A DNA stretch of 53,705 bases from Candidatus Kapaibacterium sp. (GTDB taxonomy: Bacteria > Bacteroidota > Ignavibacteria > Kapaibacteriales > UBA2268): positions 1 to 53,705 of the forward strand of contig JAPLFL010000098.1 in assembly GCA_026390695.1 (NCBI GenBank), in the 5' to 3' direction. The translations under genes and the position numbers were made by a program. How positions within the stretch are numbered: the stretch's first letter is position 1; each line of letters opens with the position of its first letter. The notes under the pieces were generated by a model that was not told where the DNA came from, did not search any database, and saw nothing but the letters and a program-made list of their open reading frames with translations. This document shows, one piece after another, positions 1 through 53,705 of the stretch.

Positions 1-222
1 AAAGATTGGCTTAAAAAGATCAGTTGAGAAGCTAAAAAAATGGAGCTTTTAAAAATTCCGAACCCTGAATTTTTAAAAGCTAAAAAAAAACTGTCTCAGG
101 TGAAAAAAAGCTTGGAATTCAACATAAAAGACAGCCTCTTTCCTATTAGTCAGAAAAATTTCTGACTGGTGGCGTGTTGGGGTTCATCGTATGGAACATC
201 CGACTGGAGCTAAAGATTCTCT

Positions 223-246
223 GTTCCCAAGCGGGAGCTTGGGAAC
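223..246. repeat. REP-like palindrome (GTTCCCAAGC family)
   Basis: A perfect 10-bp inverted repeat, GTTCCCAAGC and GCTTGGGAAC, with a 4-base spacer. Degenerate relatives lie at 8207-8229 and 8588-8610 on either side of a RAYT transposase remnant, so this looks like a dispersed REP-type element. Confidence 0.75.
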
Positions 247-299
247 AAGAAGATAAGTTGAGAGACTGTGTAATATCATTTCCTATTTGAAATAAATCG

Positions 300-364
300 A
301 TAGAACAGACGAGGACGTCTGTTCTACTTTGATTTATAGTAGCTTAGACGTCCACGTCTGAGCT
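300..364. repeat. Two adjacent palindromes with an ACGTCTG core
   Basis: The first is TAGAACAGACG / CGTCTGTTCTA (301-311 and 316-326, 4-base loop). The second is an 11-bp stem with one G-T pair (341-351 and 354-364, 2-base loop). Both contain AGACG/CGTCT cores, so they are probably related units of one dispersed palindromic repeat. Confidence 0.6.
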
Positions 365-511
365 TGATTTTACTTTTTTAAAATATGAAATGATATAAAT
401 GCCAGTAAGTTCTTGCATTCCAGAACATTTACATTTTTTCACACAAATTCGAAGCTTTGGAAAAACCTTGCAATCATTCCGAACATTCAATTCTTAATTC
501 TTAATTCGTAA

Positions 512-1678
512 TTAAACTATCACCGCTCCTCCGACCAGATCATCTCCCTCGTACATCACAACCGATTGCCCGGGACTGATGGCGCGGCGGGATTCGTCAA
601 ACTTGATGTGAAGCTGTCCGGCTTCGTCAATGCTGCAAGCTGCGGGAAAACCTTCGTCGCGGTATCTGATTTTCACAAGAAATTTGTTTTCAGGATTTAA
701 GCTGTTGTATTTAATGAGATTAACGTCTTTAGCTGTGAGTGAATCGGAGTAAAGATTGCTCTCGGTATCGACAACGATAAGATTTTTCTCGGGATCAATA
801 CGCTTTACGAATAAGGGGTCCTTGTGCGACAATCCCAAACCTTTGCGTTGACCGATCGTATATTGATAAATGCCCTGATGTGAACCAATTACCTTGTCAT
901 CCATGACAATATCTCCCGAAGGTGAGAGTTTGTCAAGCTCAGGGATATTTTTGTTTAAATAGCTGTGATAATCGTTATTCGGAATGAAGCAAATCTCTTG
1001 CGATTCAGGCTTTTGGGCGATCGGAATATCGTATTTCTCTGCCAAAGCGCGTGTTTGAGCTTTGGTCAAGTCCCCTAATGGGAAAATCGTGCGGCTAAGC
1101 TGTGCCTGAGTTAATCCCCAAAGGAAATACGATTGATCTTTTTTATGATCATTACCGCGAGCAATCACATATCTTTTGCTTTCAGGGAGATACTTGATTT
1201 TCGCATAATGCCCGGTGGCAACAAAATCGGCCCCATATTCATCGGCTTTTTGCAGGATACCAGTCCATTTAATCATCGGATTGCATCGGGCACATGGATT
1301 TGGAGTTCGCCCTTGCAGATATTCCTCCTTGAAATTCTCAATCACGTTTTGTCGGAAGGATTCCGTCAAGTCCATGAATTTATGAGGAATATTTAGCCGG
1401 CGGCTTACGTCGATAGCGTCGGCATAACCGTTGAGGGTGCAGCAATTTTTGGGATTGTCAATTGGACGACAAGTTTCATCCACCTTGAAAGGAGTTATCG
1501 TAAGGGCAATTACGTCGAAACCACGATCAACCAGCATTGCAGCGGCTACCGATGAGTCCACACCACCTGACAAACCAACCACCACGCGCGGCTTGCTGCC
1601 AAGTTTATCTGCAATCTTCGCCGAATTGTAATCATAAAGGAAATCATATATATCTGAGGTATTTGTATTCTGGAACAT
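512..1678 (-). CDS. mnmA: tRNA-specific 2-thiouridylase MnmA
   Basis: Cytoplasmic enzyme that makes 2-thiouridine at wobble position 34 of tRNAs for Lys, Glu and Gln, activating the base with ATP and inserting sulfur. The 388-residue product has the PP-loop SGGVDS at 37-42, NPCARCN at 127-133, ATGHYAK at 154-160, KDQSYFLWGL at 180-189, the second catalytic cysteine in QEICFIP (Cys230) and GQRKGLGL at 276-283. The length fits the family, with about 30 extra N-terminal residues before the PP-loop. Instead of the DxxC of the E. coli enzyme it has CxxC (Cys129, Cys132), giving three cysteines near the active site. It is transcribed divergently from the beta-helix gene. Start: first ATG of the frame; no clear Shine-Dalgarno, which is usual in this lineage. 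Identification is very secure. Confidence 0.97.
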   Translation of the reverse strand: MFQNTNTSDIYDFLYDYNSAKIADKLGSKPRVVVGLSGGVDSSVAAAMLVDRGFDVIALTITPFKVDETCRPIDNPKNCCTLNGYADAIDVSRRLNIPHKFMDLTESFRQNVIENFKEEYLQGRTPNPCARCNPMIKWTGILQKADEYGADFVATGHYAKIKYLPESKRYVIARGNDHKKDQSYFLWGLTQAQLSRTIFPLGDLTKAQTRALAEKYDIPIAQKPESQEICFIPNNDYHSYLNKNIPELDKLSPSGDIVMDDKVIGSHQGIYQYTIGQRKGLGLSHKDPLFVKRIDPEKNLIVVDTESNLYSDSLTAKDVNLIKYNSLNPENKFLVKIRYRDEGFPAACSIDEAGQLHIKFDESRRAISPGQSVVMYEGDDLVGGAVIV

Positions 1679-1804
1679 TTTAAATTAAGTAAGTGAAAAA
1701 AGAAGAAGACGAACAGAAAGTAGAATTATTTTTTCAAAGTATTTGGAAATAATAAATAATGTTTGTAATTTTGTTAATTGTGTTTTGTCAAAAGAGGTCT
1801 TAAC

Positions 1805-3604
1805 ATGTTTTATAGTTTTATTAATCTCGCTACATCTAAACAGCGCTCTCATTCAATCAAAGCGGCAATTGTATTTATATTTATTTTAAACTCATCAAAT
1901 ACTCTGTATTGTCAAAAAACAGTAAAAATTGACGGTTATGTGTATCTTACAAAACAAACCGATCACAGCGGGATTAAAATTAAATTTGACATGATTGTTC
2001 CCGATACCAATAAGTATTCAGTAATGAGCGCTTCAAATGGCTATTTTAATATAAATATCCAAGAGGGAGTCTATAAAATTACATACTCTAAGGATTCTTA
2101 TGATACGCCACCTTTGGACAACGTTCAACTCTTTAAAGATACTACTTTAAAGTCAATTTATTTGAATAAAGTTGATTTAACCGGGAGTATATCCGGCACA
2201 ATAAGCAGAGCTGATTATGTTCTGCAAGATTCTTGTATTGTTGAAAAAGGAAAAACTCTGTATATTGAGGCTGGGACAAAATTGTTGTTTAAAGCAAATG
2301 GGCAGTTAGTGGTTGATGGGACATTAATTGCAAAAGGAAATGTATCTGATTCTATTATATTCACTGAATACGATAATAATAATGGATGGAAAGGAATACA
2401 TTTCAATAGTACAATCGATACTGCGAATTCATTTGAATACTGTCGAGTATCCAAATCTATAAATTCAGCAATTACATTATATTATTCAAATGCAAATATT
2501 TACAATTGCAAAATTTCTGATAACTCAGTTCCTGATATTAAAGTTCCAGGAATTGTTGCTGAAAGTTCAACACTGACTGTCAAAAATACCTTATTTTTAA
2601 AGAATACGGCAAAAGGAAACCAACAAGGTGGTGCAGCTTTAAAAATATGTGGTGGAACTGCAAATATATACTCATCGAGCTTCAGATATAATTCATGCGA
2701 GGAGCATTACGCATCAGCAATATACGCATTTAATAACGCATCAATTAATGTCTTCAGCACAGAATTTATACATAATTCTTCGGGATATATGTCATCTGCT
2801 ATTAGCGTTGAGCAAGCAGAAATTCCATCGAATATTATCAATTGTACATTTTACAGAAATGACGTGTTAAAACCAACATTCTATTATGATAGAAATTGCA
2901 TCTCGGGATATGGGAAATTAAATATATACAACTGTCTTTTTATTGACCAAGCAAATCCAACAATTTATTCTTCAACCGATGCATTAATAAAAGTAAAAAA
3001 CAGTTGCTTCTCACCAAGCAATCCAAATCCAAAAACTACCTTTTATCAATGCGACAAGTGGTTAGGTGAAATAGTTAAAAAGAATGTTAAGAATACTGAT
3101 TGTGATGTTTACAATAATATTTTTACACATTCAGGAGTGCCTTATCCCGAGAAAGATGATTTGAGGCTCTGGGCTTATAGTGAATGTATTGATGCAGGTG
3201 ATAATCAATACTCTTCTTTGGGAAAAGAAGACATATTGTGTAACCCAAGGATTTACTCAATTAATAAAGATTCGATAGGAGTAATCGATATCGGTGCTTT
3301 TGAATTTCAAGGGAACTTTATTAATGAAGTAGAGCCAGCTAATAAACTTATCGAGAACATGTTTTATCCTAATCCTGCTTCAAATACACTAATTTTTAAA
3401 CTTAAAACCAACTTAACGACTAATCCTATAATAAAAATTTACAATTCAATAGGAATGCTTATATATTTTGAAATTTATATGGATATATCCCTGTCGGATT
3501 ATAATAAATCAATTGATATATCGGCATTTCCATCCGGCTTTTATATATGTGAAATTATTCAGGGAAATTCTATATTTAGGGACAAACTGAATATAATTAA
3601 ATAG
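1805..3604 (+). CDS. Secreted beta-helix protein with T9SS sorting domain
   Basis: Predicted surface or secreted protein of 599 residues. A hydrophobic signal segment near residues 20-36 is followed by a small carboxypeptidase-regulatory-like beta-sandwich (about 40-120). A long right-handed parallel beta-helix region follows (about 130-480, with recurring Asn/Ser rungs such as INVFSTEFIHNSS and a recurring 'YNC.I..N' pattern). The last 80 residues are a type-A T9SS sorting domain opening with FYPNPASNTLIF and ending in a basic-hydrophobic strand. I chose ATG 1805 over the upstream TTG 1778 because AAAGAGG sits 7 bases before it. The substrate or binding partner cannot be told; such helices occur in polysaccharide lyases and in adhesins, and no catalytic residues are recognisable. 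Confidence 0.85.
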   Translation: MFYSFINLATSKQRSHSIKAAIVFIFILNSSNTLYCQKTVKIDGYVYLTKQTDHSGIKIKFDMIVPDTNKYSVMSASNGYFNINIQEGVYKITYSKDSYDTPPLDNVQLFKDTTLKSIYLNKVDLTGSISGTISRADYVLQDSCIVEKGKTLYIEAGTKLLFKANGQLVVDGTLIAKGNVSDSIIFTEYDNNNGWKGIHFNSTIDTANSFEYCRVSKSINSAITLYYSNANIYNCKISDNSVPDIKVPGIVAESSTLTVKNTLFLKNTAKGNQQGGAALKICGGTANIYSSSFRYNSCEEHYASAIYAFNNASINVFSTEFIHNSSGYMSSAISVEQAEIPSNIINCTFYRNDVLKPTFYYDRNCISGYGKLNIYNCLFIDQANPTIYSSTDALIKVKNSCFSPSNPNPKTTFYQCDKWLGEIVKKNVKNTDCDVYNNIFTHSGVPYPEKDDLRLWAYSECIDAGDNQYSSLGKEDILCNPRIYSINKDSIGVIDIGAFEFQGNFINEVEPANKLIENMFYPNPASNTLIFKLKTNLTTNPIIKIYNSIGMLIYFEIYMDISLSDYNKSIDISAFPSGFYICEIIQGNSIFRDKLNIIK

Positions 3605-3739
3605 TAGTAAATAAGGAAAGAATACAGTATATAAAGTTATTGATTGATTTTTTATATTGTTAGCGCAAACGATGTAATTAGATAAATAACACTTTAGAAT
3701 AAATAAAAGATATTCTTCACAACTCGTAATTCGTAATTT

Positions 3740-5656
3740 TCAGTTATTCGGAATCAATACGCTAAACACTGAGCCAACTCCCACTTTACTATTCACATTA
3801 ATTGAACCACCGAGCAGTTCTACATATTTTTTTGCAAGTGTCAAGCCTAAGCCAGTCCCTTCGTGACTTCGGGACAATCCTTCACTGCCCTGACGAAATG
3901 CCAAAAAGATAGTTTCAAAATATTTTTCCTCAATTCCTATTCCTGTGTCTTCAACTTCTATAATTGTTGAATCTATTGCATCTAAATTGTCATGTTTCAA
4001 TCTGATGGTGATTGCTCCCTGATTTGTAAACTTAATAGCATTATCAATAATACAATTCAAAATTGATTGCACTGCTTTCAAATCTGCATTAATCAGCATT
4101 TCTGACTCTATAGAACTAAAGGTAATTTCAAGATTTTTCTCATTTGCAAAATCCGAAAAAGCCTGAATTGCCATAAATACGATTTCATTCAGATCAATCT
4201 GAGTAATTTCAGGTTCATACTCACCTGATTCAAGTTTAGATATATCAAGGATTAAATTCAATGTGTCCATTAGTCTTTTGCTGGAATCATATATCGCATT
4301 TCCAATATCATGAAGTTCGTCGAGATCATCAATCCTTGGAATCATCTTTGAAAATCCCATAATACCTATCATTGGAGTTCGCAATTCATGCCCCATATTT
4401 GCAATAATATTTTCAAGATATTTTTTACGTTCACGCAGGTCTTCTTCCATTCTTTGCTGTTCTTCAAGCTGACGTTTAACCTTCCAATGTACAACTAATT
4501 CATTAAAATTCTGTGCTAAATCCTGGATTTCATCGCTTGTTTGAATATCGAGTTTATAATCCAGATTTCCCTCTCTAATGATTTTGGTTCCTTGAATTAA
4601 TTTTGCTATTGGCTTTGTGAACATACTTGAAGCATAATAAGCAATGATTATTGAAGTTAACAATACTAAAACTAAAAGAATGATCAAAGTAATGAATAAT
4701 TTATTAACTGGTGCGAAAACAATACTTGTAGGAATTTCCGTAAAAACAACATAACGATTTGCATTTGAATTTCCCATTTCAAATATATTTGTATATTCAA
4801 TAATCCGTTGAGAATTATTCATTACCCTACCGCTTTTACCATTTAATATCGAATCGGCAACCTCTTCACCATAGTCATGTTGGAGATTTTCTTCCTGCCG
4901 CGAAGCAAGCAAACGGTTCCAGTTATTCTTTTTTAATGAATGGTAAAGATAAAAACCTTCTCCATTGCACATAACTACTTTAATGCTTGTGTCACGATCA
5001 GAAATTGTAAATAATTTAAAGAAATTCTCTGCATGAATACTGGCTATGATTATTGTTTCAGGCTTACCTTTATCATTATAAATTGGGAAAATACAGTCAA
5101 TTGAAGGAACAATTTTTCCAGTTTCGGGCATTTTTATTTCAGATGGAGATAATTTTAAGTCACCTTTTTTCATATCCGAAATTACATCTACATAGAATAA
5201 TATCGGCTTTCTCGATAATTTATTTTTAGGAGTAATATATGTTGAAATACTATCAAAAAATATTGATGAAAATTTACGTCCACTACTATTAATAAATTCA
5301 ATTTTAAAGTATAATCCATCTTTAAATAATTCAATAATTTCATTTTGAGCAGGATTATATTCTGTGATTAACTCAAATTGAGAGGAAGAATAATTCTCAA
5401 TTAAATGCCGTACTTCCTTAGTTTTGGAGAGCATTATCAATTCTCTGTTAATCCGTGAAAGAACAAGATTAGTCCTTTCTTTTATAGAAATCACTTCGTT
5501 TTTAACATTGCGTAATGCTTCTTCACGCTTGTTATTGATAAGCTTTTGCATAACAATTGAGCTTATTACTAAAACAGGTATTGTTGTTAAAACAATAAAG
5601 AGAAAATTCAACTTTCCCTGAATTTTTAATTTTCTGAATATCTTGATATTAATCAT
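3740..5656 (-). CDS. Membrane sensor histidine kinase (Cache-like sensor, HAMP)
   Basis: 638-residue inner-membrane kinase. TM1 is at about 17-36, a periplasmic domain at 37-318 looks like a double-Cache fold (for example FPIYNDKGKPETIII and NGEGFYLYHS), and TM2 is at 319-342. HAMP (343-395) and a short coiled coil follow. The HisKA box is NMGHELRTP with phospho-acceptor His423. The ATPase domain has the N-box around Asn534-Asn539, DTGIGI at 570-575 and GTGLGL at 600-605. All catalytic motifs are intact. There is no receiver domain and no response regulator next door, so its partner must lie elsewhere. It is the last gene of a three-gene operon, 7 bp after the cupredoxin gene, which suggests it reads a redox or metal cue from the two upstream products (inference). 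Confidence 0.92.
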   Translation of the reverse strand: MINIKIFRKLKIQGKLNFLFIVLTTIPVLVISSIVMQKLINNKREEALRNVKNEVISIKERTNLVLSRINRELIMLSKTKEVRHLIENYSSSQFELITEYNPAQNEIIELFKDGLYFKIEFINSSGRKFSSIFFDSISTYITPKNKLSRKPILFYVDVISDMKKGDLKLSPSEIKMPETGKIVPSIDCIFPIYNDKGKPETIIIASIHAENFFKLFTISDRDTSIKVVMCNGEGFYLYHSLKKNNWNRLLASRQEENLQHDYGEEVADSILNGKSGRVMNNSQRIIEYTNIFEMGNSNANRYVVFTEIPTSIVFAPVNKLFITLIILLVLVLLTSIIIAYYASSMFTKPIAKLIQGTKIIREGNLDYKLDIQTSDEIQDLAQNFNELVVHWKVKRQLEEQQRMEEDLRERKKYLENIIANMGHELRTPMIGIMGFSKMIPRIDDLDELHDIGNAIYDSSKRLMDTLNLILDISKLESGEYEPEITQIDLNEIVFMAIQAFSDFANEKNLEITFSSIESEMLINADLKAVQSILNCIIDNAIKFTNQGAITIRLKHDNLDAIDSTIIEVEDTGIGIEEKYFETIFLAFRQGSEGLSRSHEGTGLGLTLAKKYVELLGGSINVNSKVGVGSVFSVLIPNN

Positions 5657-5663
5657 AATTACA

Positions 5664-6242
5664 TCATTCTTCTAATATAAAATCGATATTAAAATCCTTA
5701 TTACTTTGTACTGTAATTTCTACTGTTTTTGGTTTTGCCCATTCATGCCATGTTGATAATTTATATCTTCCGGCAGGTACATTTTTAATGATAAATCTCC
5801 CAGATTCATTTGTGACTGCAAAATATGGTGTTTCTAAAACGTATATATACGCACTCATTTCTGGGTGGACATGACATAATAAAGGAACAAGCCCTGGTTT
5901 ATCAAATACTAATGACTTTTTACTTCCCTGTTCATAAGTTCCAAAATCGAATTTCTTTATTTTTGCCGATGAAAAAACACTGTGTCGTGTAATATCACTG
6001 TTTGGAAATACTACTGTCGTGCCAATAAGAATCGGTAAAACATGAGGGATAAAAGTTAAATCCTTCTGATCCATAACGACTGGTGAACTTGGTGGACTAA
6101 ACTGTAAACCATTTATTTTCTCGATATAGACAATAACATCTGGCAATGCGCCCTCAACGGTTTTAACTACACCTTTTATATCGGCTGAAATTAAATTAAA
6201 ATAACTTGTTAGCAAAAAAGCTAAAACATATATATATTTCAT
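5664..6242 (-). CDS. Periplasmic cupredoxin-like protein (methylamine-utilization-like)
   Basis: 192 residues with a signal peptide (about 1-20, ending ISA). The middle resembles plastocyanin: TRHSVF carries a candidate ligand His87, and LLCHVHPEM supplies Cys123, His126 and Met129, i.e. the His-Cys-His-Met set of a type 1 copper site. Residues 140-190 form a carboxypeptidase-regulatory-like beta-sandwich (GRFIIKNVPAGRYKLSTWHEW). Proteins of this shape are often annotated as 'methylamine utilization protein', although no mau genes are present here. Middle gene of the operon, 18 bp after the cytochrome-type gene and 7 bp before the kinase gene. Likely role: electron-transfer or copper-dependent sensing partner. 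Copper binding is inferred from ligand spacing only. Confidence 0.8.
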   Translation of the reverse strand: MKYIYVLAFLLTSYFNLISADIKGVVKTVEGALPDVIVYIEKINGLQFSPPSSPVVMDQKDLTFIPHVLPILIGTTVVFPNSDITRHSVFSSAKIKKFDFGTYEQGSKKSLVFDKPGLVPLLCHVHPEMSAYIYVLETPYFAVTNESGRFIIKNVPAGRYKLSTWHEWAKPKTVEITVQSNKDFNIDFILEE

Positions 6243-6260
6243 TTTTATCCTTTAGTTTTG

Positions 6261-7583
6261 TTAAAAAGCGATTAATGCAAAAATCCTAAAATTTTTAAAA
6301 ATTTCCCTTTTATCTGCAATAATTATTGATCCGTTCACATTTTTATCATGGTGATACTGGAAGCAACCTTCAAATGACAATCTAAAATTCTGTCTGACTA
6401 ACATAGTTAAATTTGGTATTAAATTTGAAATAATATCTTTATCATTTGTCTCGAATTTGGATTGAATATGCTCTAATCTCAATACACCGATAAGCCAAGG
6501 ATAAAAATTATAATTTATTTCTCCGAAATATACCAGACTCGAAAGTTTTTTATAGCTTGTATCAGGTTTTAAATCGCTTCCAAACATACCACCGGCTAAG
6601 AAGTCAAATTTGTTGTATGAATACTTCAAATCGGCTCCAAATCGCTTAAAATTGTTATTATAAGATTTCTTTGATGTATCAAATTTAAGAGAATTGCCAT
6701 AATAAGTAAAAAATCCCATCATTAAGGAGTTATATTCCGAAATATAAGTCTGCGATGAATCCCTCAACCGATCAAAACCATCAAGAAATATACCTCCTAA
6801 CTTGAATCCAACCCTGCCATAGTAATCGAATTTATCAAAAGAATCGTTATCGCTATAGCCAATGCTATTGACAAGACCAACCTGATAATTAACCGAATGA
6901 TTTAAAAAGCCGTTAAGTTCAAAACCGGAATGGCTCTTCCTTGCAGCCCAATCCCCTGCAGCAGCATAATCCTGAAGATTGGTATTTGCCAAAGTAATCT
7001 TCTGATTACCCGGATAAGAGTCGTTTATTCCCGGTTCAAATTTACCTACTTTTAGATTAAAATAATTTCCAAGACTAAAAAGGTCATTAAATCTTAAAAA
7101 CATACGGTTTGAGCCATATTCGCTGCTCCAGGAGCCAAAGAACGAAATATCTTCTCCAAAAGTTCCTGCAAAAATAAGTCCAAGATCGGCAGGCATATCG
7201 ACAATTAATTTTGGATTATCGACCTTCCTGAAATTATTCTGCAATCCGAAAGCTGCATAGATAGCTATTGGAACAGTGCCAGGGATGCTGCTCGGCCATA
7301 TTCCATCGGGCCATATATCTTTCCATGAATCCGCTCCTAACTTTAGAGGTGGATCCTTAACCCAGCTTTGAAGCTGTGAGGGCAGGTTATAGCCATTCCT
7401 GCGAAAAGCCTCACCTACTGCATTCCTTTTAGTTATTGCGATATGGCAGGTTGCACAAGCGGTTTTGTATTTCCTTGCGAAAGCAGGAATAGCAGCGGAT
7501 TCATCTCTGAAAATAATCAGAAAAAAAATGATAGCAATTAGTAAATTAATTGATTTAGCTGAATTAGTATATATATTGATCAT
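6261..7583 (-). CDS. Outer-membrane-type protein with one c-type heme motif
   Basis: 440 residues. A hydrophobic export signal (about 12-32) is followed by the heme motif CATCH (Cys43, Cys46, His47) in the context FARKYKTACATCH, then GEAFRRNGYNLP, a combination typical of a family of heme-tagged outer-membrane proteins in environmental bacteria. From about residue 90 to the end the sequence is a series of amphipathic beta strands with aromatic girdles, and the last strand ends in Phe (IFALIAF), as in beta-barrels. First gene of the operon with the cupredoxin and the kinase. Likely role: barrel carrying a mono-heme head, moving or sensing electrons at the outer membrane (inference). I cannot name a substrate. 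Confidence 0.75.
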   Translation of the reverse strand: MINIYTNSAKSINLLIAIIFFLIIFRDESAAIPAFARKYKTACATCHIAITKRNAVGEAFRRNGYNLPSQLQSWVKDPPLKLGADSWKDIWPDGIWPSSIPGTVPIAIYAAFGLQNNFRKVDNPKLIVDMPADLGLIFAGTFGEDISFFGSWSSEYGSNRMFLRFNDLFSLGNYFNLKVGKFEPGINDSYPGNQKITLANTNLQDYAAAGDWAARKSHSGFELNGFLNHSVNYQVGLVNSIGYSDNDSFDKFDYYGRVGFKLGGIFLDGFDRLRDSSQTYISEYNSLMMGFFTYYGNSLKFDTSKKSYNNNFKRFGADLKYSYNKFDFLAGGMFGSDLKPDTSYKKLSSLVYFGEINYNFYPWLIGVLRLEHIQSKFETNDKDIISNLIPNLTMLVRQNFRLSFEGCFQYHHDKNVNGSIIIADKREIFKNFRIFALIAF

Positions 7584-7670
7584 AAATTATCCGAAATTGT
7601 AAATAATGAGAAACGTATTATTCTTTACGTTATTTTATAGTTTAAACTAAAAAATAGAAAAACAATTTGG

Positions 7671-7905
7671 TATTCCTGCTAATGAGCTTGTGTAAAAACT
7701 CTTTATTGCTGTCATTCCTGCGAATGAGACTGTGTGAAAACAATCTTTTTCTGTCATTCCTGCGCATGAGACTGTGTGAAAACAATCTTTTTCTGTCATT
7801 CCTGCGCATGAGACTGTGTGAAAACAATCTTTTTCTGTCATTCCTGCGCATGAGACTGTGTGAAAACAATCTTCGCATGAGACTGTGTGAAAACAATCTT
7901 TTTCT
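7671..7905. repeat. 42-bp tandem repeat array
   Basis: Units begin with GTCATTCCTGCG at 7711, 7753, 7795 and 7837, an exact 42-bp period. A degenerate unit lies to the left (from 7671) and a shortened 32-bp unit at 7874-7905. Each unit is [GTCATTCCTGCGCAT]-[GAGACTGTGTGAAAAC]-[T-rich linker]. The leftmost unit carries a different middle (GAGCTTGTGTAAAAAC), the variant that dominates the second locus at 37 kb. Because 42 is a multiple of 3, long but spurious reading frames appear on both strands. Confidence 0.9.
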
Positions 7906-7999
7906 GTCATTCCTGCGCATGCAGGAATCCCCTGATTGGTACTGGATGGGGATTCCTGCATTCGCAGGAATGACAAGGAATTGACGTTTTCGCACAGTC
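7906..7999. repeat. Palindromic mobile element end (27-bp stem)
   Basis: A 27-bp stem (7906-7932 against 7948-7974, one mismatch) built on ATTCCTGCGNATGCAGGAAT-type sequence with a 15-base loop. It is bounded on the right by GTTTTCGCACAGTC (7986-7999), the inverted partner of GACTGTGTGAAAAC in the tandem units on its left. This makes a MITE-like palindrome with imperfect terminal inverted repeats whose left arm has been reiterated. Similar elements lie at 37031-37260 and, decayed, at 35929-35990. Confidence 0.8.
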
Positions 8000-8159
8000 C
8001 CTAATGCTGGATTTACTAATCCAATGTCTATCAGTTATAACAGGTGGATTATACAGAATGAGTGTCCAAAAAATCTGACACAATTGATAAGCACAAATTA
8101 TTTTTTTAACAAAATTTGAAAAATTATGCACTTTTATTAGAAAAAAGTTGATTTAGCGC

Positions 8160-8187
8160 TTGACAGGTATTTTTTTTTGTTAATTTG
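8160..8187 (+). promoter_or_regulatory. Possible promoter before the RAYT remnant
   Basis: TTGACA at 8160-8165 and TAATTTG at 8181-8187 are separated by 15 bases, loosely like a Bacteroidota -33/-7 pair (TTG ... TAnnTTTG). The -7 element is one base short of consensus. Weak, sequence-only evidence. Confidence 0.25.
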
Positions 8188-8206
8188 GAGTGTATTTATG
8201 TATCTT

Positions 8207-8229
8207 GTTTCCAAGCCAAGCTTGGGAGC
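8207..8229. repeat. REP-like palindrome, left of RAYT remnant
   Basis: GTTTCCAAGC / GCTTGGGAGC with a 3-base loop, two mismatches from the perfect copy at 223-246. It lies 33 bases upstream of the transposase remnant. Confidence 0.6.
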
Positions 8230-8261
8230 AATGAATCTCTAATAAAAGGATAGATTGAGAA

Positions 8262-8543
8262 ATGAGAACAAGATTTAAAATATTTGAAAAAGAAACAAAC
8301 TATTTAGTCAGCTCTTCAACTGTTGATTATACTGAATTACTAAATCATTTCATTCAGGCGAAGAAATCATATAAGAATGAATCTACTTATCAGATATGGC
8401 ATGAGGGTTTTCATCATGAGCTAATGTCTGAGATGATTGTTTTAAAAAAAAAGGATGAGTATATCTATAATAATCCAGTCAAAAGGGATATGTTGCCAGA
8501 CCCGAAGATTGGATTTATCCGAGAGCAACCAATTATTTTTTAG
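8262..8543 (+). pseudogene. RAYT (REP-associated Y1 transposase) remnant, internally deleted
   Basis: 93 codons that join the two ends of a RAYT protein. The N-terminus (RFKIFEKETNYLVSSSTVD) matches the opening strand of the family. The part from about residue 30 (AKKSYKNESTYQIWHEGFH) and YIYNNPVKRDMLPDP match the C-terminal third, where intact members have YQVWQEGFHP and YIHNNPVKRG. The middle with the HUH metal-binding histidines is missing, as is the C-terminal end, so it cannot be active; intact relatives are about 180-230 residues. Full RAYTs excise single-stranded REP palindromes. GTTCCCAAGC-type palindromes flank this remnant on both sides, the usual RAYT/REP arrangement. Family assignment is by motif memory, not search. 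Confidence 0.75.
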
Positions 8544-8587
8544 GGAAGGGAGTTTTAGAAATTGTTTCGATTATATAAGACTATTGT

Positions 8588-8610
8588 GTTCCCAAGCCGG
8601 AGCTGGGTGC
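8588..8610. repeat. REP-like palindrome, right of RAYT remnant
   Basis: GTTCCCAAGC followed by a degraded second arm GCTGGGTGC, 44 bases after the RAYT remnant. With 8207-8229 it brackets the remnant. Confidence 0.55.
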
Positions 8611-8652
8611 AAGGTTGTTTGAATTACTAACTAATATATTTGGAGCTTTCAA

Positions 8653-9994
8653 ATGAAAACTTTATTATTTCCTATTGCTTTAATTGCAATATATTTTTCA
8701 AGTTTGAGTCAATCTCGTGCAACTTTAACTCAGTGGCAGATATTTTCATACGAGTTGGGTAATTACCCTGGTACCGAAGGGCCGATGAGAATATTCTGCA
8801 GCCCTTGGATACTATATATGCAGATGAAAACGGATCAAACTTTTACGGTTATAAGTTTGAGAATAACAAATGGATTGATTATTCTTACAAGAATTTTGAT
8901 CAATGGCATGATTATGATATAAACGATATGTTATTTGATAACAATTTAACATATTATTTAGGTAGTTACCTGATAACAAAAACATTATGGGATGACCAGC
9001 ACACTCAAATAAATTATTATAGAACATTCTTCCCAGGACATGATACTTTATATAAAAAAATGAAATTTCGCAGATTTTGTAAAGTCGGAAGTGACATTTG
9101 GATACAGAATCTTCTTTTAGATTCATCTAATTTGGCTTATTTATATAAATATAACAGCGGTACTTTCACAGCTTATGATAGCGCCACTATTGGTTTGGAT
9201 TTGGATTTCTGGTATGAACTTAATGTAGGAATGTTATCGGATAAAATAATAATCTCTGGATACACAATGACCGAATGATTGTGAAATATAATGGTACAAG
9301 TTTTATTAAATATGATTCTACAAATTTTTCATTAAATCGTGGTTTTATTCGTGCTTTTAAAATAGATAAATTTTCAAATGTTTGGTTTTCAATTTTTAAA
9401 TATAAAACTAATAATGATACATTAATAAAATTTGATGGTGCGAATTTTATTAATGTATATCCCTCTGATTCAACATACCTTGGACATGTTGAGGATATCT
9501 GTTGGGATACCACAGGAATTATGTGGCTTGCAACTACTAACGGATTGTATAAGTATGATGGTGCAGACTGGACAAATATAAATACTTCAAATTCCCCTCT
9601 TCCTTCTAACTCATGTGGGCCAATAATATGCGACCACAAAAACAATCTCTGGTTTGCAAGCGGAAAAAGTGTATGCGTTTATAACCCTGCAGGCATTCAG
9701 TATAACATATCTGAAGTTATAGAAAAACCTGATGGGAGTATTGAACATCAAGCAAGTCCTAATCCATCAACCGGAATGATAATTTTTGATTTTGCGCTAC
9801 CATGGCCAGCAGTTGTAAAAATTGATATTTATGATGAAAACGGGACAAATGTGGCAAATATTCAACCGCAGAATTATAACATGGGGCATAATTCCTATAT
9901 ATTCGACGGCTCAAATTTAGCTAATGGAACTTATAACTATAGATTAAAAACAAATGATAAATTCTTCAGCGGCAGATTTGTAGTTTTAAGGTAA
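8653..9994 (+). pseudogene. Secreted propeller-repeat protein with T9SS end, broken by two frameshifts
   Basis: One gene spread over three frames. Segment 1 (8653 to about 8785) has a signal peptide MKTLLFPIALIAIYFSSLSQ and a good start (GGAG 8 bases before ATG). Segment 2 (about 8785 to 9278) continues with DTIYADENGSNFYGYKF-type repeats. Segment 3 (about 9263 to 9994) contains a regulator-propeller repeat (DTTGIMWLATTNGLYKYDGA) and a type-A T9SS domain opening at SPNPSTGMIIFDF. The frame shifts once near 8770-8790 and again near 9263-9277, where an ATGA overlap occurs by chance. Joined, the product would be about 445 residues. Either the gene is decaying or the assembly carries two indels; the clean reading frames between the breaks make sequencing error a real alternative. 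Confidence 0.75.
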
Positions 9995-10016
9995 GCCCAC
10001 TCTCTCTAATAAAACT

Positions 10017-10045
10017 AAAAAGGGGACTCCTAAAGTCCCCTTTTT
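10017..10045. terminator. Bidirectional intrinsic terminator
   Basis: AGGGGACT / AGTCCCCT (10021-10028 and 10034-10041) with a 5-base loop, flanked by A-runs on the left and T-runs on the right. It works on both strands, serving the propeller gene ending at 9994 (plus) and the giant gene ending at 10067 (minus). Confidence 0.9.
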
Positions 10046-10066
10046 CATATCTGATCATCCCTATAT

Positions 10067-10315
10067 TTACTTGATTATTATAAACTTATTCACAATCGTT
10101 TCAGCCATACCGCTTACACGTAAGAAATATGTTCCCGATTCTACTTTGCTAATCGGTATTACGACGTTGTATATACCCGATTTGAATATTTTTCCATCAT
10201 AAAGGTTTATCATTTGTATACCGTTAAGATCAACTATATCAATGGTTACGGCTTGCTCATCTGATAATTCCATATCAAAATTAATCAAGTCGCTTGCCGG
10301 TTCCGGCTTCACATC
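10067..10315 (-). other. T9SS type-A sorting domain of the giant protein
   Basis: Last ~82 residues. KPEPASDLINFDMEL is the opening strand, GIYNVVIPISKVESGTYFLRV the middle and VNKFIIIK the end. This is the pattern of T9SS C-terminal domains, recognised and removed during outer-membrane translocation and surface attachment in Bacteroidota relatives. Confidence 0.88.
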
Positions 10316-13300
10316 GGAAATCATCATTGTTGCCAGATTCTCCATGGACATAGTCAAAATACAGATTGGTTCTTCACTCAAATCAAAAGAGGAGCCGTCA
10401 TAAGCAACATAGTTCAATTTATAAATGTAATTCTGACCTGGTTTTAAAGAGGCATCATCGTCAATATAATGGTACTGGTTGCCGACTTCAGTATTTACAG
10501 CATGCAATACGGACACTCTTTCATAGCTTGCAACTTTCGAGTAAACCGGAGTTTCACCATCATTAAGTTCTGCCCTGTATATTTCAAAACCGCGAATACC
10601 CGATTCCAAAGCTGTTTGCCATTCCAAGTAAACCCTTTTGAGAGATGATCTTAACCTGAGACCGGCAAATTCAAGTCCGTAACCGCTTCCATCCTTGCAA
10701 GCAGGAGTTAATTTATTCTTTGGATTCCAGGTAGATGATACCAGCAGATAATTAACAGGATGTAGATTAGAACCCTTCCACCCAGTTGATAGGTTTGGAT
10801 TTTTCGCTCCGTTGAAGTTATACAAACGTAGGTAATAGTTTGTGTTGCAAACAAATCCACCTATATTTACAGCTTGTGTCGTAAGTAAAGTTCTGTCAAA
10901 ATTAGCACAGACATAAGTTAATCCGTCGGCCAACACACAATTACTCAAACCAAAAGTTCCGCTCGTACCGGTATTATCAAGATACCAATATCCATCGGTA
11001 ACAATACCCGGCGAAACGTTTGCCTTTGCTACAACGAGTGTTCTTGTACCATTACCGGTTACGGTTCGTTTAACCGAAATAGTTGTCTTATCAGGGGAAG
11101 TCAAAGCCAAAGTGCTTGCCTGAACAGTTGGTTCCGAAGGAATCAAAGCAAATACATTAGAATATGAAGTTAAGAAATTATCTGCACTAACTTTCAATTG
11201 AGCAGCACCGTCAATGCAACCTGAATTTCCGGCAGTCCAAGTCAAATTTGTTGTGACTGTGAAATTCAAAGGTTGAATTGTTGCCGATCCTGGAGCAATG
11301 CTTCCACTCGTGCAAATACCCGGCAAACCAGAATTACCGATTAATACCGGTAAATTATTCGTTTGAATTAATTTATTCCCGCCTCTGTCCATCGCACTTA
11401 TTCCAATGGCAAACGGCGAGCCATCAACCTGAGGAGAAAGAATCTGCGTTAGTGAGAATAATTTTAATTGATTAGGATTCAAATCCGCAGTATTCATTTT
11501 ATATGCAGTATAAACGCCAGATCCATTATATTCATAAATCCTGACCCAAACATCGCCTGCCGGTACGTTAGTAACAGTTAGAGTATTGGATATAGGTCCA
11601 TTAGCAACTAATCTTTGTCCCGAAGCAAGTTCGGAGGCATTATACCAATTAGAGCTTGCAGGATTGATAAGTTCCACCTGATTAGTTGGAGTCCAAGTGA
11701 CTTGTGAATTTAATCCCATAATAACCAATCTCTTACCACCGGTTCCGTTTTCCCAGTTAAATGTAATAGATCCGCTACTGTTGTTTGTAAAGACGATATT
11801 ACTACATTGCCTGAAATTGGTTAATAATATAGTTAAGTTAATTCCATTATCTTCTCCGATTGTAGAAGGGTTAGATGAAATAATCCTAACTCTGTACTTG
11901 CCACCCGATTCAGTAGTTTCTGGAATAAATCCATTAATAATTCCAGAAACACTCGATGAAGAAGTTCCTAAAACAACTGGATTAGTCCAGAGACCATTTG
12001 CATCCGAGAGTTGTGCAGTAAATGTATTAGATGAACCAAAGCAACTATTAGCTGTATATGGAATTGTCATATTCGATCCGCTACTGAAAGGCGAGCCGTT
12101 AATTGTTCCGACAGTAACTACAGGTAAGAGAAGAGTAATATCCGAACCGTTATCGCTGCCATTCACAAAAGGATTGGAAGTTATAACACGAATTCTGTAA
12201 GCTGTGCTGTTTGTAATTGTTTGAGGAATAGTAACTGCTAATTGTCCTGAGCTATTACCCTGATAAGTTCCCAAGTTTTTAACGATACCGAATAATCCGT
12301 TTGCATCGGATAATTGCACGGTAAAGGTATTACTTGCATCAAAACTACCGCATGAAACCGTCCATGATACATTCAAACGGCTATTAACGCAATATGGCCC
12401 TACTGCAATTGAACCTGTTGAAATAGAAGGTGGATTAACTGTGAGGTTACTGCCATTATCTTGAGATATAACAATCGGATTAGTGCTTACAATTCTTATT
12501 CTGTAAGCGCCACCCGGCTGGAGAGAAGCTGGAATGATAGCATGTATGGTTGATGAACCGATTGCAGTAACAGTACCGATATTCAATGGATTATCAAATC
12601 CTCCGTTTTTATCGGAAAGTTGAGCAGAATATTGATTCCCACTCAAATAGCAAGAATTAGCTTCAAATGGAATTGTAAAATTGTCATCTCGACAGAAGGA
12701 TGTGGTTGGAATATTTATTCCTGAGATAGTCGGAGCTTTAACTTCAAAATGTCTTCCAAGAGCCCAATTTGTTGTTTCAACATTGCTTGTATAGACTCTG
12801 ATCACATAGCCACTACCGGCAGGAGTTTGATCAGGAATATTGACCGTTGTAGTTCCAGAACTTCTACCAACAAATTGTCCAAGGTTTATTGGATTTGTAA
12901 ATGAGCCAATTGCATCGGAAATCTGGATTAAGAATGTATTACTTGTTGAAAAACGTCCGCAAGCAACTTTCCAATCAACCGTCGTAGGTTCCCCAGGGCA
13001 GAATGAAGTTCCAACGTATGAAACATCTGCAATTGATGCAGGAAGAATAGTAAGATTATCAGTATAAACCTCTGAAGTTTTTACAGGATTAGTGCTTACA
13101 AGTTTCAATCTATAGGAAGAACCCTGTGCAATATCGCTTGGAATAGTTGCATTAATTGTGGAACTTCCAACAGCAGTTACCGATCCAATATTAATTTGAT
13201 TAGCGAAGTTGCCGTTTGCATCGGATAAGTAAGCTGTATAAACATTTCCATTATTATAGCAATTATTAGCAATAACCGAGATTTCTACTCCAGTTTCGCG

Positions 13301-16300
13301 GCAGAAAGTGTTAGAACTTAATGTTCCGATAAGCAATGAAGGTGCATTTATAGTAATTCCGCTTGTTGCATTCGAACTTGTAATTGCAGGATCACTCGAA
13401 ACAATTCTGACACTATAATTCGATCCTTGAGCTGTACCAGCTGGAATAGTAGCATTTATTGATCCTGAGCCGGAACTGGTTCCGATATTAACAGGACTGG
13501 TAAAACTACCATTAGCATCGGATAACTGAGCAGTAAATATATTCGATTGGCCAAAAGAACCACTTGAAGTATAATTTACAATCAGATTATTACCGGCACA
13601 TAAATTATTAGCCGAAATATTTCCAACTGTGATAGTATTTATATTCTGATTTTGCTGTACTGTAACTGTTATCGTATTAGACAAAGTTGTAAAACCATCA
13701 TTCATGCTAATAATAAAGTTAGTGTTTTGTGTTGGTCTGAATGTAGGATTGGATGAATTTGAACTAAACCCGGAAGGATTTGAAGACCAAGAATAGAAAT
13801 AGCTTCCCGATCCGCCATGCGGAGTGCAAGTTAAGGTAGTTGGATCACCGGTATTGGTTAAAGTACTGCTTGCGTTGGCATTCATTGTGAGTGTATTGGC
13901 AAAACGTGAACCAAACTCAAAGCTCAATTCATTGTTCAAAAGATTATAATCTCCGGGCAGACAATTAACTAATTTTGCAACAACTTTCCCGAATTGACTA
14001 CTCATAGTCCAAGGAACCGGAATTATTTTTACTTCGGCAGGATAGAATGAAATCGGTCTCGATTCAAAGAGAGTTTCTGTCCCTTCGACTGAATTATAAA
14101 ATTCAATTGAGCAACTTGCATTATTATTCGAATTATTCTTTACTCTGGCAACCACATAATCATTCTCACCATAAATTAAATTATTATATGGCAAATTCTT
14201 GTTATATAAGTATAAGCCCGGATAAGTTGTATTGCCATCAACCAAAGTTTCAAATCGAAGGTCAGCAGCTTTTCCAACAATAATTGCTCGGCTGGCTTCG
14301 TTGTTCAAATAATTAATTTCATCCATACTATGCAACTGATTTAGCTTAACACGAATAATATGAACTCCCTCAAGCATTGAACTCCACGTACTTGAACAAG
14401 CTACGGAAGATTCTCCTGAAGCTGCCAGAAATGGAATATTTACAGAATTACCAAGTGGAACGCTGTTCATTAGAAAATCAACTGAGAAATTATTGGCAGA
14501 AACCGGACCGATATTTATAAATGAGGTCGCCAAACTAATCGGTTCACCCGGATCAGGATTCAAATTTGATGGATTTATATGTTCGGAATAAACTGCAACA
14601 TCAGGATACTGTCTGTAAACATGAACATATAAGTAACAAACATTGTTGTTTTCATTGATTTCACACACCGTCGATTGACCATCATAATCTTTATCAGCAT
14701 AAATCGGAATTAAATAATCACCCGGAGTGCTGAAATAATAATTATTTCTCGAAACAGCCCATTGTCTATGAAGAGAATTAATAAAATCAAGACCGAAGCT
14801 TGGATTCCCATAATTTATTGGCAAATAACTCGCATCTAAAATACCATGATTATAAATATATGAATAAATATCAAGACTGGTTTCCATCATTACATTAATT
14901 TCCATAGATTTAACGAAACTCCAGCCATTCCAAAGATAAATATCGAAATCTTTTCCGATTGTTTCCGAAAGGCTGTTATTTTGCTTATTGTACTCATCAA
15001 TTGAATTTTCTTCATCAACAACTATATACAGACTGTGAGCACAATCTACTGTTGCCCATGAGGCTGATGTGACATTGATAAATGTGCCGTCACTAAGATT
15101 ACTAATAATTTGAGTACTTCCTAATTGTATATCATCCAAATAAAATTTTACAGAGAAATTTTGAGCGGCTAATGTTCCCTGATTGCTTAATTTAAATGTA
15201 AAATTAATAGGTTCTCCAGGTATATTTGGATTTGAATTAGATGTTATCAAATCGGAAACTACGAGGTCGGGTTTACGCGGATTTACATATATCAACTCGG
15301 TATAAATATTATTCGATTCGTTTATCTCATCAACAATATTATCGTTATCGACTGTGAATCGAAGAAGATGTTGTCCGCTTGTTGCAAAATAAACATTATT
15401 AAATGCAGCATAAGCCCATGATAAACCGCTAATTGCTGGTAGAGCTACATAATATGTAGCTTGGACTATTCCATTTTGAATATCTTCGAGTTTGACGGTA
15501 CATGTACCTGAAGGTTTACAAACTATATTATTAACCTGAAGTGAAAGTTGTGAATTTTTTCCTTGAAGAGGATCAGGGAAGCTTCTGTTCATATATAAAT
15601 TTGTCGGAACTAAATCAGGTTTGTCAAAATAAATATATTCATTATAATAGATACTTCCATTACTTGTTGCAAGAATTGTATTAACGTGATTTGGATCCAC
15701 AAACGCTTCAACACTATGATAACCCTGAGTCAAATAAGTATGACTTACAGTAAATTCAAAAAATTCTCCGGGCAATAAACTTGCTATCACATTTTCATAT
15801 ACTATTTCACCATCAATTTTTGAAACCAAATAAACATTATCTGCCCTTTGATTACCATAATTTCCGAATCTGAATGTATAATAAATAATATCTCCAATCA
15901 CTGCACAAGAACCGGATCGACCGATCCAGCCACCGTAACTTGCTCCACTACTACTGTAACTTGGGCAGGTATATGTTGAAAACGTTACTGAAGGCATAGT
16001 TGCACTCAGGGTGAAGTCGGTAATTTCACCAGTAATTGTATATGTTCCAACTGAACTCGGAGCATTGAAATAATAATAATAATTACCATTTGCATCAGAG
16101 TGGAAAACAACTTCCTGGTTTGTTTCAACAATTTTTGCTCTGACTTCTGCACCGCAAACTTTAGTAGTTGGATCCCATGAATTATAATAATCTGCATGTC
16201 CCCAATAAAGCACAGATCCGCAAGTACTGACTGAAGTTGGACTGGCATTTGCTGAAACTTCGATACCGCCTGGTATTACATAATCACCAACCAAAACCGG

Positions 16301-19300
16301 ACGAGTTGCATAATTATTCAAACGATTAATATCATTTAAATAATTCGGTTCGTCTGCAAATACTTTTATCGGATAAAATCCCGGAACATCAAAGCTACGT
16401 GATATAGAAACTTCAGCATAAGAATTTGCATATATTGTACTTATTGTTTTTTCCTCTAAGAGTGTATTTTGATTATAAAATCTTACACTTACATTATTAG
16501 CATCCTGATTTGATATATTTCTAATTCGGGTAGTAATTGTAATTGTCTGATTTATATCAGGATGATAATTGGTCATAGTAATATTATTTGCATAAATACA
16601 AAGATCAACAGTGTTAATTCTAACGGTAGGCCCCTGAATATATAATGTTGCAGCGCCAGTTGCAGAATTTCCTTTATTATCTTTTGCAATAAATTTATAT
16701 GCTTTCACTCCTTCGGTTGAGAAATTCAGTTTAATTGAATACTCTTTACCATCAATATAATTATTATCCGATGGATCAATCTCGGACATAGAGTATGAAC
16801 CTTCCGAGGCATCAACAAAATCTCCATCACCATTTATATCAATTTGAACTTTGGGGTAGCCAGTCAATGGAGGATCATTATTTGCATCGGAGTATATGAC
16901 TCTGTATATATAATCAGTTGATGGTTGACCAGATATTGGATTTACACCAGAAGTTCCGTTGTAATAAGAATCATTTTTATAAGTCAAAGTCGGAGGAGTC
17001 GAATTAATGAATCCAAAACCCGCTACATTAAACGTACTTTTTCCGTTTGCTAATATTTCAAGATCAAAACTGGCATTTGCATCGCCAACGGCTCCCGGTT
17101 GAAAGATTATCGGCAGATCATAACTCTGATAGCCTCCAATATTGACAGGGAAATTCACATTTGTTGAATATGTAATGCTGCTAAAAGTAATATTTGATAA
17201 AGTAATAATCTGATTACTATTATTTGTAATTCTCAAGTTATGTGTTACTGAGCTTCCAAGCTGAACATTCCCGTAATCGTAGGAAGTCCAGTCATAATCA
17301 AGATTTGTCAATGTTGTGCTTGATGTAGTAAACTTAAAATAATTTGCCCATTCACCATTGCAGTTTGATCCGTTTTCTGACCGAACGCGCCAGAAATAAT
17401 TTCTGGATGTTATCAGATTCGTTGGCGAGAATGTATTACTTGTAGTAGTTGTATTAAATAATAGAGTTCCGAAGAAATTCGGGTTGTCGGCAACCTGTAC
17501 TCTATAATTCGGAACATCGTTTAATAAATTCCACATTAATGTAGTATGAACATTAACATTTTGAGCATTATTATTAGGATAATTCAATGCCACTTTTCCA
17601 GACCTTGAAACAAAGGAATATACCAATGACCATTCCCCCACACCATCTTTATTATATTCCCTGGCTCTCCAATAATATCTTGAGTAATTCCCTAATGGGA
17701 AATTTACAGGGAAACTGAACGAATTTTGAGTTGATGTATTTTTATCAACACCCGGAGGCAAAATAAGTGTACCAAAAGTACTTGAATTCGATACCTGAAT
17801 TTCAAATGTTCTGGTACCAGTCAGCCAAGTCCATGAGAGTTGAGGATTGAGATCGACGCACTCTGCATTATTAGCAGGACTGTTAAGTTCAGGTACAGAT
17901 AATGTTGCCGATGCAGTCGTAAACCCCCATATATTGCTCCAATAACTCGTACTCGAACTATTCATGGCCTTGACCCGCCAATAGTACATAGTGAAATTAT
18001 CCAATGGATTTGGAACATTGAAAGCATTAGTTGTAATTGTTTGATTAACAATTAAGTTATCGAAAGCCTGAGACCTTGATAGCTGAACGGTATATGAACT
18101 TGCATTTGGACTTACAGCCCAGTTTAAACTCGGTACAAGAGTTTCGGTCGATCCGGCATTTAACGGAGAAGTCAATATCGGAGCTGCCAATAAAACAGAA
18201 AATCCACCTGTCGTCAAAAAGCCTGTTGTTTGAGGCTTTGATGAATTTATACGAATTTTATAATTAGTCCCTATCGGAGTATTCGATGGAATACTCACTG
18301 TTATTGCACTTGATACGGTCGCATTTAATGTTCCGATGATGACAGGAGAAGCAAAATTACCATTTGCATCGGAAAGTTCTGCGGTAAATATATTTCCTAA
18401 TCCATAAGCGCAGCCACTGACATTATATGACAAACCAAGCTGAGTTCCGGCACTGTAAGAGTTGCCAACAAGTGATGCAGGTGTTACTGTTCCTGAAACC
18501 ACGGTTAGATCATTATTATTTGGCAGACCAGATACAGCAGGATTAGATGATACTATTCTTACCCTGTAATAAGAGCCGGGTGCAAGATTGGATGGTAGAT
18601 TTGCATTTATAGTTGCTGAAGAGGTTGTTACCAAATTGCCTATATTCACAGGATTTGAAAAATTACCATAAGCATCTGAAATCTGTGCTGTAAAGATATT
18701 CCCTGAATTATAACAGGAATTTGCAGTAAACGGAATGGATACAGCTGCTCCGTTACAGAACGGAGAGCCATCAATGCTACCTATTGACACAACTGTTCCG
18801 TTTACAACAAGGTCTGAACCATTTGTTGAGCTAACTGAAACCGGATTCGAGCTCACAACGCGGATTCTATACCCCTGACCTGTTGAAAAACTGGAAGGAA
18901 TAGTGGCATTAATAGTCGATATTGATGATCCGGCAAGAGTTCCGATTGATGTTGGATTTGTAAATTCACCGAATCCATTGGAAAGTTGAGCGGTAAACAC
19001 ATTATTGGAAGCAAAAGTATTACAATCCGAGCTAAAATTAACATTCACTGATGCTCCTTGGCAAAATGGAGATCCAGTGACAGCCATTGTTGTAATATTC
19101 ACGGGATTTATCGTTAAAGATGATTGACTTAAACTACCAGTCAAAGCCGGATTGGATGAACTAACTTTGATTTTATAGTTTGGACTTGGGCTTACATTGC
19201 CTGGTATGCTAACATTTACTATCCCTGAGCCAGCCTGAGTTGAATTTGAACCAATCTGAACAGGATTTCCGAAACTGCCATTATAATCTGATAAATAAGC

Positions 19301-22300
19301 GTATAATACATTCCCATTGTTAAACGAGACACAATCAGTTGAATATGCTACGTTAAAGTTTGCACCCAAACAAACCGAATTTTGCGAAAATGTTCCGGTA
19401 CTCAAACTTGCAGTATTTATGGTTATATTCGAACCATTATCAGAACTGAAATATGAAGGATTAGAGGCATATATTCTTATTCTGAACCGGTTTCCAGCCA
19501 AAGTAGTAACAGGAATACTGGTATTAATGGTTGTACTTGTTGCTGTGGAGTATAAATAATCCAAATTCACAAAATTATTAAAACTACCATTTTCGTCCGA
19601 TAATTGAACTCGATAATAATTACCGTTTAAAAATGTTCCATTAGTTACCGTTATTGGAACACTGATATTAGCTCCCTGACAGTAATTTGCATTAATCGAA
19701 CCGATAGTAATCACTGGGAAACTTGTCGAAAAATTGGAACTAACAGACCATGCAGAACTCATTGAAGATGATTGAGCCATAAGCCTGACATAATATGTAA
19801 TCCCACTTTGTAGGTTATTAACAGTAAATGAGTTGGATGAACCACTAAAATATGATATAGTATTTGAGAAATCTGAACTATTCGATAATTGCATTATGTA
19901 ATTGGTTGCATTCTCAACCGATGTCCAATTCAATGTCACAGTTCGGGATACATTCATCTCATTATTAGCTGGTGTTGTTAATGTTGGTGGAGGGAACGGA
20001 GCTTGAATCGTAATTGAGTTTGAATTAATTGAATAATTATAATAAGTCCCGACATTAGCATTAGTTAATGGTGCATAATATAAGTAATAATCACCTTGTC
20101 CACTAATTGGAGAACCATTCAAATACCACTGGCCGTAATTATCAGAGAATAAATAAGCACTGTTAATTTGAGTATTGTTCTCAAGAATGATAAGTCTCGG
20201 CTGAGTACTATTTGTCATTCTTAATTGACCGTTATTATATTTACCACGGTTAATAAAAGTGCCGCTGCAATTTGTGATAAAATTATTAGTCTCATTATTA
20301 TTGATGTAGTTATTGCAATAAAAATAATTTCCGGTATAAAAGTTCATATATCCGTTATTATTCACACTGCCATGAACCATGTAAGTTCCACCATCGGTAT
20401 AAGGAGAGAAAATTGTACCGCTATTATTCAAATCACCATAAACATTCAAATAGAAAACATCATTGGCACCATTAGCATTTCCAACATAACCATTATTTGT
20501 AAAATTACCATTTACAGTGAAATTGCCATGGTAGCCGTTCCAAATCCATGGCATCACTTTTCCATTTGTATTCAAAGTGAAATCCGAATTTATGGTAAGT
20601 CCGCCTGTATATATTGTATTATCGGCAGACCAATTTTTCAGATATGTTATATAACCGCTCGTCCACCATTGATAACCCAAGAAAGAATTATCCAAAGTGC
20701 TGATGTTCTGTGCATCAATTATTCCACCTGATACTCCAAAAACAGAGAATGAATCATGTAGAGTTAAAGTATTGGAACCCATATTTAAACATCCACCGTA
20801 AAGACAGATAAATCCTGATCCACCGAAATCAAGATTTGTCAGAGCATTAATCGTTGAAGATGATGACGAGCCAGCATAAATCTGGTTTCTTATTTGATTG
20901 ACTGAACTTAAATTATGTAATCCTCCGGTAACATTAAAATTACCAGTCAAATTGCCATTATTAACTACATTCCCATTGACATTTAAAGCATAGTTGCCAT
21001 AATTATTATCAAAATTTCCGATATTTGTTAAATTGCCTCCTAATTCACCATAAGGTACGTTAATCGTTCCGCTATTATTAAGATTACCTGCAATATTTAA
21101 ATGAACATAAGCCCATGCACTCGGGTCTCTATCCACTAAACCGTAATTATTAAAATCCCCGGTTACACTGAGCATTCCCCAGTCCCAATTATATGAATGG
21201 TAATTATTCAATAATAATTTACCAGTAGGATAAAGTGTGAAGTTCCCTTCAAAAGTAATGTAGCCAATTCTCAAAGTTCTGTTTGCTGGCCAATTTCTTA
21301 GTATAGTTGTATAGCCTCCACCATAATTGCCTACTGATCCGGCATCAAGGGTATAAATGTTGGCAGCATCAATAGTTCCGTTGAAAATATAGGAATAATC
21401 CTTTAAAGTGAATGAATGGCTGTTCATATTAAAATTACCGCCATTCATATTTATTGAGCATTCACCGTTAAATGTCAAATCTGTCAATCCGGTAACGGTT
21501 GTCGATGTTGCACACGAAATATTCCCTGAGAAATATGAAGAATTTGATTGATTGAAATTATGGCCATTAGTTGTAAAATACAAATTTGTTGTCCAAACTC
21601 CATTATTTGTTACATCAGAATAAGAAATAATCGCAATTGAGCCATATTGATTAATTATAAAACCATTATTTTGTACAGTTCCATTTACTGTGAAATTACC
21701 GTAATTAATAGTTCCACTATTATTAAGATTACCGAGAATATTAACCGGAGCATAATAATTATTATTCAGACCCGGTGCAATTGTTCCGTTATTTGTTAAA
21801 TTACCGTTTACCTGAAGATTTCCTACCCAACCATTAATGTAAACTGGCAAAATCTTACCCGTTGAAGTTAATGTAAGATCACTTGTAGTATTCAGCCATC
21901 CTATATTTAAAGCAGAATTTCCATTCCAATTTTTCAGATATGTAGGCGGATTCCATTGATAATTCCATTCACCGAGATAAGCATTGTTTAAGGTATAAAC
22001 ATTTGCTGCGTCAATTAATCCGTAAACAAGATAAATGTTATCTTTTATTGTTAAAGTATTAGTACCCATCACGATAGCGCCGTTATACATATTAATCGGT
22101 GAAGATCCTCCAAAAGATAAATTACTGAGTGCAGTAATGGTTGTCGATGGTATTGAATAATTAAAGAAAACAGCATTATCAAGGCTTCTACCAGTCGCAA
22201 AACTCAGATTATGATTTCCACCGCTAAACCTAACAGGGCCAAGAACATAACCATTATTTGCAAGATCACCAGTCAAAAGACAGCGTACATTAGTATTTAC

Positions 22301-25300
22301 CGTTCCGGAGCTGCCAGTGCTCAATCCGTTATCAATCACAATCTGATAAATATCATTTTGATTCGAGTTTGGATGTATAGAAATTTTTCCGTTGACAGTT
22401 AAAGCTCCATTAACCCATAATTGACAATTTGATGCCGATCCGTTTAATCCTACACTTTGAATGGCTCCGTTACTGTTAAGAGTTAAATTTGAAGGAATCC
22501 GCAAATATCCGGTATTTAATATCCCGCTTCCATTCCAGTTTTTCAAATAAGTATAATTTGATTCTCCACCACCGGAGTATAGCCCAAGCCACGAATCATT
22601 ATTACAATTCAAATACTGAGCATCAATAGTTCCGTTATAAATATTAAATGAATTATTCAGAGTCAATGAATGATTTCCTGCATTCAAATATCCACCGTTC
22701 ATATTGAAATTACTCGAACCGAAGAAATTCAGATTTGTTAAAGCTGTAATAGTTGTAGATGATACAGAATTATAAAAATAAGAGTTAAAAGTAGCACTTG
22801 AGCCTTGCGAAACATCATGGTTAGATGAGGATAAATAATAATATCCTGACATTAAACCATTGTTAATTAAATTTCCGTTAATAGTTAAATAATTAGTACC
22901 ATATAAATTTTTACCATTATTAACGGTAATATCTACTGCACCAGCATCGGAATTCACATTCACAGGGCCATCAATTTCAACATCATTTGAAGAAATTGGA
23001 GCCACTCCCCCAATCCAGGTATTTGGGTCATTCCAGTTACCGCCGATAGTTGTGGATACAATAGTGGATCTTGAAGTTGTAAATGTCTGCGAGCTGCCAT
23101 AGCTTGTACCGGCATAATTTGTTGCATAAGCACGAAGATAATACTTAGTATTTGCATTTAAACCGGTTACTGAACTTGAAAAAGAACCTGTTGAGCTACC
23201 GTCGCTTGTATGAGAATCAAGAACTGTCGGATTATCTGACGTTGACCAACAAACTCCACGTGCAATCAAAGGATTTCCACCGTCATTAGTCACATTTCCA
23301 CCACTTGTAGCAGAATTAAAACTAATATTATTCACGGTTGAAGAGCTTACCGTTGGATAAATATAGAATAAAGATGCTGCAGCTCTATGATTTAGCACTG
23401 TATTGATACCATCATACTGATCCTGCCAGATAAACATTGAGCCACCAGTTCCATCAGAAGCCAACATAGGAGTTTGTTGAGTATTAGCTGCAGACCATAC
23501 GGCTAAACCGTTTGAAGTCCACTGAGGGCTGCCACTTGAATTAATTTTTTGAGCATATATATCATAATCAGAGCCATTGCGGTAATCTTGCCAGATAATA
23601 ACAGCGCCACCACTAACATCAGCGGTGATTTGAGGATAAATCTGTGTACCTGAAACAGTGCATATAGGTATTCCCTGACTTGTCCATACATAATTTCCGG
23701 TTGAATTTAATTTTTGAGCATAAATATCCCAATTATTGCTTCTGTAATCATGCCATGTAAAAATAGCACCGCCGCTGCCATCACTGCACTGCTTAACTCC
23801 ATATTGATCATTACCGACTGTACAAACCCACATGCCATTATAAGTCCAAAGCTGATTTCCTGATGCATTAACTTTTTGAGCGTAAATATCCCACTGATTT
23901 GAACTACGATAATCCCACCATGAAATAATTGCACCACCGCTGCCATCAGGAATAATTTCGGGACTCTGTTGTGTATAACCATTAGCAATCAGATTAATTC
24001 CATTAGCTGTCCAAACCGTCGAACCACTTGAATTTATTTTTTGAGTATATATATCCCAATTATTATTTCTATTATCATGCCAAGTAATAATAGCACCGCC
24101 GCTGCCATCACTGGCTATCTTCTGACCCGATTGATTACCAGCAGCTGTACATATTGCCATTCCATTATTAGCCCAAGAGAATGTTCCGCTTGACGAAACC
24201 TTTTGAGCATAAATATCCCAATTATTATTTCTAAAATCATTCCATGTGATAACAGCGCCTCCAGAGCCATCAGAACAAATTTGTGGCCATTCCTGAGCTC
24301 CTGCTGCATTACATACCGAAATACCATTGCTTGCCCACTGAGCAGTACCTGAAGAATTAATTTTTTGTGTATAAATATCCAATCCACCAAATCGCTGATC
24401 AGACCAAGATATAATTGCTCCACCGTTTCCGTCGAGGGTTAACTGAGGATTTTGTTGCCCATAAGCTGAATTGCATACGATTACTCCACCTCTTGTCCAC
24501 TGTTCAACTCCGTATTGATCAACTTTTTGAGCATAAATATTCCAATTTCCGTTATTTTCCTGCTGCCAGACATAAATATAATTCCCTGAGCCGTCACTAA
24601 CTACTTGCTGTGCTATCTGATCATCAATTAATGTACTTTGATTGTCCAGAGTATTATTAGTTGCTATATTAGAAAATGTGCCACTGCTATAATCCTGCCA
24701 TGATAGCATTGCTCCACCGCTACCATCACTTGCAATCTGTGGATTGGTTTGATCCATCACTGCTGAACCAAAGGCTATACCATTCGATGTCCAGCGGTTT
24801 GTCCCATTCAAATCAATTCTTTGAGCATATATATTATAATCTGAGCCATTACGATAATCTTCCCATGCTATTATTGCTCCTTGACCACCATCGCTTGTTA
24901 TAGTAGGATAAATCTGAGTATTGCTTGCTGTACAAACAGGAACGCCCTGATTTGTCCAGTCCATACCACCTTCGTTGTTCACACGTTGAGCATAAATATC
25001 CCAATTATTATTTCTATAGTCATGCCATGCAATAATTGCTCCACCCTCTCCGTCGGCTACCATTTTATTGCCATATTGATCGGCACCGGTTGTTACTATA
25101 GGGATACCGGCTCCTGTCCATAATTGATTACCCGAAGCATCAACTTTTTGTGCATATATATCCCATTGATTCGATGGTCTGAAATCCATCCATGACACAA
25201 TAGCCCCACCATTGCCATCGCTAACAATTTCAGGATTATTCTGATTAAAAGAAACCCAGCAAATATTGATACCATTTGCTGTCCATTGAATACCACCAGC

Positions 25301-28300
25301 TGAATTAACTCTTTGAACATAAATATCCCATCCACCTGTCCTGAAATCTTCCCATGTAATTATTGCACCACCTGAGCCATCAGAACAAATAACAGGTGCT
25401 TCCTGATGATTAGAAGCATTACATATTGCAACATCATTTGCCCATGTGATTGTTCCGCTCGATGATATTTTCTGAGCAAAAATATCCCAATTGTTATTTC
25501 TGTAATCCTGCCATGTTATTATTCCACCTCCATTGCCATCGCTTGTTAATTGTGGCATTTGTTGTACACCGCTTGAGGTACTTACTCGATTTCCCTCAGA
25601 AGCCCACTGCACAATTCCATTATTATTTAACTTTTGAGCATAGATAACAGTAATCCCACTTCTTTTGTCATCCCAGGTTAATATCACTCCACCATTGCCA
25701 TCACTTATTAGTTGAGGATTTTCCTGTGAGGATATAGCAGTACAAACCGGAACACCACCAGATGTCCATAATTCAGTGCCAGAGGTATTAACCTTCTGAG
25801 CATAAATATCCCAATTTCCATTCCTTGCATCTTGCCAGACATAAATATAATTACCTGTGCCATCACTTGTAATTTTCTGATTTATCCTGTCAAGGTCAGA
25901 GACATTAGATAATGAATTAGTATTAAGCATTCTAATTTCACTACTATTGGATGTGCGGAAATCAGTCCAGGTAATCATAGAACCATTAATGTTATTAGTT
26001 GCCATTTGAATTGTATTTTGGTCATTGGCTGCATCACAAATAAGAATACCATCTTTTGACCATTTAGTTGTTCCATCAGATTTTATTCTTTGTGCAAATA
26101 TATTATAATCGGTACCATTGCGATAATCAATCCATGAAACTATCGCTCCGCCACTACCATCGCTTGATAGTTCTGGATTGTATTGATTATTTGAAGCATT
26201 GCATATTGCCGCACCTGTGGGAGTCCACTGCTGTCCTCCTTCAGTATTAATTCTTTGTGCATATATATCATAATTGCTTGAACCGTTTCTATCATCCTCC
26301 CATGCTACTATCACTCCTCCATTACCGTCACTGATTTGTTTCATTGCATAATTATTATTCCCTTGGGAACAAACGGGTACACCTTGACCAGTCCATAGAG
26401 TATTGCCATTAATATCAATTTTCTGAGAATAAATATCCCAATGCCAATACGGTCTGTTATCCCACCAAGTTATAATAGCACCACCATTGCCGTCACTGTT
26501 AATCTCAGGATATTGCTGATCGTAACTGGACCAACAAATTCCAGTTCCGTTATTTGCCCACTTTGTGGCTCCTGATGCATCAATTCGTTGAGCATAAATA
26601 TCCCATGCACCTGTCCGTAAATCCATCCATGTAATAATGGATCCGCCATTCATATCAATAGTCATTTTCTGTGATATTTGTTTATTTGTAGCATTGCAAA
26701 TCATTACACCGTTACTTGTCCATGTAACCGTTCCACTTGAAGTAACTTTCTGTGAATAAATATCCCAATTGTTATTTCTATAATCAAGCCAAGAGATGAT
26801 AGCTCCACCACTGCCATCAGAGCAAATCTGTGAAGTGTTTTGAGTGGAAGGAGCCGTACAAATCGGAACTCCGTTTGCAGCCCACTGAACCGAACCATTT
26901 GTATTTATTTTTTGTGCAAAAATATCATTCATACCGCCGCGCCCATCCTGCCATGTGATAACAGCACCGCCATTACCATCACTGACTAACTGAGGCTGTT
27001 CCTGACTAAATATTGAAGTACAAACAGGAACTCCGCCGGCTGTCCAAAGCTCGTTTCCGGCTTCATCAACTTTCTGAGCATATATATCCCAATTTCCATT
27101 TTTTTCGTCTTGCCATGTATAAATATAATTCCCATTTCCGATAGCTACAATTTTTTGATTTAATCTATCAATATCATGTGTAGAATTAAGGGTTGAAGTA
27201 TTGACCAATACCAGATTGGAGCTGCTCTGGCTGTAATCAGTAAATATTATCATCTGACCGATGGCTCCATTAGAAGCCATTTGAATTGAGTTTTGATTAT
27301 TAGCAGCATTTGAAATTAGAACTCCGTTATTTGTCCAACGCGGAACACCGGCAGATGTTACTCTTTGTGCATATATATCATAATCGCTACCATTTCGTAA
27401 ATCAATCCACGATACGACTGCGCCACCACTTCCGTCTGAGCAAATCATAGGATTATATTGTTGATTGTTTGCATTGCATAATAGCACTCCATCTGCTGAC
27501 CACTGCTTTTCACCGCCTGCATTTAATTTTTGTGAATATATGTCCCAGTTACCTGCACGATCATCCTCCCATGTTACAATTATTCCACCGTTACCGTCAG
27601 AGACTTGCTTTATTGCATAATTATTATTCCCTTGGGTACAAACTGGAACACCTTGTCCTGTCCATAATGTATTGCCGTTAAAATCAATTTTTTGTGAATA
27701 TATATCCCATTGATAATAGGGTCTGCTGTCCCACCAAGTGATATTAGCTCCACCATTTCCGTCGCTGATAATTTCAGGATACTCCTGATCATAACTTGTC
27801 CAGCATATTCCTGTTCCGTTGGCTGTCCATTGTGGAGTACCTGTTGGATCTATACGTTGCGCGTAAATATCCCAGCCACCGTTGCGAAAATCCATCCAGG
27901 TGATAATTGCTCCTCCATTCATATCTGTTACTAATTTTGGATTTGTTTGATGATTAGTACTATTGCAAATAACTACTCCATCGGTTGTCCAGGTAACAGT
28001 TCCGCTTGAATTTACATGTTGTGTAAAAATATCCCAATTATTATTTCTAAAATCTTGCCATGTAATAATTGCTCCACCATTACCATCAGTGGAAATCTGA
28101 GGAGAATATTGAGTTCCAAAAGCAGTAGACACAGGTATTCCCTGACTTGTCCATTGAGATACACCGTTTGAATTCAGTTTTTGAGCATAAATATTTCCAT
28201 TTCCATTTCCATTTCGTGTATCTTCCCATACTATAATAACCCCGCCATTGCCATCGCTGATAAGTTGAGGATTTTGTTGTGAATAAGGTGTTGTACAAAC

Positions 28301-31300
28301 AGTAACACCACCGGAAGTCCACTGTTCAGTTCCCGCTGTATTAACTTTCTGAGCATAAATATCCCAATTACCGTTTCTTTCATCTTGCCAAACATATATA
28401 TAATTACCGTTTCCATCTGTGATCATCTGTTCATTCAATTTATCATTATCACCAGTTCCGCTCAATGAACTTGTATTCACAAGCCCAATCTGTGTTTTGG
28501 CAGAATTGCTTTCATCCATTATAGAAATCATTACACCGTTTTGTCCGTTTGAAGCAAGCTGAGAATTATATTGGTTATTAACAGCATTAGATATTACAAC
28601 ACCATTAGAAGCCCATTTTAGAGTGCCCACGGGATTAATCCGTTGAGCATAAACATCATAATTAGTCCCATTGCGATAATCTTGCCATGAAATAACAGCG
28701 CCACCGCTCCCATCGGTGCATAAACGTGGATTATACTGCTGATTAGCAGCATTACACACCATTAATCCTTGACTTGTCCACTGCATATCACCTTGATTGC
28801 CAACTTTTTGAGCATAAATATCATAATTACCTGCCCGCCAATCCTGCCAAGCAAGAATAGCTCCGCCAAAACCATCACTCGTTAATTTAAGAGCTCCTTG
28901 TTCGTTGCCTTCTGTACAAACGGCCAGACCATTACCTGTCCATATTGAATTACCGTTTATATCTATTTTCTGAACATATATATCGCTTTGATAATATGGC
29001 CTGCGATCAACCCAACCTATAATTGCTCCATTATTTCCATCAGAAATTATTTCCGGAGCATATTGATCATTTCCAACGCTACATATATTTATTCCATTAG
29101 CAGCCCATTGAATCTGACCAGTACTATTTACTCTTTGTATATAAATATCCCAGCCGCCAGTCCGTAAATCCTGCCAAGTTATTATTGCTCCACCTAAATC
29201 ATCAGTTGAAATTTTAGGATTATTCTGAGCATTAGTAGCAGTGCAACTTGGAACTCCTTCGGCAGCCCAGCTCAGATTACCACTTGAATTAATTCTTTGT
29301 GTAAAGATATCCCATTCACCACGTCGATAATCCTGCCACGTTACAATCGCTCCACCAGAGCCATCAGTGGTTAATTGCGGGATTTCCTGATCAGATGGAT
29401 ATTGACAGACCGGATTACCGTTAGTTACCCACTGGATGACTCCACTTGAATTTACTCTCTGTGCAAATATATCAGAACAGCCACTGCGCGTATCTTCCCA
29501 CACTATAATAGCACCACCGTTGCCATCACTTGTTAACTGGGGATTTTGTTGAGAATATAATGATGTACATATCTGAACACCGCCTGCAGTCCAAAGTTCT
29601 GTACCTGATGGATTGACTTTCTGAGCATAAATATCCCAATTACCATTACGCAAATCCTGCCAGACATAAATATAGTTCCCGGAGCCATCAGTTATAATAT
29701 TTTGATTAGCTTGGTCATTATTAAGAGTAGTTGTATATGCAGCAGTATTCTGAATATATAAATCAGAATTTCCATTACGAGTATCCTGCCAGAAGACCAA
29801 AGCATTGCCATGTCCGTCACTTGCAATGACCGGGGCTGTTTGATTAAGTGTAGCACTACTAATTGCAACTCCCTGACTTGTCCATCTATTCACACCTTCT
29901 GAAGTTATTCTCTGGGCATACACATCCCAAGCACCACTTCTATAGTCTTCCCAAGCGATTATTGCGCCTCCACTGTTATCCGAACAAATTTGCGGTACAT
30001 CTTGTGTATTACCGGCACTACACACTGCAAGTCCCTGACTTGTCCAATAAATACTGCCATCAGTTTTTATTCTTTGTGCATAAATATCCCAATTACCTGC
30101 TCTCCAATCAGCCCAAGTGATTATAGCACCACCATTGCCATCAGCGGTCAATTGCTGGCTGCTTTGTTCATTCCCTTCTGTACAAATTGCAACACCATTG
30201 CCAGTCCAAAGTACTGTACCATCGGCAGCAACTTTTTGTGCATAAATATCAGACTGATAATAAGACCTGCGATCTAACCAAGAAACAATAGCCCCACTAT
30301 TTCCATCAGCTATGATTTGTGGATAGGTTTGATCATTTCCAACTGCACAAATATTAACTCCACCTGAAGTCCATTGAACAGTTCCACCTGAATTAACTCT
30401 CTGAACATAAATATCCCAGCCACCAGTGCGTAAATCCTGCCAGCTTATGATTGCTCCTCCGGTTAAATCACTGCAAACGACCGGATTAGTTTGTTCATTT
30501 CCAACTGTACAAATATCAACTCCGCTACTGTTCCACTGAATTGTTCCATTTGTATTTATTCTCTGAGCGAAAATATCATGATTTGTATTTCTTGTATCTT
30601 GCCATGTAATAATTTCGCCTCCGCTGCCATCACTGGTTAACTGAGGATATTCCTGATCACCGGAACCTGTTATTATTGCAATACCATCAACTGCCCATTG
30701 AATCTGACCGTTTGAATTAATTTTCTGTGCATAAATATCCCATGTCGAACCACTTCTGTTATCCTCCCATGTGATTATTGCTCCGCCGCTGCCATCTGAT
30801 ATTAATTGAGGATTTGCCTGACTGCCAGTTGCACTACAAATTACTATTCCATCATTTGTCCAGGCCATCTGCCCGTTTGCATTAACTCGTTGAGCATAAA
30901 TATCACGGCTGCCTGTGCGTTCATCCATCCATGTCATAATATAACCACCGTTTCCGTCAGGACATATTTTCTGTGCTGTTTGATTACCTAAAGCAGTACA
31001 AACGGAATTATTTTGCGTCGGGTCATTCAACCAACTTGTTGTTGTAAATGTCTGAGAGCTGCCATAGCCGGTTCCTGCAGAATTTGTGGCATAAGCTCTT
31101 AAATAATAAGTAGTATTTGGAGTAAGGTTACTGATTGTACTTGAAAAAGTACCAATATCAGAAGCATCGTTTGAATGAGAATTAAGTATGGTCGGAATAT
31201 CGCTTGTACTCCAGCATACACCGCGAGAAGTGACGGCCGATCCGCCATCACTGCTAATATTTCCACCGGAGATAGCCGAATTATATGAAATATTTGAAAT

Positions 31301-34300
31301 CGGATTTGTAGAAATAGTGGGTAACTGAAGACTATACAGTGTTAAAATTTCAGCATCTGTTAATATTCTATTATATAGTCTAAAATCATCTAATTTGCCT
31401 GTAAAATACTCAATACCACCAACAGGTGAGACTCCCATATAAAAATTATCAGTAGTAACAGGTAATTGTTGATTGTAAGAATTTGATGAAACAAAATTAC
31501 CATTAAGATAAAATTTTACAGTTGATGAAGATCGATTATAAGACATCGAAAGGAAATACCATGTATTCAAATTAATGTTATAATTATATACAGATTCAGT
31601 CCAATTGATCCAGAAGCGCTCTCCATTACCGTAATATTTATCCAGAACAAATTCCCAACCGTTTGAACTTCCGAAACCACCAGAAATTTTATTAATTAGA
31701 GTTCCATAAGAAGCTGCTGTCATATTGATCCAGCCTGAAATTGTCAGGATACTGTTTTGCTCAATTGAATTGATCAAAGTGCTGCTTGGTGCAGAAATAT
31801 AGCTGCTCCCATTAAAATAATAAGCACTATTTGGAACACCAAATCTATCAGTTGTCAGAGTAGCACCGGTAACTGATCCATTATGACCGTTTCCGCTCAT
31901 GTCATTTGCATTGCTATTGAATGGGAAATATGCTACCAGACCATTTGTAAGATTATTTGTGGTTGTAAATGTTTGATCACTACCATAACTTAAACCATCA
32001 CTATTTGACGCAAAAGCGCGTACATGGTAAATTATCCCTGATGTTAGGCCACTAATAGTGATTGAATAAGAACCGGAACTGCCGCTTATTGTAGCTGAAT
32101 TTCCTGAAATCGTAGGATTAGCACTTGTGCTCCAACACACGCCACGTGTAACTGGGAGTCCCCAGTCGTTGGTAACATTACCTCCGGCAAGAGCCGTGTT
32201 GTTGGATATATTGGATACTATTGACGTTGTTACAACCGGAACTTGTTCACTATAAAGTGCTTGTATTTCAGTAGTAGATAAAACTCGATTATAAAATTTC
32301 AAATCATCGATAATACCATTGAAATATCTTCCACCGCCGCCCCATTGTCCGACCCTGAGATACTGATCGGAATAATTTATATTTGAAGCTGTATTAACAG
32401 TACTAATTAGAGAGTTGTTTAAATAGCCCTTAATTCCATCCTGAGATTTTATTAAAACAAAATGATACCAAGTATTTGCAGATAATACAGGGAACTGTAT
32501 AGAGCCTACATTAGCAGCTCCCCATGAGAAACTGTTTATAGAACCTCCATCCATTTGCATAACAAAATTCAGATATGAGTTATGATTATTGTCCAAAATA
32601 TCGGCATAAGTCTGCTGAGTAGATGCAGGATTTACCCATAATGAAATAGAAAATGTCTGATAACTGAAATACGATCCTAGATCGACATCACCATTACCCC
32701 CAAAATAATAAGCGCTATTTGGATTTCCAAATCTGTCACTTGTCGGAGAAACATTATTAGGAGTGCCATTGTGGCCATTTCCGCTCATATCATTTGCATT
32801 GCCGTTGAATGGATACCATGCAATAAATCCTTGAGTAATATCATTTGCTGTTGTAAATGTTTGCTCGCCACCATAGCTTAGTCCGAAGCTATTCGATGCA
32901 AAAGCACGTACAAAATAAGTAGTTCCTGATACTAATCCACTAATATTAGCGGAGAATGTCCCCGTAGTTCCTGCTGTAGTTGCAGAACTGACTGAGACAA
33001 TCGGGTTAGGTGAATTACTCCAGCAAATGCCACGGCTTGAAATCGTTGACCCACCGTCACTTGTTACATTACCGGCAGCTACAGCCCCTACTGTACTAAT
33101 ATTTGATACAGCAGTTGTTGTCACAAACGGTGATGAATTTGTTGTAAATGTCTGGTCGCTGCCATAGCTCAGTCCATCAATATTTGATGCAAAAGCACGA
33201 ACATGATAAGTAACACCGGACGTTAATCCTGTTATAGCTACACTATAAGTACCGGAACTACCGCTTGTTGTGGCAGAATTACCCGATATAGTCGGATTAG
33301 CATTTGTGCTCCAGCAAACACCACGTGTAACTTGAGGAGCACCGGTGTTGGTTACATTTCCAGTCACATCTGCTGAATTTGTTGTTATATTAATTATAGA
33401 AGATGTTGTAATAGACGGAGGAGCTTCGGTATATAGTGTTTGAACTTCAGTTGAGGATAAAACTCTGTTATAGAACTTCAAATCATCGATATTACCACCA
33501 AAGTATCTTCCACCGCCGCCCCATTGGCCTACTCTAAGGAATTGGTTAGAATATGTAATATTTGTTGTTGTGTTTACTGTTTGAATCAGATTCCCATTTA
33601 AATATCCAAGTAAACCATTAGGTGATTTTATAAAAACAAAATGACTCCATGTATTTGAAGGAAAGTAAATAGGGTAAATTTGTCCTACAGGCTGAACTGC
33701 AAAATAAAAAGTATTTAATAAGCTTCCATTTTGTTGAAATTCAAAATTTGTACCAGCACTGTGATTATTATCCAGAATGTCCGCATAATCAAATTGAGCT
33801 GTATAAGGATTAACCCAGAGCGAAATTGAGAAAGTCTGATATGTGAAATATGAACCAAGATCAATTCCAGAAGAAGCATTAAAAAAATAAGCGCTATTTG
33901 AATGACCGAATCTGTCATTTACCAGTTGCACACCATTAGGAGTGCCGTGATGGCCATTGCCGCTCATATCATTTGCGTTTCCGCTGAATGGATACCAAGC
34001 AATAAAACCGGCAGTTATATCTTCGGCAGTAGTAAACGTCTGCTCACCACCATAGCTGATTCCAACGCTATTTGTTGCAAAAGCTCGTGCATAATAAGTT
34101 GTTCCGGAATTTAATCCGGTAAGGTTTAAAGAAAATGCACCGGTTGTACCACTTGTTGTAACAGTATTGCTTGATATAGTTGGTAGAGGAGATGTGTTCC
34201 AGCAAACACCACGTGAAGTAATTGTTGCACCACCGTCATCGCTAATATTTCCACCTCCTGATGCGGAATTAATCGTAATATTTGAGATTGACGATGTTGT

Positions 34301-35254
34301 TAAGGTCGGAGTTAAAATCTGATTTCCGGTAAAAATATAATTACCATCAACTCCAGCACAGAGTTTTGAGCCATTTGACGAAGAAGCAATCGAAAACCAA
34401 TATTTACTCCCAGCAGAAGTTTGCTGATTCCATGAATTTCCTGAATCAGTTGAAGTATAAATATAATTACCATTGGCACAAGCCGCAAGTTTTAAACCAT
34501 CTGACGATGAAGCGATTATGCCCCATCTTTTTGTTCCCGGTGATTGTTGTTCTAACCAAGTGTTGCCTCCGTCTGTCGAAGTATAAATATAACCATTATC
34601 AACAGTAGCGGCGAGTTTTAAACCATCCGACGAAGATGCAATTGAATTCCATCTTCTGCTACCTGAAGAATTTTGTTGAGTCCATGAACTACCACCATCT
34701 GTAGATGTAAAAATATACCCACTATACACAACAGCAGCTAATTTTGAGCCATCGGACGATGACGAAATAGAATTCCAGCTTTTCTTGGATGCAGTCTGAG
34801 ACCATGTAGATCCACCATCTGTCGAAGTATATATATAGCCATTACTATAATCAACTGCAGCAAGTCTGCTACCATCTGAAGAAGATGTTATGCCTGTCCA
34901 TGTATGATTACCTGAACCAGTTCTTGATGTCCATGAATTTCCTCCGTCGGTTGAAGTATAAATATAATCACCTTGTGGAGCAGCCGCTAATGTATTGCCA
35001 TCAGAAGATGAGGTTATTGACCACCATGTTCGATTACCGGCACCTGTTCTTGCTGTCCAAGTGTTTCCTCCGTCAGTTGAGGTATATATATAGCCCCAGG
35101 AATCCACAGCCGATAGTTTAATACCGTCTGATGAGGATGCAACACAATACCAAGAATGTGTCCCTGAATTGGTCTGCTGAGTCCAGTTAAATGTTTGTGA
35201 ATTGGCTGTTACAGCCATTATTAAGAACAATAAATAGAAGTAAATCTTTTTCAT
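10067..35254 (-). CDS. Giant multidomain T9SS surface protein (8,395 residues)
   Basis: One open frame of 25.2 kb encoding a protein of very roughly 0.9 MDa. Signal peptide 1-19 (MKKIYFYLLFLIMAVTANS), with AGGA 6 bases before the ATG. Approximate order: Asp-box propeller 22-313; FN3-like modules (GVCWST signature) alternating with three LamG-like modules (YPFNGNANDMSGNGH) 314-1408; 48 propeller-type repeats 1409-3952; FN3-like 3955-4060; beta-solenoid 4062-5029; FN3-like 5082-5179; five Ig-like modules 5180-5694; three FN3-like modules to 5982; an Asp-rich module (DINGDGDF) near 6120; about seven CARDB-like modules 6209-7119; PKD-like 7122-7205; six Ig-like modules 7205-7812; T9SS type-A domain 8314-8395 (VKPEPASDLINF). 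No enzyme motif is recognised. The likely role is a cell-surface adhesin or gliding-type filament (inference). Transcribed alone, terminated at 10017-10045. Confidence 0.93.
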   Translation of the reverse strand: MKKIYFYLLFLIMAVTANSQTFNWTQQTNSGTHSWYCVASSSDGIKLSAVDSWGYIYTSTDGGNTWTARTGAGNRTWWSITSSSDGNTLAAAPQGDYIYTSTDGGNSWTSRTGSGNHTWTGITSSSDGSRLAAVDYSNGYIYTSTDGGSTWSQTASKKSWNSISSSSDGSKLAAVVYSGYIFTSTDGGSSWTQQNSSGSRRWNSIASSSDGLKLAATVDNGYIYTSTDGGNTWLEQQSPGTKRWGIIASSSDGLKLAACANGNYIYTSTDSGNSWNQQTSAGSKYWFSIASSSNGSKLCAGVDGNYIFTGNQILTPTLTTSSISNITINSASGGGNISDDGGATITSRGVCWNTSPLPTISSNTVTTSGTTGAFSLNLTGLNSGTTYYARAFATNSVGISYGGEQTFTTAEDITAGFIAWYPFSGNANDMSGNGHHGTPNGVQLVNDRFGHSNSAYFFNASSGIDLGSYFTYQTFSISLWVNPYTAQFDYADILDNNHSAGTNFEFQQNGSLLNTFYFAVQPVGQIYPIYFPSNTWSHFVFIKSPNGLLGYLNGNLIQTVNTTTNITYSNQFLRVGQWGGGGRYFGGNIDDLKFYNRVLSSTEVQTLYTEAPPSITTSSIINITTNSADVTGNVTNTGAPQVTRGVCWSTNANPTISGNSATTSGSSGTYSVAITGLTSGVTYHVRAFASNIDGLSYGSDQTFTTNSSPFVTTTAVSNISTVGAVAAGNVTSDGGSTISSRGICWSNSPNPIVSVSSATTAGTTGTFSANISGLVSGTTYFVRAFASNSFGLSYGGEQTFTTANDITQGFIAWYPFNGNANDMSGNGHNGTPNNVSPTSDRFGNPNSAYYFGGNGDVDLGSYFSYQTFSISLWVNPASTQQTYADILDNNHNSYLNFVMQMDGGSINSFSWGAANVGSIQFPVLSANTWYHFVLIKSQDGIKGYLNNSLISTVNTASNINYSDQYLRVGQWGGGGRYFNGIIDDLKFYNRVLSTTEIQALYSEQVPVVTTSIVSNISNNTALAGGNVTNDWGLPVTRGVCWSTSANPTISGNSATISGSSGSYSITISGLTSGIIYHVRAFASNSDGLSYGSDQTFTTTNNLTNGLVAYFPFNSNANDMSGNGHNGSVTGATLTTDRFGVPNSAYYFNGSSYISAPSSTLINSIEQNSILTISGWINMTAASYGTLINKISGGFGSSNGWEFVLDKYYGNGERFWINWTESVYNYNINLNTWYFLSMSYNRSSSTVKFYLNGNFVSSNSYNQQLPVTTDNFYMGVSPVGGIEYFTGKLDDFRLYNRILTDAEILTLYSLQLPTISTNPISNISYNSAISGGNISSDGGSAVTSRGVCWSTSDIPTILNSHSNDASDIGTFSSTISNLTPNTTYYLRAYATNSAGTGYGSSQTFTTTSWLNDPTQNNSVCTALGNQTAQKICPDGNGGYIMTWMDERTGSRDIYAQRVNANGQMAWTNDGIVICSATGSQANPQLISDGSGGAIITWEDNRSGSTWDIYAQKINSNGQIQWAVDGIAIITGSGDQEYPQLTSDGSGGEIITWQDTRNTNHDIFAQRINTNGTIQWNSSGVDICTVGNEQTNPVVCSDLTGGAIISWQDLRTGGWDIYVQRVNSGGTVQWTSGGVNICAVGNDQTYPQIIADGNSGAIVSWLDRRSYYQSDIYAQKVAADGTVLWTGNGVAICTEGNEQSSQQLTADGNGGAIITWADWRAGNWDIYAQRIKTDGSIYWTSQGLAVCSAGNTQDVPQICSDNSGGAIIAWEDYRSGAWDVYAQRITSEGVNRWTSQGVAISSATLNQTAPVIASDGHGNALVFWQDTRNGNSDLYIQNTAAYTTTLNNDQANQNIITDGSGNYIYVWQDLRNGNWDIYAQKVNPSGTELWTAGGVQICTSLYSQQNPQLTSDGNGGAIIVWEDTRSGCSDIFAQRVNSSGVIQWVTNGNPVCQYPSDQEIPQLTTDGSGGAIVTWQDYRRGEWDIFTQRINSSGNLSWAAEGVPSCTATNAQNNPKISTDDLGGAIITWQDLRTGGWDIYIQRVNSTGQIQWAANGINICSVGNDQYAPEIISDGNNGAIIGWVDRRPYYQSDIYVQKIDINGNSIWTGNGLAVCTEGNEQGALKLTSDGFGGAILAWQDWRAGNYDIYAQKVGNQGDMQWTSQGLMVCNAANQQYNPRLCTDGSGGAVISWQDYRNGTNYDVYAQRINPVGTLKWASNGVVISNAVNNQYNSQLASNGQNGVMISIMDESNSAKTQIGLVNTSSLSGTGDNDKLNEQMITDGNGNYIYVWQDERNGNWDIYAQKVNTAGTEQWTSGGVTVCTTPYSQQNPQLISDGNGGVIIVWEDTRNGNGNGNIYAQKLNSNGVSQWTSQGIPVSTAFGTQYSPQISTDGNGGAIITWQDFRNNNWDIFTQHVNSSGTVTWTTDGVVICNSTNHQTNPKLVTDMNGGAIITWMDFRNGGWDIYAQRIDPTGTPQWTANGTGICWTSYDQEYPEIISDGNGGANITWWDSRPYYQWDIYSQKIDFNGNTLWTGQGVPVCTQGNNNYAIKQVSDGNGGIIVTWEDDRAGNWDIYSQKLNAGGEKQWSADGVLLCNANNQQYNPMICSDGSGGAVVSWIDLRNGSDYDIYAQRVTSAGVPRWTNNGVLISNAANNQNSIQMASNGAIGQMIIFTDYSQSSSNLVLVNTSTLNSTHDIDRLNQKIVAIGNGNYIYTWQDEKNGNWDIYAQKVDEAGNELWTAGGVPVCTSIFSQEQPQLVSDGNGGAVITWQDGRGGMNDIFAQKINTNGSVQWAANGVPICTAPSTQNTSQICSDGSGGAIISWLDYRNNNWDIYSQKVTSSGTVTWTSNGVMICNATNKQISQKMTIDMNGGSIITWMDLRTGAWDIYAQRIDASGATKWANNGTGICWSSYDQQYPEINSDGNGGAIITWWDNRPYWHWDIYSQKIDINGNTLWTGQGVPVCSQGNNNYAMKQISDGNGGVIVAWEDDRNGSSNYDIYAQRINTEGGQQWTPTGAAICNASNNQYNPELSSDGSGGAIVSWIDYRNGTDYNIFAQRIKSDGTTKWSKDGILICDAANDQNTIQMATNNINGSMITWTDFRTSNSSEIRMLNTNSLSNVSDLDRINQKITSDGTGNYIYVWQDARNGNWDIYAQKVNTSGTELWTSGGVPVCTAISSQENPQLISDGNGGVILTWDDKRSGITVIYAQKLNNNGIVQWASEGNRVSTSSGVQQMPQLTSDGNGGGIITWQDYRNNNWDIFAQKISSSGTITWANDVAICNASNHQEAPVICSDGSGGAIITWEDFRTGGWDIYVQRVNSAGGIQWTANGINICWVSFNQNNPEIVSDGNGGAIVSWMDFRPSNQWDIYAQKVDASGNQLWTGAGIPIVTTGADQYGNKMVADGEGGAIIAWHDYRNNNWDIYAQRVNNEGGMDWTNQGVPVCTASNTQIYPTITSDGGQGAIIAWEDYRNGSDYNIYAQRIDLNGTNRWTSNGIAFGSAVMDQTNPQIASDGSGGAMLSWQDYSSGTFSNIATNNTLDNQSTLIDDQIAQQVVSDGSGNYIYVWQQENNGNWNIYAQKVDQYGVEQWTRGGVIVCNSAYGQQNPQLTLDGNGGAIISWSDQRFGGLDIYTQKINSSGTAQWASNGISVCNAAGAQEWPQICSDGSGGAVITWNDFRNNNWDIYAQKVSSSGTFSWANNGMAICTAAGNQSGQKIASDGSGGAIITWHDNRNNNWDIYTQKINSSGSTVWTANGINLIANGYTQQSPEIIPDGSGGAIISWWDYRSSNQWDIYAQKVNASGNQLWTYNGMWVCTVGNDQYGVKQCSDGSGGAIFTWHDYRSNNWDIYAQKLNSTGNYVWTSQGIPICTVSGTQIYPQITADVSGGAVIIWQDYRNGSDYDIYAQKINSSGSPQWTSNGLAVWSAANTQQTPMLASDGTGGSMFIWQDQYDGINTVLNHRAAASLFYIYPTVSSSTVNNISFNSATSGGNVTNDGGNPLIARGVCWSTSDNPTVLDSHTSDGSSTGSFSSSVTGLNANTKYYLRAYATNYAGTSYGSSQTFTTSRSTIVSTTIGGNWNDPNTWIGGVAPISSNDVEIDGPVNVNSDAGAVDITVNNGKNLYGTNYLTINGNLINNGLMSGYYYLSSSNHDVSQGSSATFNSYFYNSVSSTTITALTNLNFFGSSNFNMNGGYLNAGNHSLTLNNSFNIYNGTIDAQYLNCNNDSWLGLYSGGGESNYTYLKNWNGSGILNTGYLRIPSNLTLNSNGAIQSVGLNGSASNCQLWVNGALTVNGKISIHPNSNQNDIYQIVIDNGLSTGSSGTVNTNVRCLLTGDLANNGYVLGPVRFSGGNHNLSFATGRSLDNAVFFNYSIPSTTITALSNLSFGGSSPINMYNGAIVMGTNTLTIKDNIYLVYGLIDAANVYTLNNAYLGEWNYQWNPPTYLKNWNGNSALNIGWLNTTSDLTLTSTGKILPVYINGWVGNLQVNGNLTNNGTIAPGLNNNYYAPVNILGNLNNSGTINYGNFTVNGTVQNNGFIINQYGSIAIISYSDVTNNGVWTTNLYFTTNGHNFNQSNSSYFSGNISCATSTTVTGLTDLTFNGECSINMNGGNFNMNSHSFTLKDYSYIFNGTIDAANIYTLDAGSVGNYGGGYTTILRNWPANRTLRIGYITFEGNFTLYPTGKLLLNNYHSYNWDWGMLSVTGDFNNYGLVDRDPSAWAYVHLNIAGNLNNSGTINVPYGELGGNLTNIGNFDNNYGNYALNVNGNVVNNGNLTGNFNVTGGLHNLSSVNQIRNQIYAGSSSSSTINALTNLDFGGSGFICLYGGCLNMGSNTLTLHDSFSVFGVSGGIIDAQNISTLDNSFLGYQWWTSGYITYLKNWSADNTIYTGGLTINSDFTLNTNGKVMPWIWNGYHGNFTVNGNFTNNGYVGNANGANDVFYLNVYGDLNNSGTIFSPYTDGGTYMVHGSVNNNGYMNFYTGNYFYCNNYINNNETNNFITNCSGTFINRGKYNNGQLRMTNSTQPRLIILENNTQINSAYLFSDNYGQWYLNGSPISGQGDYYLYYAPLTNANVGTYYNYSINSNSITIQAPFPPPTLTTPANNEMNVSRTVTLNWTSVENATNYIMQLSNSSDFSNTISYFSGSSNSFTVNNLQSGITYYVRLMAQSSSMSSAWSVSSNFSTSFPVITIGSINANYCQGANISVPITVTNGTFLNGNYYRVQLSDENGSFNNFVNLDYLYSTATSTTINTSIPVTTLAGNRFRIRIYASNPSYFSSDNGSNITINTASLSTGTFSQNSVCLGANFNVAYSTDCVSFNNGNVLYAYLSDYNGSFGNPVQIGSNSTQAGSGIVNVSIPGNVSPSPNYKIKVSSSNPALTGSLSQSSLTINPVNITTMAVTGSPFCQGASVNVNFSSDCNTFASNNVFTAQLSNGFGEFTNPTSIGTLAGSSISTINATIPSSFSTGQGYRIRVVSSNPVSVSSTNGSDLVVNGTVVSIGSIDGSPFCNGAAVSIPFTANSCYNSGNIFTAQISDAYGNFSNPVNIGNLVTTSSATINANLPSNLAPGSYYRVRIVSSNPAVSGLPNNNDLTVVSGTVTPASLVGNSYSAGTQLGLSYNVSGCAYGLGNIFTAELSDANGNFASPVIIGTLNATVSSAITVSIPSNTPIGTNYKIRINSSKPQTTGFLTTGGFSVLLAAPILTSPLNAGSTETLVPSLNWAVSPNASSYTVQLSRSQAFDNLIVNQTITTNAFNVPNPLDNFTMYYWRVKAMNSSSTSYWSNIWGFTTASATLSVPELNSPANNAECVDLNPQLSWTWLTGTRTFEIQVSNSSTFGTLILPPGVDKNTSTQNSFSFPVNFPLGNYSRYYWRAREYNKDGVGEWSLVYSFVSRSGKVALNYPNNNAQNVNVHTTLMWNLLNDVPNYRVQVADNPNFFGTLLFNTTTTSNTFSPTNLITSRNYFWRVRSENGSNCNGEWANYFKFTTSSTTLTNLDYDWTSYDYGNVQLGSSVTHNLRITNNSNQIITLSNITFSSITYSTNVNFPVNIGGYQSYDLPIIFQPGAVGDANASFDLEILANGKSTFNVAGFGFINSTPPTLTYKNDSYYNGTSGVNPISGQPSTDYIYRVIYSDANNDPPLTGYPKVQIDINGDGDFVDASEGSYSMSEIDPSDNNYIDGKEYSIKLNFSTEGVKAYKFIAKDNKGNSATGAATLYIQGPTVRINTVDLCIYANNITMTNYHPDINQTITITTRIRNISNQDANNVSVRFYNQNTLLEEKTISTIYANSYAEVSISRSFDVPGFYPIKVFADEPNYLNDINRLNNYATRPVLVGDYVIPGGIEVSANASPTSVSTCGSVLYWGHADYYNSWDPTTKVCGAEVRAKIVETNQEVVFHSDANGNYYYYFNAPSSVGTYTITGEITDFTLSATMPSVTFSTYTCPSYSSSGASYGGWIGRSGSCAVIGDIIYYTFRFGNYGNQRADNVYLVSKIDGEIVYENVIASLLPGEFFEFTVSHTYLTQGYHSVEAFVDPNHVNTILATSNGSIYYNEYIYFDKPDLVPTNLYMNRSFPDPLQGKNSQLSLQVNNIVCKPSGTCTVKLEDIQNGIVQATYYVALPAISGLSWAYAAFNNVYFATSGQHLLRFTVDNDNIVDEINESNNIYTELIYVNPRKPDLVVSDLITSNSNPNIPGEPINFTFKLSNQGTLAAQNFSVKFYLDDIQLGSTQIISNLSDGTFINVTSASWATVDCAHSLYIVVDEENSIDEYNKQNNSLSETIGKDFDIYLWNGWSFVKSMEINVMMETSLDIYSYIYNHGILDASYLPINYGNPSFGLDFINSLHRQWAVSRNNYYFSTPGDYLIPIYADKDYDGQSTVCEINENNNVCYLYVHVYRQYPDVAVYSEHINPSNLNPDPGEPISLATSFINIGPVSANNFSVDFLMNSVPLGNSVNIPFLAASGESSVACSSTWSSMLEGVHIIRVKLNQLHSMDEINYLNNEASRAIIVGKAADLRFETLVDGNTTYPGLYLYNKNLPYNNLIYGENDYVVARVKNNSNNNASCSIEFYNSVEGTETLFESRPISFYPAEVKIIPVPWTMSSQFGKVVAKLVNCLPGDYNLLNNELSFEFGSRFANTLTMNANASSTLTNTGDPTTLTCTPHGGSGSYFYSWSSNPSGFSSNSSNPTFRPTQNTNFIISMNDGFTTLSNTITVTVQQNQNINTITVGNISANNLCAGNNLIVNYTSSGSFGQSNIFTAQLSDANGSFTSPVNIGTSSGSGSINATIPAGTAQGSNYSVRIVSSDPAITSSNATSGITINAPSLLIGTLSSNTFCRETGVEISVIANNCYNNGNVYTAYLSDANGNFANQINIGSVTAVGSSTINATIPSDIAQGSSYRLKLVSTNPVKTSEVYTDNLTILPASIADVSYVGTSFCPGEPTTVDWKVACGRFSTSNTFLIQISDAIGSFTNPINLGQFVGRSSGTTTVNIPDQTPAGSGYVIRVYTSNVETTNWALGRHFEVKAPTISGINIPTTSFCRDDNFTIPFEANSCYLSGNQYSAQLSDKNGGFDNPLNIGTVTAIGSSTIHAIIPASLQPGGAYRIRIVSTNPIVISQDNGSNLTVNPPSISTGSIAVGPYCVNSRLNVSWTVSCGSFDASNTFTVQLSDANGLFGIVKNLGTYQGNSSGQLAVTIPQTITNSTAYRIRVITSNPFVNGSDNGSDITLLLPVVTVGTINGSPFSSGSNMTIPYTANSCFGSSNTFTAQLSDANGLWTNPVVLGTSSSSVSGIINGFIPETTESGGKYRVRIISSNPSTIGEDNGINLTILLTNFRQCSNIVFTNNSSGSITFNWENGTGGKRLVIMGLNSQVTWTPTNQVELINPASSNWYNASELASGQRLVANGPISNTLTVTNVPAGDVWVRIYEYNGSGVYTAYKMNTADLNPNQLKLFSLTQILSPQVDGSPFAIGISAMDRGGNKLIQTNNLPVLIGNSGLPGICTSGSIAPGSATIQPLNFTVTTNLTWTAGNSGCIDGAAQLKVSADNFLTSYSNVFALIPSEPTVQASTLALTSPDKTTISVKRTVTGNGTRTLVVAKANVSPGIVTDGYWYLDNTGTSGTFGLSNCVLADGLTYVCANFDRTLLTTQAVNIGGFVCNTNYYLRLYNFNGAKNPNLSTGWKGSNLHPVNYLLVSSTWNPKNKLTPACKDGSGYGLEFAGLRLRSSLKRVYLEWQTALESGIRGFEIYRAELNDGETPVYSKVASYERVSVLHAVNTEVGNQYHYIDDDASLKPGQNYIYKLNYVAYDGSSFDLSEEPICILTMSMENLATMMISDVKPEPASDLINFDMELSDEQAVTIDIVDLNGIQMINLYDGKIFKSGIYNVVIPISKVESGTYFLRVSGMAETIVNKFIIIK
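11820..13640 (-). repeat. Ig-like module array B (six copies)
   Basis: Six modules of about 100 residues in the giant protein. Each has a cysteine near the start (for example SFCPGEP, PYCVNSR), a second one (NNCYNNGN, VACG) in most copies, then FTAQLSDANGSF, an 'INATIP' strand and YRIRIVSSNP. The paired cysteines could form a disulfide in each module. The same family forms array A at 18175-19715, so the block was probably copied within the gene. Confidence 0.8.
13900..16630 (-). repeat. CARDB-like module array
   Basis: About seven beta-sandwich modules with the CARDB pattern: PDLVVSDL at the opening, 'NQGTLAAQNFSVKFYLD' in the middle and 'VDEENSIDEYNKQNN' at the end. Such modules are common adhesive or spacer units in secreted bacterial proteins. 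Confidence 0.75.
18175..19715 (-). repeat. Ig-like module array A (five copies)
   Basis: Five modules related to array B, opening with motifs such as INANYCQGANISVPI, GSPFCQGASVNV and GSPFCNGAAVSIPF, followed by the QLSDxNGSF strand and YRIRVVSSNP. FN3-like modules lie on either side. Confidence 0.78.
20170..23070 (-). repeat. Beta-solenoid region with four ~205-residue repeats
   Basis: Four repeats spaced 605-645 bp (near 22750, 22145, 21500 and 20857). Each opens with 'TTITALTNLNF', continues with a 'GTIDAxNxxTL' rung and 'YLKNWNG', and ends in a 'VNGNLTNNG' ladder. The Asn/Gly ladder pattern is typical of surface beta-helices. Confidence 0.75.
23400..31030 (-). repeat. 48 propeller-type repeats in six higher-order units of eight
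   Basis: Each ~53-residue repeat follows QxxPQLxSDGxGGAIIxW, then xDxRxGxWDIYAQKV and xWTxxGxxxC. Every eighth repeat has the special form GNYIYVWQDxRNGNWDIY. The same codon of that special repeat lies at 30938, 29669, 28397, 27122, 25844 and 24575, so the higher-order unit is 1269, 1272, 1275, 1278 and 1269 bp, always a multiple of three. Other positions are also conserved between units, such as the fifth repeat with RPYYQWDIY-like sequence. Eight repeats per unit fits one eight-bladed beta-propeller, hence six propellers in a row (structural inference). Confidence 0.85.
31030..34315 (-). repeat. Alternating FN3-like and LamG-like modules
   Basis: Five FN3-like modules with the signature 'SRGVCWSTSxNPTIS ... 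YHVRAFASN' and three LamG-like modules opening 'FIAWYPFNGNANDMSGNGH' (about 33440-34015, 32260-32840, 31340-31950). LamG 1 and 2 remain clearly alike at DNA level over long stretches, including their ends near 33480-33540 and 32285-32350, pointing to a fairly recent internal duplication. Confidence 0.78.
34316..35191 (-). repeat. Seven-repeat Asp-box propeller
   Basis: Seven repeats of about 42 residues with 'ASSSDGLKLAA' and 'GYIYTSTDGGNTW'. The Asp-box STDGGxTW occurs in six and is degenerate in the last. Seven repeats fit a seven-bladed sialidase/BNR-type beta-propeller at the N-terminus of the giant protein. No sialidase catalytic arginine triad is apparent, so binding or scaffolding is more likely than catalysis. 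Confidence 0.82.
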
Positions 35255-36039
35255 TGAGAATCCTACAATTTATAATAAAATATTTTTAATCATAAGTCTG
35301 TGAACTTTTATTGAAAAACAAAAACAGATGAACAAAATTTATAGCTTTAAATTTAAAAACTATATTTTATTCTGCCTGAAGAAGCTGAATAGTAGCCGCT
35401 AATTTATTTTTTAGATTAATAAAGTAAAATTATTTAATATATATATCCTTAGTATTTACCAGAATGCAAATTTAATAATTATTTTTATTTAATCCAAGAC
35501 TTTTTACATCATTTTTAGCATATTTTTAGTAGGTTTTTTCATTAAAATTTCATATAAAATTTGCTATAAAACTTTGATAAATTTTTCAATAAAAATAAGA
35601 TTATATGAGCTTTGATAAATGATTCCCTTTTAAAGAACAGAAATGACAATGCCGAAGAACACCAGCTATCCATACCCGAAAGGTAATGTTACTAAGATAA
35701 AGAAAATAATAATTCAAAATGTGATTAATTAACACAGCCCCGGTAATAGAAGGTAGAAAGAAGGATATGAGCATTTAGGATTAGAGTTAGAATAAATCAA
35801 TGAATTATTTGCGCTGGACTCCCACTTATAAAAGAGGTATTTAGAAACAAGACTGATCCATTCACAATAAATCACCAAAAATTCAATAGCCCCGAGCCTG
35901 TCTCGAAAGCTGAATATTTGCCAAAATTGTCATTTTTGCGAATGCGGGAATCCCCTTCCAATACCGCTTTAAGGGATTTCTGCATGCGAGACTAACTCAA
36001 TTAAATTGTAATTACATAGTTTAACTGGAGTACAATTCC
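35255..36039. other. Intergenic region upstream of the giant gene
   Basis: 785 AT-rich bases with no convincing gene. It holds the 5' region of the giant gene (AGGA ribosome site at 35261-35264, minus strand), a short polypurine piece with the CCGG...TAGAAGGTAGAA motif (about 35746-35767) related to the tracts near the tRNAs, and a decayed palindromic element at 35929-35990. No promoter could be assigned with confidence. Confidence 0.6.
35929..35990. repeat. Decayed copy of the ATTCCTGCGAATGC palindrome
   Basis: Begins GTCATTTTTGCGAATGCGGG and ends GGGATTTCTGCATGCGAG, recognisable as the 27-bp-stem element of 7906-7974 and 37192-37260 but with several mismatches in both arms, so an old insertion. 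Confidence 0.6.
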
Positions 36040-36750
36040 TTATTTCTCAAGAATCGCTTCATTCAAAAATTCCATAAAAGGCAGGACTACACGAGCTTTC
36101 TTGCATATTATAGGAATTAGTTTATCAGAAAATACAATATCATAATCCAAATTATCAAATAAAGTGAAACCTTTCATCTTCAAGAATTCTCCTGCTGGAT
36201 GATCTGACGGGAAACCGGGTGGTACGCGTTTTAATTTGCCTGAATCCCACATTTGGCGCATTTCTCCACGAATTTTCCTATCTTTTAATAATTCATCAAA
36301 ATACTGCCAATCCTCAGCTATTCTTCTTCTTATGGCTTTCAACTCAGGTGATTCGGGAGCATGAATTCCAGCAGCAAAAAAAGATTCTTCAGGTGAATAA
36401 TGAAAATAAATTCCAAGCCAATTATCGCGCCTGTCATCTGATTTTTCGGGAATGTAAGGGAAATAAATACCGAGATTTGTTTTATAGGGTTCTTTATTGG
36501 CACTGAATCGGATATCACGGTATATTCTGAAGGTTGATCGTTTAGGATCGGCAATATATGGCAATCTTTCACCGGCAAAAGCCATACCTACAGCACTAAC
36601 AAATGCTTTAGCAGCATCTTTGACATATTTTTCATATCTGGGTTTATTGATCTCGAACCACTGGCGGTTATTATTATTTTTTAATTCGGAAAAAAAATTA
36701 TGCATCTCGCTTGAGAATGACTGGAAGCCGGTATCTATAGATTTTTTCAT
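36040..36750 (-). CDS. DUF2461 family protein
   Basis: 236 residues, soluble, no signal peptide or membrane segment. It shows the DUF2461 pattern: FFSELKNNNNRQWFEINK near 19-36, KRSTFRIYRDIRFSANKEPYK in the first half, GIYFHYSPEESFFAAGIH in the middle and PAGEFLKMKGF near 190. The length is normal for the family (about 210-240). Function is unknown in the literature I recall, so none is proposed. It stands alone, with repeat-rich spacers on both sides, and shows no frameshift or truncation. Confidence 0.92.
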   Translation of the reverse strand: MKKSIDTGFQSFSSEMHNFFSELKNNNNRQWFEINKPRYEKYVKDAAKAFVSAVGMAFAGERLPYIADPKRSTFRIYRDIRFSANKEPYKTNLGIYFPYIPEKSDDRRDNWLGIYFHYSPEESFFAAGIHAPESPELKAIRRRIAEDWQYFDELLKDRKIRGEMRQMWDSGKLKRVPPGFPSDHPAGEFLKMKGFTLFDNLDYDIVFSDKLIPIICKKARVVLPFMEFLNEAILEK

Positions 36751-37030
36751 ATTATTTTATTAAATAATTCAACATCCTATTGAAGTCGAATAGATATCAA
36801 ATTAATTGTAAAAGTACAATTTATAGATATTTCATTTTAAACTAATAATGATATTTTTTTGTAAAAGCATTTTCAGAATATTTTGTGAGTCGTTTATGAG
36901 CGGTTTTATTGATTGTTTAGTTTTGTCGAATTAATTTTGTGATATTGTTCTTTGAAAATAGTAAATAGATAACTGTTAATACCAATTCTTTTCAATCATA
37001 CTATATATATTTTCTTGTTTCATCGTAGGA

Positions 37031-37260
37031 GAGACTGCGTGAAAACGATGAATTTCCAATGGAATGTCATTCCTGCGAATAAGCTTGGGTAAAAACTCCT
37101 TATTGCTGTCATTCCTGCGAATAAGCTTGGGTAAAAACTCCTTATTGCTGTCATTCCTGCGAATAAGCTTTGGTAAAAACTCCTTATTGCTGTCATTCCT
37201 GCGAATGCAGGAATCCCATAAGGTGCCATAGATTGGGATTCCTGCATTCGCAGGAATGAC
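37031..37260. repeat. Second 42-bp repeat array ending in a perfect 27-bp palindrome
   Basis: GTCATTCCTGCGAA starts at 37066, 37108, 37150 and 37192, again exactly 42 bp apart. The first segment carries GAGACTGCGTGAAAAC; the next three carry AAGCTTGGGTAAAAAC or a one-base variant. The array ends in a perfect 27-bp inverted repeat (37192-37218 and 37234-37260). Same design as the locus at 7671-7999 but with a different inner unit. Confidence 0.88.
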
Positions 37261-37374
37261 ATTTTTGTTAAATATGTGGCTTTTGAGATAGCCTCATTGT
37301 AAGAATTTTAATCAGAAAATATACAAGATCAGAATTACTTTCGTGTGCTTCCAAAACTTCAATTAATACTTTAA

Positions 37375-37612
37375 TTCGGAAAATGGCCTTTTTTTATGCA
37401 ATTTTATGCAAACAGCAATGTATTGGGCTGCTGGAGCTATGAGTTGTTGCATAACTGATTATGCAAATGTATGCAAATGAGCTGCCGATTTGCTTCGGAA
37501 AATGGCCTTTTTTTATGCAATTTTATGCAAACAGCAATGTATTGGGCTGCTGGAGCTATGAGTTGTTGCATAACTGATTATGCAAATGTATGCAAATGAG
37601 CTGCCGATTTGC
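37375..37612. repeat. Perfect 119-bp tandem duplication with ATGCAAAT-like motifs
   Basis: 37375-37493 and 37494-37612 are identical by eye. Each copy contains TTATGCAA-type sequences: TTTATGCAA and TTTATGCAAA near the start, TTGCATAA (inverted), then TTATGCAAATG and GTATGCAAATG 11 bases apart, with GATTTGC at the end. A further TGTGCAAATG follows at about 37620. Lying 170 bp upstream of the small gene at 37786, the motifs could be binding sites. The identity means a very recent duplication or an assembly artefact. Confidence 0.85.
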
Positions 37613-37785
37613 ATAGTTTTTGTGCAAATGAATAAATCTTAGATAATATTTTTATTGAAAATAAGTTAATTTTTTATATCTTTTAATTAATATTATATGT
37701 TAGCCTAAATATTTATTAAAGATTTCCTATTTAATGCCGAAAATTGATTTTAGTTAGTTTAATTATAATAATTAGGGAGTTTTCA

Positions 37786-37989
37786 ATGCACGTTACAGCA
37801 TCATCAACAACAAATTCAGTATATTTTTCAACTGAAAAAACCGGCGGAAAAAATACCAGCAACAGCAAAGAATCAATTAACACAAATACTCAGATAAAAG
37901 ATTTGCTTACTCTTTCGGTTCAGGCAAAGAATCTAAGCCAAGCAGCATCTGCCGCGGGCGACTTAGACCATGACGGAGATTCCAAATAG
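37786..37989 (+). CDS. Small orphan protein with Asp-rich C-terminus
   Basis: 67 residues from ATG 37786, preceded by AGGGAG about 8 bases upstream; a longer version from 37744 would add hydrophobic residues without a ribosome site. The protein is rich in Ser, Thr and Asn, has no signal peptide or membrane segment, a possible amphipathic helix in IKDLLTLSVQAKNLSQAAS, and ends AAGDLDHDGDSK, whose D-x-D-x-D-G spacing resembles a calcium-binding loop. It forms its own unit: the 119-bp ATGCAAAT duplication upstream, an intrinsic terminator downstream at 38122-38157. I do not recognise a family. The ribosome site plus terminator argue for a real gene; the short length keeps confidence moderate. 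Confidence 0.6.
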   Translation: MHVTASSTTNSVYFSTEKTGGKNTSNSKESINTNTQIKDLLTLSVQAKNLSQAASAAGDLDHDGDSK

Positions 37990-38121
37990 AGTTATTAAGT
38001 TTTAAAGTTTTAATAATTTTTATTTGAAATTGTCGTATGAAGGAATAGGACTGAGGCTGTGTGAAAACGAAGGAATTCTTGGCATTGTCATTTCCCCTAC
38101 CATAAAAACGAAGCATTAATC

Positions 38122-38157
38122 AAAGCCTTAGAATAACATAATTTTAAGGCTTTTTTT
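38122..38157 (+). terminator. Intrinsic terminator of the small gene
   Basis: AAAGCCTTA (38122-38130) pairs with TAAGGCTTT (38145-38153) across a 14-base loop and runs into TTTTTT. On the minus strand no matching T-run follows, so it serves the plus-strand gene ending at 37989. A piece of the GGCTGTGTGAAAAC repeat (38056-38069) lies between gene and terminator. Confidence 0.8.
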
Positions 38158-38213
38158 ATAAAATTGGGGTAGCAATAACAATTTAATTAAGTGAAGTTGA
38201 TTATTTTTGATAA

Positions 38214-39089
38214 TTATTTTCTTCGATATCTTGAAATGAATATACCGGCTATAATAAAACAAAGCCCTGCCAGTGAGCTTAGCAGTATCTTTTCACCGAT
38301 TACTATACTAATAAAGAACAAGGATAGAAACGGTGAGAGATAAACATAAGAACTAAGTGTTGCTGCATTCCGTGCGACTTTCATTGCTGCTGACCATAAA
38401 ACAAATGTAACTCCCATTTCAAAAGTACCAATATAAACGCAACTTAATAATGAGATTGTACTATATTGTGGCATTTCATCAAAAATTAGTAAATAAATAA
38501 GTATCAGAGCGGTTCCTGAACAGAAATTAAGAAATAACCCGATGATTCCATCTATTTTATTTCTTGTATTGATTGTCCAATAACTTGCCCAAACTAAGGA
38601 ACTGCTTAAAGCAAGAACTACTCCCAAAGTATTAGAAAATTCGAGGTTAAATCGCCCTTTGGTTGCAATTATGATAACTCCGAAAAAGCTGATTAACAGC
38701 CCTGTTAAAGTCAGAATACTAATTTTTTGTTTTAAAATCGGAATAGAAAGTAAAGCTACTGCCAATGCCCATGTGTAATTAAGGGTTAATGCTTCCTGTG
38801 CAGGTAATAATGAGTATGCTTTAAATAAAATCAAATAATACAAAAACGGATTCAATGCTCCCATAGCAAGATTTGAAAGTATTTCCTTTTTACTATAACC
38901 CCTTAAAAGATATATTTTTTTGGTAGTGACAATAAAAATTAGAAATATTATCAGTGAAAATATAGAACTAAAGCAAAGTAATTGTATTGGATTCAACTCC
39001 TTTAATCCTATTTTAAAGGCACTGGCAACGGTTGACCAGAATAGTATAGCAAAAGCAGCTAATATATAGGCTTTTTTTTCAGTATTCAT
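38214..39089 (-). CDS. EamA-family (DMT) membrane permease
   Basis: 291 residues with about ten hydrophobic helices in two related halves, the layout of EamA/DMT transporters. The first half opens AAFAILFWSTVASAFKIGL; the second has a matching LSSSLVWASYWTINTR. ALTLNYTWALAVALLSIPIL and SSYVYLSPFLSLFFISIVIGE occupy the places of the conserved TM4/TM9 regions, and the C-terminus is basic (SRYRRK), inside the cell. Such proteins export amino acids or other metabolites; the substrate cannot be told from sequence. It is divergent from the methyltransferase gene, and no operon partner follows. Confidence 0.92.
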   Translation of the reverse strand: MNTEKKAYILAAFAILFWSTVASAFKIGLKELNPIQLLCFSSIFSLIIFLIFIVTTKKIYLLRGYSKKEILSNLAMGALNPFLYYLILFKAYSLLPAQEALTLNYTWALAVALLSIPILKQKISILTLTGLLISFFGVIIIATKGRFNLEFSNTLGVVLALSSSLVWASYWTINTRNKIDGIIGLFLNFCSGTALILIYLLIFDEMPQYSTISLLSCVYIGTFEMGVTFVLWSAAMKVARNAATLSSYVYLSPFLSLFFISIVIGEKILLSSLAGLCFIIAGIFISRYRRK

Positions 39090-39229
39090 TTCTGATAGAA
39101 CGAATTTTTAAGAACAATATTGATTCCGAAAATTTGAGCAGGTTAAATTTTGAAAATTTATTAGTAAATTACTTTAAAATATGTCTAATCTTCATTAATT
39201 TCTTTTTCAAACTTTTTAAAATCAACAGA

Positions 39230-39874
39230 ATGCCTAAACAAAAACCAGTTCAAACTGACTGGAATACATATTATAAAAGCCCATCAAAAATTGCAATCTT
39301 TGCACGTAGTCTTATTGCCAAGAGATTCGTCAAATTAATAAAGAAGCATTATATTCTTGATTCCGGTAGTTCTATTGCTGAACTTGGCGGAGCGAACAGT
39401 CTTTATTTTGATTTTATCAATAATAACTTTGCATTTGGAAAATTCACAGTGATTGATAATAATGAGACTGGGCTTGAGATTTTCCGCAACCGACTTAAAG
39501 GAGATAACAGAATTGAATTCAAAAATATAGATATATTAAACTATTTTTCAGAATTTCAGTTGGATTTTGTTTATAGTATAGGATTAATTGAACACTTTTC
39601 GAAAGAAGATACAGCCAAAGCCATAAAAACCCATTTTGAGATGGCCAAACCAGGTGGGATAGTAATCATTGCATACCCAACACCGACATTTTTATATAGA
39701 ATAACTCGTTGGCTTGAGGAAATTACCGGAACGTGGGAATTTCATGACGAAAGACCATTAAAATATGAAGAAGTGAATGCAATTGCTTCAAAATTTGGCA
39801 AAATAAAAGCCAGAACAATAGTCTGGCCGATTTTCCTTACTCAAGAACTCTTGGTATTTATTAAAGAGTTATGA
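39230..39874 (+). CDS. Class I SAM-dependent methyltransferase
   Basis: 214 residues from ATG 39230 (MPKQKPVQTDWNTYY). The reading frame is open back to a TTG at 39134, which would add 32 residues including a hydrophobic stretch; I prefer the ATG because family members begin close to the 'DWNTYY' segment, though no clear ribosome site supports either. Motif I is IAELGGANS, a variant of the usual ExGxGxG loop, with the acidic ribose-binding residue in FTVIDNN. Motif II/III is DFVYSIGLIEHF and MAKPGGIVIIAYPTP is the post-core strand. This is the Methyltransf_11/12-type fold acting on small molecules or lipids; the acceptor is unknown. A polypyrimidine tract follows the stop codon. Confidence 0.85.
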   Translation: MPKQKPVQTDWNTYYKSPSKIAIFARSLIAKRFVKLIKKHYILDSGSSIAELGGANSLYFDFINNNFAFGKFTVIDNNETGLEIFRNRLKGDNRIEFKNIDILNYFSEFQLDFVYSIGLIEHFSKEDTAKAIKTHFEMAKPGGIVIIAYPTPTFLYRITRWLEEITGTWEFHDERPLKYEEVNAIASKFGKIKARTIVWPIFLTQELLVFIKEL

Positions 39875-39890
39875 GTTGAAGAATTAAGTC

Positions 39891-39987
39891 TTCTTTCTTC
39901 TTTTCTTCTTTCTTCTTTCTTCTTCTAATTCCTATTTCTTCTTCTACCTTCTACCTCCTACTTTCTACCTTCTACCTTCTATAACCG
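39891..39987. repeat. Polypyrimidine tract, left arm around tRNA-Leu
   Basis: About 100 bases of TTCTTC, CTACC and CTTTC elements ending in TTCTATAACCG directly against the tRNA 3' end. It is close to the reverse complement of 40072-40165 on the other side of the tRNA, including the interior landmarks CTAATTC, CTATTTCTTCTTCTACC and TTTCTACCTTCTAC. Confidence 0.8.
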
Positions 39988-40071
39988 TGCCCGGAACAGG
40001 AGTCGAACCTGCATGAGGATACCCTCACTGCGCCCTGAACGCAGCGCGTCTGCCAATTCCGCCATCCGGGC
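39988..40071 (-). tRNA. tRNA-Leu (anticodon CAG)
   Basis: 84 bases, read on the minus strand. Acceptor stem GCCCGGA / TCCGGGC plus discriminator A; D-arm GCGGAATTGGCAGACGC; anticodon stem CTGCG / CGCAG with loop TTCAGGG giving CAG; long class II variable arm TGAGGGTATCCTCA; T-arm with loop TTCGACT. CCA is not encoded; the next bases read CGG. Confidence 0.96.
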
Positions 40072-40220
40072 GGTTTTAGAAGGTAGAAAGTAGAAGGTAG
40101 AAAGTAGAAGGTAGAAGAAGAAATAGGAGTAAGAATTAGAAGAAGAAAGAAGAAAGAATAGAAAAAAGAAGAAAGAAGAAAGAATAGAAAAAAGAAGAAA
40201 GAAGAAAGAAGAAAGAATTA
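40072..40220. repeat. Polypurine tract, right arm around tRNA-Leu
   Basis: Starts CGGTTTTAGAAGGTAGAAAG directly at the tRNA 5' end, then GTAGAAGG units to about 40120, then GAAGAAATAGGAGTAAGAATT and runs of AAGAAGAAAGAA to about 40220. The first ~95 bases are the inverted copy of 39891-39987, with a short insertion. The remainder is simple AAGAAG sequence. Confidence 0.8.
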
Positions 40221-40260
40221 GATTTCAAAGAACGGGGAGTGATTTACTTTTAACGACTTT

Positions 40261-40629
40261 TTAGGAACGTTTGGAACGAATATTTTTTAATATTGTATAT
40301 AAAATTTTGCTTAACTCACTATAAAGATTTTCAAATTTATCAAATTCCTTAATATTTAGGTCACCAGTTACAGTTAAAAGCTCTAACCAATAATGAGTTT
40401 CAATCAATTCTTTATACGCAATATGCATTTTAGAGATGTAATCTGGTTCGGAAACGGACCCCTGAGCTTCTGCAACATTTGCACCAATTGCTGTTCCGGA
40501 TCTGAGAATTTGTTTAATTAGTTCCTTTTCTTTGCCATCAGATTCCAAATTTCTCGTCAAAATAACGATATATTTAGCAAATTCAAGAGCTTTATCATAC
40601 AAATTATTTCTTTTCTCGCCACCAATCAT
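40261..40629 (-). CDS. Four-helix-bundle protein (23S rRNA intervening-sequence family)
   Basis: 122 residues, all-helical. Motifs fit the family often found in 23S rRNA intervening sequences and also free in Bacteroidota genomes: LYDKALEFAKYIVIL helix 1, QILRSGTAIGANVAEAQG between helices 1 and 2 (strongly diagnostic), DYISKMHIAYKELIETHYWL helix 3, and a C-terminal helix ending in basic residues. The usual length is about 115-125, so it is intact. The biochemical role is unknown. Here it sits between tRNA-Leu and tRNA-Ser on the same strand, with polypurine tracts on both sides and no rRNA in the window. Start: ATG at 40629, the only ATG near the family's usual N-terminus. Confidence 0.92.
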   Translation of the reverse strand: MIGGEKRNNLYDKALEFAKYIVILTRNLESDGKEKELIKQILRSGTAIGANVAEAQGSVSEPDYISKMHIAYKELIETHYWLELLTVTGDLNIKEFDKFENLYSELSKILYTILKNIRSKRS

Positions 40630-40656
40630 ATCAATTAAGTATTTAGTTACAAATTA

Positions 40657-40761
40657 TATATTTCTTTCTTCTTCTTTCTTCTTCTTTCTTCTTCTTTCTT
40701 CTTTCTTCTTCTTCTTCTACCTTCTACTTTTCTACCTCCTACCTTCTACCTTCTATAACCG
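40657..40761. repeat. Polypyrimidine tract beside tRNA-Ser
   Basis: About 105 bases of TTCTTC/CTTTC repeats turning into CTACCTTCTAC units and ending TTCTATAACCGC directly at the tRNA-Ser 3' end. It has the same orientation and the same terminal motif as the tract at 39891-39987 next to tRNA-Leu. Confidence 0.8.
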
Positions 40762-40848
40762 CGGTGAGGGTGGGATTCGAACCCACGGAAGAGTTGCCCC
40801 TTCAACGGTTTTCGAGACCGCCCGATTCAACCGCTCTCGCACCTCACC
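40762..40848 (-). tRNA. tRNA-Ser (anticodon CGA)
   Basis: 87 bases on the minus strand. Acceptor GGTGAGG / CCTCACC with discriminator G; anticodon stem GCGGT / ACCGT with loop CTCGAAA giving CGA; class II variable arm; T-arm GTGGG TTCGAAT CCCAC. CCA is not encoded. Confidence 0.96.
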
Positions 40849-40923
40849 AAGTTGTCAGGTTACAGATTACAAAAATACGATATTTTCATGAATTAGCAAA
40901 TTAATCCTAAAATAAAGAGAGGA

Positions 40924-42546
40924 TTATTTAATCGGTAAACGCCGGAACTCATTTCCGTCAAAATAAATATATGTCATAGATGAATTTAATGGTTCAATAG
41001 AAATGTTCAAATTAGAAAGTAGAATAGAATTATCATAAAATGATGAAATATAAAACTGGTAATCTTTTGTTGATTTTTCGAAGTTAAATATTTTCAAGGT
41101 ATTAATTTTGGTTGAGTATTCAGGTATAAATCTACCGTTAATAAGGGAGATAAAAAATTCTGAATCAGATTTTTTATAAATTTTAAATTTAAAATTTTCG
41201 AATAACTCGGTGCGTACAGGAGAAAAAACATCAATATTCTTATTTTTACAAAACCATTCAACGGCTTGCTGCAAGCCAATTTTCATAGAATTTACATCTT
41301 CAATTTTATCAGGAGCTGCCCAAACAGTAAGTTTAGGGGTATTAATTTTAAGAGAAATCAAGCTATTCAATGCAAAATTGGTTTTTTGACCACAGTATTT
41401 CCATTTTTCAATTAGCAGGAAATTTTGATAAATTATAAAGGAGAATATTAAGAATAGCAAAACCAAATAAATTTTAAAGTATTTTTTGACATATAAAGCA
41501 GTTAAATCCGAGATAAAAGCCGACAAGGCAATAAACAACCCTAATGATGCAGAAAGAACGTACCAACGCTTTAAAAAGGCACATGCAGGTACAATAAAAA
41601 TAATAAACCAACCTAATCCAAACCAAAAATTTTTATTAGATATAATTCCATTCTTTTTTAAAAATTTAAAAAAGAAAAAGAGAAGAACGACAGAAAGACA
41701 AAGAAATGAAATAAAGAATAACGTTGAATTGTAGAATGAGCTAAAAAGTTCCAATGAATGAGCAGAAAAAAAAGACAACAGGATATACCCGATAAAATTT
41801 TTCACATTTTCGATAGAAATGAAGGTGCTTTGTGAATAAGATTGAAACGGATTCCCAAGATTATTGGAATATCTATATATTAAGGAAATCAGAATTAAAA
41901 GGATTGAAATTGAAATTGAATAGATCATTGTTTTAACATTCTTATTTGGTTTTGTTTCAAGAAGAAAGAAAGCTAAAGGCAGAAGTACAGCAGAATATGC
42001 AGATTCTTTACTTAAAATTGAAAGTATAAAGAAGATAAAATAATAATAAACGGCAGTCTTTTGACCATTCAAATATTTAAAATAGAATGTTGCAGCATTA
42101 AGAATAAAAATTGATACCAAAACATCTCCATTGCCGGCAATCCACATTAGAGCTAATTCATGAGTAGTCAAAATTGAAAAGAGAATTGTGATAATGGTAG
42201 AAATTTTAGATTCAATGCCAATAATCTTTATAAAACGAAACAAAGAAATTGATAAAGTTACGTATAGCAGAAGAGAGACTGCGCGGAATGGGACGGCGGA
42301 ATACCCAAAGAGAAAAATTATAAGGCTATGGAATATATTTGACAGCGGACGCCAGTAAATACCGGAAATATCCTTATTCCAAAATGGTGAGAAACAATCA
42401 AGGAAAGTATGAGGATGATGAAAACTTAAAATTTGGAAATCATCGTTCAGAAAGGGAATTTGCAGGATCGATGACCAAGCAGTCAGAACACAAATAGAAA
42501 TAATTAAAATTGAAAATAGAGATTGTTTATTAAAAGGAACTTTCAT
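40924..42546 (-). CDS. Polytopic membrane glycosyltransferase-like protein (GT-C/PMT-like)
   Basis: 540 residues with about ten hydrophobic helices. TM1 (8-27) is followed by a periplasmic loop with PFLNDDFQILS (Asp35-Asp36) and a second conserved-looking patch GIYWRPLSN (64-70). The acidic pair after TM1 is the hallmark of GT-C enzymes such as protein O-mannosyltransferases and ArnT, which use lipid-linked sugars. SILSKESAYSAVLLPLAFFL also resembles that superfamily. A soluble domain of about 150 residues ends the protein. Probable role: adding sugars to secreted proteins or surface polymers, plausible for the adjacent surface-protein genes (inference). Last gene on this strand before tRNA-Ser; 73 bp follow the preceding gene. 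Confidence 0.7.
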   Translation of the reverse strand: MKVPFNKQSLFSILIISICVLTAWSSILQIPFLNDDFQILSFHHPHTFLDCFSPFWNKDISGIYWRPLSNIFHSLIIFLFGYSAVPFRAVSLLLYVTLSISLFRFIKIIGIESKISTIITILFSILTTHELALMWIAGNGDVLVSIFILNAATFYFKYLNGQKTAVYYYFIFFILSILSKESAYSAVLLPLAFFLLETKPNKNVKTMIYSISISILLILISLIYRYSNNLGNPFQSYSQSTFISIENVKNFIGYILLSFFSAHSLELFSSFYNSTLFFISFLCLSVVLLFFFFKFLKKNGIISNKNFWFGLGWFIIFIVPACAFLKRWYVLSASLGLFIALSAFISDLTALYVKKYFKIYLVLLFLIFSFIIYQNFLLIEKWKYCGQKTNFALNSLISLKINTPKLTVWAAPDKIEDVNSMKIGLQQAVEWFCKNKNIDVFSPVRTELFENFKFKIYKKSDSEFFISLINGRFIPEYSTKINTLKIFNFEKSTKDYQFYISSFYDNSILLSNLNISIEPLNSSMTYIYFDGNEFRRLPIK

Positions 42547-42619
42547 TTATTATTTTTTTGATATTTCATACATCTTAAAAATAATAAAATTCCAGATTAA
42601 TTCGGTTATCTGAGATAAA

Positions 42620-43936
42620 TTATTTCAGAAGCTGAAGATTTATAGTAGCTCTTGAAATTTCTATGGTAGGATCCTCAATAGGATTAGCTATGAATACCAT
42701 TTCATAAATACCTTGAGATGCCAATCGAGGAGATTCATAAGTAAATTCATATTCACCTCTGTTTTTCCTAACTCGGTCAATTATTGTTGAGATCTCATTT
42801 CCAACAATATCAAAGACTTTAATAGTTAAATAAACATCATCATCCACACGGTAAAAGATTTTGGTTTTATCAAAAAACGGGTTTTGTTCAGGAGTTGCTT
42901 TAACTATTGCAGCATGAGGTACATCCACTGTGTCCCAAGCCAGATCGTGAATATTACCGGCAAAATCCTGATATTGTAATAAATAATAATATCTCACACC
43001 GCGGAATGGGACGGAGTCGTAGTGGAATTCATATTTGAAACCCGTTGAGGTACTACCCTTGCCTTCTAATGCTTTTTCTTTAGGCTTGGTAGAATTTCTA
43101 TAATCTGCAACCACATCGTTATAATAAATTTTGTCGGTATTGGAGTATTTTGATTTAACTCCACGTCTTACAATAAAACCTTTATTCTCTTTTTCACTCA
43201 GGGTTTCCCAATACAAAGTATCCTTTTTCTCATGTGTATATTCAGCAACAAAACTAATTAATTCCATCTTCTGGACAAGGGTATCTATATGGAAGTCAAC
43301 TTTGACTCTTTCATGATCAATCATTTCAAGGTTATCATTAGCACTATAATATCTGCCATTTTTTTCATCAACAGAATCATAGCCTAATTTGAAAGCACAA
43401 GCTTGATAATAATTATAAGGTTTCGAAAACTCTATCCTTGGTGGTATATACGAACCATCTTTTGAAATAAGACGAAACTTCCCAATTTTAATATCATGAT
43501 CATACATAACAGAATCACAGTCATTATAATCTCTTGGGCCAACAACATTTATACTTAATTTATCTTTGAAAAATTTCTGAGTTATCAGATAATCTCTTGT
43601 CGGAACATCGCCCGAATCAGGCAGTCCGCCTGCCACTCTGAATTTTTTTAACTCAGAAAGACTTGTATCTGCACTAAATTCTATGAAAAAATTACTTGTA
43701 TCTAATTTAAATTGGGGATCACTTGAATTAATGATAAAAGTTCCGTTAACCCATTTTACCCACCTATTTGAACTTCTATGAATATTTAAAGCAAATTCAA
43801 GAATGTTGGATTTAACATTTCCTACATCGATTATCTTTACGATACCCAAAGAGTCAGGGTTATCACTGCCTTGAGCAAAAGCACTTATTCCAGAAAAAAA
43901 AATCCACATATATATTAAAAGAATTAACTTCATCAA
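42620..43936 (-). CDS. Secreted protein with FlgD/T9SS-like C-terminal domain
   Basis: 438 residues with signal peptide MMKLILLIYMWIFFSGISAFAQ. The N-terminal two thirds are beta-rich with no family I recognise. The central part (about 230-330) resembles an FN3-type module with a 'KGFIVRRGVKS' strand of the kind often placed before T9SS endings. The last ~95 residues (EQNPFFDKTKIFYRVDDD ... VYLTIKVFDIVGNEIST ... GIYEMVFIA) have the FlgD-Ig/T9SS type-A layout, though without the usual PNP opening. Its ATG overlaps the stop of the dockerin-like gene by 4 bp, so the two are translationally coupled and probably exported together. Confidence 0.72.
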   Translation of the reverse strand: MMKLILLIYMWIFFSGISAFAQGSDNPDSLGIVKIIDVGNVKSNILEFALNIHRSSNRWVKWVNGTFIINSSDPQFKLDTSNFFIEFSADTSLSELKKFRVAGGLPDSGDVPTRDYLITQKFFKDKLSINVVGPRDYNDCDSVMYDHDIKIGKFRLISKDGSYIPPRIEFSKPYNYYQACAFKLGYDSVDEKNGRYYSANDNLEMIDHERVKVDFHIDTLVQKMELISFVAEYTHEKKDTLYWETLSEKENKGFIVRRGVKSKYSNTDKIYYNDVVADYRNSTKPKEKALEGKGSTSTGFKYEFHYDSVPFRGVRYYYLLQYQDFAGNIHDLAWDTVDVPHAAIVKATPEQNPFFDKTKIFYRVDDDVYLTIKVFDIVGNEISTIIDRVRKNRGEYEFTYESPRLASQGIYEMVFIANPIEDPTIEISRATINLQLLK

Positions 43937-46044
43937 TTTTTTCTCGCAGGTAATGGATTAAAATTACTTACTTTGCCAAGATTATTCTGTGAATAATTAA
44001 AATCAACGGTATTAATAAATATGCTTTGATTGATATCTTCAGGAACATATCCTTCAAAATCCAACAGGTTCCATATTCTTCCCAAATCATCATATTTAAT
44101 ATATCCATCTTGATTTACATCTCCGGCAATCATACCGAAAAGTGGTTTTTGATTTACATCATAACCAATTTGCTTAATAGCATTACCGCTTTTACGTCCT
44201 AATAAAATATTGTAATTAGTAAAATTCAATGCAAGAGTTGTGTCATTATATGATAGTTTATACGGATCTTCAGTCACAATAGATAAGTGGTTACGGTGCA
44301 TGACTGCAATATAATGAGTACCGGAGTTAACACTTCCAATACCAGAACTTGTGCCATCAGGATTAATCATTCCAAGGATTAAATTAGTTGATCCGTTAAG
44401 ATCTATTAAAGTACCATCACGCTTAACAAAGCAGGTTTTAAACAAATCTTTTGTAGAATCACCAAGGTTTTGACGGAAAGCTAAAAGTACCCAGTCAACC
44501 ACACTATCAGGGAAAGTCACTACATTTATATTCAAACGATTGGAATCGAGATTATAAGGATAGACATTAGGAGGTGTATGAGGCAATAATGAATTATCCC
44601 GAAGTGTAGAGATCATTAATCCACCATCCCGGAATGGTCCTTCAAGAAAGACTTTACCGCTCATAGCAATAAACTGAGAAGTCTGAAGTCCAATTGCGTA
44701 ATCTCCAAATTTAGTAATTACTGCATTAGCTGAAGCCCATTCATTAGTTGTATCGACAATGGGAACCGTAGATGATACTATAGTTGACCATAATGCACTT
44801 GCAGAATCCCATTTTTGAAATTTCAAAACATCAATTTTCAATCCATTTGTTTCATTTTTAACAGCACTGCTATTTCTCCACCCATAACCAACCTTCATTT
44901 GTGCAATGTCACTAAGTTTTTGCCCTGATGCATCATAACCGGTTATTGTAAACGGTCGTTTTACTTTCTGATTACCATTAGCAAACAGCGGAAAAGTTCT
45001 TTGTTTAATTCGGAACTGAATCTGTTTTGCCTGACCAGCAGAAGCAGGATCAGAAAATAGTGCATAAGTATATTTGTTATTGAACAGAACAGGAGTATTA
45101 TTAGTTAGAATATTTGTTCTACGGACACTTCCATCGACCTCAGCATCTTTCCCAAGATAAATTGGATCGTTCGTAGAAGTCAATGTTAATATATTTCGGT
45201 TACTATCATTAGGTTCAGTAAAAATGACTGTAGAATTTATTAATGAATCGTTTACAGTCATATTTGTTGAAAGTACCAGACTGTCAGTATTTTGAGCAAT
45301 CATTCTCTGAATTTTTGTAGAATCTGTAGGAACTTCAGCTCCGGTCACAATGGATCCGGTTCCGGTATAAGTCAGGTTCATTTTTCCCAAATATACAGGC
45401 TGATAAGAGATTGAAGCACCAACATGTCTGATTACATGAGTGGAAGTATCCATAACAAAGTTGCTGTCCTTACTATTTCTGAACTGCCCTTGCCTTAATT
45501 CAAGGACAGTAGAAATTTTAAAGCCGCCACTCTTTATCACAGTAGTTCCACTTGGATCATTTAATTCAACTTCTTTAAAAACACCTTTTCCATGAACACT
45601 TTGCGCAACATTACCAGACATAATAACTCTTCCAGTTGGAGAAATCGGATTTATCACAGCATTATGATGTGTCTCTCCTTCAACATTAATTGTGTCTTTT
45701 GTATTCATTATTAAAACAGAATTCGTATCGCTGTAGAATTTTTTCATTGCAACAAGGTGAGTAACTGTATCCGCCATAAATTTTTCAGAGGTTCCAACTA
45801 ATCTAATGTTCTCATAAACCATTGATTGAATCGGTTGAACATTTGCTTTAGAACTATATTCGACTGTTCCAAGAATAGTATCCTGTCCGATTTTGGCAAC
45901 ACCCTTGATTGTAATTGTCCCACCACTATTATAAATAGTCCCAGATGCGCTACTTAAATTCCCTGTTCCTTGTGAGAATAAATGGCAAAAATGCAAAATT
46001 ATCCCTGTAAAGGTAAAGATCACTATTTTTAACTTATTATTCAT
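43933..46044 (-). CDS. Secreted protein with dockerin-like EF-hand C-terminus
   Basis: 703 residues with a signal segment (KIVIFTFTGIILHFCHLFSQ). A long beta-rich body of unknown family follows. Near the end, GDVNQDGYIKYDDLGRIW (about 641-658) is a calcium-binding EF-hand-type loop and VPEDINQSIFINTVDF (about 667-682) is a degenerate second copy, together the dockerin-like doublet used at the end of many surface proteins in T9SS organisms. There is no T9SS sorting domain. It overlaps the next gene by 4 bp and starts 12 bp after the retropepsin-like gene, so it is in one operon with both. Probably surface-associated; no enzymatic motif seen. Confidence 0.72.
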   Translation of the reverse strand: MNNKLKIVIFTFTGIILHFCHLFSQGTGNLSSASGTIYNSGGTITIKGVAKIGQDTILGTVEYSSKANVQPIQSMVYENIRLVGTSEKFMADTVTHLVAMKKFYSDTNSVLIMNTKDTINVEGETHHNAVINPISPTGRVIMSGNVAQSVHGKGVFKEVELNDPSGTTVIKSGGFKISTVLELRQGQFRNSKDSNFVMDTSTHVIRHVGASISYQPVYLGKMNLTYTGTGSIVTGAEVPTDSTKIQRMIAQNTDSLVLSTNMTVNDSLINSTVIFTEPNDSNRNILTLTSTNDPIYLGKDAEVDGSVRRTNILTNNTPVLFNNKYTYALFSDPASAGQAKQIQFRIKQRTFPLFANGNQKVKRPFTITGYDASGQKLSDIAQMKVGYGWRNSSAVKNETNGLKIDVLKFQKWDSASALWSTIVSSTVPIVDTTNEWASANAVITKFGDYAIGLQTSQFIAMSGKVFLEGPFRDGGLMISTLRDNSLLPHTPPNVYPYNLDSNRLNINVVTFPDSVVDWVLLAFRQNLGDSTKDLFKTCFVKRDGTLIDLNGSTNLILGMINPDGTSSGIGSVNSGTHYIAVMHRNHLSIVTEDPYKLSYNDTTLALNFTNYNILLGRKSGNAIKQIGYDVNQKPLFGMIAGDVNQDGYIKYDDLGRIWNLLDFEGYVPEDINQSIFINTVDFNYSQNNLGKVSNFNPLPARKN

Positions 46045-46056
46045 TTTTTCATTAAC

Positions 46057-46500
46057 CTATAAAGAAACAATTGGTTTACCATTCGGGCTTACCGGATTAA
46101 TAATTAATTTCTGACTCATTGAGTCAACCAATAAATCCATTTCTTCTAAGGGGATTTGTCCGAGTAAGGGTTCCGTTCCACGTTCAAGTATTACACAATT
46201 AGTCAGGCTCATCCTATCTCCATATTTCAAAAAAATACCATATCCTTTTGAACATGGTTCAATGTTATCATATCCATTACTATGCCAGCCTAATATTTCT
46301 TCATCTTTTATTATACCAAGTGCTTCAGCTATATCTTCACCGATAACCGGAAGAGTAGCCTCTGAGTCAATTACCATATTCACAGAAACAGAGCGGACAT
46401 TACATTGCGGTATAAGATGATTTTCTGCATTCTTTTTATCAACAAAGTTGATTAATGTAATATTTGCTCTTATTTTGTCGTTCATTTTATAGGTCCACAT
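46057..46500 (-). CDS. Retropepsin-like aspartic protease, catalytic triplet altered
   Basis: 147 residues (142 if translation begins at the second ATG, 46485). The fold pattern is that of clan AA small aspartyl proteases: NMVIDSEATLPVIGEDIAEALGI where active members read VDTGAT..V, and the C-terminal LLGQIPLEEMDLLVDSMSQ followed by INPVSPNGKP, typical of the group. The catalytic Asp is present, but DTG has become DSE. Thr to Ser is tolerated in some relatives, while the loss of Gly should disturb the active-site loop. A single transition (GGG to GAG) would explain it. No signal peptide, so cytoplasmic. First gene of the operon with the two secreted proteins that follow. Confidence 0.8.
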   Translation of the reverse strand: MWTYKMNDKIRANITLINFVDKKNAENHLIPQCNVRSVSVNMVIDSEATLPVIGEDIAEALGIIKDEEILGWHSNGYDNIEPCSKGYGIFLKYGDRMSLTNCVILERGTEPLLGQIPLEEMDLLVDSMSQKLIINPVSPNGKPIVSL

Positions 46501-46542
46501 TTATCGGTTATTCAAAACCATGTCATTCAGCACTCTCTTTAA

Positions 46543-46574
46543 AAATTCCCTCCCCAATTTTGGGGAGGGAATTT
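46543..46574 (-). terminator. Intrinsic terminator between two surface-gene units
   Basis: A perfect 13-bp stem, AAATTCCCTCCCC (46543-46555) with GGGGAGGGAATTT (46562-46574), loop 6. It lies 16 bp after the stop of the 804-residue secreted protein (minus strand) and continues into T's, separating that gene from the retropepsin-like operon. Confidence 0.85.
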
Positions 46575-46589
46575 AAAGGATATTTTATA

Positions 46590-49004
46590 TTATTGACCAA
46601 TCTCTACATGACCACAGTTCTTCAAGACACCATTGTTAACGATGTTTTCAGGAACTTTTAAAGTTGCATTGCAGAATACATATAATCCACCATTAACTAC
46701 GGCTGGAGAATTTTGATCTCCTGTTCCTGCTCCTGTTGCAACAGTTCCACAATAACTAAGAATTAGATCAGAATCGGTTAAAGCACCATTTAATGATCCG
46801 ATTGTTAATCTGCCCGGATGCGCTGCTCCGGTAGTTGCACTCGGATTTAAGCCATAATAAGTAGCTGGATTTGCAAGAATCAAAGATGCACCATTAGTAT
46901 TATCAGCAATGTCGATCTGTGAAGCTAACATTTGAGGTGATGATTCAAGTATCTGACCTGCTGGAATATTACCGTCTGTCTGGGTACGTGCATAACCAGC
47001 ATGTACGGTATGTTTAATAATACAGACATCAACACTTGTTGGTTCTGAACCTTCATCCCATGTGCCCGGATCCGACCAACGACCATTGGCTATAGTAATA
47101 AATTGAGTAGGACCACCACGTAAATAGAGATAATCTCCACTTGTTACTTCTGCTAAAATTGTTGATGGAGGAATAGCTAATGATCCACCAGTTGGACGAA
47201 CATTCGCTAAACCTACGTAACCAAAATTAGCTCCTGATAAAGTACGGGTAGGTTTTTGGCCAGTTGCTATTTTTTCAGTACTTGCTCCGTTGACTTCTCT
47301 GTATCTTAATGTACTTTCATTTGCATTAAGTGGGTCAGGAGATGGAATTTCACTATTCTTATATGAATATTGAACATAAGCATTCCAATCCGCTGCTGTA
47401 CTTGCATAATTGAATCTTATCTGTCTGTTAACATCTGTTAATGCTTGGTAATCGGAAATCCCTGAATGTTGTGAAGGCTGGTTATTTATTGCAACCCATG
47501 TTACGCTTGCAGGATTAGTAGGAATGCCAACTTTCATTGCAGCATTATTATACGTCAATGTACTTGATGAACTTGAAATATAACGTTTCATTAATCCCCA
47601 AACTTCTCCGCCAGTTGATGCGTAATAAGCATTATATGCAGGATCCATCATAGTCAAAGTATGTGAAGACATATCAATATCAGAACCGGATGAGTAAAAA
47701 TTCTGTTTTACTGCAATATCGCAATTTGCAGTAAATGTAGTAGCTGCATTAGCAATACCTAAGTTTCCATAAGGATTTGCTTCATCTGTACCTAAAACAG
47801 CCTGACCGGTAGCACCGTTATATAATTCAAATGATGAAGGAGCAAAATTTAAATTTGTACGAGTACCGCAAGCAATCAAATCGGTTAATGTACCTGTTAT
47901 GGTTAATGTCTTACTTGATGCGACATTCAATAATGCTGTTGCACTATTCGCTAAAATAAGAGAACCACCGCTTAAAACGGTTGAATTTGTCCCGGCAACA
48001 TCATAAATACCACCGGCATTAACATTAGTAGTTCCGGCAATATAAGTTTGTCCTACAGAAGTACTCAAAGTACCGCTGTTTACATCGGTTGTACCTGCAA
48101 AAGTTGCGCTACCAGTGGTAGTTGTTTGTACTAAACCTGAGCTATTGATTGCGACTTCACCATTAAATGATGCACTCGAACCATTTAAATAAATCTGACC
48201 ACCTGTTGCAGTCAATGTAGCTGAAGGTCCTTCAGTGGTAGCACCTGTTGTTGCATTACCTGCATAGTATGCACCTATAATGTCCACAATTGGTGAAGTT
48301 GATGTACCTATGATTGTATTATTCCAGACTCTATTGGTTTGAGCGGCTTGTAAAGTTTTTGTTCCGCCATTTTGGAATTCAAGATTATAATAATGATTGG
48401 TACTGCCTGAATTTCCATTCTCAGCAAATATATTCTGACTTCCTGATCCATCATATACAAATCTACTTGTATGTGTATCATAGTCTCTGTCAGCTCCACC
48501 AGCCGAATAAATACCGCTTACATATACGGCATTAACAACTGCAGGACAATTATTGTATAAATTAAAAATTTTCAAACCAGTTGCTCCCACACCACTTGAC
48601 AAGTATAAATTAGAATAGTAGCGATTCGGTATAGGTTGCGATCCTGTTGAAGCGGCAAAAATCACATCAAAAGGAACACGGTTTGCTGCACTAACTCCAA
48701 GAGCTTGAGTACCGCAAGGATCAGGATTGATAGTGCTACTGCAACCATCAGTGAAATAGTTGTCGTCCGCAATGTAACGTGCTTTTTGGAAAACAATAGT
48801 GCCGGAACCATTTGCTACTGCAGAAATCGGGGCACAATTCATCCACTGTGCTGTACTACTTGTAAAAGTAATTGTACCGCAATTAGTGAGCGAAGAAGAA
48901 GCAGTCGTAATTAAAATCTGACTGTAAGAATTGCTAAAGGCAAACAACATAATAAGTGCTGCTGCCGATATACAGGTCGAAACCCGTAATAATTGTGTTT
49001 TCAT
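46590..49004 (-). CDS. Secreted beta-rich protein with short 'NIVNNG...HVEIGQ' ending
   Basis: 804 residues from ATG 49004. A start 54 bp upstream is possible, but GGAG lies just before 49004 and the signal peptide MKTQLLRVSTCISAAALIMLFAFSNSYSQ follows directly. The body is low in charge and rich in Ser, Thr, Asn and Gly with beta-solenoid-like ladders (TTTTGSATFAGTTDVNSG). A second region resembles a surface 'GRWSDPGTWDEGSEPTS' module also seen in the giant protein as GNWNDPNTWIGG. It ends NIVNNGVLKNCGHVEIGQ, without T9SS or dockerin sequences; a very similar ending closes the 142-residue neighbour. Transcribed alone, ended by the hairpin at 46543-46574. Function unknown. Confidence 0.75.
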   Translation of the reverse strand: MKTQLLRVSTCISAAALIMLFAFSNSYSQILITTASSSLTNCGTITFTSSTAQWMNCAPISAVANGSGTIVFQKARYIADDNYFTDGCSSTINPDPCGTQALGVSAANRVPFDVIFAASTGSQPIPNRYYSNLYLSSGVGATGLKIFNLYNNCPAVVNAVYVSGIYSAGGADRDYDTHTSRFVYDGSGSQNIFAENGNSGSTNHYYNLEFQNGGTKTLQAAQTNRVWNNTIIGTSTSPIVDIIGAYYAGNATTGATTEGPSATLTATGGQIYLNGSSASFNGEVAINSSGLVQTTTTGSATFAGTTDVNSGTLSTSVGQTYIAGTTNVNAGGIYDVAGTNSTVLSGGSLILANSATALLNVASSKTLTITGTLTDLIACGTRTNLNFAPSSFELYNGATGQAVLGTDEANPYGNLGIANAATTFTANCDIAVKQNFYSSGSDIDMSSHTLTMMDPAYNAYYASTGGEVWGLMKRYISSSSSTLTYNNAAMKVGIPTNPASVTWVAINNQPSQHSGISDYQALTDVNRQIRFNYASTAADWNAYVQYSYKNSEIPSPDPLNANESTLRYREVNGASTEKIATGQKPTRTLSGANFGYVGLANVRPTGGSLAIPPSTILAEVTSGDYLYLRGGPTQFITIANGRWSDPGTWDEGSEPTSVDVCIIKHTVHAGYARTQTDGNIPAGQILESSPQMLASQIDIADNTNGASLILANPATYYGLNPSATTGAAHPGRLTIGSLNGALTDSDLILSYCGTVATGAGTGDQNSPAVVNGGLYVFCNATLKVPENIVNNGVLKNCGHVEIGQ

Positions 49005-49433
49005 ATAAACTCCAATAAAAACTATAAAAAACATATATATTTTAAAAATCAAACCCATTTTTATTTAATCTCATCTATTTTATCAATGAACTATTTTCAC
49101 ATTACAAATTTATACTTTTATTAAAAACTCTGAAATACGTAGAAATACCTAATTTTTAAAGAACTTCAGCAAAATCAAAAAATTCATTTTGCAATATACA
49201 ACATGCAATTTTAATGCCAGATTACTGAAATAATTGAGAATATTTTCTCTTTTATTAGAAATACTTTCGTAATTATGTCGCATTTTATTCCATATTTTAT
49301 AAAAATTACAATCAATCAGTCATTCTGAACCAAATTCAGGATAACAAAAGAAAACAAAGCAAAGAACTTCATCCCCCCCGGAACTACATTGATACTCTCT
49401 CTAAAACTGCTGATTAATGGCTTCTGTTTGGGT
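49005..49433. other. Intergenic spacer
   Basis: About 430 AT-rich bases between two minus-strand genes. The first ~25 bases hold the ribosome site (TTGGAG) of the 804-residue protein gene. No gene, hairpin or repeat was recognised apart from a short CATTCTGAACC...TTCAGGATAAC piece at about 49321 and a run of eight C at 49372-49379. Confidence 0.5.
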
Positions 49434-49862
49434 CTAATCCCCTATTTGAATTATCCCGATATTTCTGATAAAACCTGAATTAACTATATTCTTTATTACA
49501 ATTAATCCGAGATTTATTGTATTGTCATTCTGCATACGATCAACATTATACAAATTATTATTGCTTTTCAAACGTGAACTGTCCTGAATGCTGATCAGTC
49601 CTTCGTTTATAATGTTTGCACTCGCTAAAAAATAAGAATTTTGCTGAATAGCCAAGTAACCACCCGACCTATTGAAAAAATCCATATTTTCTACCTTCAT
49701 TAGTGATTTTGAATTCACATAAATCTTTGTTCCATGATTGTAAACAGCACTGTTGGCTGTGTTAGCAAGCAGTATAACAATTATCATAAGACATACAACC
49801 CCAGCACACATCTTTTTTGATGAGCTGCGCGAAGTCATATTTTCCATTTTTATCTTTTTCAT
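49434..49862 (-). CDS. Small secreted beta-rich protein
   Basis: 142 residues from ATG 49862 (a second ATG at 49847 is equally possible). Basic N-terminus and hydrophobic core KKMCAGVVCLMIIVILLANTANSA make a signal peptide. The mature part is about 100 residues with a ladder-like pattern (IINEGLISIQDSS, NDNTINLGLIVIKN). The C-terminus NIVNSGFIRNIGIIQIGD aligns with that of the 804-residue neighbour. It may be a stand-alone beta-solenoid rung protein. It lies between the tail-fibre-like gene and the 804-residue gene, with the polypyrimidine and 21-bp arrays upstream. No family recognised. Confidence 0.6.
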   Translation of the reverse strand: MKKIKMENMTSRSSSKKMCAGVVCLMIIVILLANTANSAVYNHGTKIYVNSKSLMKVENMDFFNRSGGYLAIQQNSYFLASANIINEGLISIQDSSRLKSNNNLYNVDRMQNDNTINLGLIVIKNIVNSGFIRNIGIIQIGD

Positions 49863-49918
49863 ATATTTCTCAACATTATTCTCAAATCTATTTTTTTTTA
49901 ATTGTAACTTAAATTATA

Positions 49919-50026
49919 AACTTTTCTATTCTTCTACTTTTCTACTATTCTACCTTCTACCTTGCTACTTTTCTATTCTTCTACTTTTCTATTCTTCTAC
50001 TTTTCTACCTTCTACCTTCTAAAACC
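49919..50026. repeat. Polypyrimidine tract with TTCTAAAACCGG end
   Basis: Simple TTCTAC/TTTCTATTC sequence of about 105 bases ending CTTCTAAAACCGG, the same terminal motif as the tracts beside the two tRNAs, but with no tRNA here. Confidence 0.8.
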
Positions 50027-50341
50027 GGGACGTACCTTTTTCATTTTGGGAAGTACCTTTTTCATTTTGGGACGTCACTCTTTCATTTTCGGAAGTACCT
50101 TTTTCATTTTGGGAAGTACCTTTTTCATTTTGGGAAGTCACTCTTTCATTTTGGGACGTACCTTTTTCTATTTGGGACGTACCTTTTTCATTTTGGGACG
50201 TACCTTTTTCTATTTGGGACGTACCTTTTTCATTTTGGGACGTACCTTTTTCTATTTGGGACGTCACTTTTTCATTTTGGGACATCACTTTTTCATTTTG
50301 GGACGTCACTCTTTCATTTTGGGACGTACCTTTTTCTGTTT
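50027..50341. repeat. 21-bp tandem array, 15 units
   Basis: 315 bases made of exactly 15 units of 21 bp, type GGGACGTACCTTTTTCATTTT. Variants alternate in order: units 7-11 switch between CATTTT and CTATTT endings (a 42-bp period) and units 1-3 resemble 4-6 (a 63-bp period), showing growth by multi-unit duplication. The array lies between the tail-fibre-like gene (stop at 50427) and the 142-residue gene. Confidence 0.92.
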
Positions 50342-50426
50342 AACATACAAAGTTTCCAAAACTTCTGAAGTTTTTATCTTGCATCTTTTTCAAAGAACTA
50401 TTTTTTTTATCAATTCATCAATTATG

Positions 50427-53400
50427 CTAAGGACATGGATCTTGGTTAACATTACTATTACCATTAAATGCTAATACAAACCATTGATAACCAGTATTAG
50501 TGGAGTTTCTTCCATATACAATCTGCATTGATGCAAAACTCGACCCAGTAGTGGTTACAGTACCTGCCGCCGTAGATGCGTTTGTTCCTCTTTCAACATA
50601 TTCGCAGGATATAGATTTGACTGTAAGGGACTTAGCATTAGCCATCATTTTTACATAAAAAACCTTACCTAATAAACCTGAGGATGATGCCTCTGTAGGA
50701 ACCCATAAAGTACAATCTGCATTTTTAGAAAAAATAATTATATTATCATTTGAATTTGCAGTATAGCTTGAATTTGAGATTGGGACCCATGTTGTTGAAC
50801 CTAACCTCATTTCACTGGCTATGGCACTTGGAGAAGCCCAATACATCTGCCCACTGGTATTGCTTGCTAAAAAGTTTGTTGTTGTGGTTGAAGCAGGAGA
50901 ACCAGGCAATTGATATGTAACGCTTGTAGATAGAGTATCACTCGCCCTCAAAGCTATATATTTAGTTTCATCCCCAGGTTTTTCAAATTTTAACAAAGCT
51001 GGAGAAACGGTACTGGATGCCTTCATATTGATATTACCATAGTCATATAAATCTCCGCGTAAGGTCATTGTTTTGCTAACATCATCAGCGGTAAAGAATG
51101 TGCTGCTTGTTAAACTTCCGGCAGCATTGAAGTAAGCTATTTGATTTTGTCCACCAGCACCTTGAGCAACTGAAGCAGGGTTAATAACACTGGACCAATA
51201 AATACTTCCACTTGAAGTACTGGTGAGAACACCATTTGTAGTCGATGAAATCAGAGATAATTGCCCTACAGTACCAGAGCTTGTTCCAATTAATACAGTA
51301 CCGGTACCAAAACTCGCACTACTACCGGTTCCACCTTTACTTGTTGGAAGAATTCCAGCAACTTCAGCGGTGGCGAGATCAATATCATCGGTTGTTGAAC
51401 CAGGGCCGGTATAGTCAGTTGCTTTAATTATTCCACTACCGCTTGGTAAAATAGCAGCACCTGTACCTACTGTCATTGTAGAAGTAGAATTGGTGTTGCC
51501 CATAATTTGTGAGAAAGAAACAGATCCGGGAGTTATTGTTGACCAGGATAAATTCCCAGCACCATCAGTAGCTAAATAACTTGATGCTGAACCATCCGCA
51601 GCTGGCCAAGTATATGTAGTTGCTCCAGTTGTTGTAGAACTTGCTCGGAATCCTACATATTTAGTATCATCACCGGGTTTGCCAAGCCTTAGCTCCGATG
51701 CTGTACCAGATGGACCCGATAAAAAGATATTACCTTGTACTGCTAATTTGGTTGCCCCTGTTGTAGCAGATGAACTGCTGATATTTACAGTACCTGTAGC
51801 TTCTATTCTTAATCTTTCGGTTGCATTTGTTTTGAAAACTAAATCTTGAGCATCCGTAGTCCCTATAAAGTTTGTACCAGGGGTTGTGGCTGCATTACCA
51901 ATTAACTTCCAACCATAAGATCCCAAAGATATACTATCCATAAGTGGAGTCCAAACAGGTGTAGAAGCATTACCAGAATTATACTCAAATCTCTGGTTTG
52001 TAGAATTAAATAGGAATAATTCATCAACCGGAGCAGTTATTGCATTCCTCTGTGCATTTGTCATTCTTGGCAACAGAAATCCTTTAGTAGTTGATTGAAT
52101 ATCTAAAATAGCAGATGGATCTGGAGTAGGTGAAATAACTGTGCTGTTAAATACTATTTGACCAGTTAATGACAATCTATTTGATCCTGCATTAAACATA
52201 AAATTATCAACTCCAGATAATGTATTACCTGAATTAAAATATGCAACTCGATCAGTGGCTCCTGATCCGGATAGTGAACCACCAGCTGTTGACCAATATA
52301 CGCTACCACTGGCATTTGTAACCAATGCTGCACTATTTATTGATGTTAGAGCAGTAACAGTTCCTGCACTTGAACCTATTAATATTGTATTAGGCCCAAA
52401 TGTATTACTACTTCCGGTTCCACCTTTGGTTACTGGTAATATACCGGCGACTTCGGCAGTTCCAAGATCAACTTGATCTGTAACAGATCCAGTCCCATAG
52501 AATTCAGTTGCTTCAACGATACCCGTACCAGATCGAAGAAGCGCTGCACCAGAACCAACAGTCATTGTTGAACTCGAATTTGTATTTCCAATTATTTGTG
52601 AGAACGATGTAGAGCCAGCACTAATTGTTGACCATGATAAATTACCGCTTCCATCATTTTGCAAATACGATGAAACTGCGCCCTGAGCAGTAGGTAATGT
52701 ATAAGATAGATTTGCTGTTTGGCTTGATCCTGTAAGGAATGAATTTATTTTACTTGTAGAATTGCCGATTGCAAGTGGGCCGAGGAAAGTTGAACTACCA
52801 TTCAGAACTAATTTTTGGGTTGAATTATCCCAAGTGAAGCTTGCACTACTTGATAAAGTACTTGAATTGCTAAAATAAGCTACCTGATTTGTTGCACCGC
52901 TGCCACCGACTGTTCCGGTTGATAATGGAGACCAATAAACGCTACCACTTGAGTTGGTAATCAAATAAGAATTTGTTGCAGATGGTAAACTTGTAATTGT
53001 CCCACCGCTACTTCCCATTAATATTGTATTAGTTCCAAAACTCGAACTGCTTCCCGTACCACCATTTGCAGTTGGAAGTATGCCCGATACCTCTGATGTC
53101 GCTAAATCAACAGCATTGGATGTTGAGCCTGTGCCAATAAATTGGTTTGCTTGGATTACACCACCTGTAATTACATTTAGGGATGCACCACTACCGACTG
53201 TCATAGAAGCTGAAGTATTTGTTCCTCCCAATAAATTTGAGAAAGAGGTCGAAGAAGCGCCGGCGGTTGACCAATAGACACTACCAGATGAATTTGTTAC
53301 TAATGTTGCATTATTCAATGAAGTCATTGAAGTTATGGTACCTGCACTTGTTCCTATTAAAATTGTATTAGGCCCAAATGTATTACTACTTCCGGTTCCG

Positions 53401-53705
53401 CCTTTGGTTACTGGCAATATCCCCGCTACTTCGCCTGTGGCAAGATCTACCATGCTTGTGGTTGAACCGGTGCCGTAGAATTCTGATGCCTGTACCTGAC
53501 CTGTGCCCTGCAAATTGATTGAAGCGCCGGTAGCTACTGTCATCGAGGCTGAATTATTTAAACCGGTTATTATATTCGAGAATGATGTAGAGGATGGTGC
53601 GACAGTTGACCAATAGACACTGCCACTCGAATTTGTTACTAATGTCGAATTATTCTGAGTTGCGAGACTATTGATTGAGCCTGATGATGAACCTATTAAT
53701 ATTGT
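50427..53705 (-). CDS. Tail-fibre-like repeat protein, partial (start outside window)
   Basis: The frame stays open to the right edge, so the gene lacks its start here; 1,092 residues are visible. At least four copies of a repeat with 'VDLATAEVAGILPTSKGGTGSS' character occur (near 53400, 53060, 52415 and 51325). GILPVTKGGTG is the signature of phage tail fibre and bacterial surface fibre repeats. Between them lies TTKGFLLPRMTNAQRNAI and NFIGTTDAQDLVFKTNATE, a segment common in surface fibres of Bacteroidota. The C-terminus (about 130 residues) is a beta-rich cap ending NGNSNVNQDPCP with no T9SS domain. Probably a long surface fibre; no phage genes are nearby, so a prophage origin is not supported. 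Confidence 0.82.
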   Translation of the reverse strand, partial: TILIGSSSGSINSLATQNNSTLVTNSSGSVYWSTVAPSSTSFSNIITGLNNSASMTVATGASINLQGTGQVQASEFYGTGSTTSMVDLATGEVAGILPVTKGGTGSSNTFGPNTILIGTSAGTITSMTSLNNATLVTNSSGSVYWSTAGASSTSFSNLLGGTNTSASMTVGSGASLNVITGGVIQANQFIGTGSTSNAVDLATSEVSGILPTANGGTGSSSSFGTNTILMGSSGGTITSLPSATNSYLITNSSGSVYWSPLSTGTVGGSGATNQVAYFSNSSTLSSSASFTWDNSTQKLVLNGSSTFLGPLAIGNSTSKINSFLTGSSQTANLSYTLPTAQGAVSSYLQNDGSGNLSWSTISAGSTSFSQIIGNTNSSSTMTVGSGAALLRSGTGIVEATEFYGTGSVTDQVDLGTAEVAGILPVTKGGTGSSNTFGPNTILIGSSAGTVTALTSINSAALVTNASGSVYWSTAGGSLSGSGATDRVAYFNSGNTLSGVDNFMFNAGSNRLSLTGQIVFNSTVISPTPDPSAILDIQSTTKGFLLPRMTNAQRNAITAPVDELFLFNSTNQRFEYNSGNASTPVWTPLMDSISLGSYGWKLIGNAATTPGTNFIGTTDAQDLVFKTNATERLRIEATGTVNISSSSATTGATKLAVQGNIFLSGPSGTASELRLGKPGDDTKYVGFRASSTTTGATTYTWPAADGSASSYLATDGAGNLSWSTITPGSVSFSQIMGNTNSTSTMTVGTGAAILPSGSGIIKATDYTGPGSTTDDIDLATAEVAGILPTSKGGTGSSASFGTGTVLIGTSSGTVGQLSLISSTTNGVLTSTSSGSIYWSSVINPASVAQGAGGQNQIAYFNAAGSLTSSTFFTADDVSKTMTLRGDLYDYGNINMKASSTVSPALLKFEKPGDETKYIALRASDTLSTSVTYQLPGSPASTTTTNFLASNTSGQMYWASPSAIASEMRLGSTTWVPISNSSYTANSNDNIIIFSKNADCTLWVPTEASSSGLLGKVFYVKMMANAKSLTVKSISCEYVERGTNASTAAGTVTTTGSSFASMQIVYGRNSTNTGYQWFVLAFNGNSNVNQDPCP

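Follow-up and report, generated by a model that had tools for sequence, protein, structure and literature searches.

A row of six predicted eight-bladed beta-propellers in one giant secreted protein of Candidatus Kapaibacterium, apparently copied as whole rings

Results and Discussion

A giant open frame and its parts

The window, that is, the whole 53,705-nucleotide stretch of Candidatus Kapaibacterium sp. DNA analysed here, contains a giant open frame in which an array of repeats is accompanied by Ig-like, FN3-like, CARDB and lectin-fold parts. The features are listed below. Propeller units were bounded by repeat placement, and slot 8, the last of eight repeat positions in each unit, by repeat placement together with a strict crossover motif.

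10067..35254, minus strand: giant open frame holding the array, 8,395 aa, its sole stop being the terminal one
35198..35254, minus strand: probable signal peptide, aa 1-19, MKKIYFYLLFLIMAVTANS, judged from sequence by eye
34322..35197, minus strand: N-terminal Asp-box (BNR) repeats, six STDGGNTW-like boxes (Pfam and motif positions)
31034..34321, minus strand: three Laminin_G_3 domains (ConA-like lectin fold) interleaved with FN3-like domains (Pfam and by eye)
29741..31033, minus strand: propeller unit 1, aa 1408-1838
28469..29740, minus strand: propeller unit 2, aa 1839-2262
27194..28468, minus strand: propeller unit 3, aa 2263-2687, modelled singly
25916..27193, minus strand: propeller unit 4, aa 2688-3113, modelled joined to unit 3
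24647..25915, minus strand: propeller unit 5, aa 3114-3536
23378..24646, minus strand: propeller unit 6, aa 3537-3959
29696..29827, minus strand: slot 8 of unit 1, comprising the shortened last blade, linker and first strand of unit 2
28424..28555, minus strand: slot 8 of unit 2
27149..27277, minus strand: slot 8 of unit 3
25871..26002, minus strand: slot 8 of unit 4
24602..24733, minus strand: slot 8 of unit 5
23378..23464, minus strand: slot 8 of unit 6, with an FN3-like stretch next (by eye)
10076..10306, minus strand: C-terminal type IX sorting domain, Por_Secre_tail (Pfam, E 1.5e-07)

The Asp-box stretch matches the Pfam families Sortilin-Vps10 (2.1e-13) and PSII_BNR (1.9e-07), and is probably a seventh propeller, unrelated to the six units. 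Between this stretch and the array, Pfam identifies Laminin_G_3 three times and fn3 once; the remaining FN3-like domains were assigned by eye. The Por_Secre_tail domain scores 32 bits against a cut-off of 27, and a 151-bit match to SprA_N on contig C99 of the same genome indicates that a type IX component is present, so the protein shows both marks of a type IX secretion substrate, a sorting tail scoring above its threshold and a type IX component encoded elsewhere in the genome.

Forty-eight repeats in six units

When placed by their conserved W-x-D position, the repeats number 48, in six units of eight, all inside the single open frame, as an earlier note on this DNA had counted. Units start at aa 1431, 1854, 2278, 2703, 3129 and 3552, and the start-to-start distances of 423, 424, 425, 426 and 423 aa (1269, 1272, 1275, 1278 and 1269 bp) reproduce exactly the 1269-1278 bp range, in multiples of three, that the note had given. 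Its limits for the array, 23400-31030, were slightly off at the edges (31033 and 23378 as domain edges) while the array itself stands.

Repeats in slots 1-7 are 53-56 aa long, and slot 8 measures 43-44 aa in units 1-5; nothing follows slot 8 of unit 6, whose end was chosen by us. The strict 'G...W...G' crossover is found in 5-6 of six repeats at each of slots 1-7 versus 0 of six at slot 8. The special repeat previously noticed at every eighth position is a shortened last blade without this crossover. Slot 5 is 55 aa long, with an extra residue, in all six units, and the RPYYQWDIY-like variant attributed to the fifth repeat does recur throughout (RSYYQSDIY, RPYYQSDIY, RPYYQWDIY, RPYWHWDIY, RPSNQWDIY and RSSNQWDIY in units 1-6). 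Median blade identity is 0.46 across the 42 full repeats and 0.44-0.50 inside single units.

Since the window is one entire contig of a 129-contig draft, the array might have been inflated by the assembler. However, the units mismatch at 30-42% of aligned bases, the longest exact DNA stretch that they have in common is 31 bp, and the frame is uninterrupted, which makes inflation barely credible. The units are 46-64% identical to each other, with pairwise dN of 0.26-0.49 and dS of 1.3-2.6. Because dN is below dS and exact sharing is so short, the units have diverged under purifying selection, and their divergence is neither neutral nor an assembly artefact.

Repeats resemble one another by slot rather than by unit. 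Mean identity is 0.540 between repeats of the same slot, against 0.40 within the same unit and 0.41 between neighbours, and for 39 of the 48 repeats the nearest neighbour lies in their own slot (in another slot for 9). This pattern is not due to chance, because 0 of 10,000 label permutations reached the same-slot identity (maximum 0.444). On the blade tree, slot labels require 11 changes (minimum 29 in 300 shuffles) and unit labels 37 (maximum 36 in 300 shuffles). Slots 3, 4, 6 and 7 are not clades in that tree, although trees that group them as such survive AU tests (p 0.23-0.44). Thus, identity, nearest neighbours and label changes all show equal slots clustering across units, as had been anticipated, and the contrary outcome, clustering by neighbour, did not occur, unit labels needing more changes than any shuffle.

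Relatives and the count of eight

After removal of three double fetches (L069, L095 and L097), 61 distinct related frames were available. Relatives occur under record names that include Bacteroidetes, Chlorobi, Acidobacteriota, Aminicenantes and Krumholzibacteriota. Exactly eight repeats are present in 41; the other 20, a few of them cut and others with seven or (by eye) fourteen repeats, were left out of the tree and the register test. No related frame exceeds 14 repeats. Of the 41 eight-repeat relatives, 37-40 carry the strict crossover motif at each of blades 1-7, but a single one of the 41 does so at blade 8, and at the level of sequence these relatives independently support the putative eight-bladed unit. 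A looser motif, accepting F or L for W, also matched 22 of the 41 last blades, and the strict version was used instead.

Other chains were sought in sets of 60, 395 (phylum), 391 (class), 123 (order) and 15 (one family) genomes, which overlap and, apart from the 15-genome family set, include the genome studied here. Among the matches listed, the longest other frame has 2,774 aa and eight repeats (L087); with at most four candidates scored per genome in the phylum and class sets, and part of the class-set matches unlisted, a chain may have escaped. Only tentatively would we say that, in the data examined, no other polypeptide strings together as many eight-bladed rings as this one.

Predicted structure of the units

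The model of unit 3 (425 residues; mean pLDDT 92.4, pTM 0.92) was obtained from an input trimmed to eight repeats, which favours ring closure, the sole control being the two-unit model described below. Its strands comprise three kinds of eight each and seven short ones. Blades 2-8 are four-stranded, one strand being two residues long, and blade 1 is three-stranded because the linker takes the place of its short strand; unit 4 in the two-unit model likewise opens with three strands. In the prediction, the unit shows the eight, putatively closing, sheets and the four strands per blade of an eight-bladed propeller.

Residues 8-425 of the model align to the solved structure 2ovq_B (Z 30.1, rmsd 2.6), and rmsd values on the eight-bladed 5mzh, 2ovq and 5naf are 2.4-2.6. 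PLL-type lectins, which are seven-bladed, match at Z 22-24. Among the Foldseek matches listed, which include the five-bladed GH43 enzymes, the TM-score by query length is at most 0.62. The top Z (30.6, over 344-348 residues at 18-19% identity) and the best Foldseek E-value (1.8e-11) belong to the C-terminal propeller of CylK (7ron, 7roo), whose rmsd is however 3.8. According to PMC8916777, this propeller has seven blades, with calcium bridging blades, whereas the units here have eight repeats each. Structural matching of the model does not by itself fix the blade number.

In the model of units 3 and 4, built on an alignment of five rows, each unit forms a propeller of its own and the two meet at the boundary between units; how they are oriented to each other is unsure (pTM 0.57). 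Values of pLDDT below 50 are confined to residues 1-7 and the junction at 428-432, and alignments to the single propellers of known structure that were listed fall mostly inside residues ~1-430 or ~433-851.

Given that even neighbouring repeats are alike, they could build an unbroken open solenoid, or a small number of bigger rings, with no closure every eight repeats, and sequence does not always reveal rings, as illustrated by a 47-blade protein lacking a good AlphaFold model in PMC9218822. This is very unlikely here: every eighth repeat is shortened, as is the last repeat of 40 of the 41 eight-repeat relatives, the one-unit model is eight-bladed, and matches to the two-unit model divide at the boundary. 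The eight-bladed ring that the earlier note expected of a single unit is supported by the prediction, with eight blades and an end-to-end match to solved propellers in place of an open solenoid, and its reading of six consecutive propellers gains support from the one- and two-unit models and the eight-repeat relatives.

Sequence matches and known propellers

A search of PDB sequences with the unit profile gave no match at E up to 1, and relative L024 matched there through its FlgD-like tail only. The blade profile gave one match (E 1.6), judged to be chance. None of these PDB searches linked CylK to the blades by sequence. In a Pfam search of the whole frame, the best stretches of the families that exceed their cut-offs all lie outside the units. 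For unit 3 by itself the best Pfam name is DUF1491, at 24.4 against a cut-off of 25 bits; this name came up for 14 of the 17 members of alignment A1 and was set aside with other sub-cut-off or chance-like names. The NCBIfam model TIGR04275 (beta_prop_Msarc, a beta-propeller repeat) scores 288.9 bits on the six-unit region (cut-off 85 bits; 14 stretches, E 3.9e-88), which places the region in that family. It reaches 55.2 bits on unit 3 singly and 38-39 bits on the stand-alone relatives L012 and L009, all under the cut-off, and matches 17 of 17 members of A1 at E <1. The model covers 40 positions, compared with 53-56 residues per repeat here, and its listing makes no mention of eight-repeat units.

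LRP5/6-type receptors also carry several propellers in one extracellular chain, but their YWTD propellers are six-bladed and separated by EGF modules, in contrast to eight-bladed rings with joints of about ten residues. Many blades per chain are common to the giant protein, to WRAP, whose 14 blades form two seven-bladed rings, and to a 47-blade fungal NACHT protein, both included among highly repetitive propellers in PMC9218822. In that paper such propellers are traced to one blade, once to a two-blade piece, whereas the copying unit here would be a whole eight-bladed ring; median blade identity, 0.46 here, exceeds 60% in the propellers so defined. Our literature search found no chain of whole eight-bladed rings, although one may still be in print.

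Copying of blades and copying of rings

Propellers are the standard example of a fold made by duplicating a small piece. The giant protein appears to hold six head-to-tail eight-bladed rings in one secreted chain, with relatives mostly having a single ring, and the item copied here seems to be the entire ring, not the single blade. In a tree with the 41 eight-repeat relatives, all six units group together as a single clade (support 100/99), and 14 of the 15 pairs of units have their blades in register. This single clade indicates that a finished domain, with its putative eight blades, was duplicated as a block, in keeping with the earlier view of the eight-repeat block as the duplication unit.

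Blade-by-blade amplification, the rule described for propellers in PMC9218822, could also have built the array, with the slot pattern imposed later by positional selection, and the relatives indeed have no common blade register. With all eight blades compared, 4 of the 41 relatives match the units best at shift 0. Once blade-8 pairs are removed, shift 0 gives the best match in 26 of the 246 pairings of a relative with a unit and in 106 of the 820 pairings of two relatives, roughly the 1/8 expected by chance. Shift 1 is best more often than that (60 of 246 and 153 of 820), and mean identity of relative-unit pairs is nearly equal across shifts (0.440-0.450). Register returns in close pairs of relatives (8 of the 24 pairs whose identity is 0.6-0.7 and 4 of the 6 pairs beyond 0.7), and a paralogue from the same genome (L007) tends to the units' register in 5 of 6 units, the sole one to do so among ten relatives checked singly. 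The lost blade order suggests blade-level amplification between relatives and units. Within the array, however, the units share their register, form a single clade, and have in common both an additional residue in slot 5 and the linker form seen at slot 8, which makes a blade-by-blade origin highly improbable.

It is plausible that stand-alone members reached eight repeatedly by fresh blade amplification, the number being set by the fold of the blade and not by descent, and that in the giant protein the finished ring became the unit, strung six times. We keep this two-tier reading tentative because blade homogenisation or plain erosion could yield the same picture. One family seems to show both blade copying (in relatives, mostly with eight blades) and ring copying (six in register), and together these make it testable what fixes blade number and how often entire rings duplicate. 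A solved unit would aid annotation of many secreted proteins, because sequence searches gave the unit no Pfam model above its cut-off and no solved structure, and yet relatives occur in the variously named records given above.

We are confident of the overall reading, in which fold, chain and history amount to six eight-bladed propellers in a row derived by copying of the ring. Residues 1408-3959 would fold as six separate eight-bladed beta-propellers, serially placed. Units 2-6 would open with a linker plus one blade-1 strand, and the second strand of the final repeat would be the last element of every unit. With units so bounded, the shortened eighth repeat would be the end of one ring, the next starting about ten residues on. 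The complete domain would have been copied, one at a time or in blocks, up to six, the copies then diverging under purifying selection.

A possible role outside the cell

The protein would be exported via Sec and the type IX system, to be either displayed or released. Alongside the lectin-fold, FN3-like, Ig-like and CARDB parts, the row of rings could present one binding face after another to an extracellular ligand, or act as a spacer. We somewhat favour a binding role. The six discs could be passive spacers without a ligand, their fold giving length and stability only, and the Ig-like, FN3-like and CARDB parts would fit such a stalk; we consider this a plausible but lesser possibility. Against it, secreted-looking relatives of ~500-560 aa consist of one such propeller and little else, suggesting that the ring has a function of its own.

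The giant frame and its 48 repeats

The repeats lie in a single giant frame, whose features are as follows.

10067-35254, minus strand: 8,395-codon open frame, uninterrupted
Start of the frame, minus strand: signal-peptide-like stretch, recognized by eye
34322-35197, minus strand, N-terminal part: six Asp-boxes, in a stretch matching the Sortilin-Vps10 and Ycf48 models
After the Asp-boxes: three Laminin_G_3 domains with FN3-like stretches in between (one fn3 stretch passes Pfam, the others by eye)
After the Laminin_G_3/FN3-like part: 48 repeats
Directly after the repeats: a further FN3-like stretch, by eye
Amino acids 3960-5061: no match in a Pfam search
After this Pfam-blank region, before the C-terminus: a Pfam match to Ig_Rha78A_N and five stretches matching CARDB
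C-terminus: type IX sorting domain (Pfam)

Judging from its sequence, the Asp-box stretch is probably another propeller, of a different kind, at the start of the protein. The same genome encodes SprA, which forms the type IX pore in the outer membrane. The chain combines type IX export marks with many extracellular adhesion-type domains, and its most likely role, which we consider reasonably probable, would be as a binding protein, either on the surface or released, whose six discs present repeated, slightly different faces. The discs could instead form a stalk, a possible but less favored role.

When positioned by their conserved W-x-D, the repeats fall into six units of eight, the count reached in the earlier note, and unit starts are spaced 1269, 1272, 1275, 1278, and 1269 bp apart, matching its range of 1269-1278 bp. 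The special repeat that it placed at every eighth position is slot 8 (a slot being the place of a blade inside its unit), with 43-44 residues in units 1-5 versus 53-56 in slots 1-7; the array stops at slot 8 of unit 6. Mean identity is 0.540 for the same slot (reached by 0 of 10,000 permutations), 0.404 for the same unit, 0.409 for neighbours, and 0.403 for other pairs. In the blade tree, slot 5 (100/99) and slot 8 (99/96) are each strongly supported clades, and slot 1 (87/83) and slot 2 (86/83) are moderately supported ones; slots 3, 4, 6, and 7 were not recovered as clades, and the AU test did not reject them (p 0.331, 0.272, 0.231, and 0.435). Unit labels change 37 times on this tree versus at most 36 in shuffles. 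Equal slots do cluster across units, as had been predicted: the nearest neighbour lies in the same slot for 39 of 48 repeats and in the same unit for three, and slot labels need 11 changes versus at least 29 in 300 shuffles.

Predicted fold of the units

Unit 3 was modelled from an alignment in which the six units were joined by eleven relatives: L007, a paralogue on contig C105 of the same genome, and 10 of 20 loci from a species-wide scan. The model (mean pLDDT 92.4, pTM 0.92) shows three kinds of strand eight times each and a short fourth kind seven times, and VIA-align superposes it on solved propellers nearly end to end, in line with the unit closing, by prediction, as an eight-bladed ring.

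VIA-align comparisons with the unit 3 model
CylK: Z 30.6, rmsd 3.8
ODA16: Z 30.1, rmsd 2.4
Fbw7: Z 30.1, rmsd 2.6
TBLR1: Z 29.3, rmsd 2.5
Designed Scone-E: Z 27.5, rmsd 2.7
BamB fusion: Z 25.9, rmsd 3.0
Cake8: Z 25.8, rmsd 3.0
PLL-type lectins: Z 22-24, rmsd 3.7-4.1

ODA16, Fbw7, TBLR1, BamB, and the designed Scone-E and Cake8 have eight blades; PLL lectins have seven. CylK gives the highest Z, yet it is seven-bladed (PMC8916777), versus eight repeats per unit here. Foldseek gives a less clear picture than VIA-align: no listed match scores above 0.62 (CylK) when the TM-score is normalized by query length, and the listed proteins differ in blade number. The blade count therefore rests on strands and repeats rather than on structural matches.

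A model of units 3 and 4 together, built on five two-unit rows (pLDDT 84.2, pTM 0.57), falls below a confidence of 50 in just two places, residues 1-7 and the unit junction at 428-432. Among the 50 matches listed, single solved propellers mostly fit one half (for example 1-426 or 433-851), although one spans 375-851; proteins with two propellers (IFT-A, EMC) cover both halves at an rmsd of about 19-25. The split by halves and these high values suggest that the two predicted rings are separate. The proposal of six consecutive eight-bladed propellers thus holds as far as prediction goes.

History of the array

When the six units are placed in one tree with the 41 eight-repeat relatives (bootstrap not fully settled), they form a single clade (100/99), with units 3 and 4 as sisters (100/100) and unit 1 branching first; the nearest other row is L007, with weaker support (90/90). 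Unit pairs have dN of 0.26-0.49 and dS of 1.3-2.6, near saturation, and share at most 31 bp of exact DNA, which points to ancient duplicates maintained by purifying selection.

Of the 15 unit pairs, 14 share the same blade register. When relatives are compared with units, 26 of 246 pairs do so, and when relatives are compared with each other, 106 of 820; both values are near chance (1 in 8), and shift 1 shows an unexplained surplus. Together with the single clade, this bears out the whole eight-repeat block as the unit of duplication. Blade-level amplification is described for propellers in general (PMC9218822). Because register is kept between units and near chance among relatives, we read the window protein as amplified ring by ring and the stand-alone proteins as amplified blade by blade, although homogenisation or erosion, instead of fresh blade amplification, may lie behind the lost register in relatives. 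We hold the predicted six-ring chain, copied whole, to be very probable, our confidence being lowered slightly because structural matches alone leave blade number unfixed. Many-bladed and multi-propeller chains are already known; our literature search turned up no bacterial chain in which six rings of eight blades had been duplicated as wholes.

Relatives and distribution

The species-wide scan (one genome per species, 84,980 species) gave 20 loci, and 35 more regions were picked among the top-scoring matches in genomes sampled from the phylum and from the class. Repeats were counted at blade profile scores above 4 bits with the match starting within the first 15 positions. The 61 distinct open frames with at least three repeats (three double fetches removed) hold eight repeats in 41 cases, seven in 8, six in 4, four in 3, three in 2, and nine, eleven, and twelve in 1 each; at least four of them (L017, L081, L088, L101) are truncated or split, and the rule dropped one further match in some (L073, L085). 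At each of blades 1-7, the crossover motif (G...W...G), which follows the second strand, occurs in 37-40 of the 41 eight-repeat relatives, whereas a single relative keeps it at blade 8; its absence there in 40 indicates that stand-alone rings end at the same point as the window's units.

L014 and L023 have seven repeats. Two distant relatives, L024 (candidate division WOR-3) and L022 (an unclassified bacterium), with profile counts of eleven and twelve, apparently have fourteen by eye, of ~52 residues each, perhaps two seven-bladed rings. At L100, in the genome of a relative (G515), a stretch of 11 kb contains four separate eight-repeat frames, including a pair of close copies; here the ring is copied as separate genes, not as a single chain.

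Matches occur in 1 of 123 genomes of the order at E up to 1e-60 (the window's own genome only), 9 of 60 relatives including that genome at 1e-3, 78 of 391 genomes of the class sample at 1e-40, and 22 of 395 of the phylum sample at 1e-25, thresholds thus differing between scans. This patchy distribution suggests a possible gain from outside the order.

Other features of the window

Four large minus-strand frames stand in a row at 40924-49058 (540, 438, 703, and 822 aa); Pfam searches at E cut-offs of 0.001 and 0.01 found nothing in them. Nor does the frame at 50427-53705 match any Pfam model (E up to 0.01); adjoining it are about 15 copies of a 21-bp unit (50027-50336). Two arrays of 42-bp units, at 7672-7873 and 37065-37206, have ATTCCTGCG common to both consensus sequences and are possibly one dispersed repeat family. 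A perfect tandem pair of a 119-bp unit (37375-37612) adjoins the 42-bp array.
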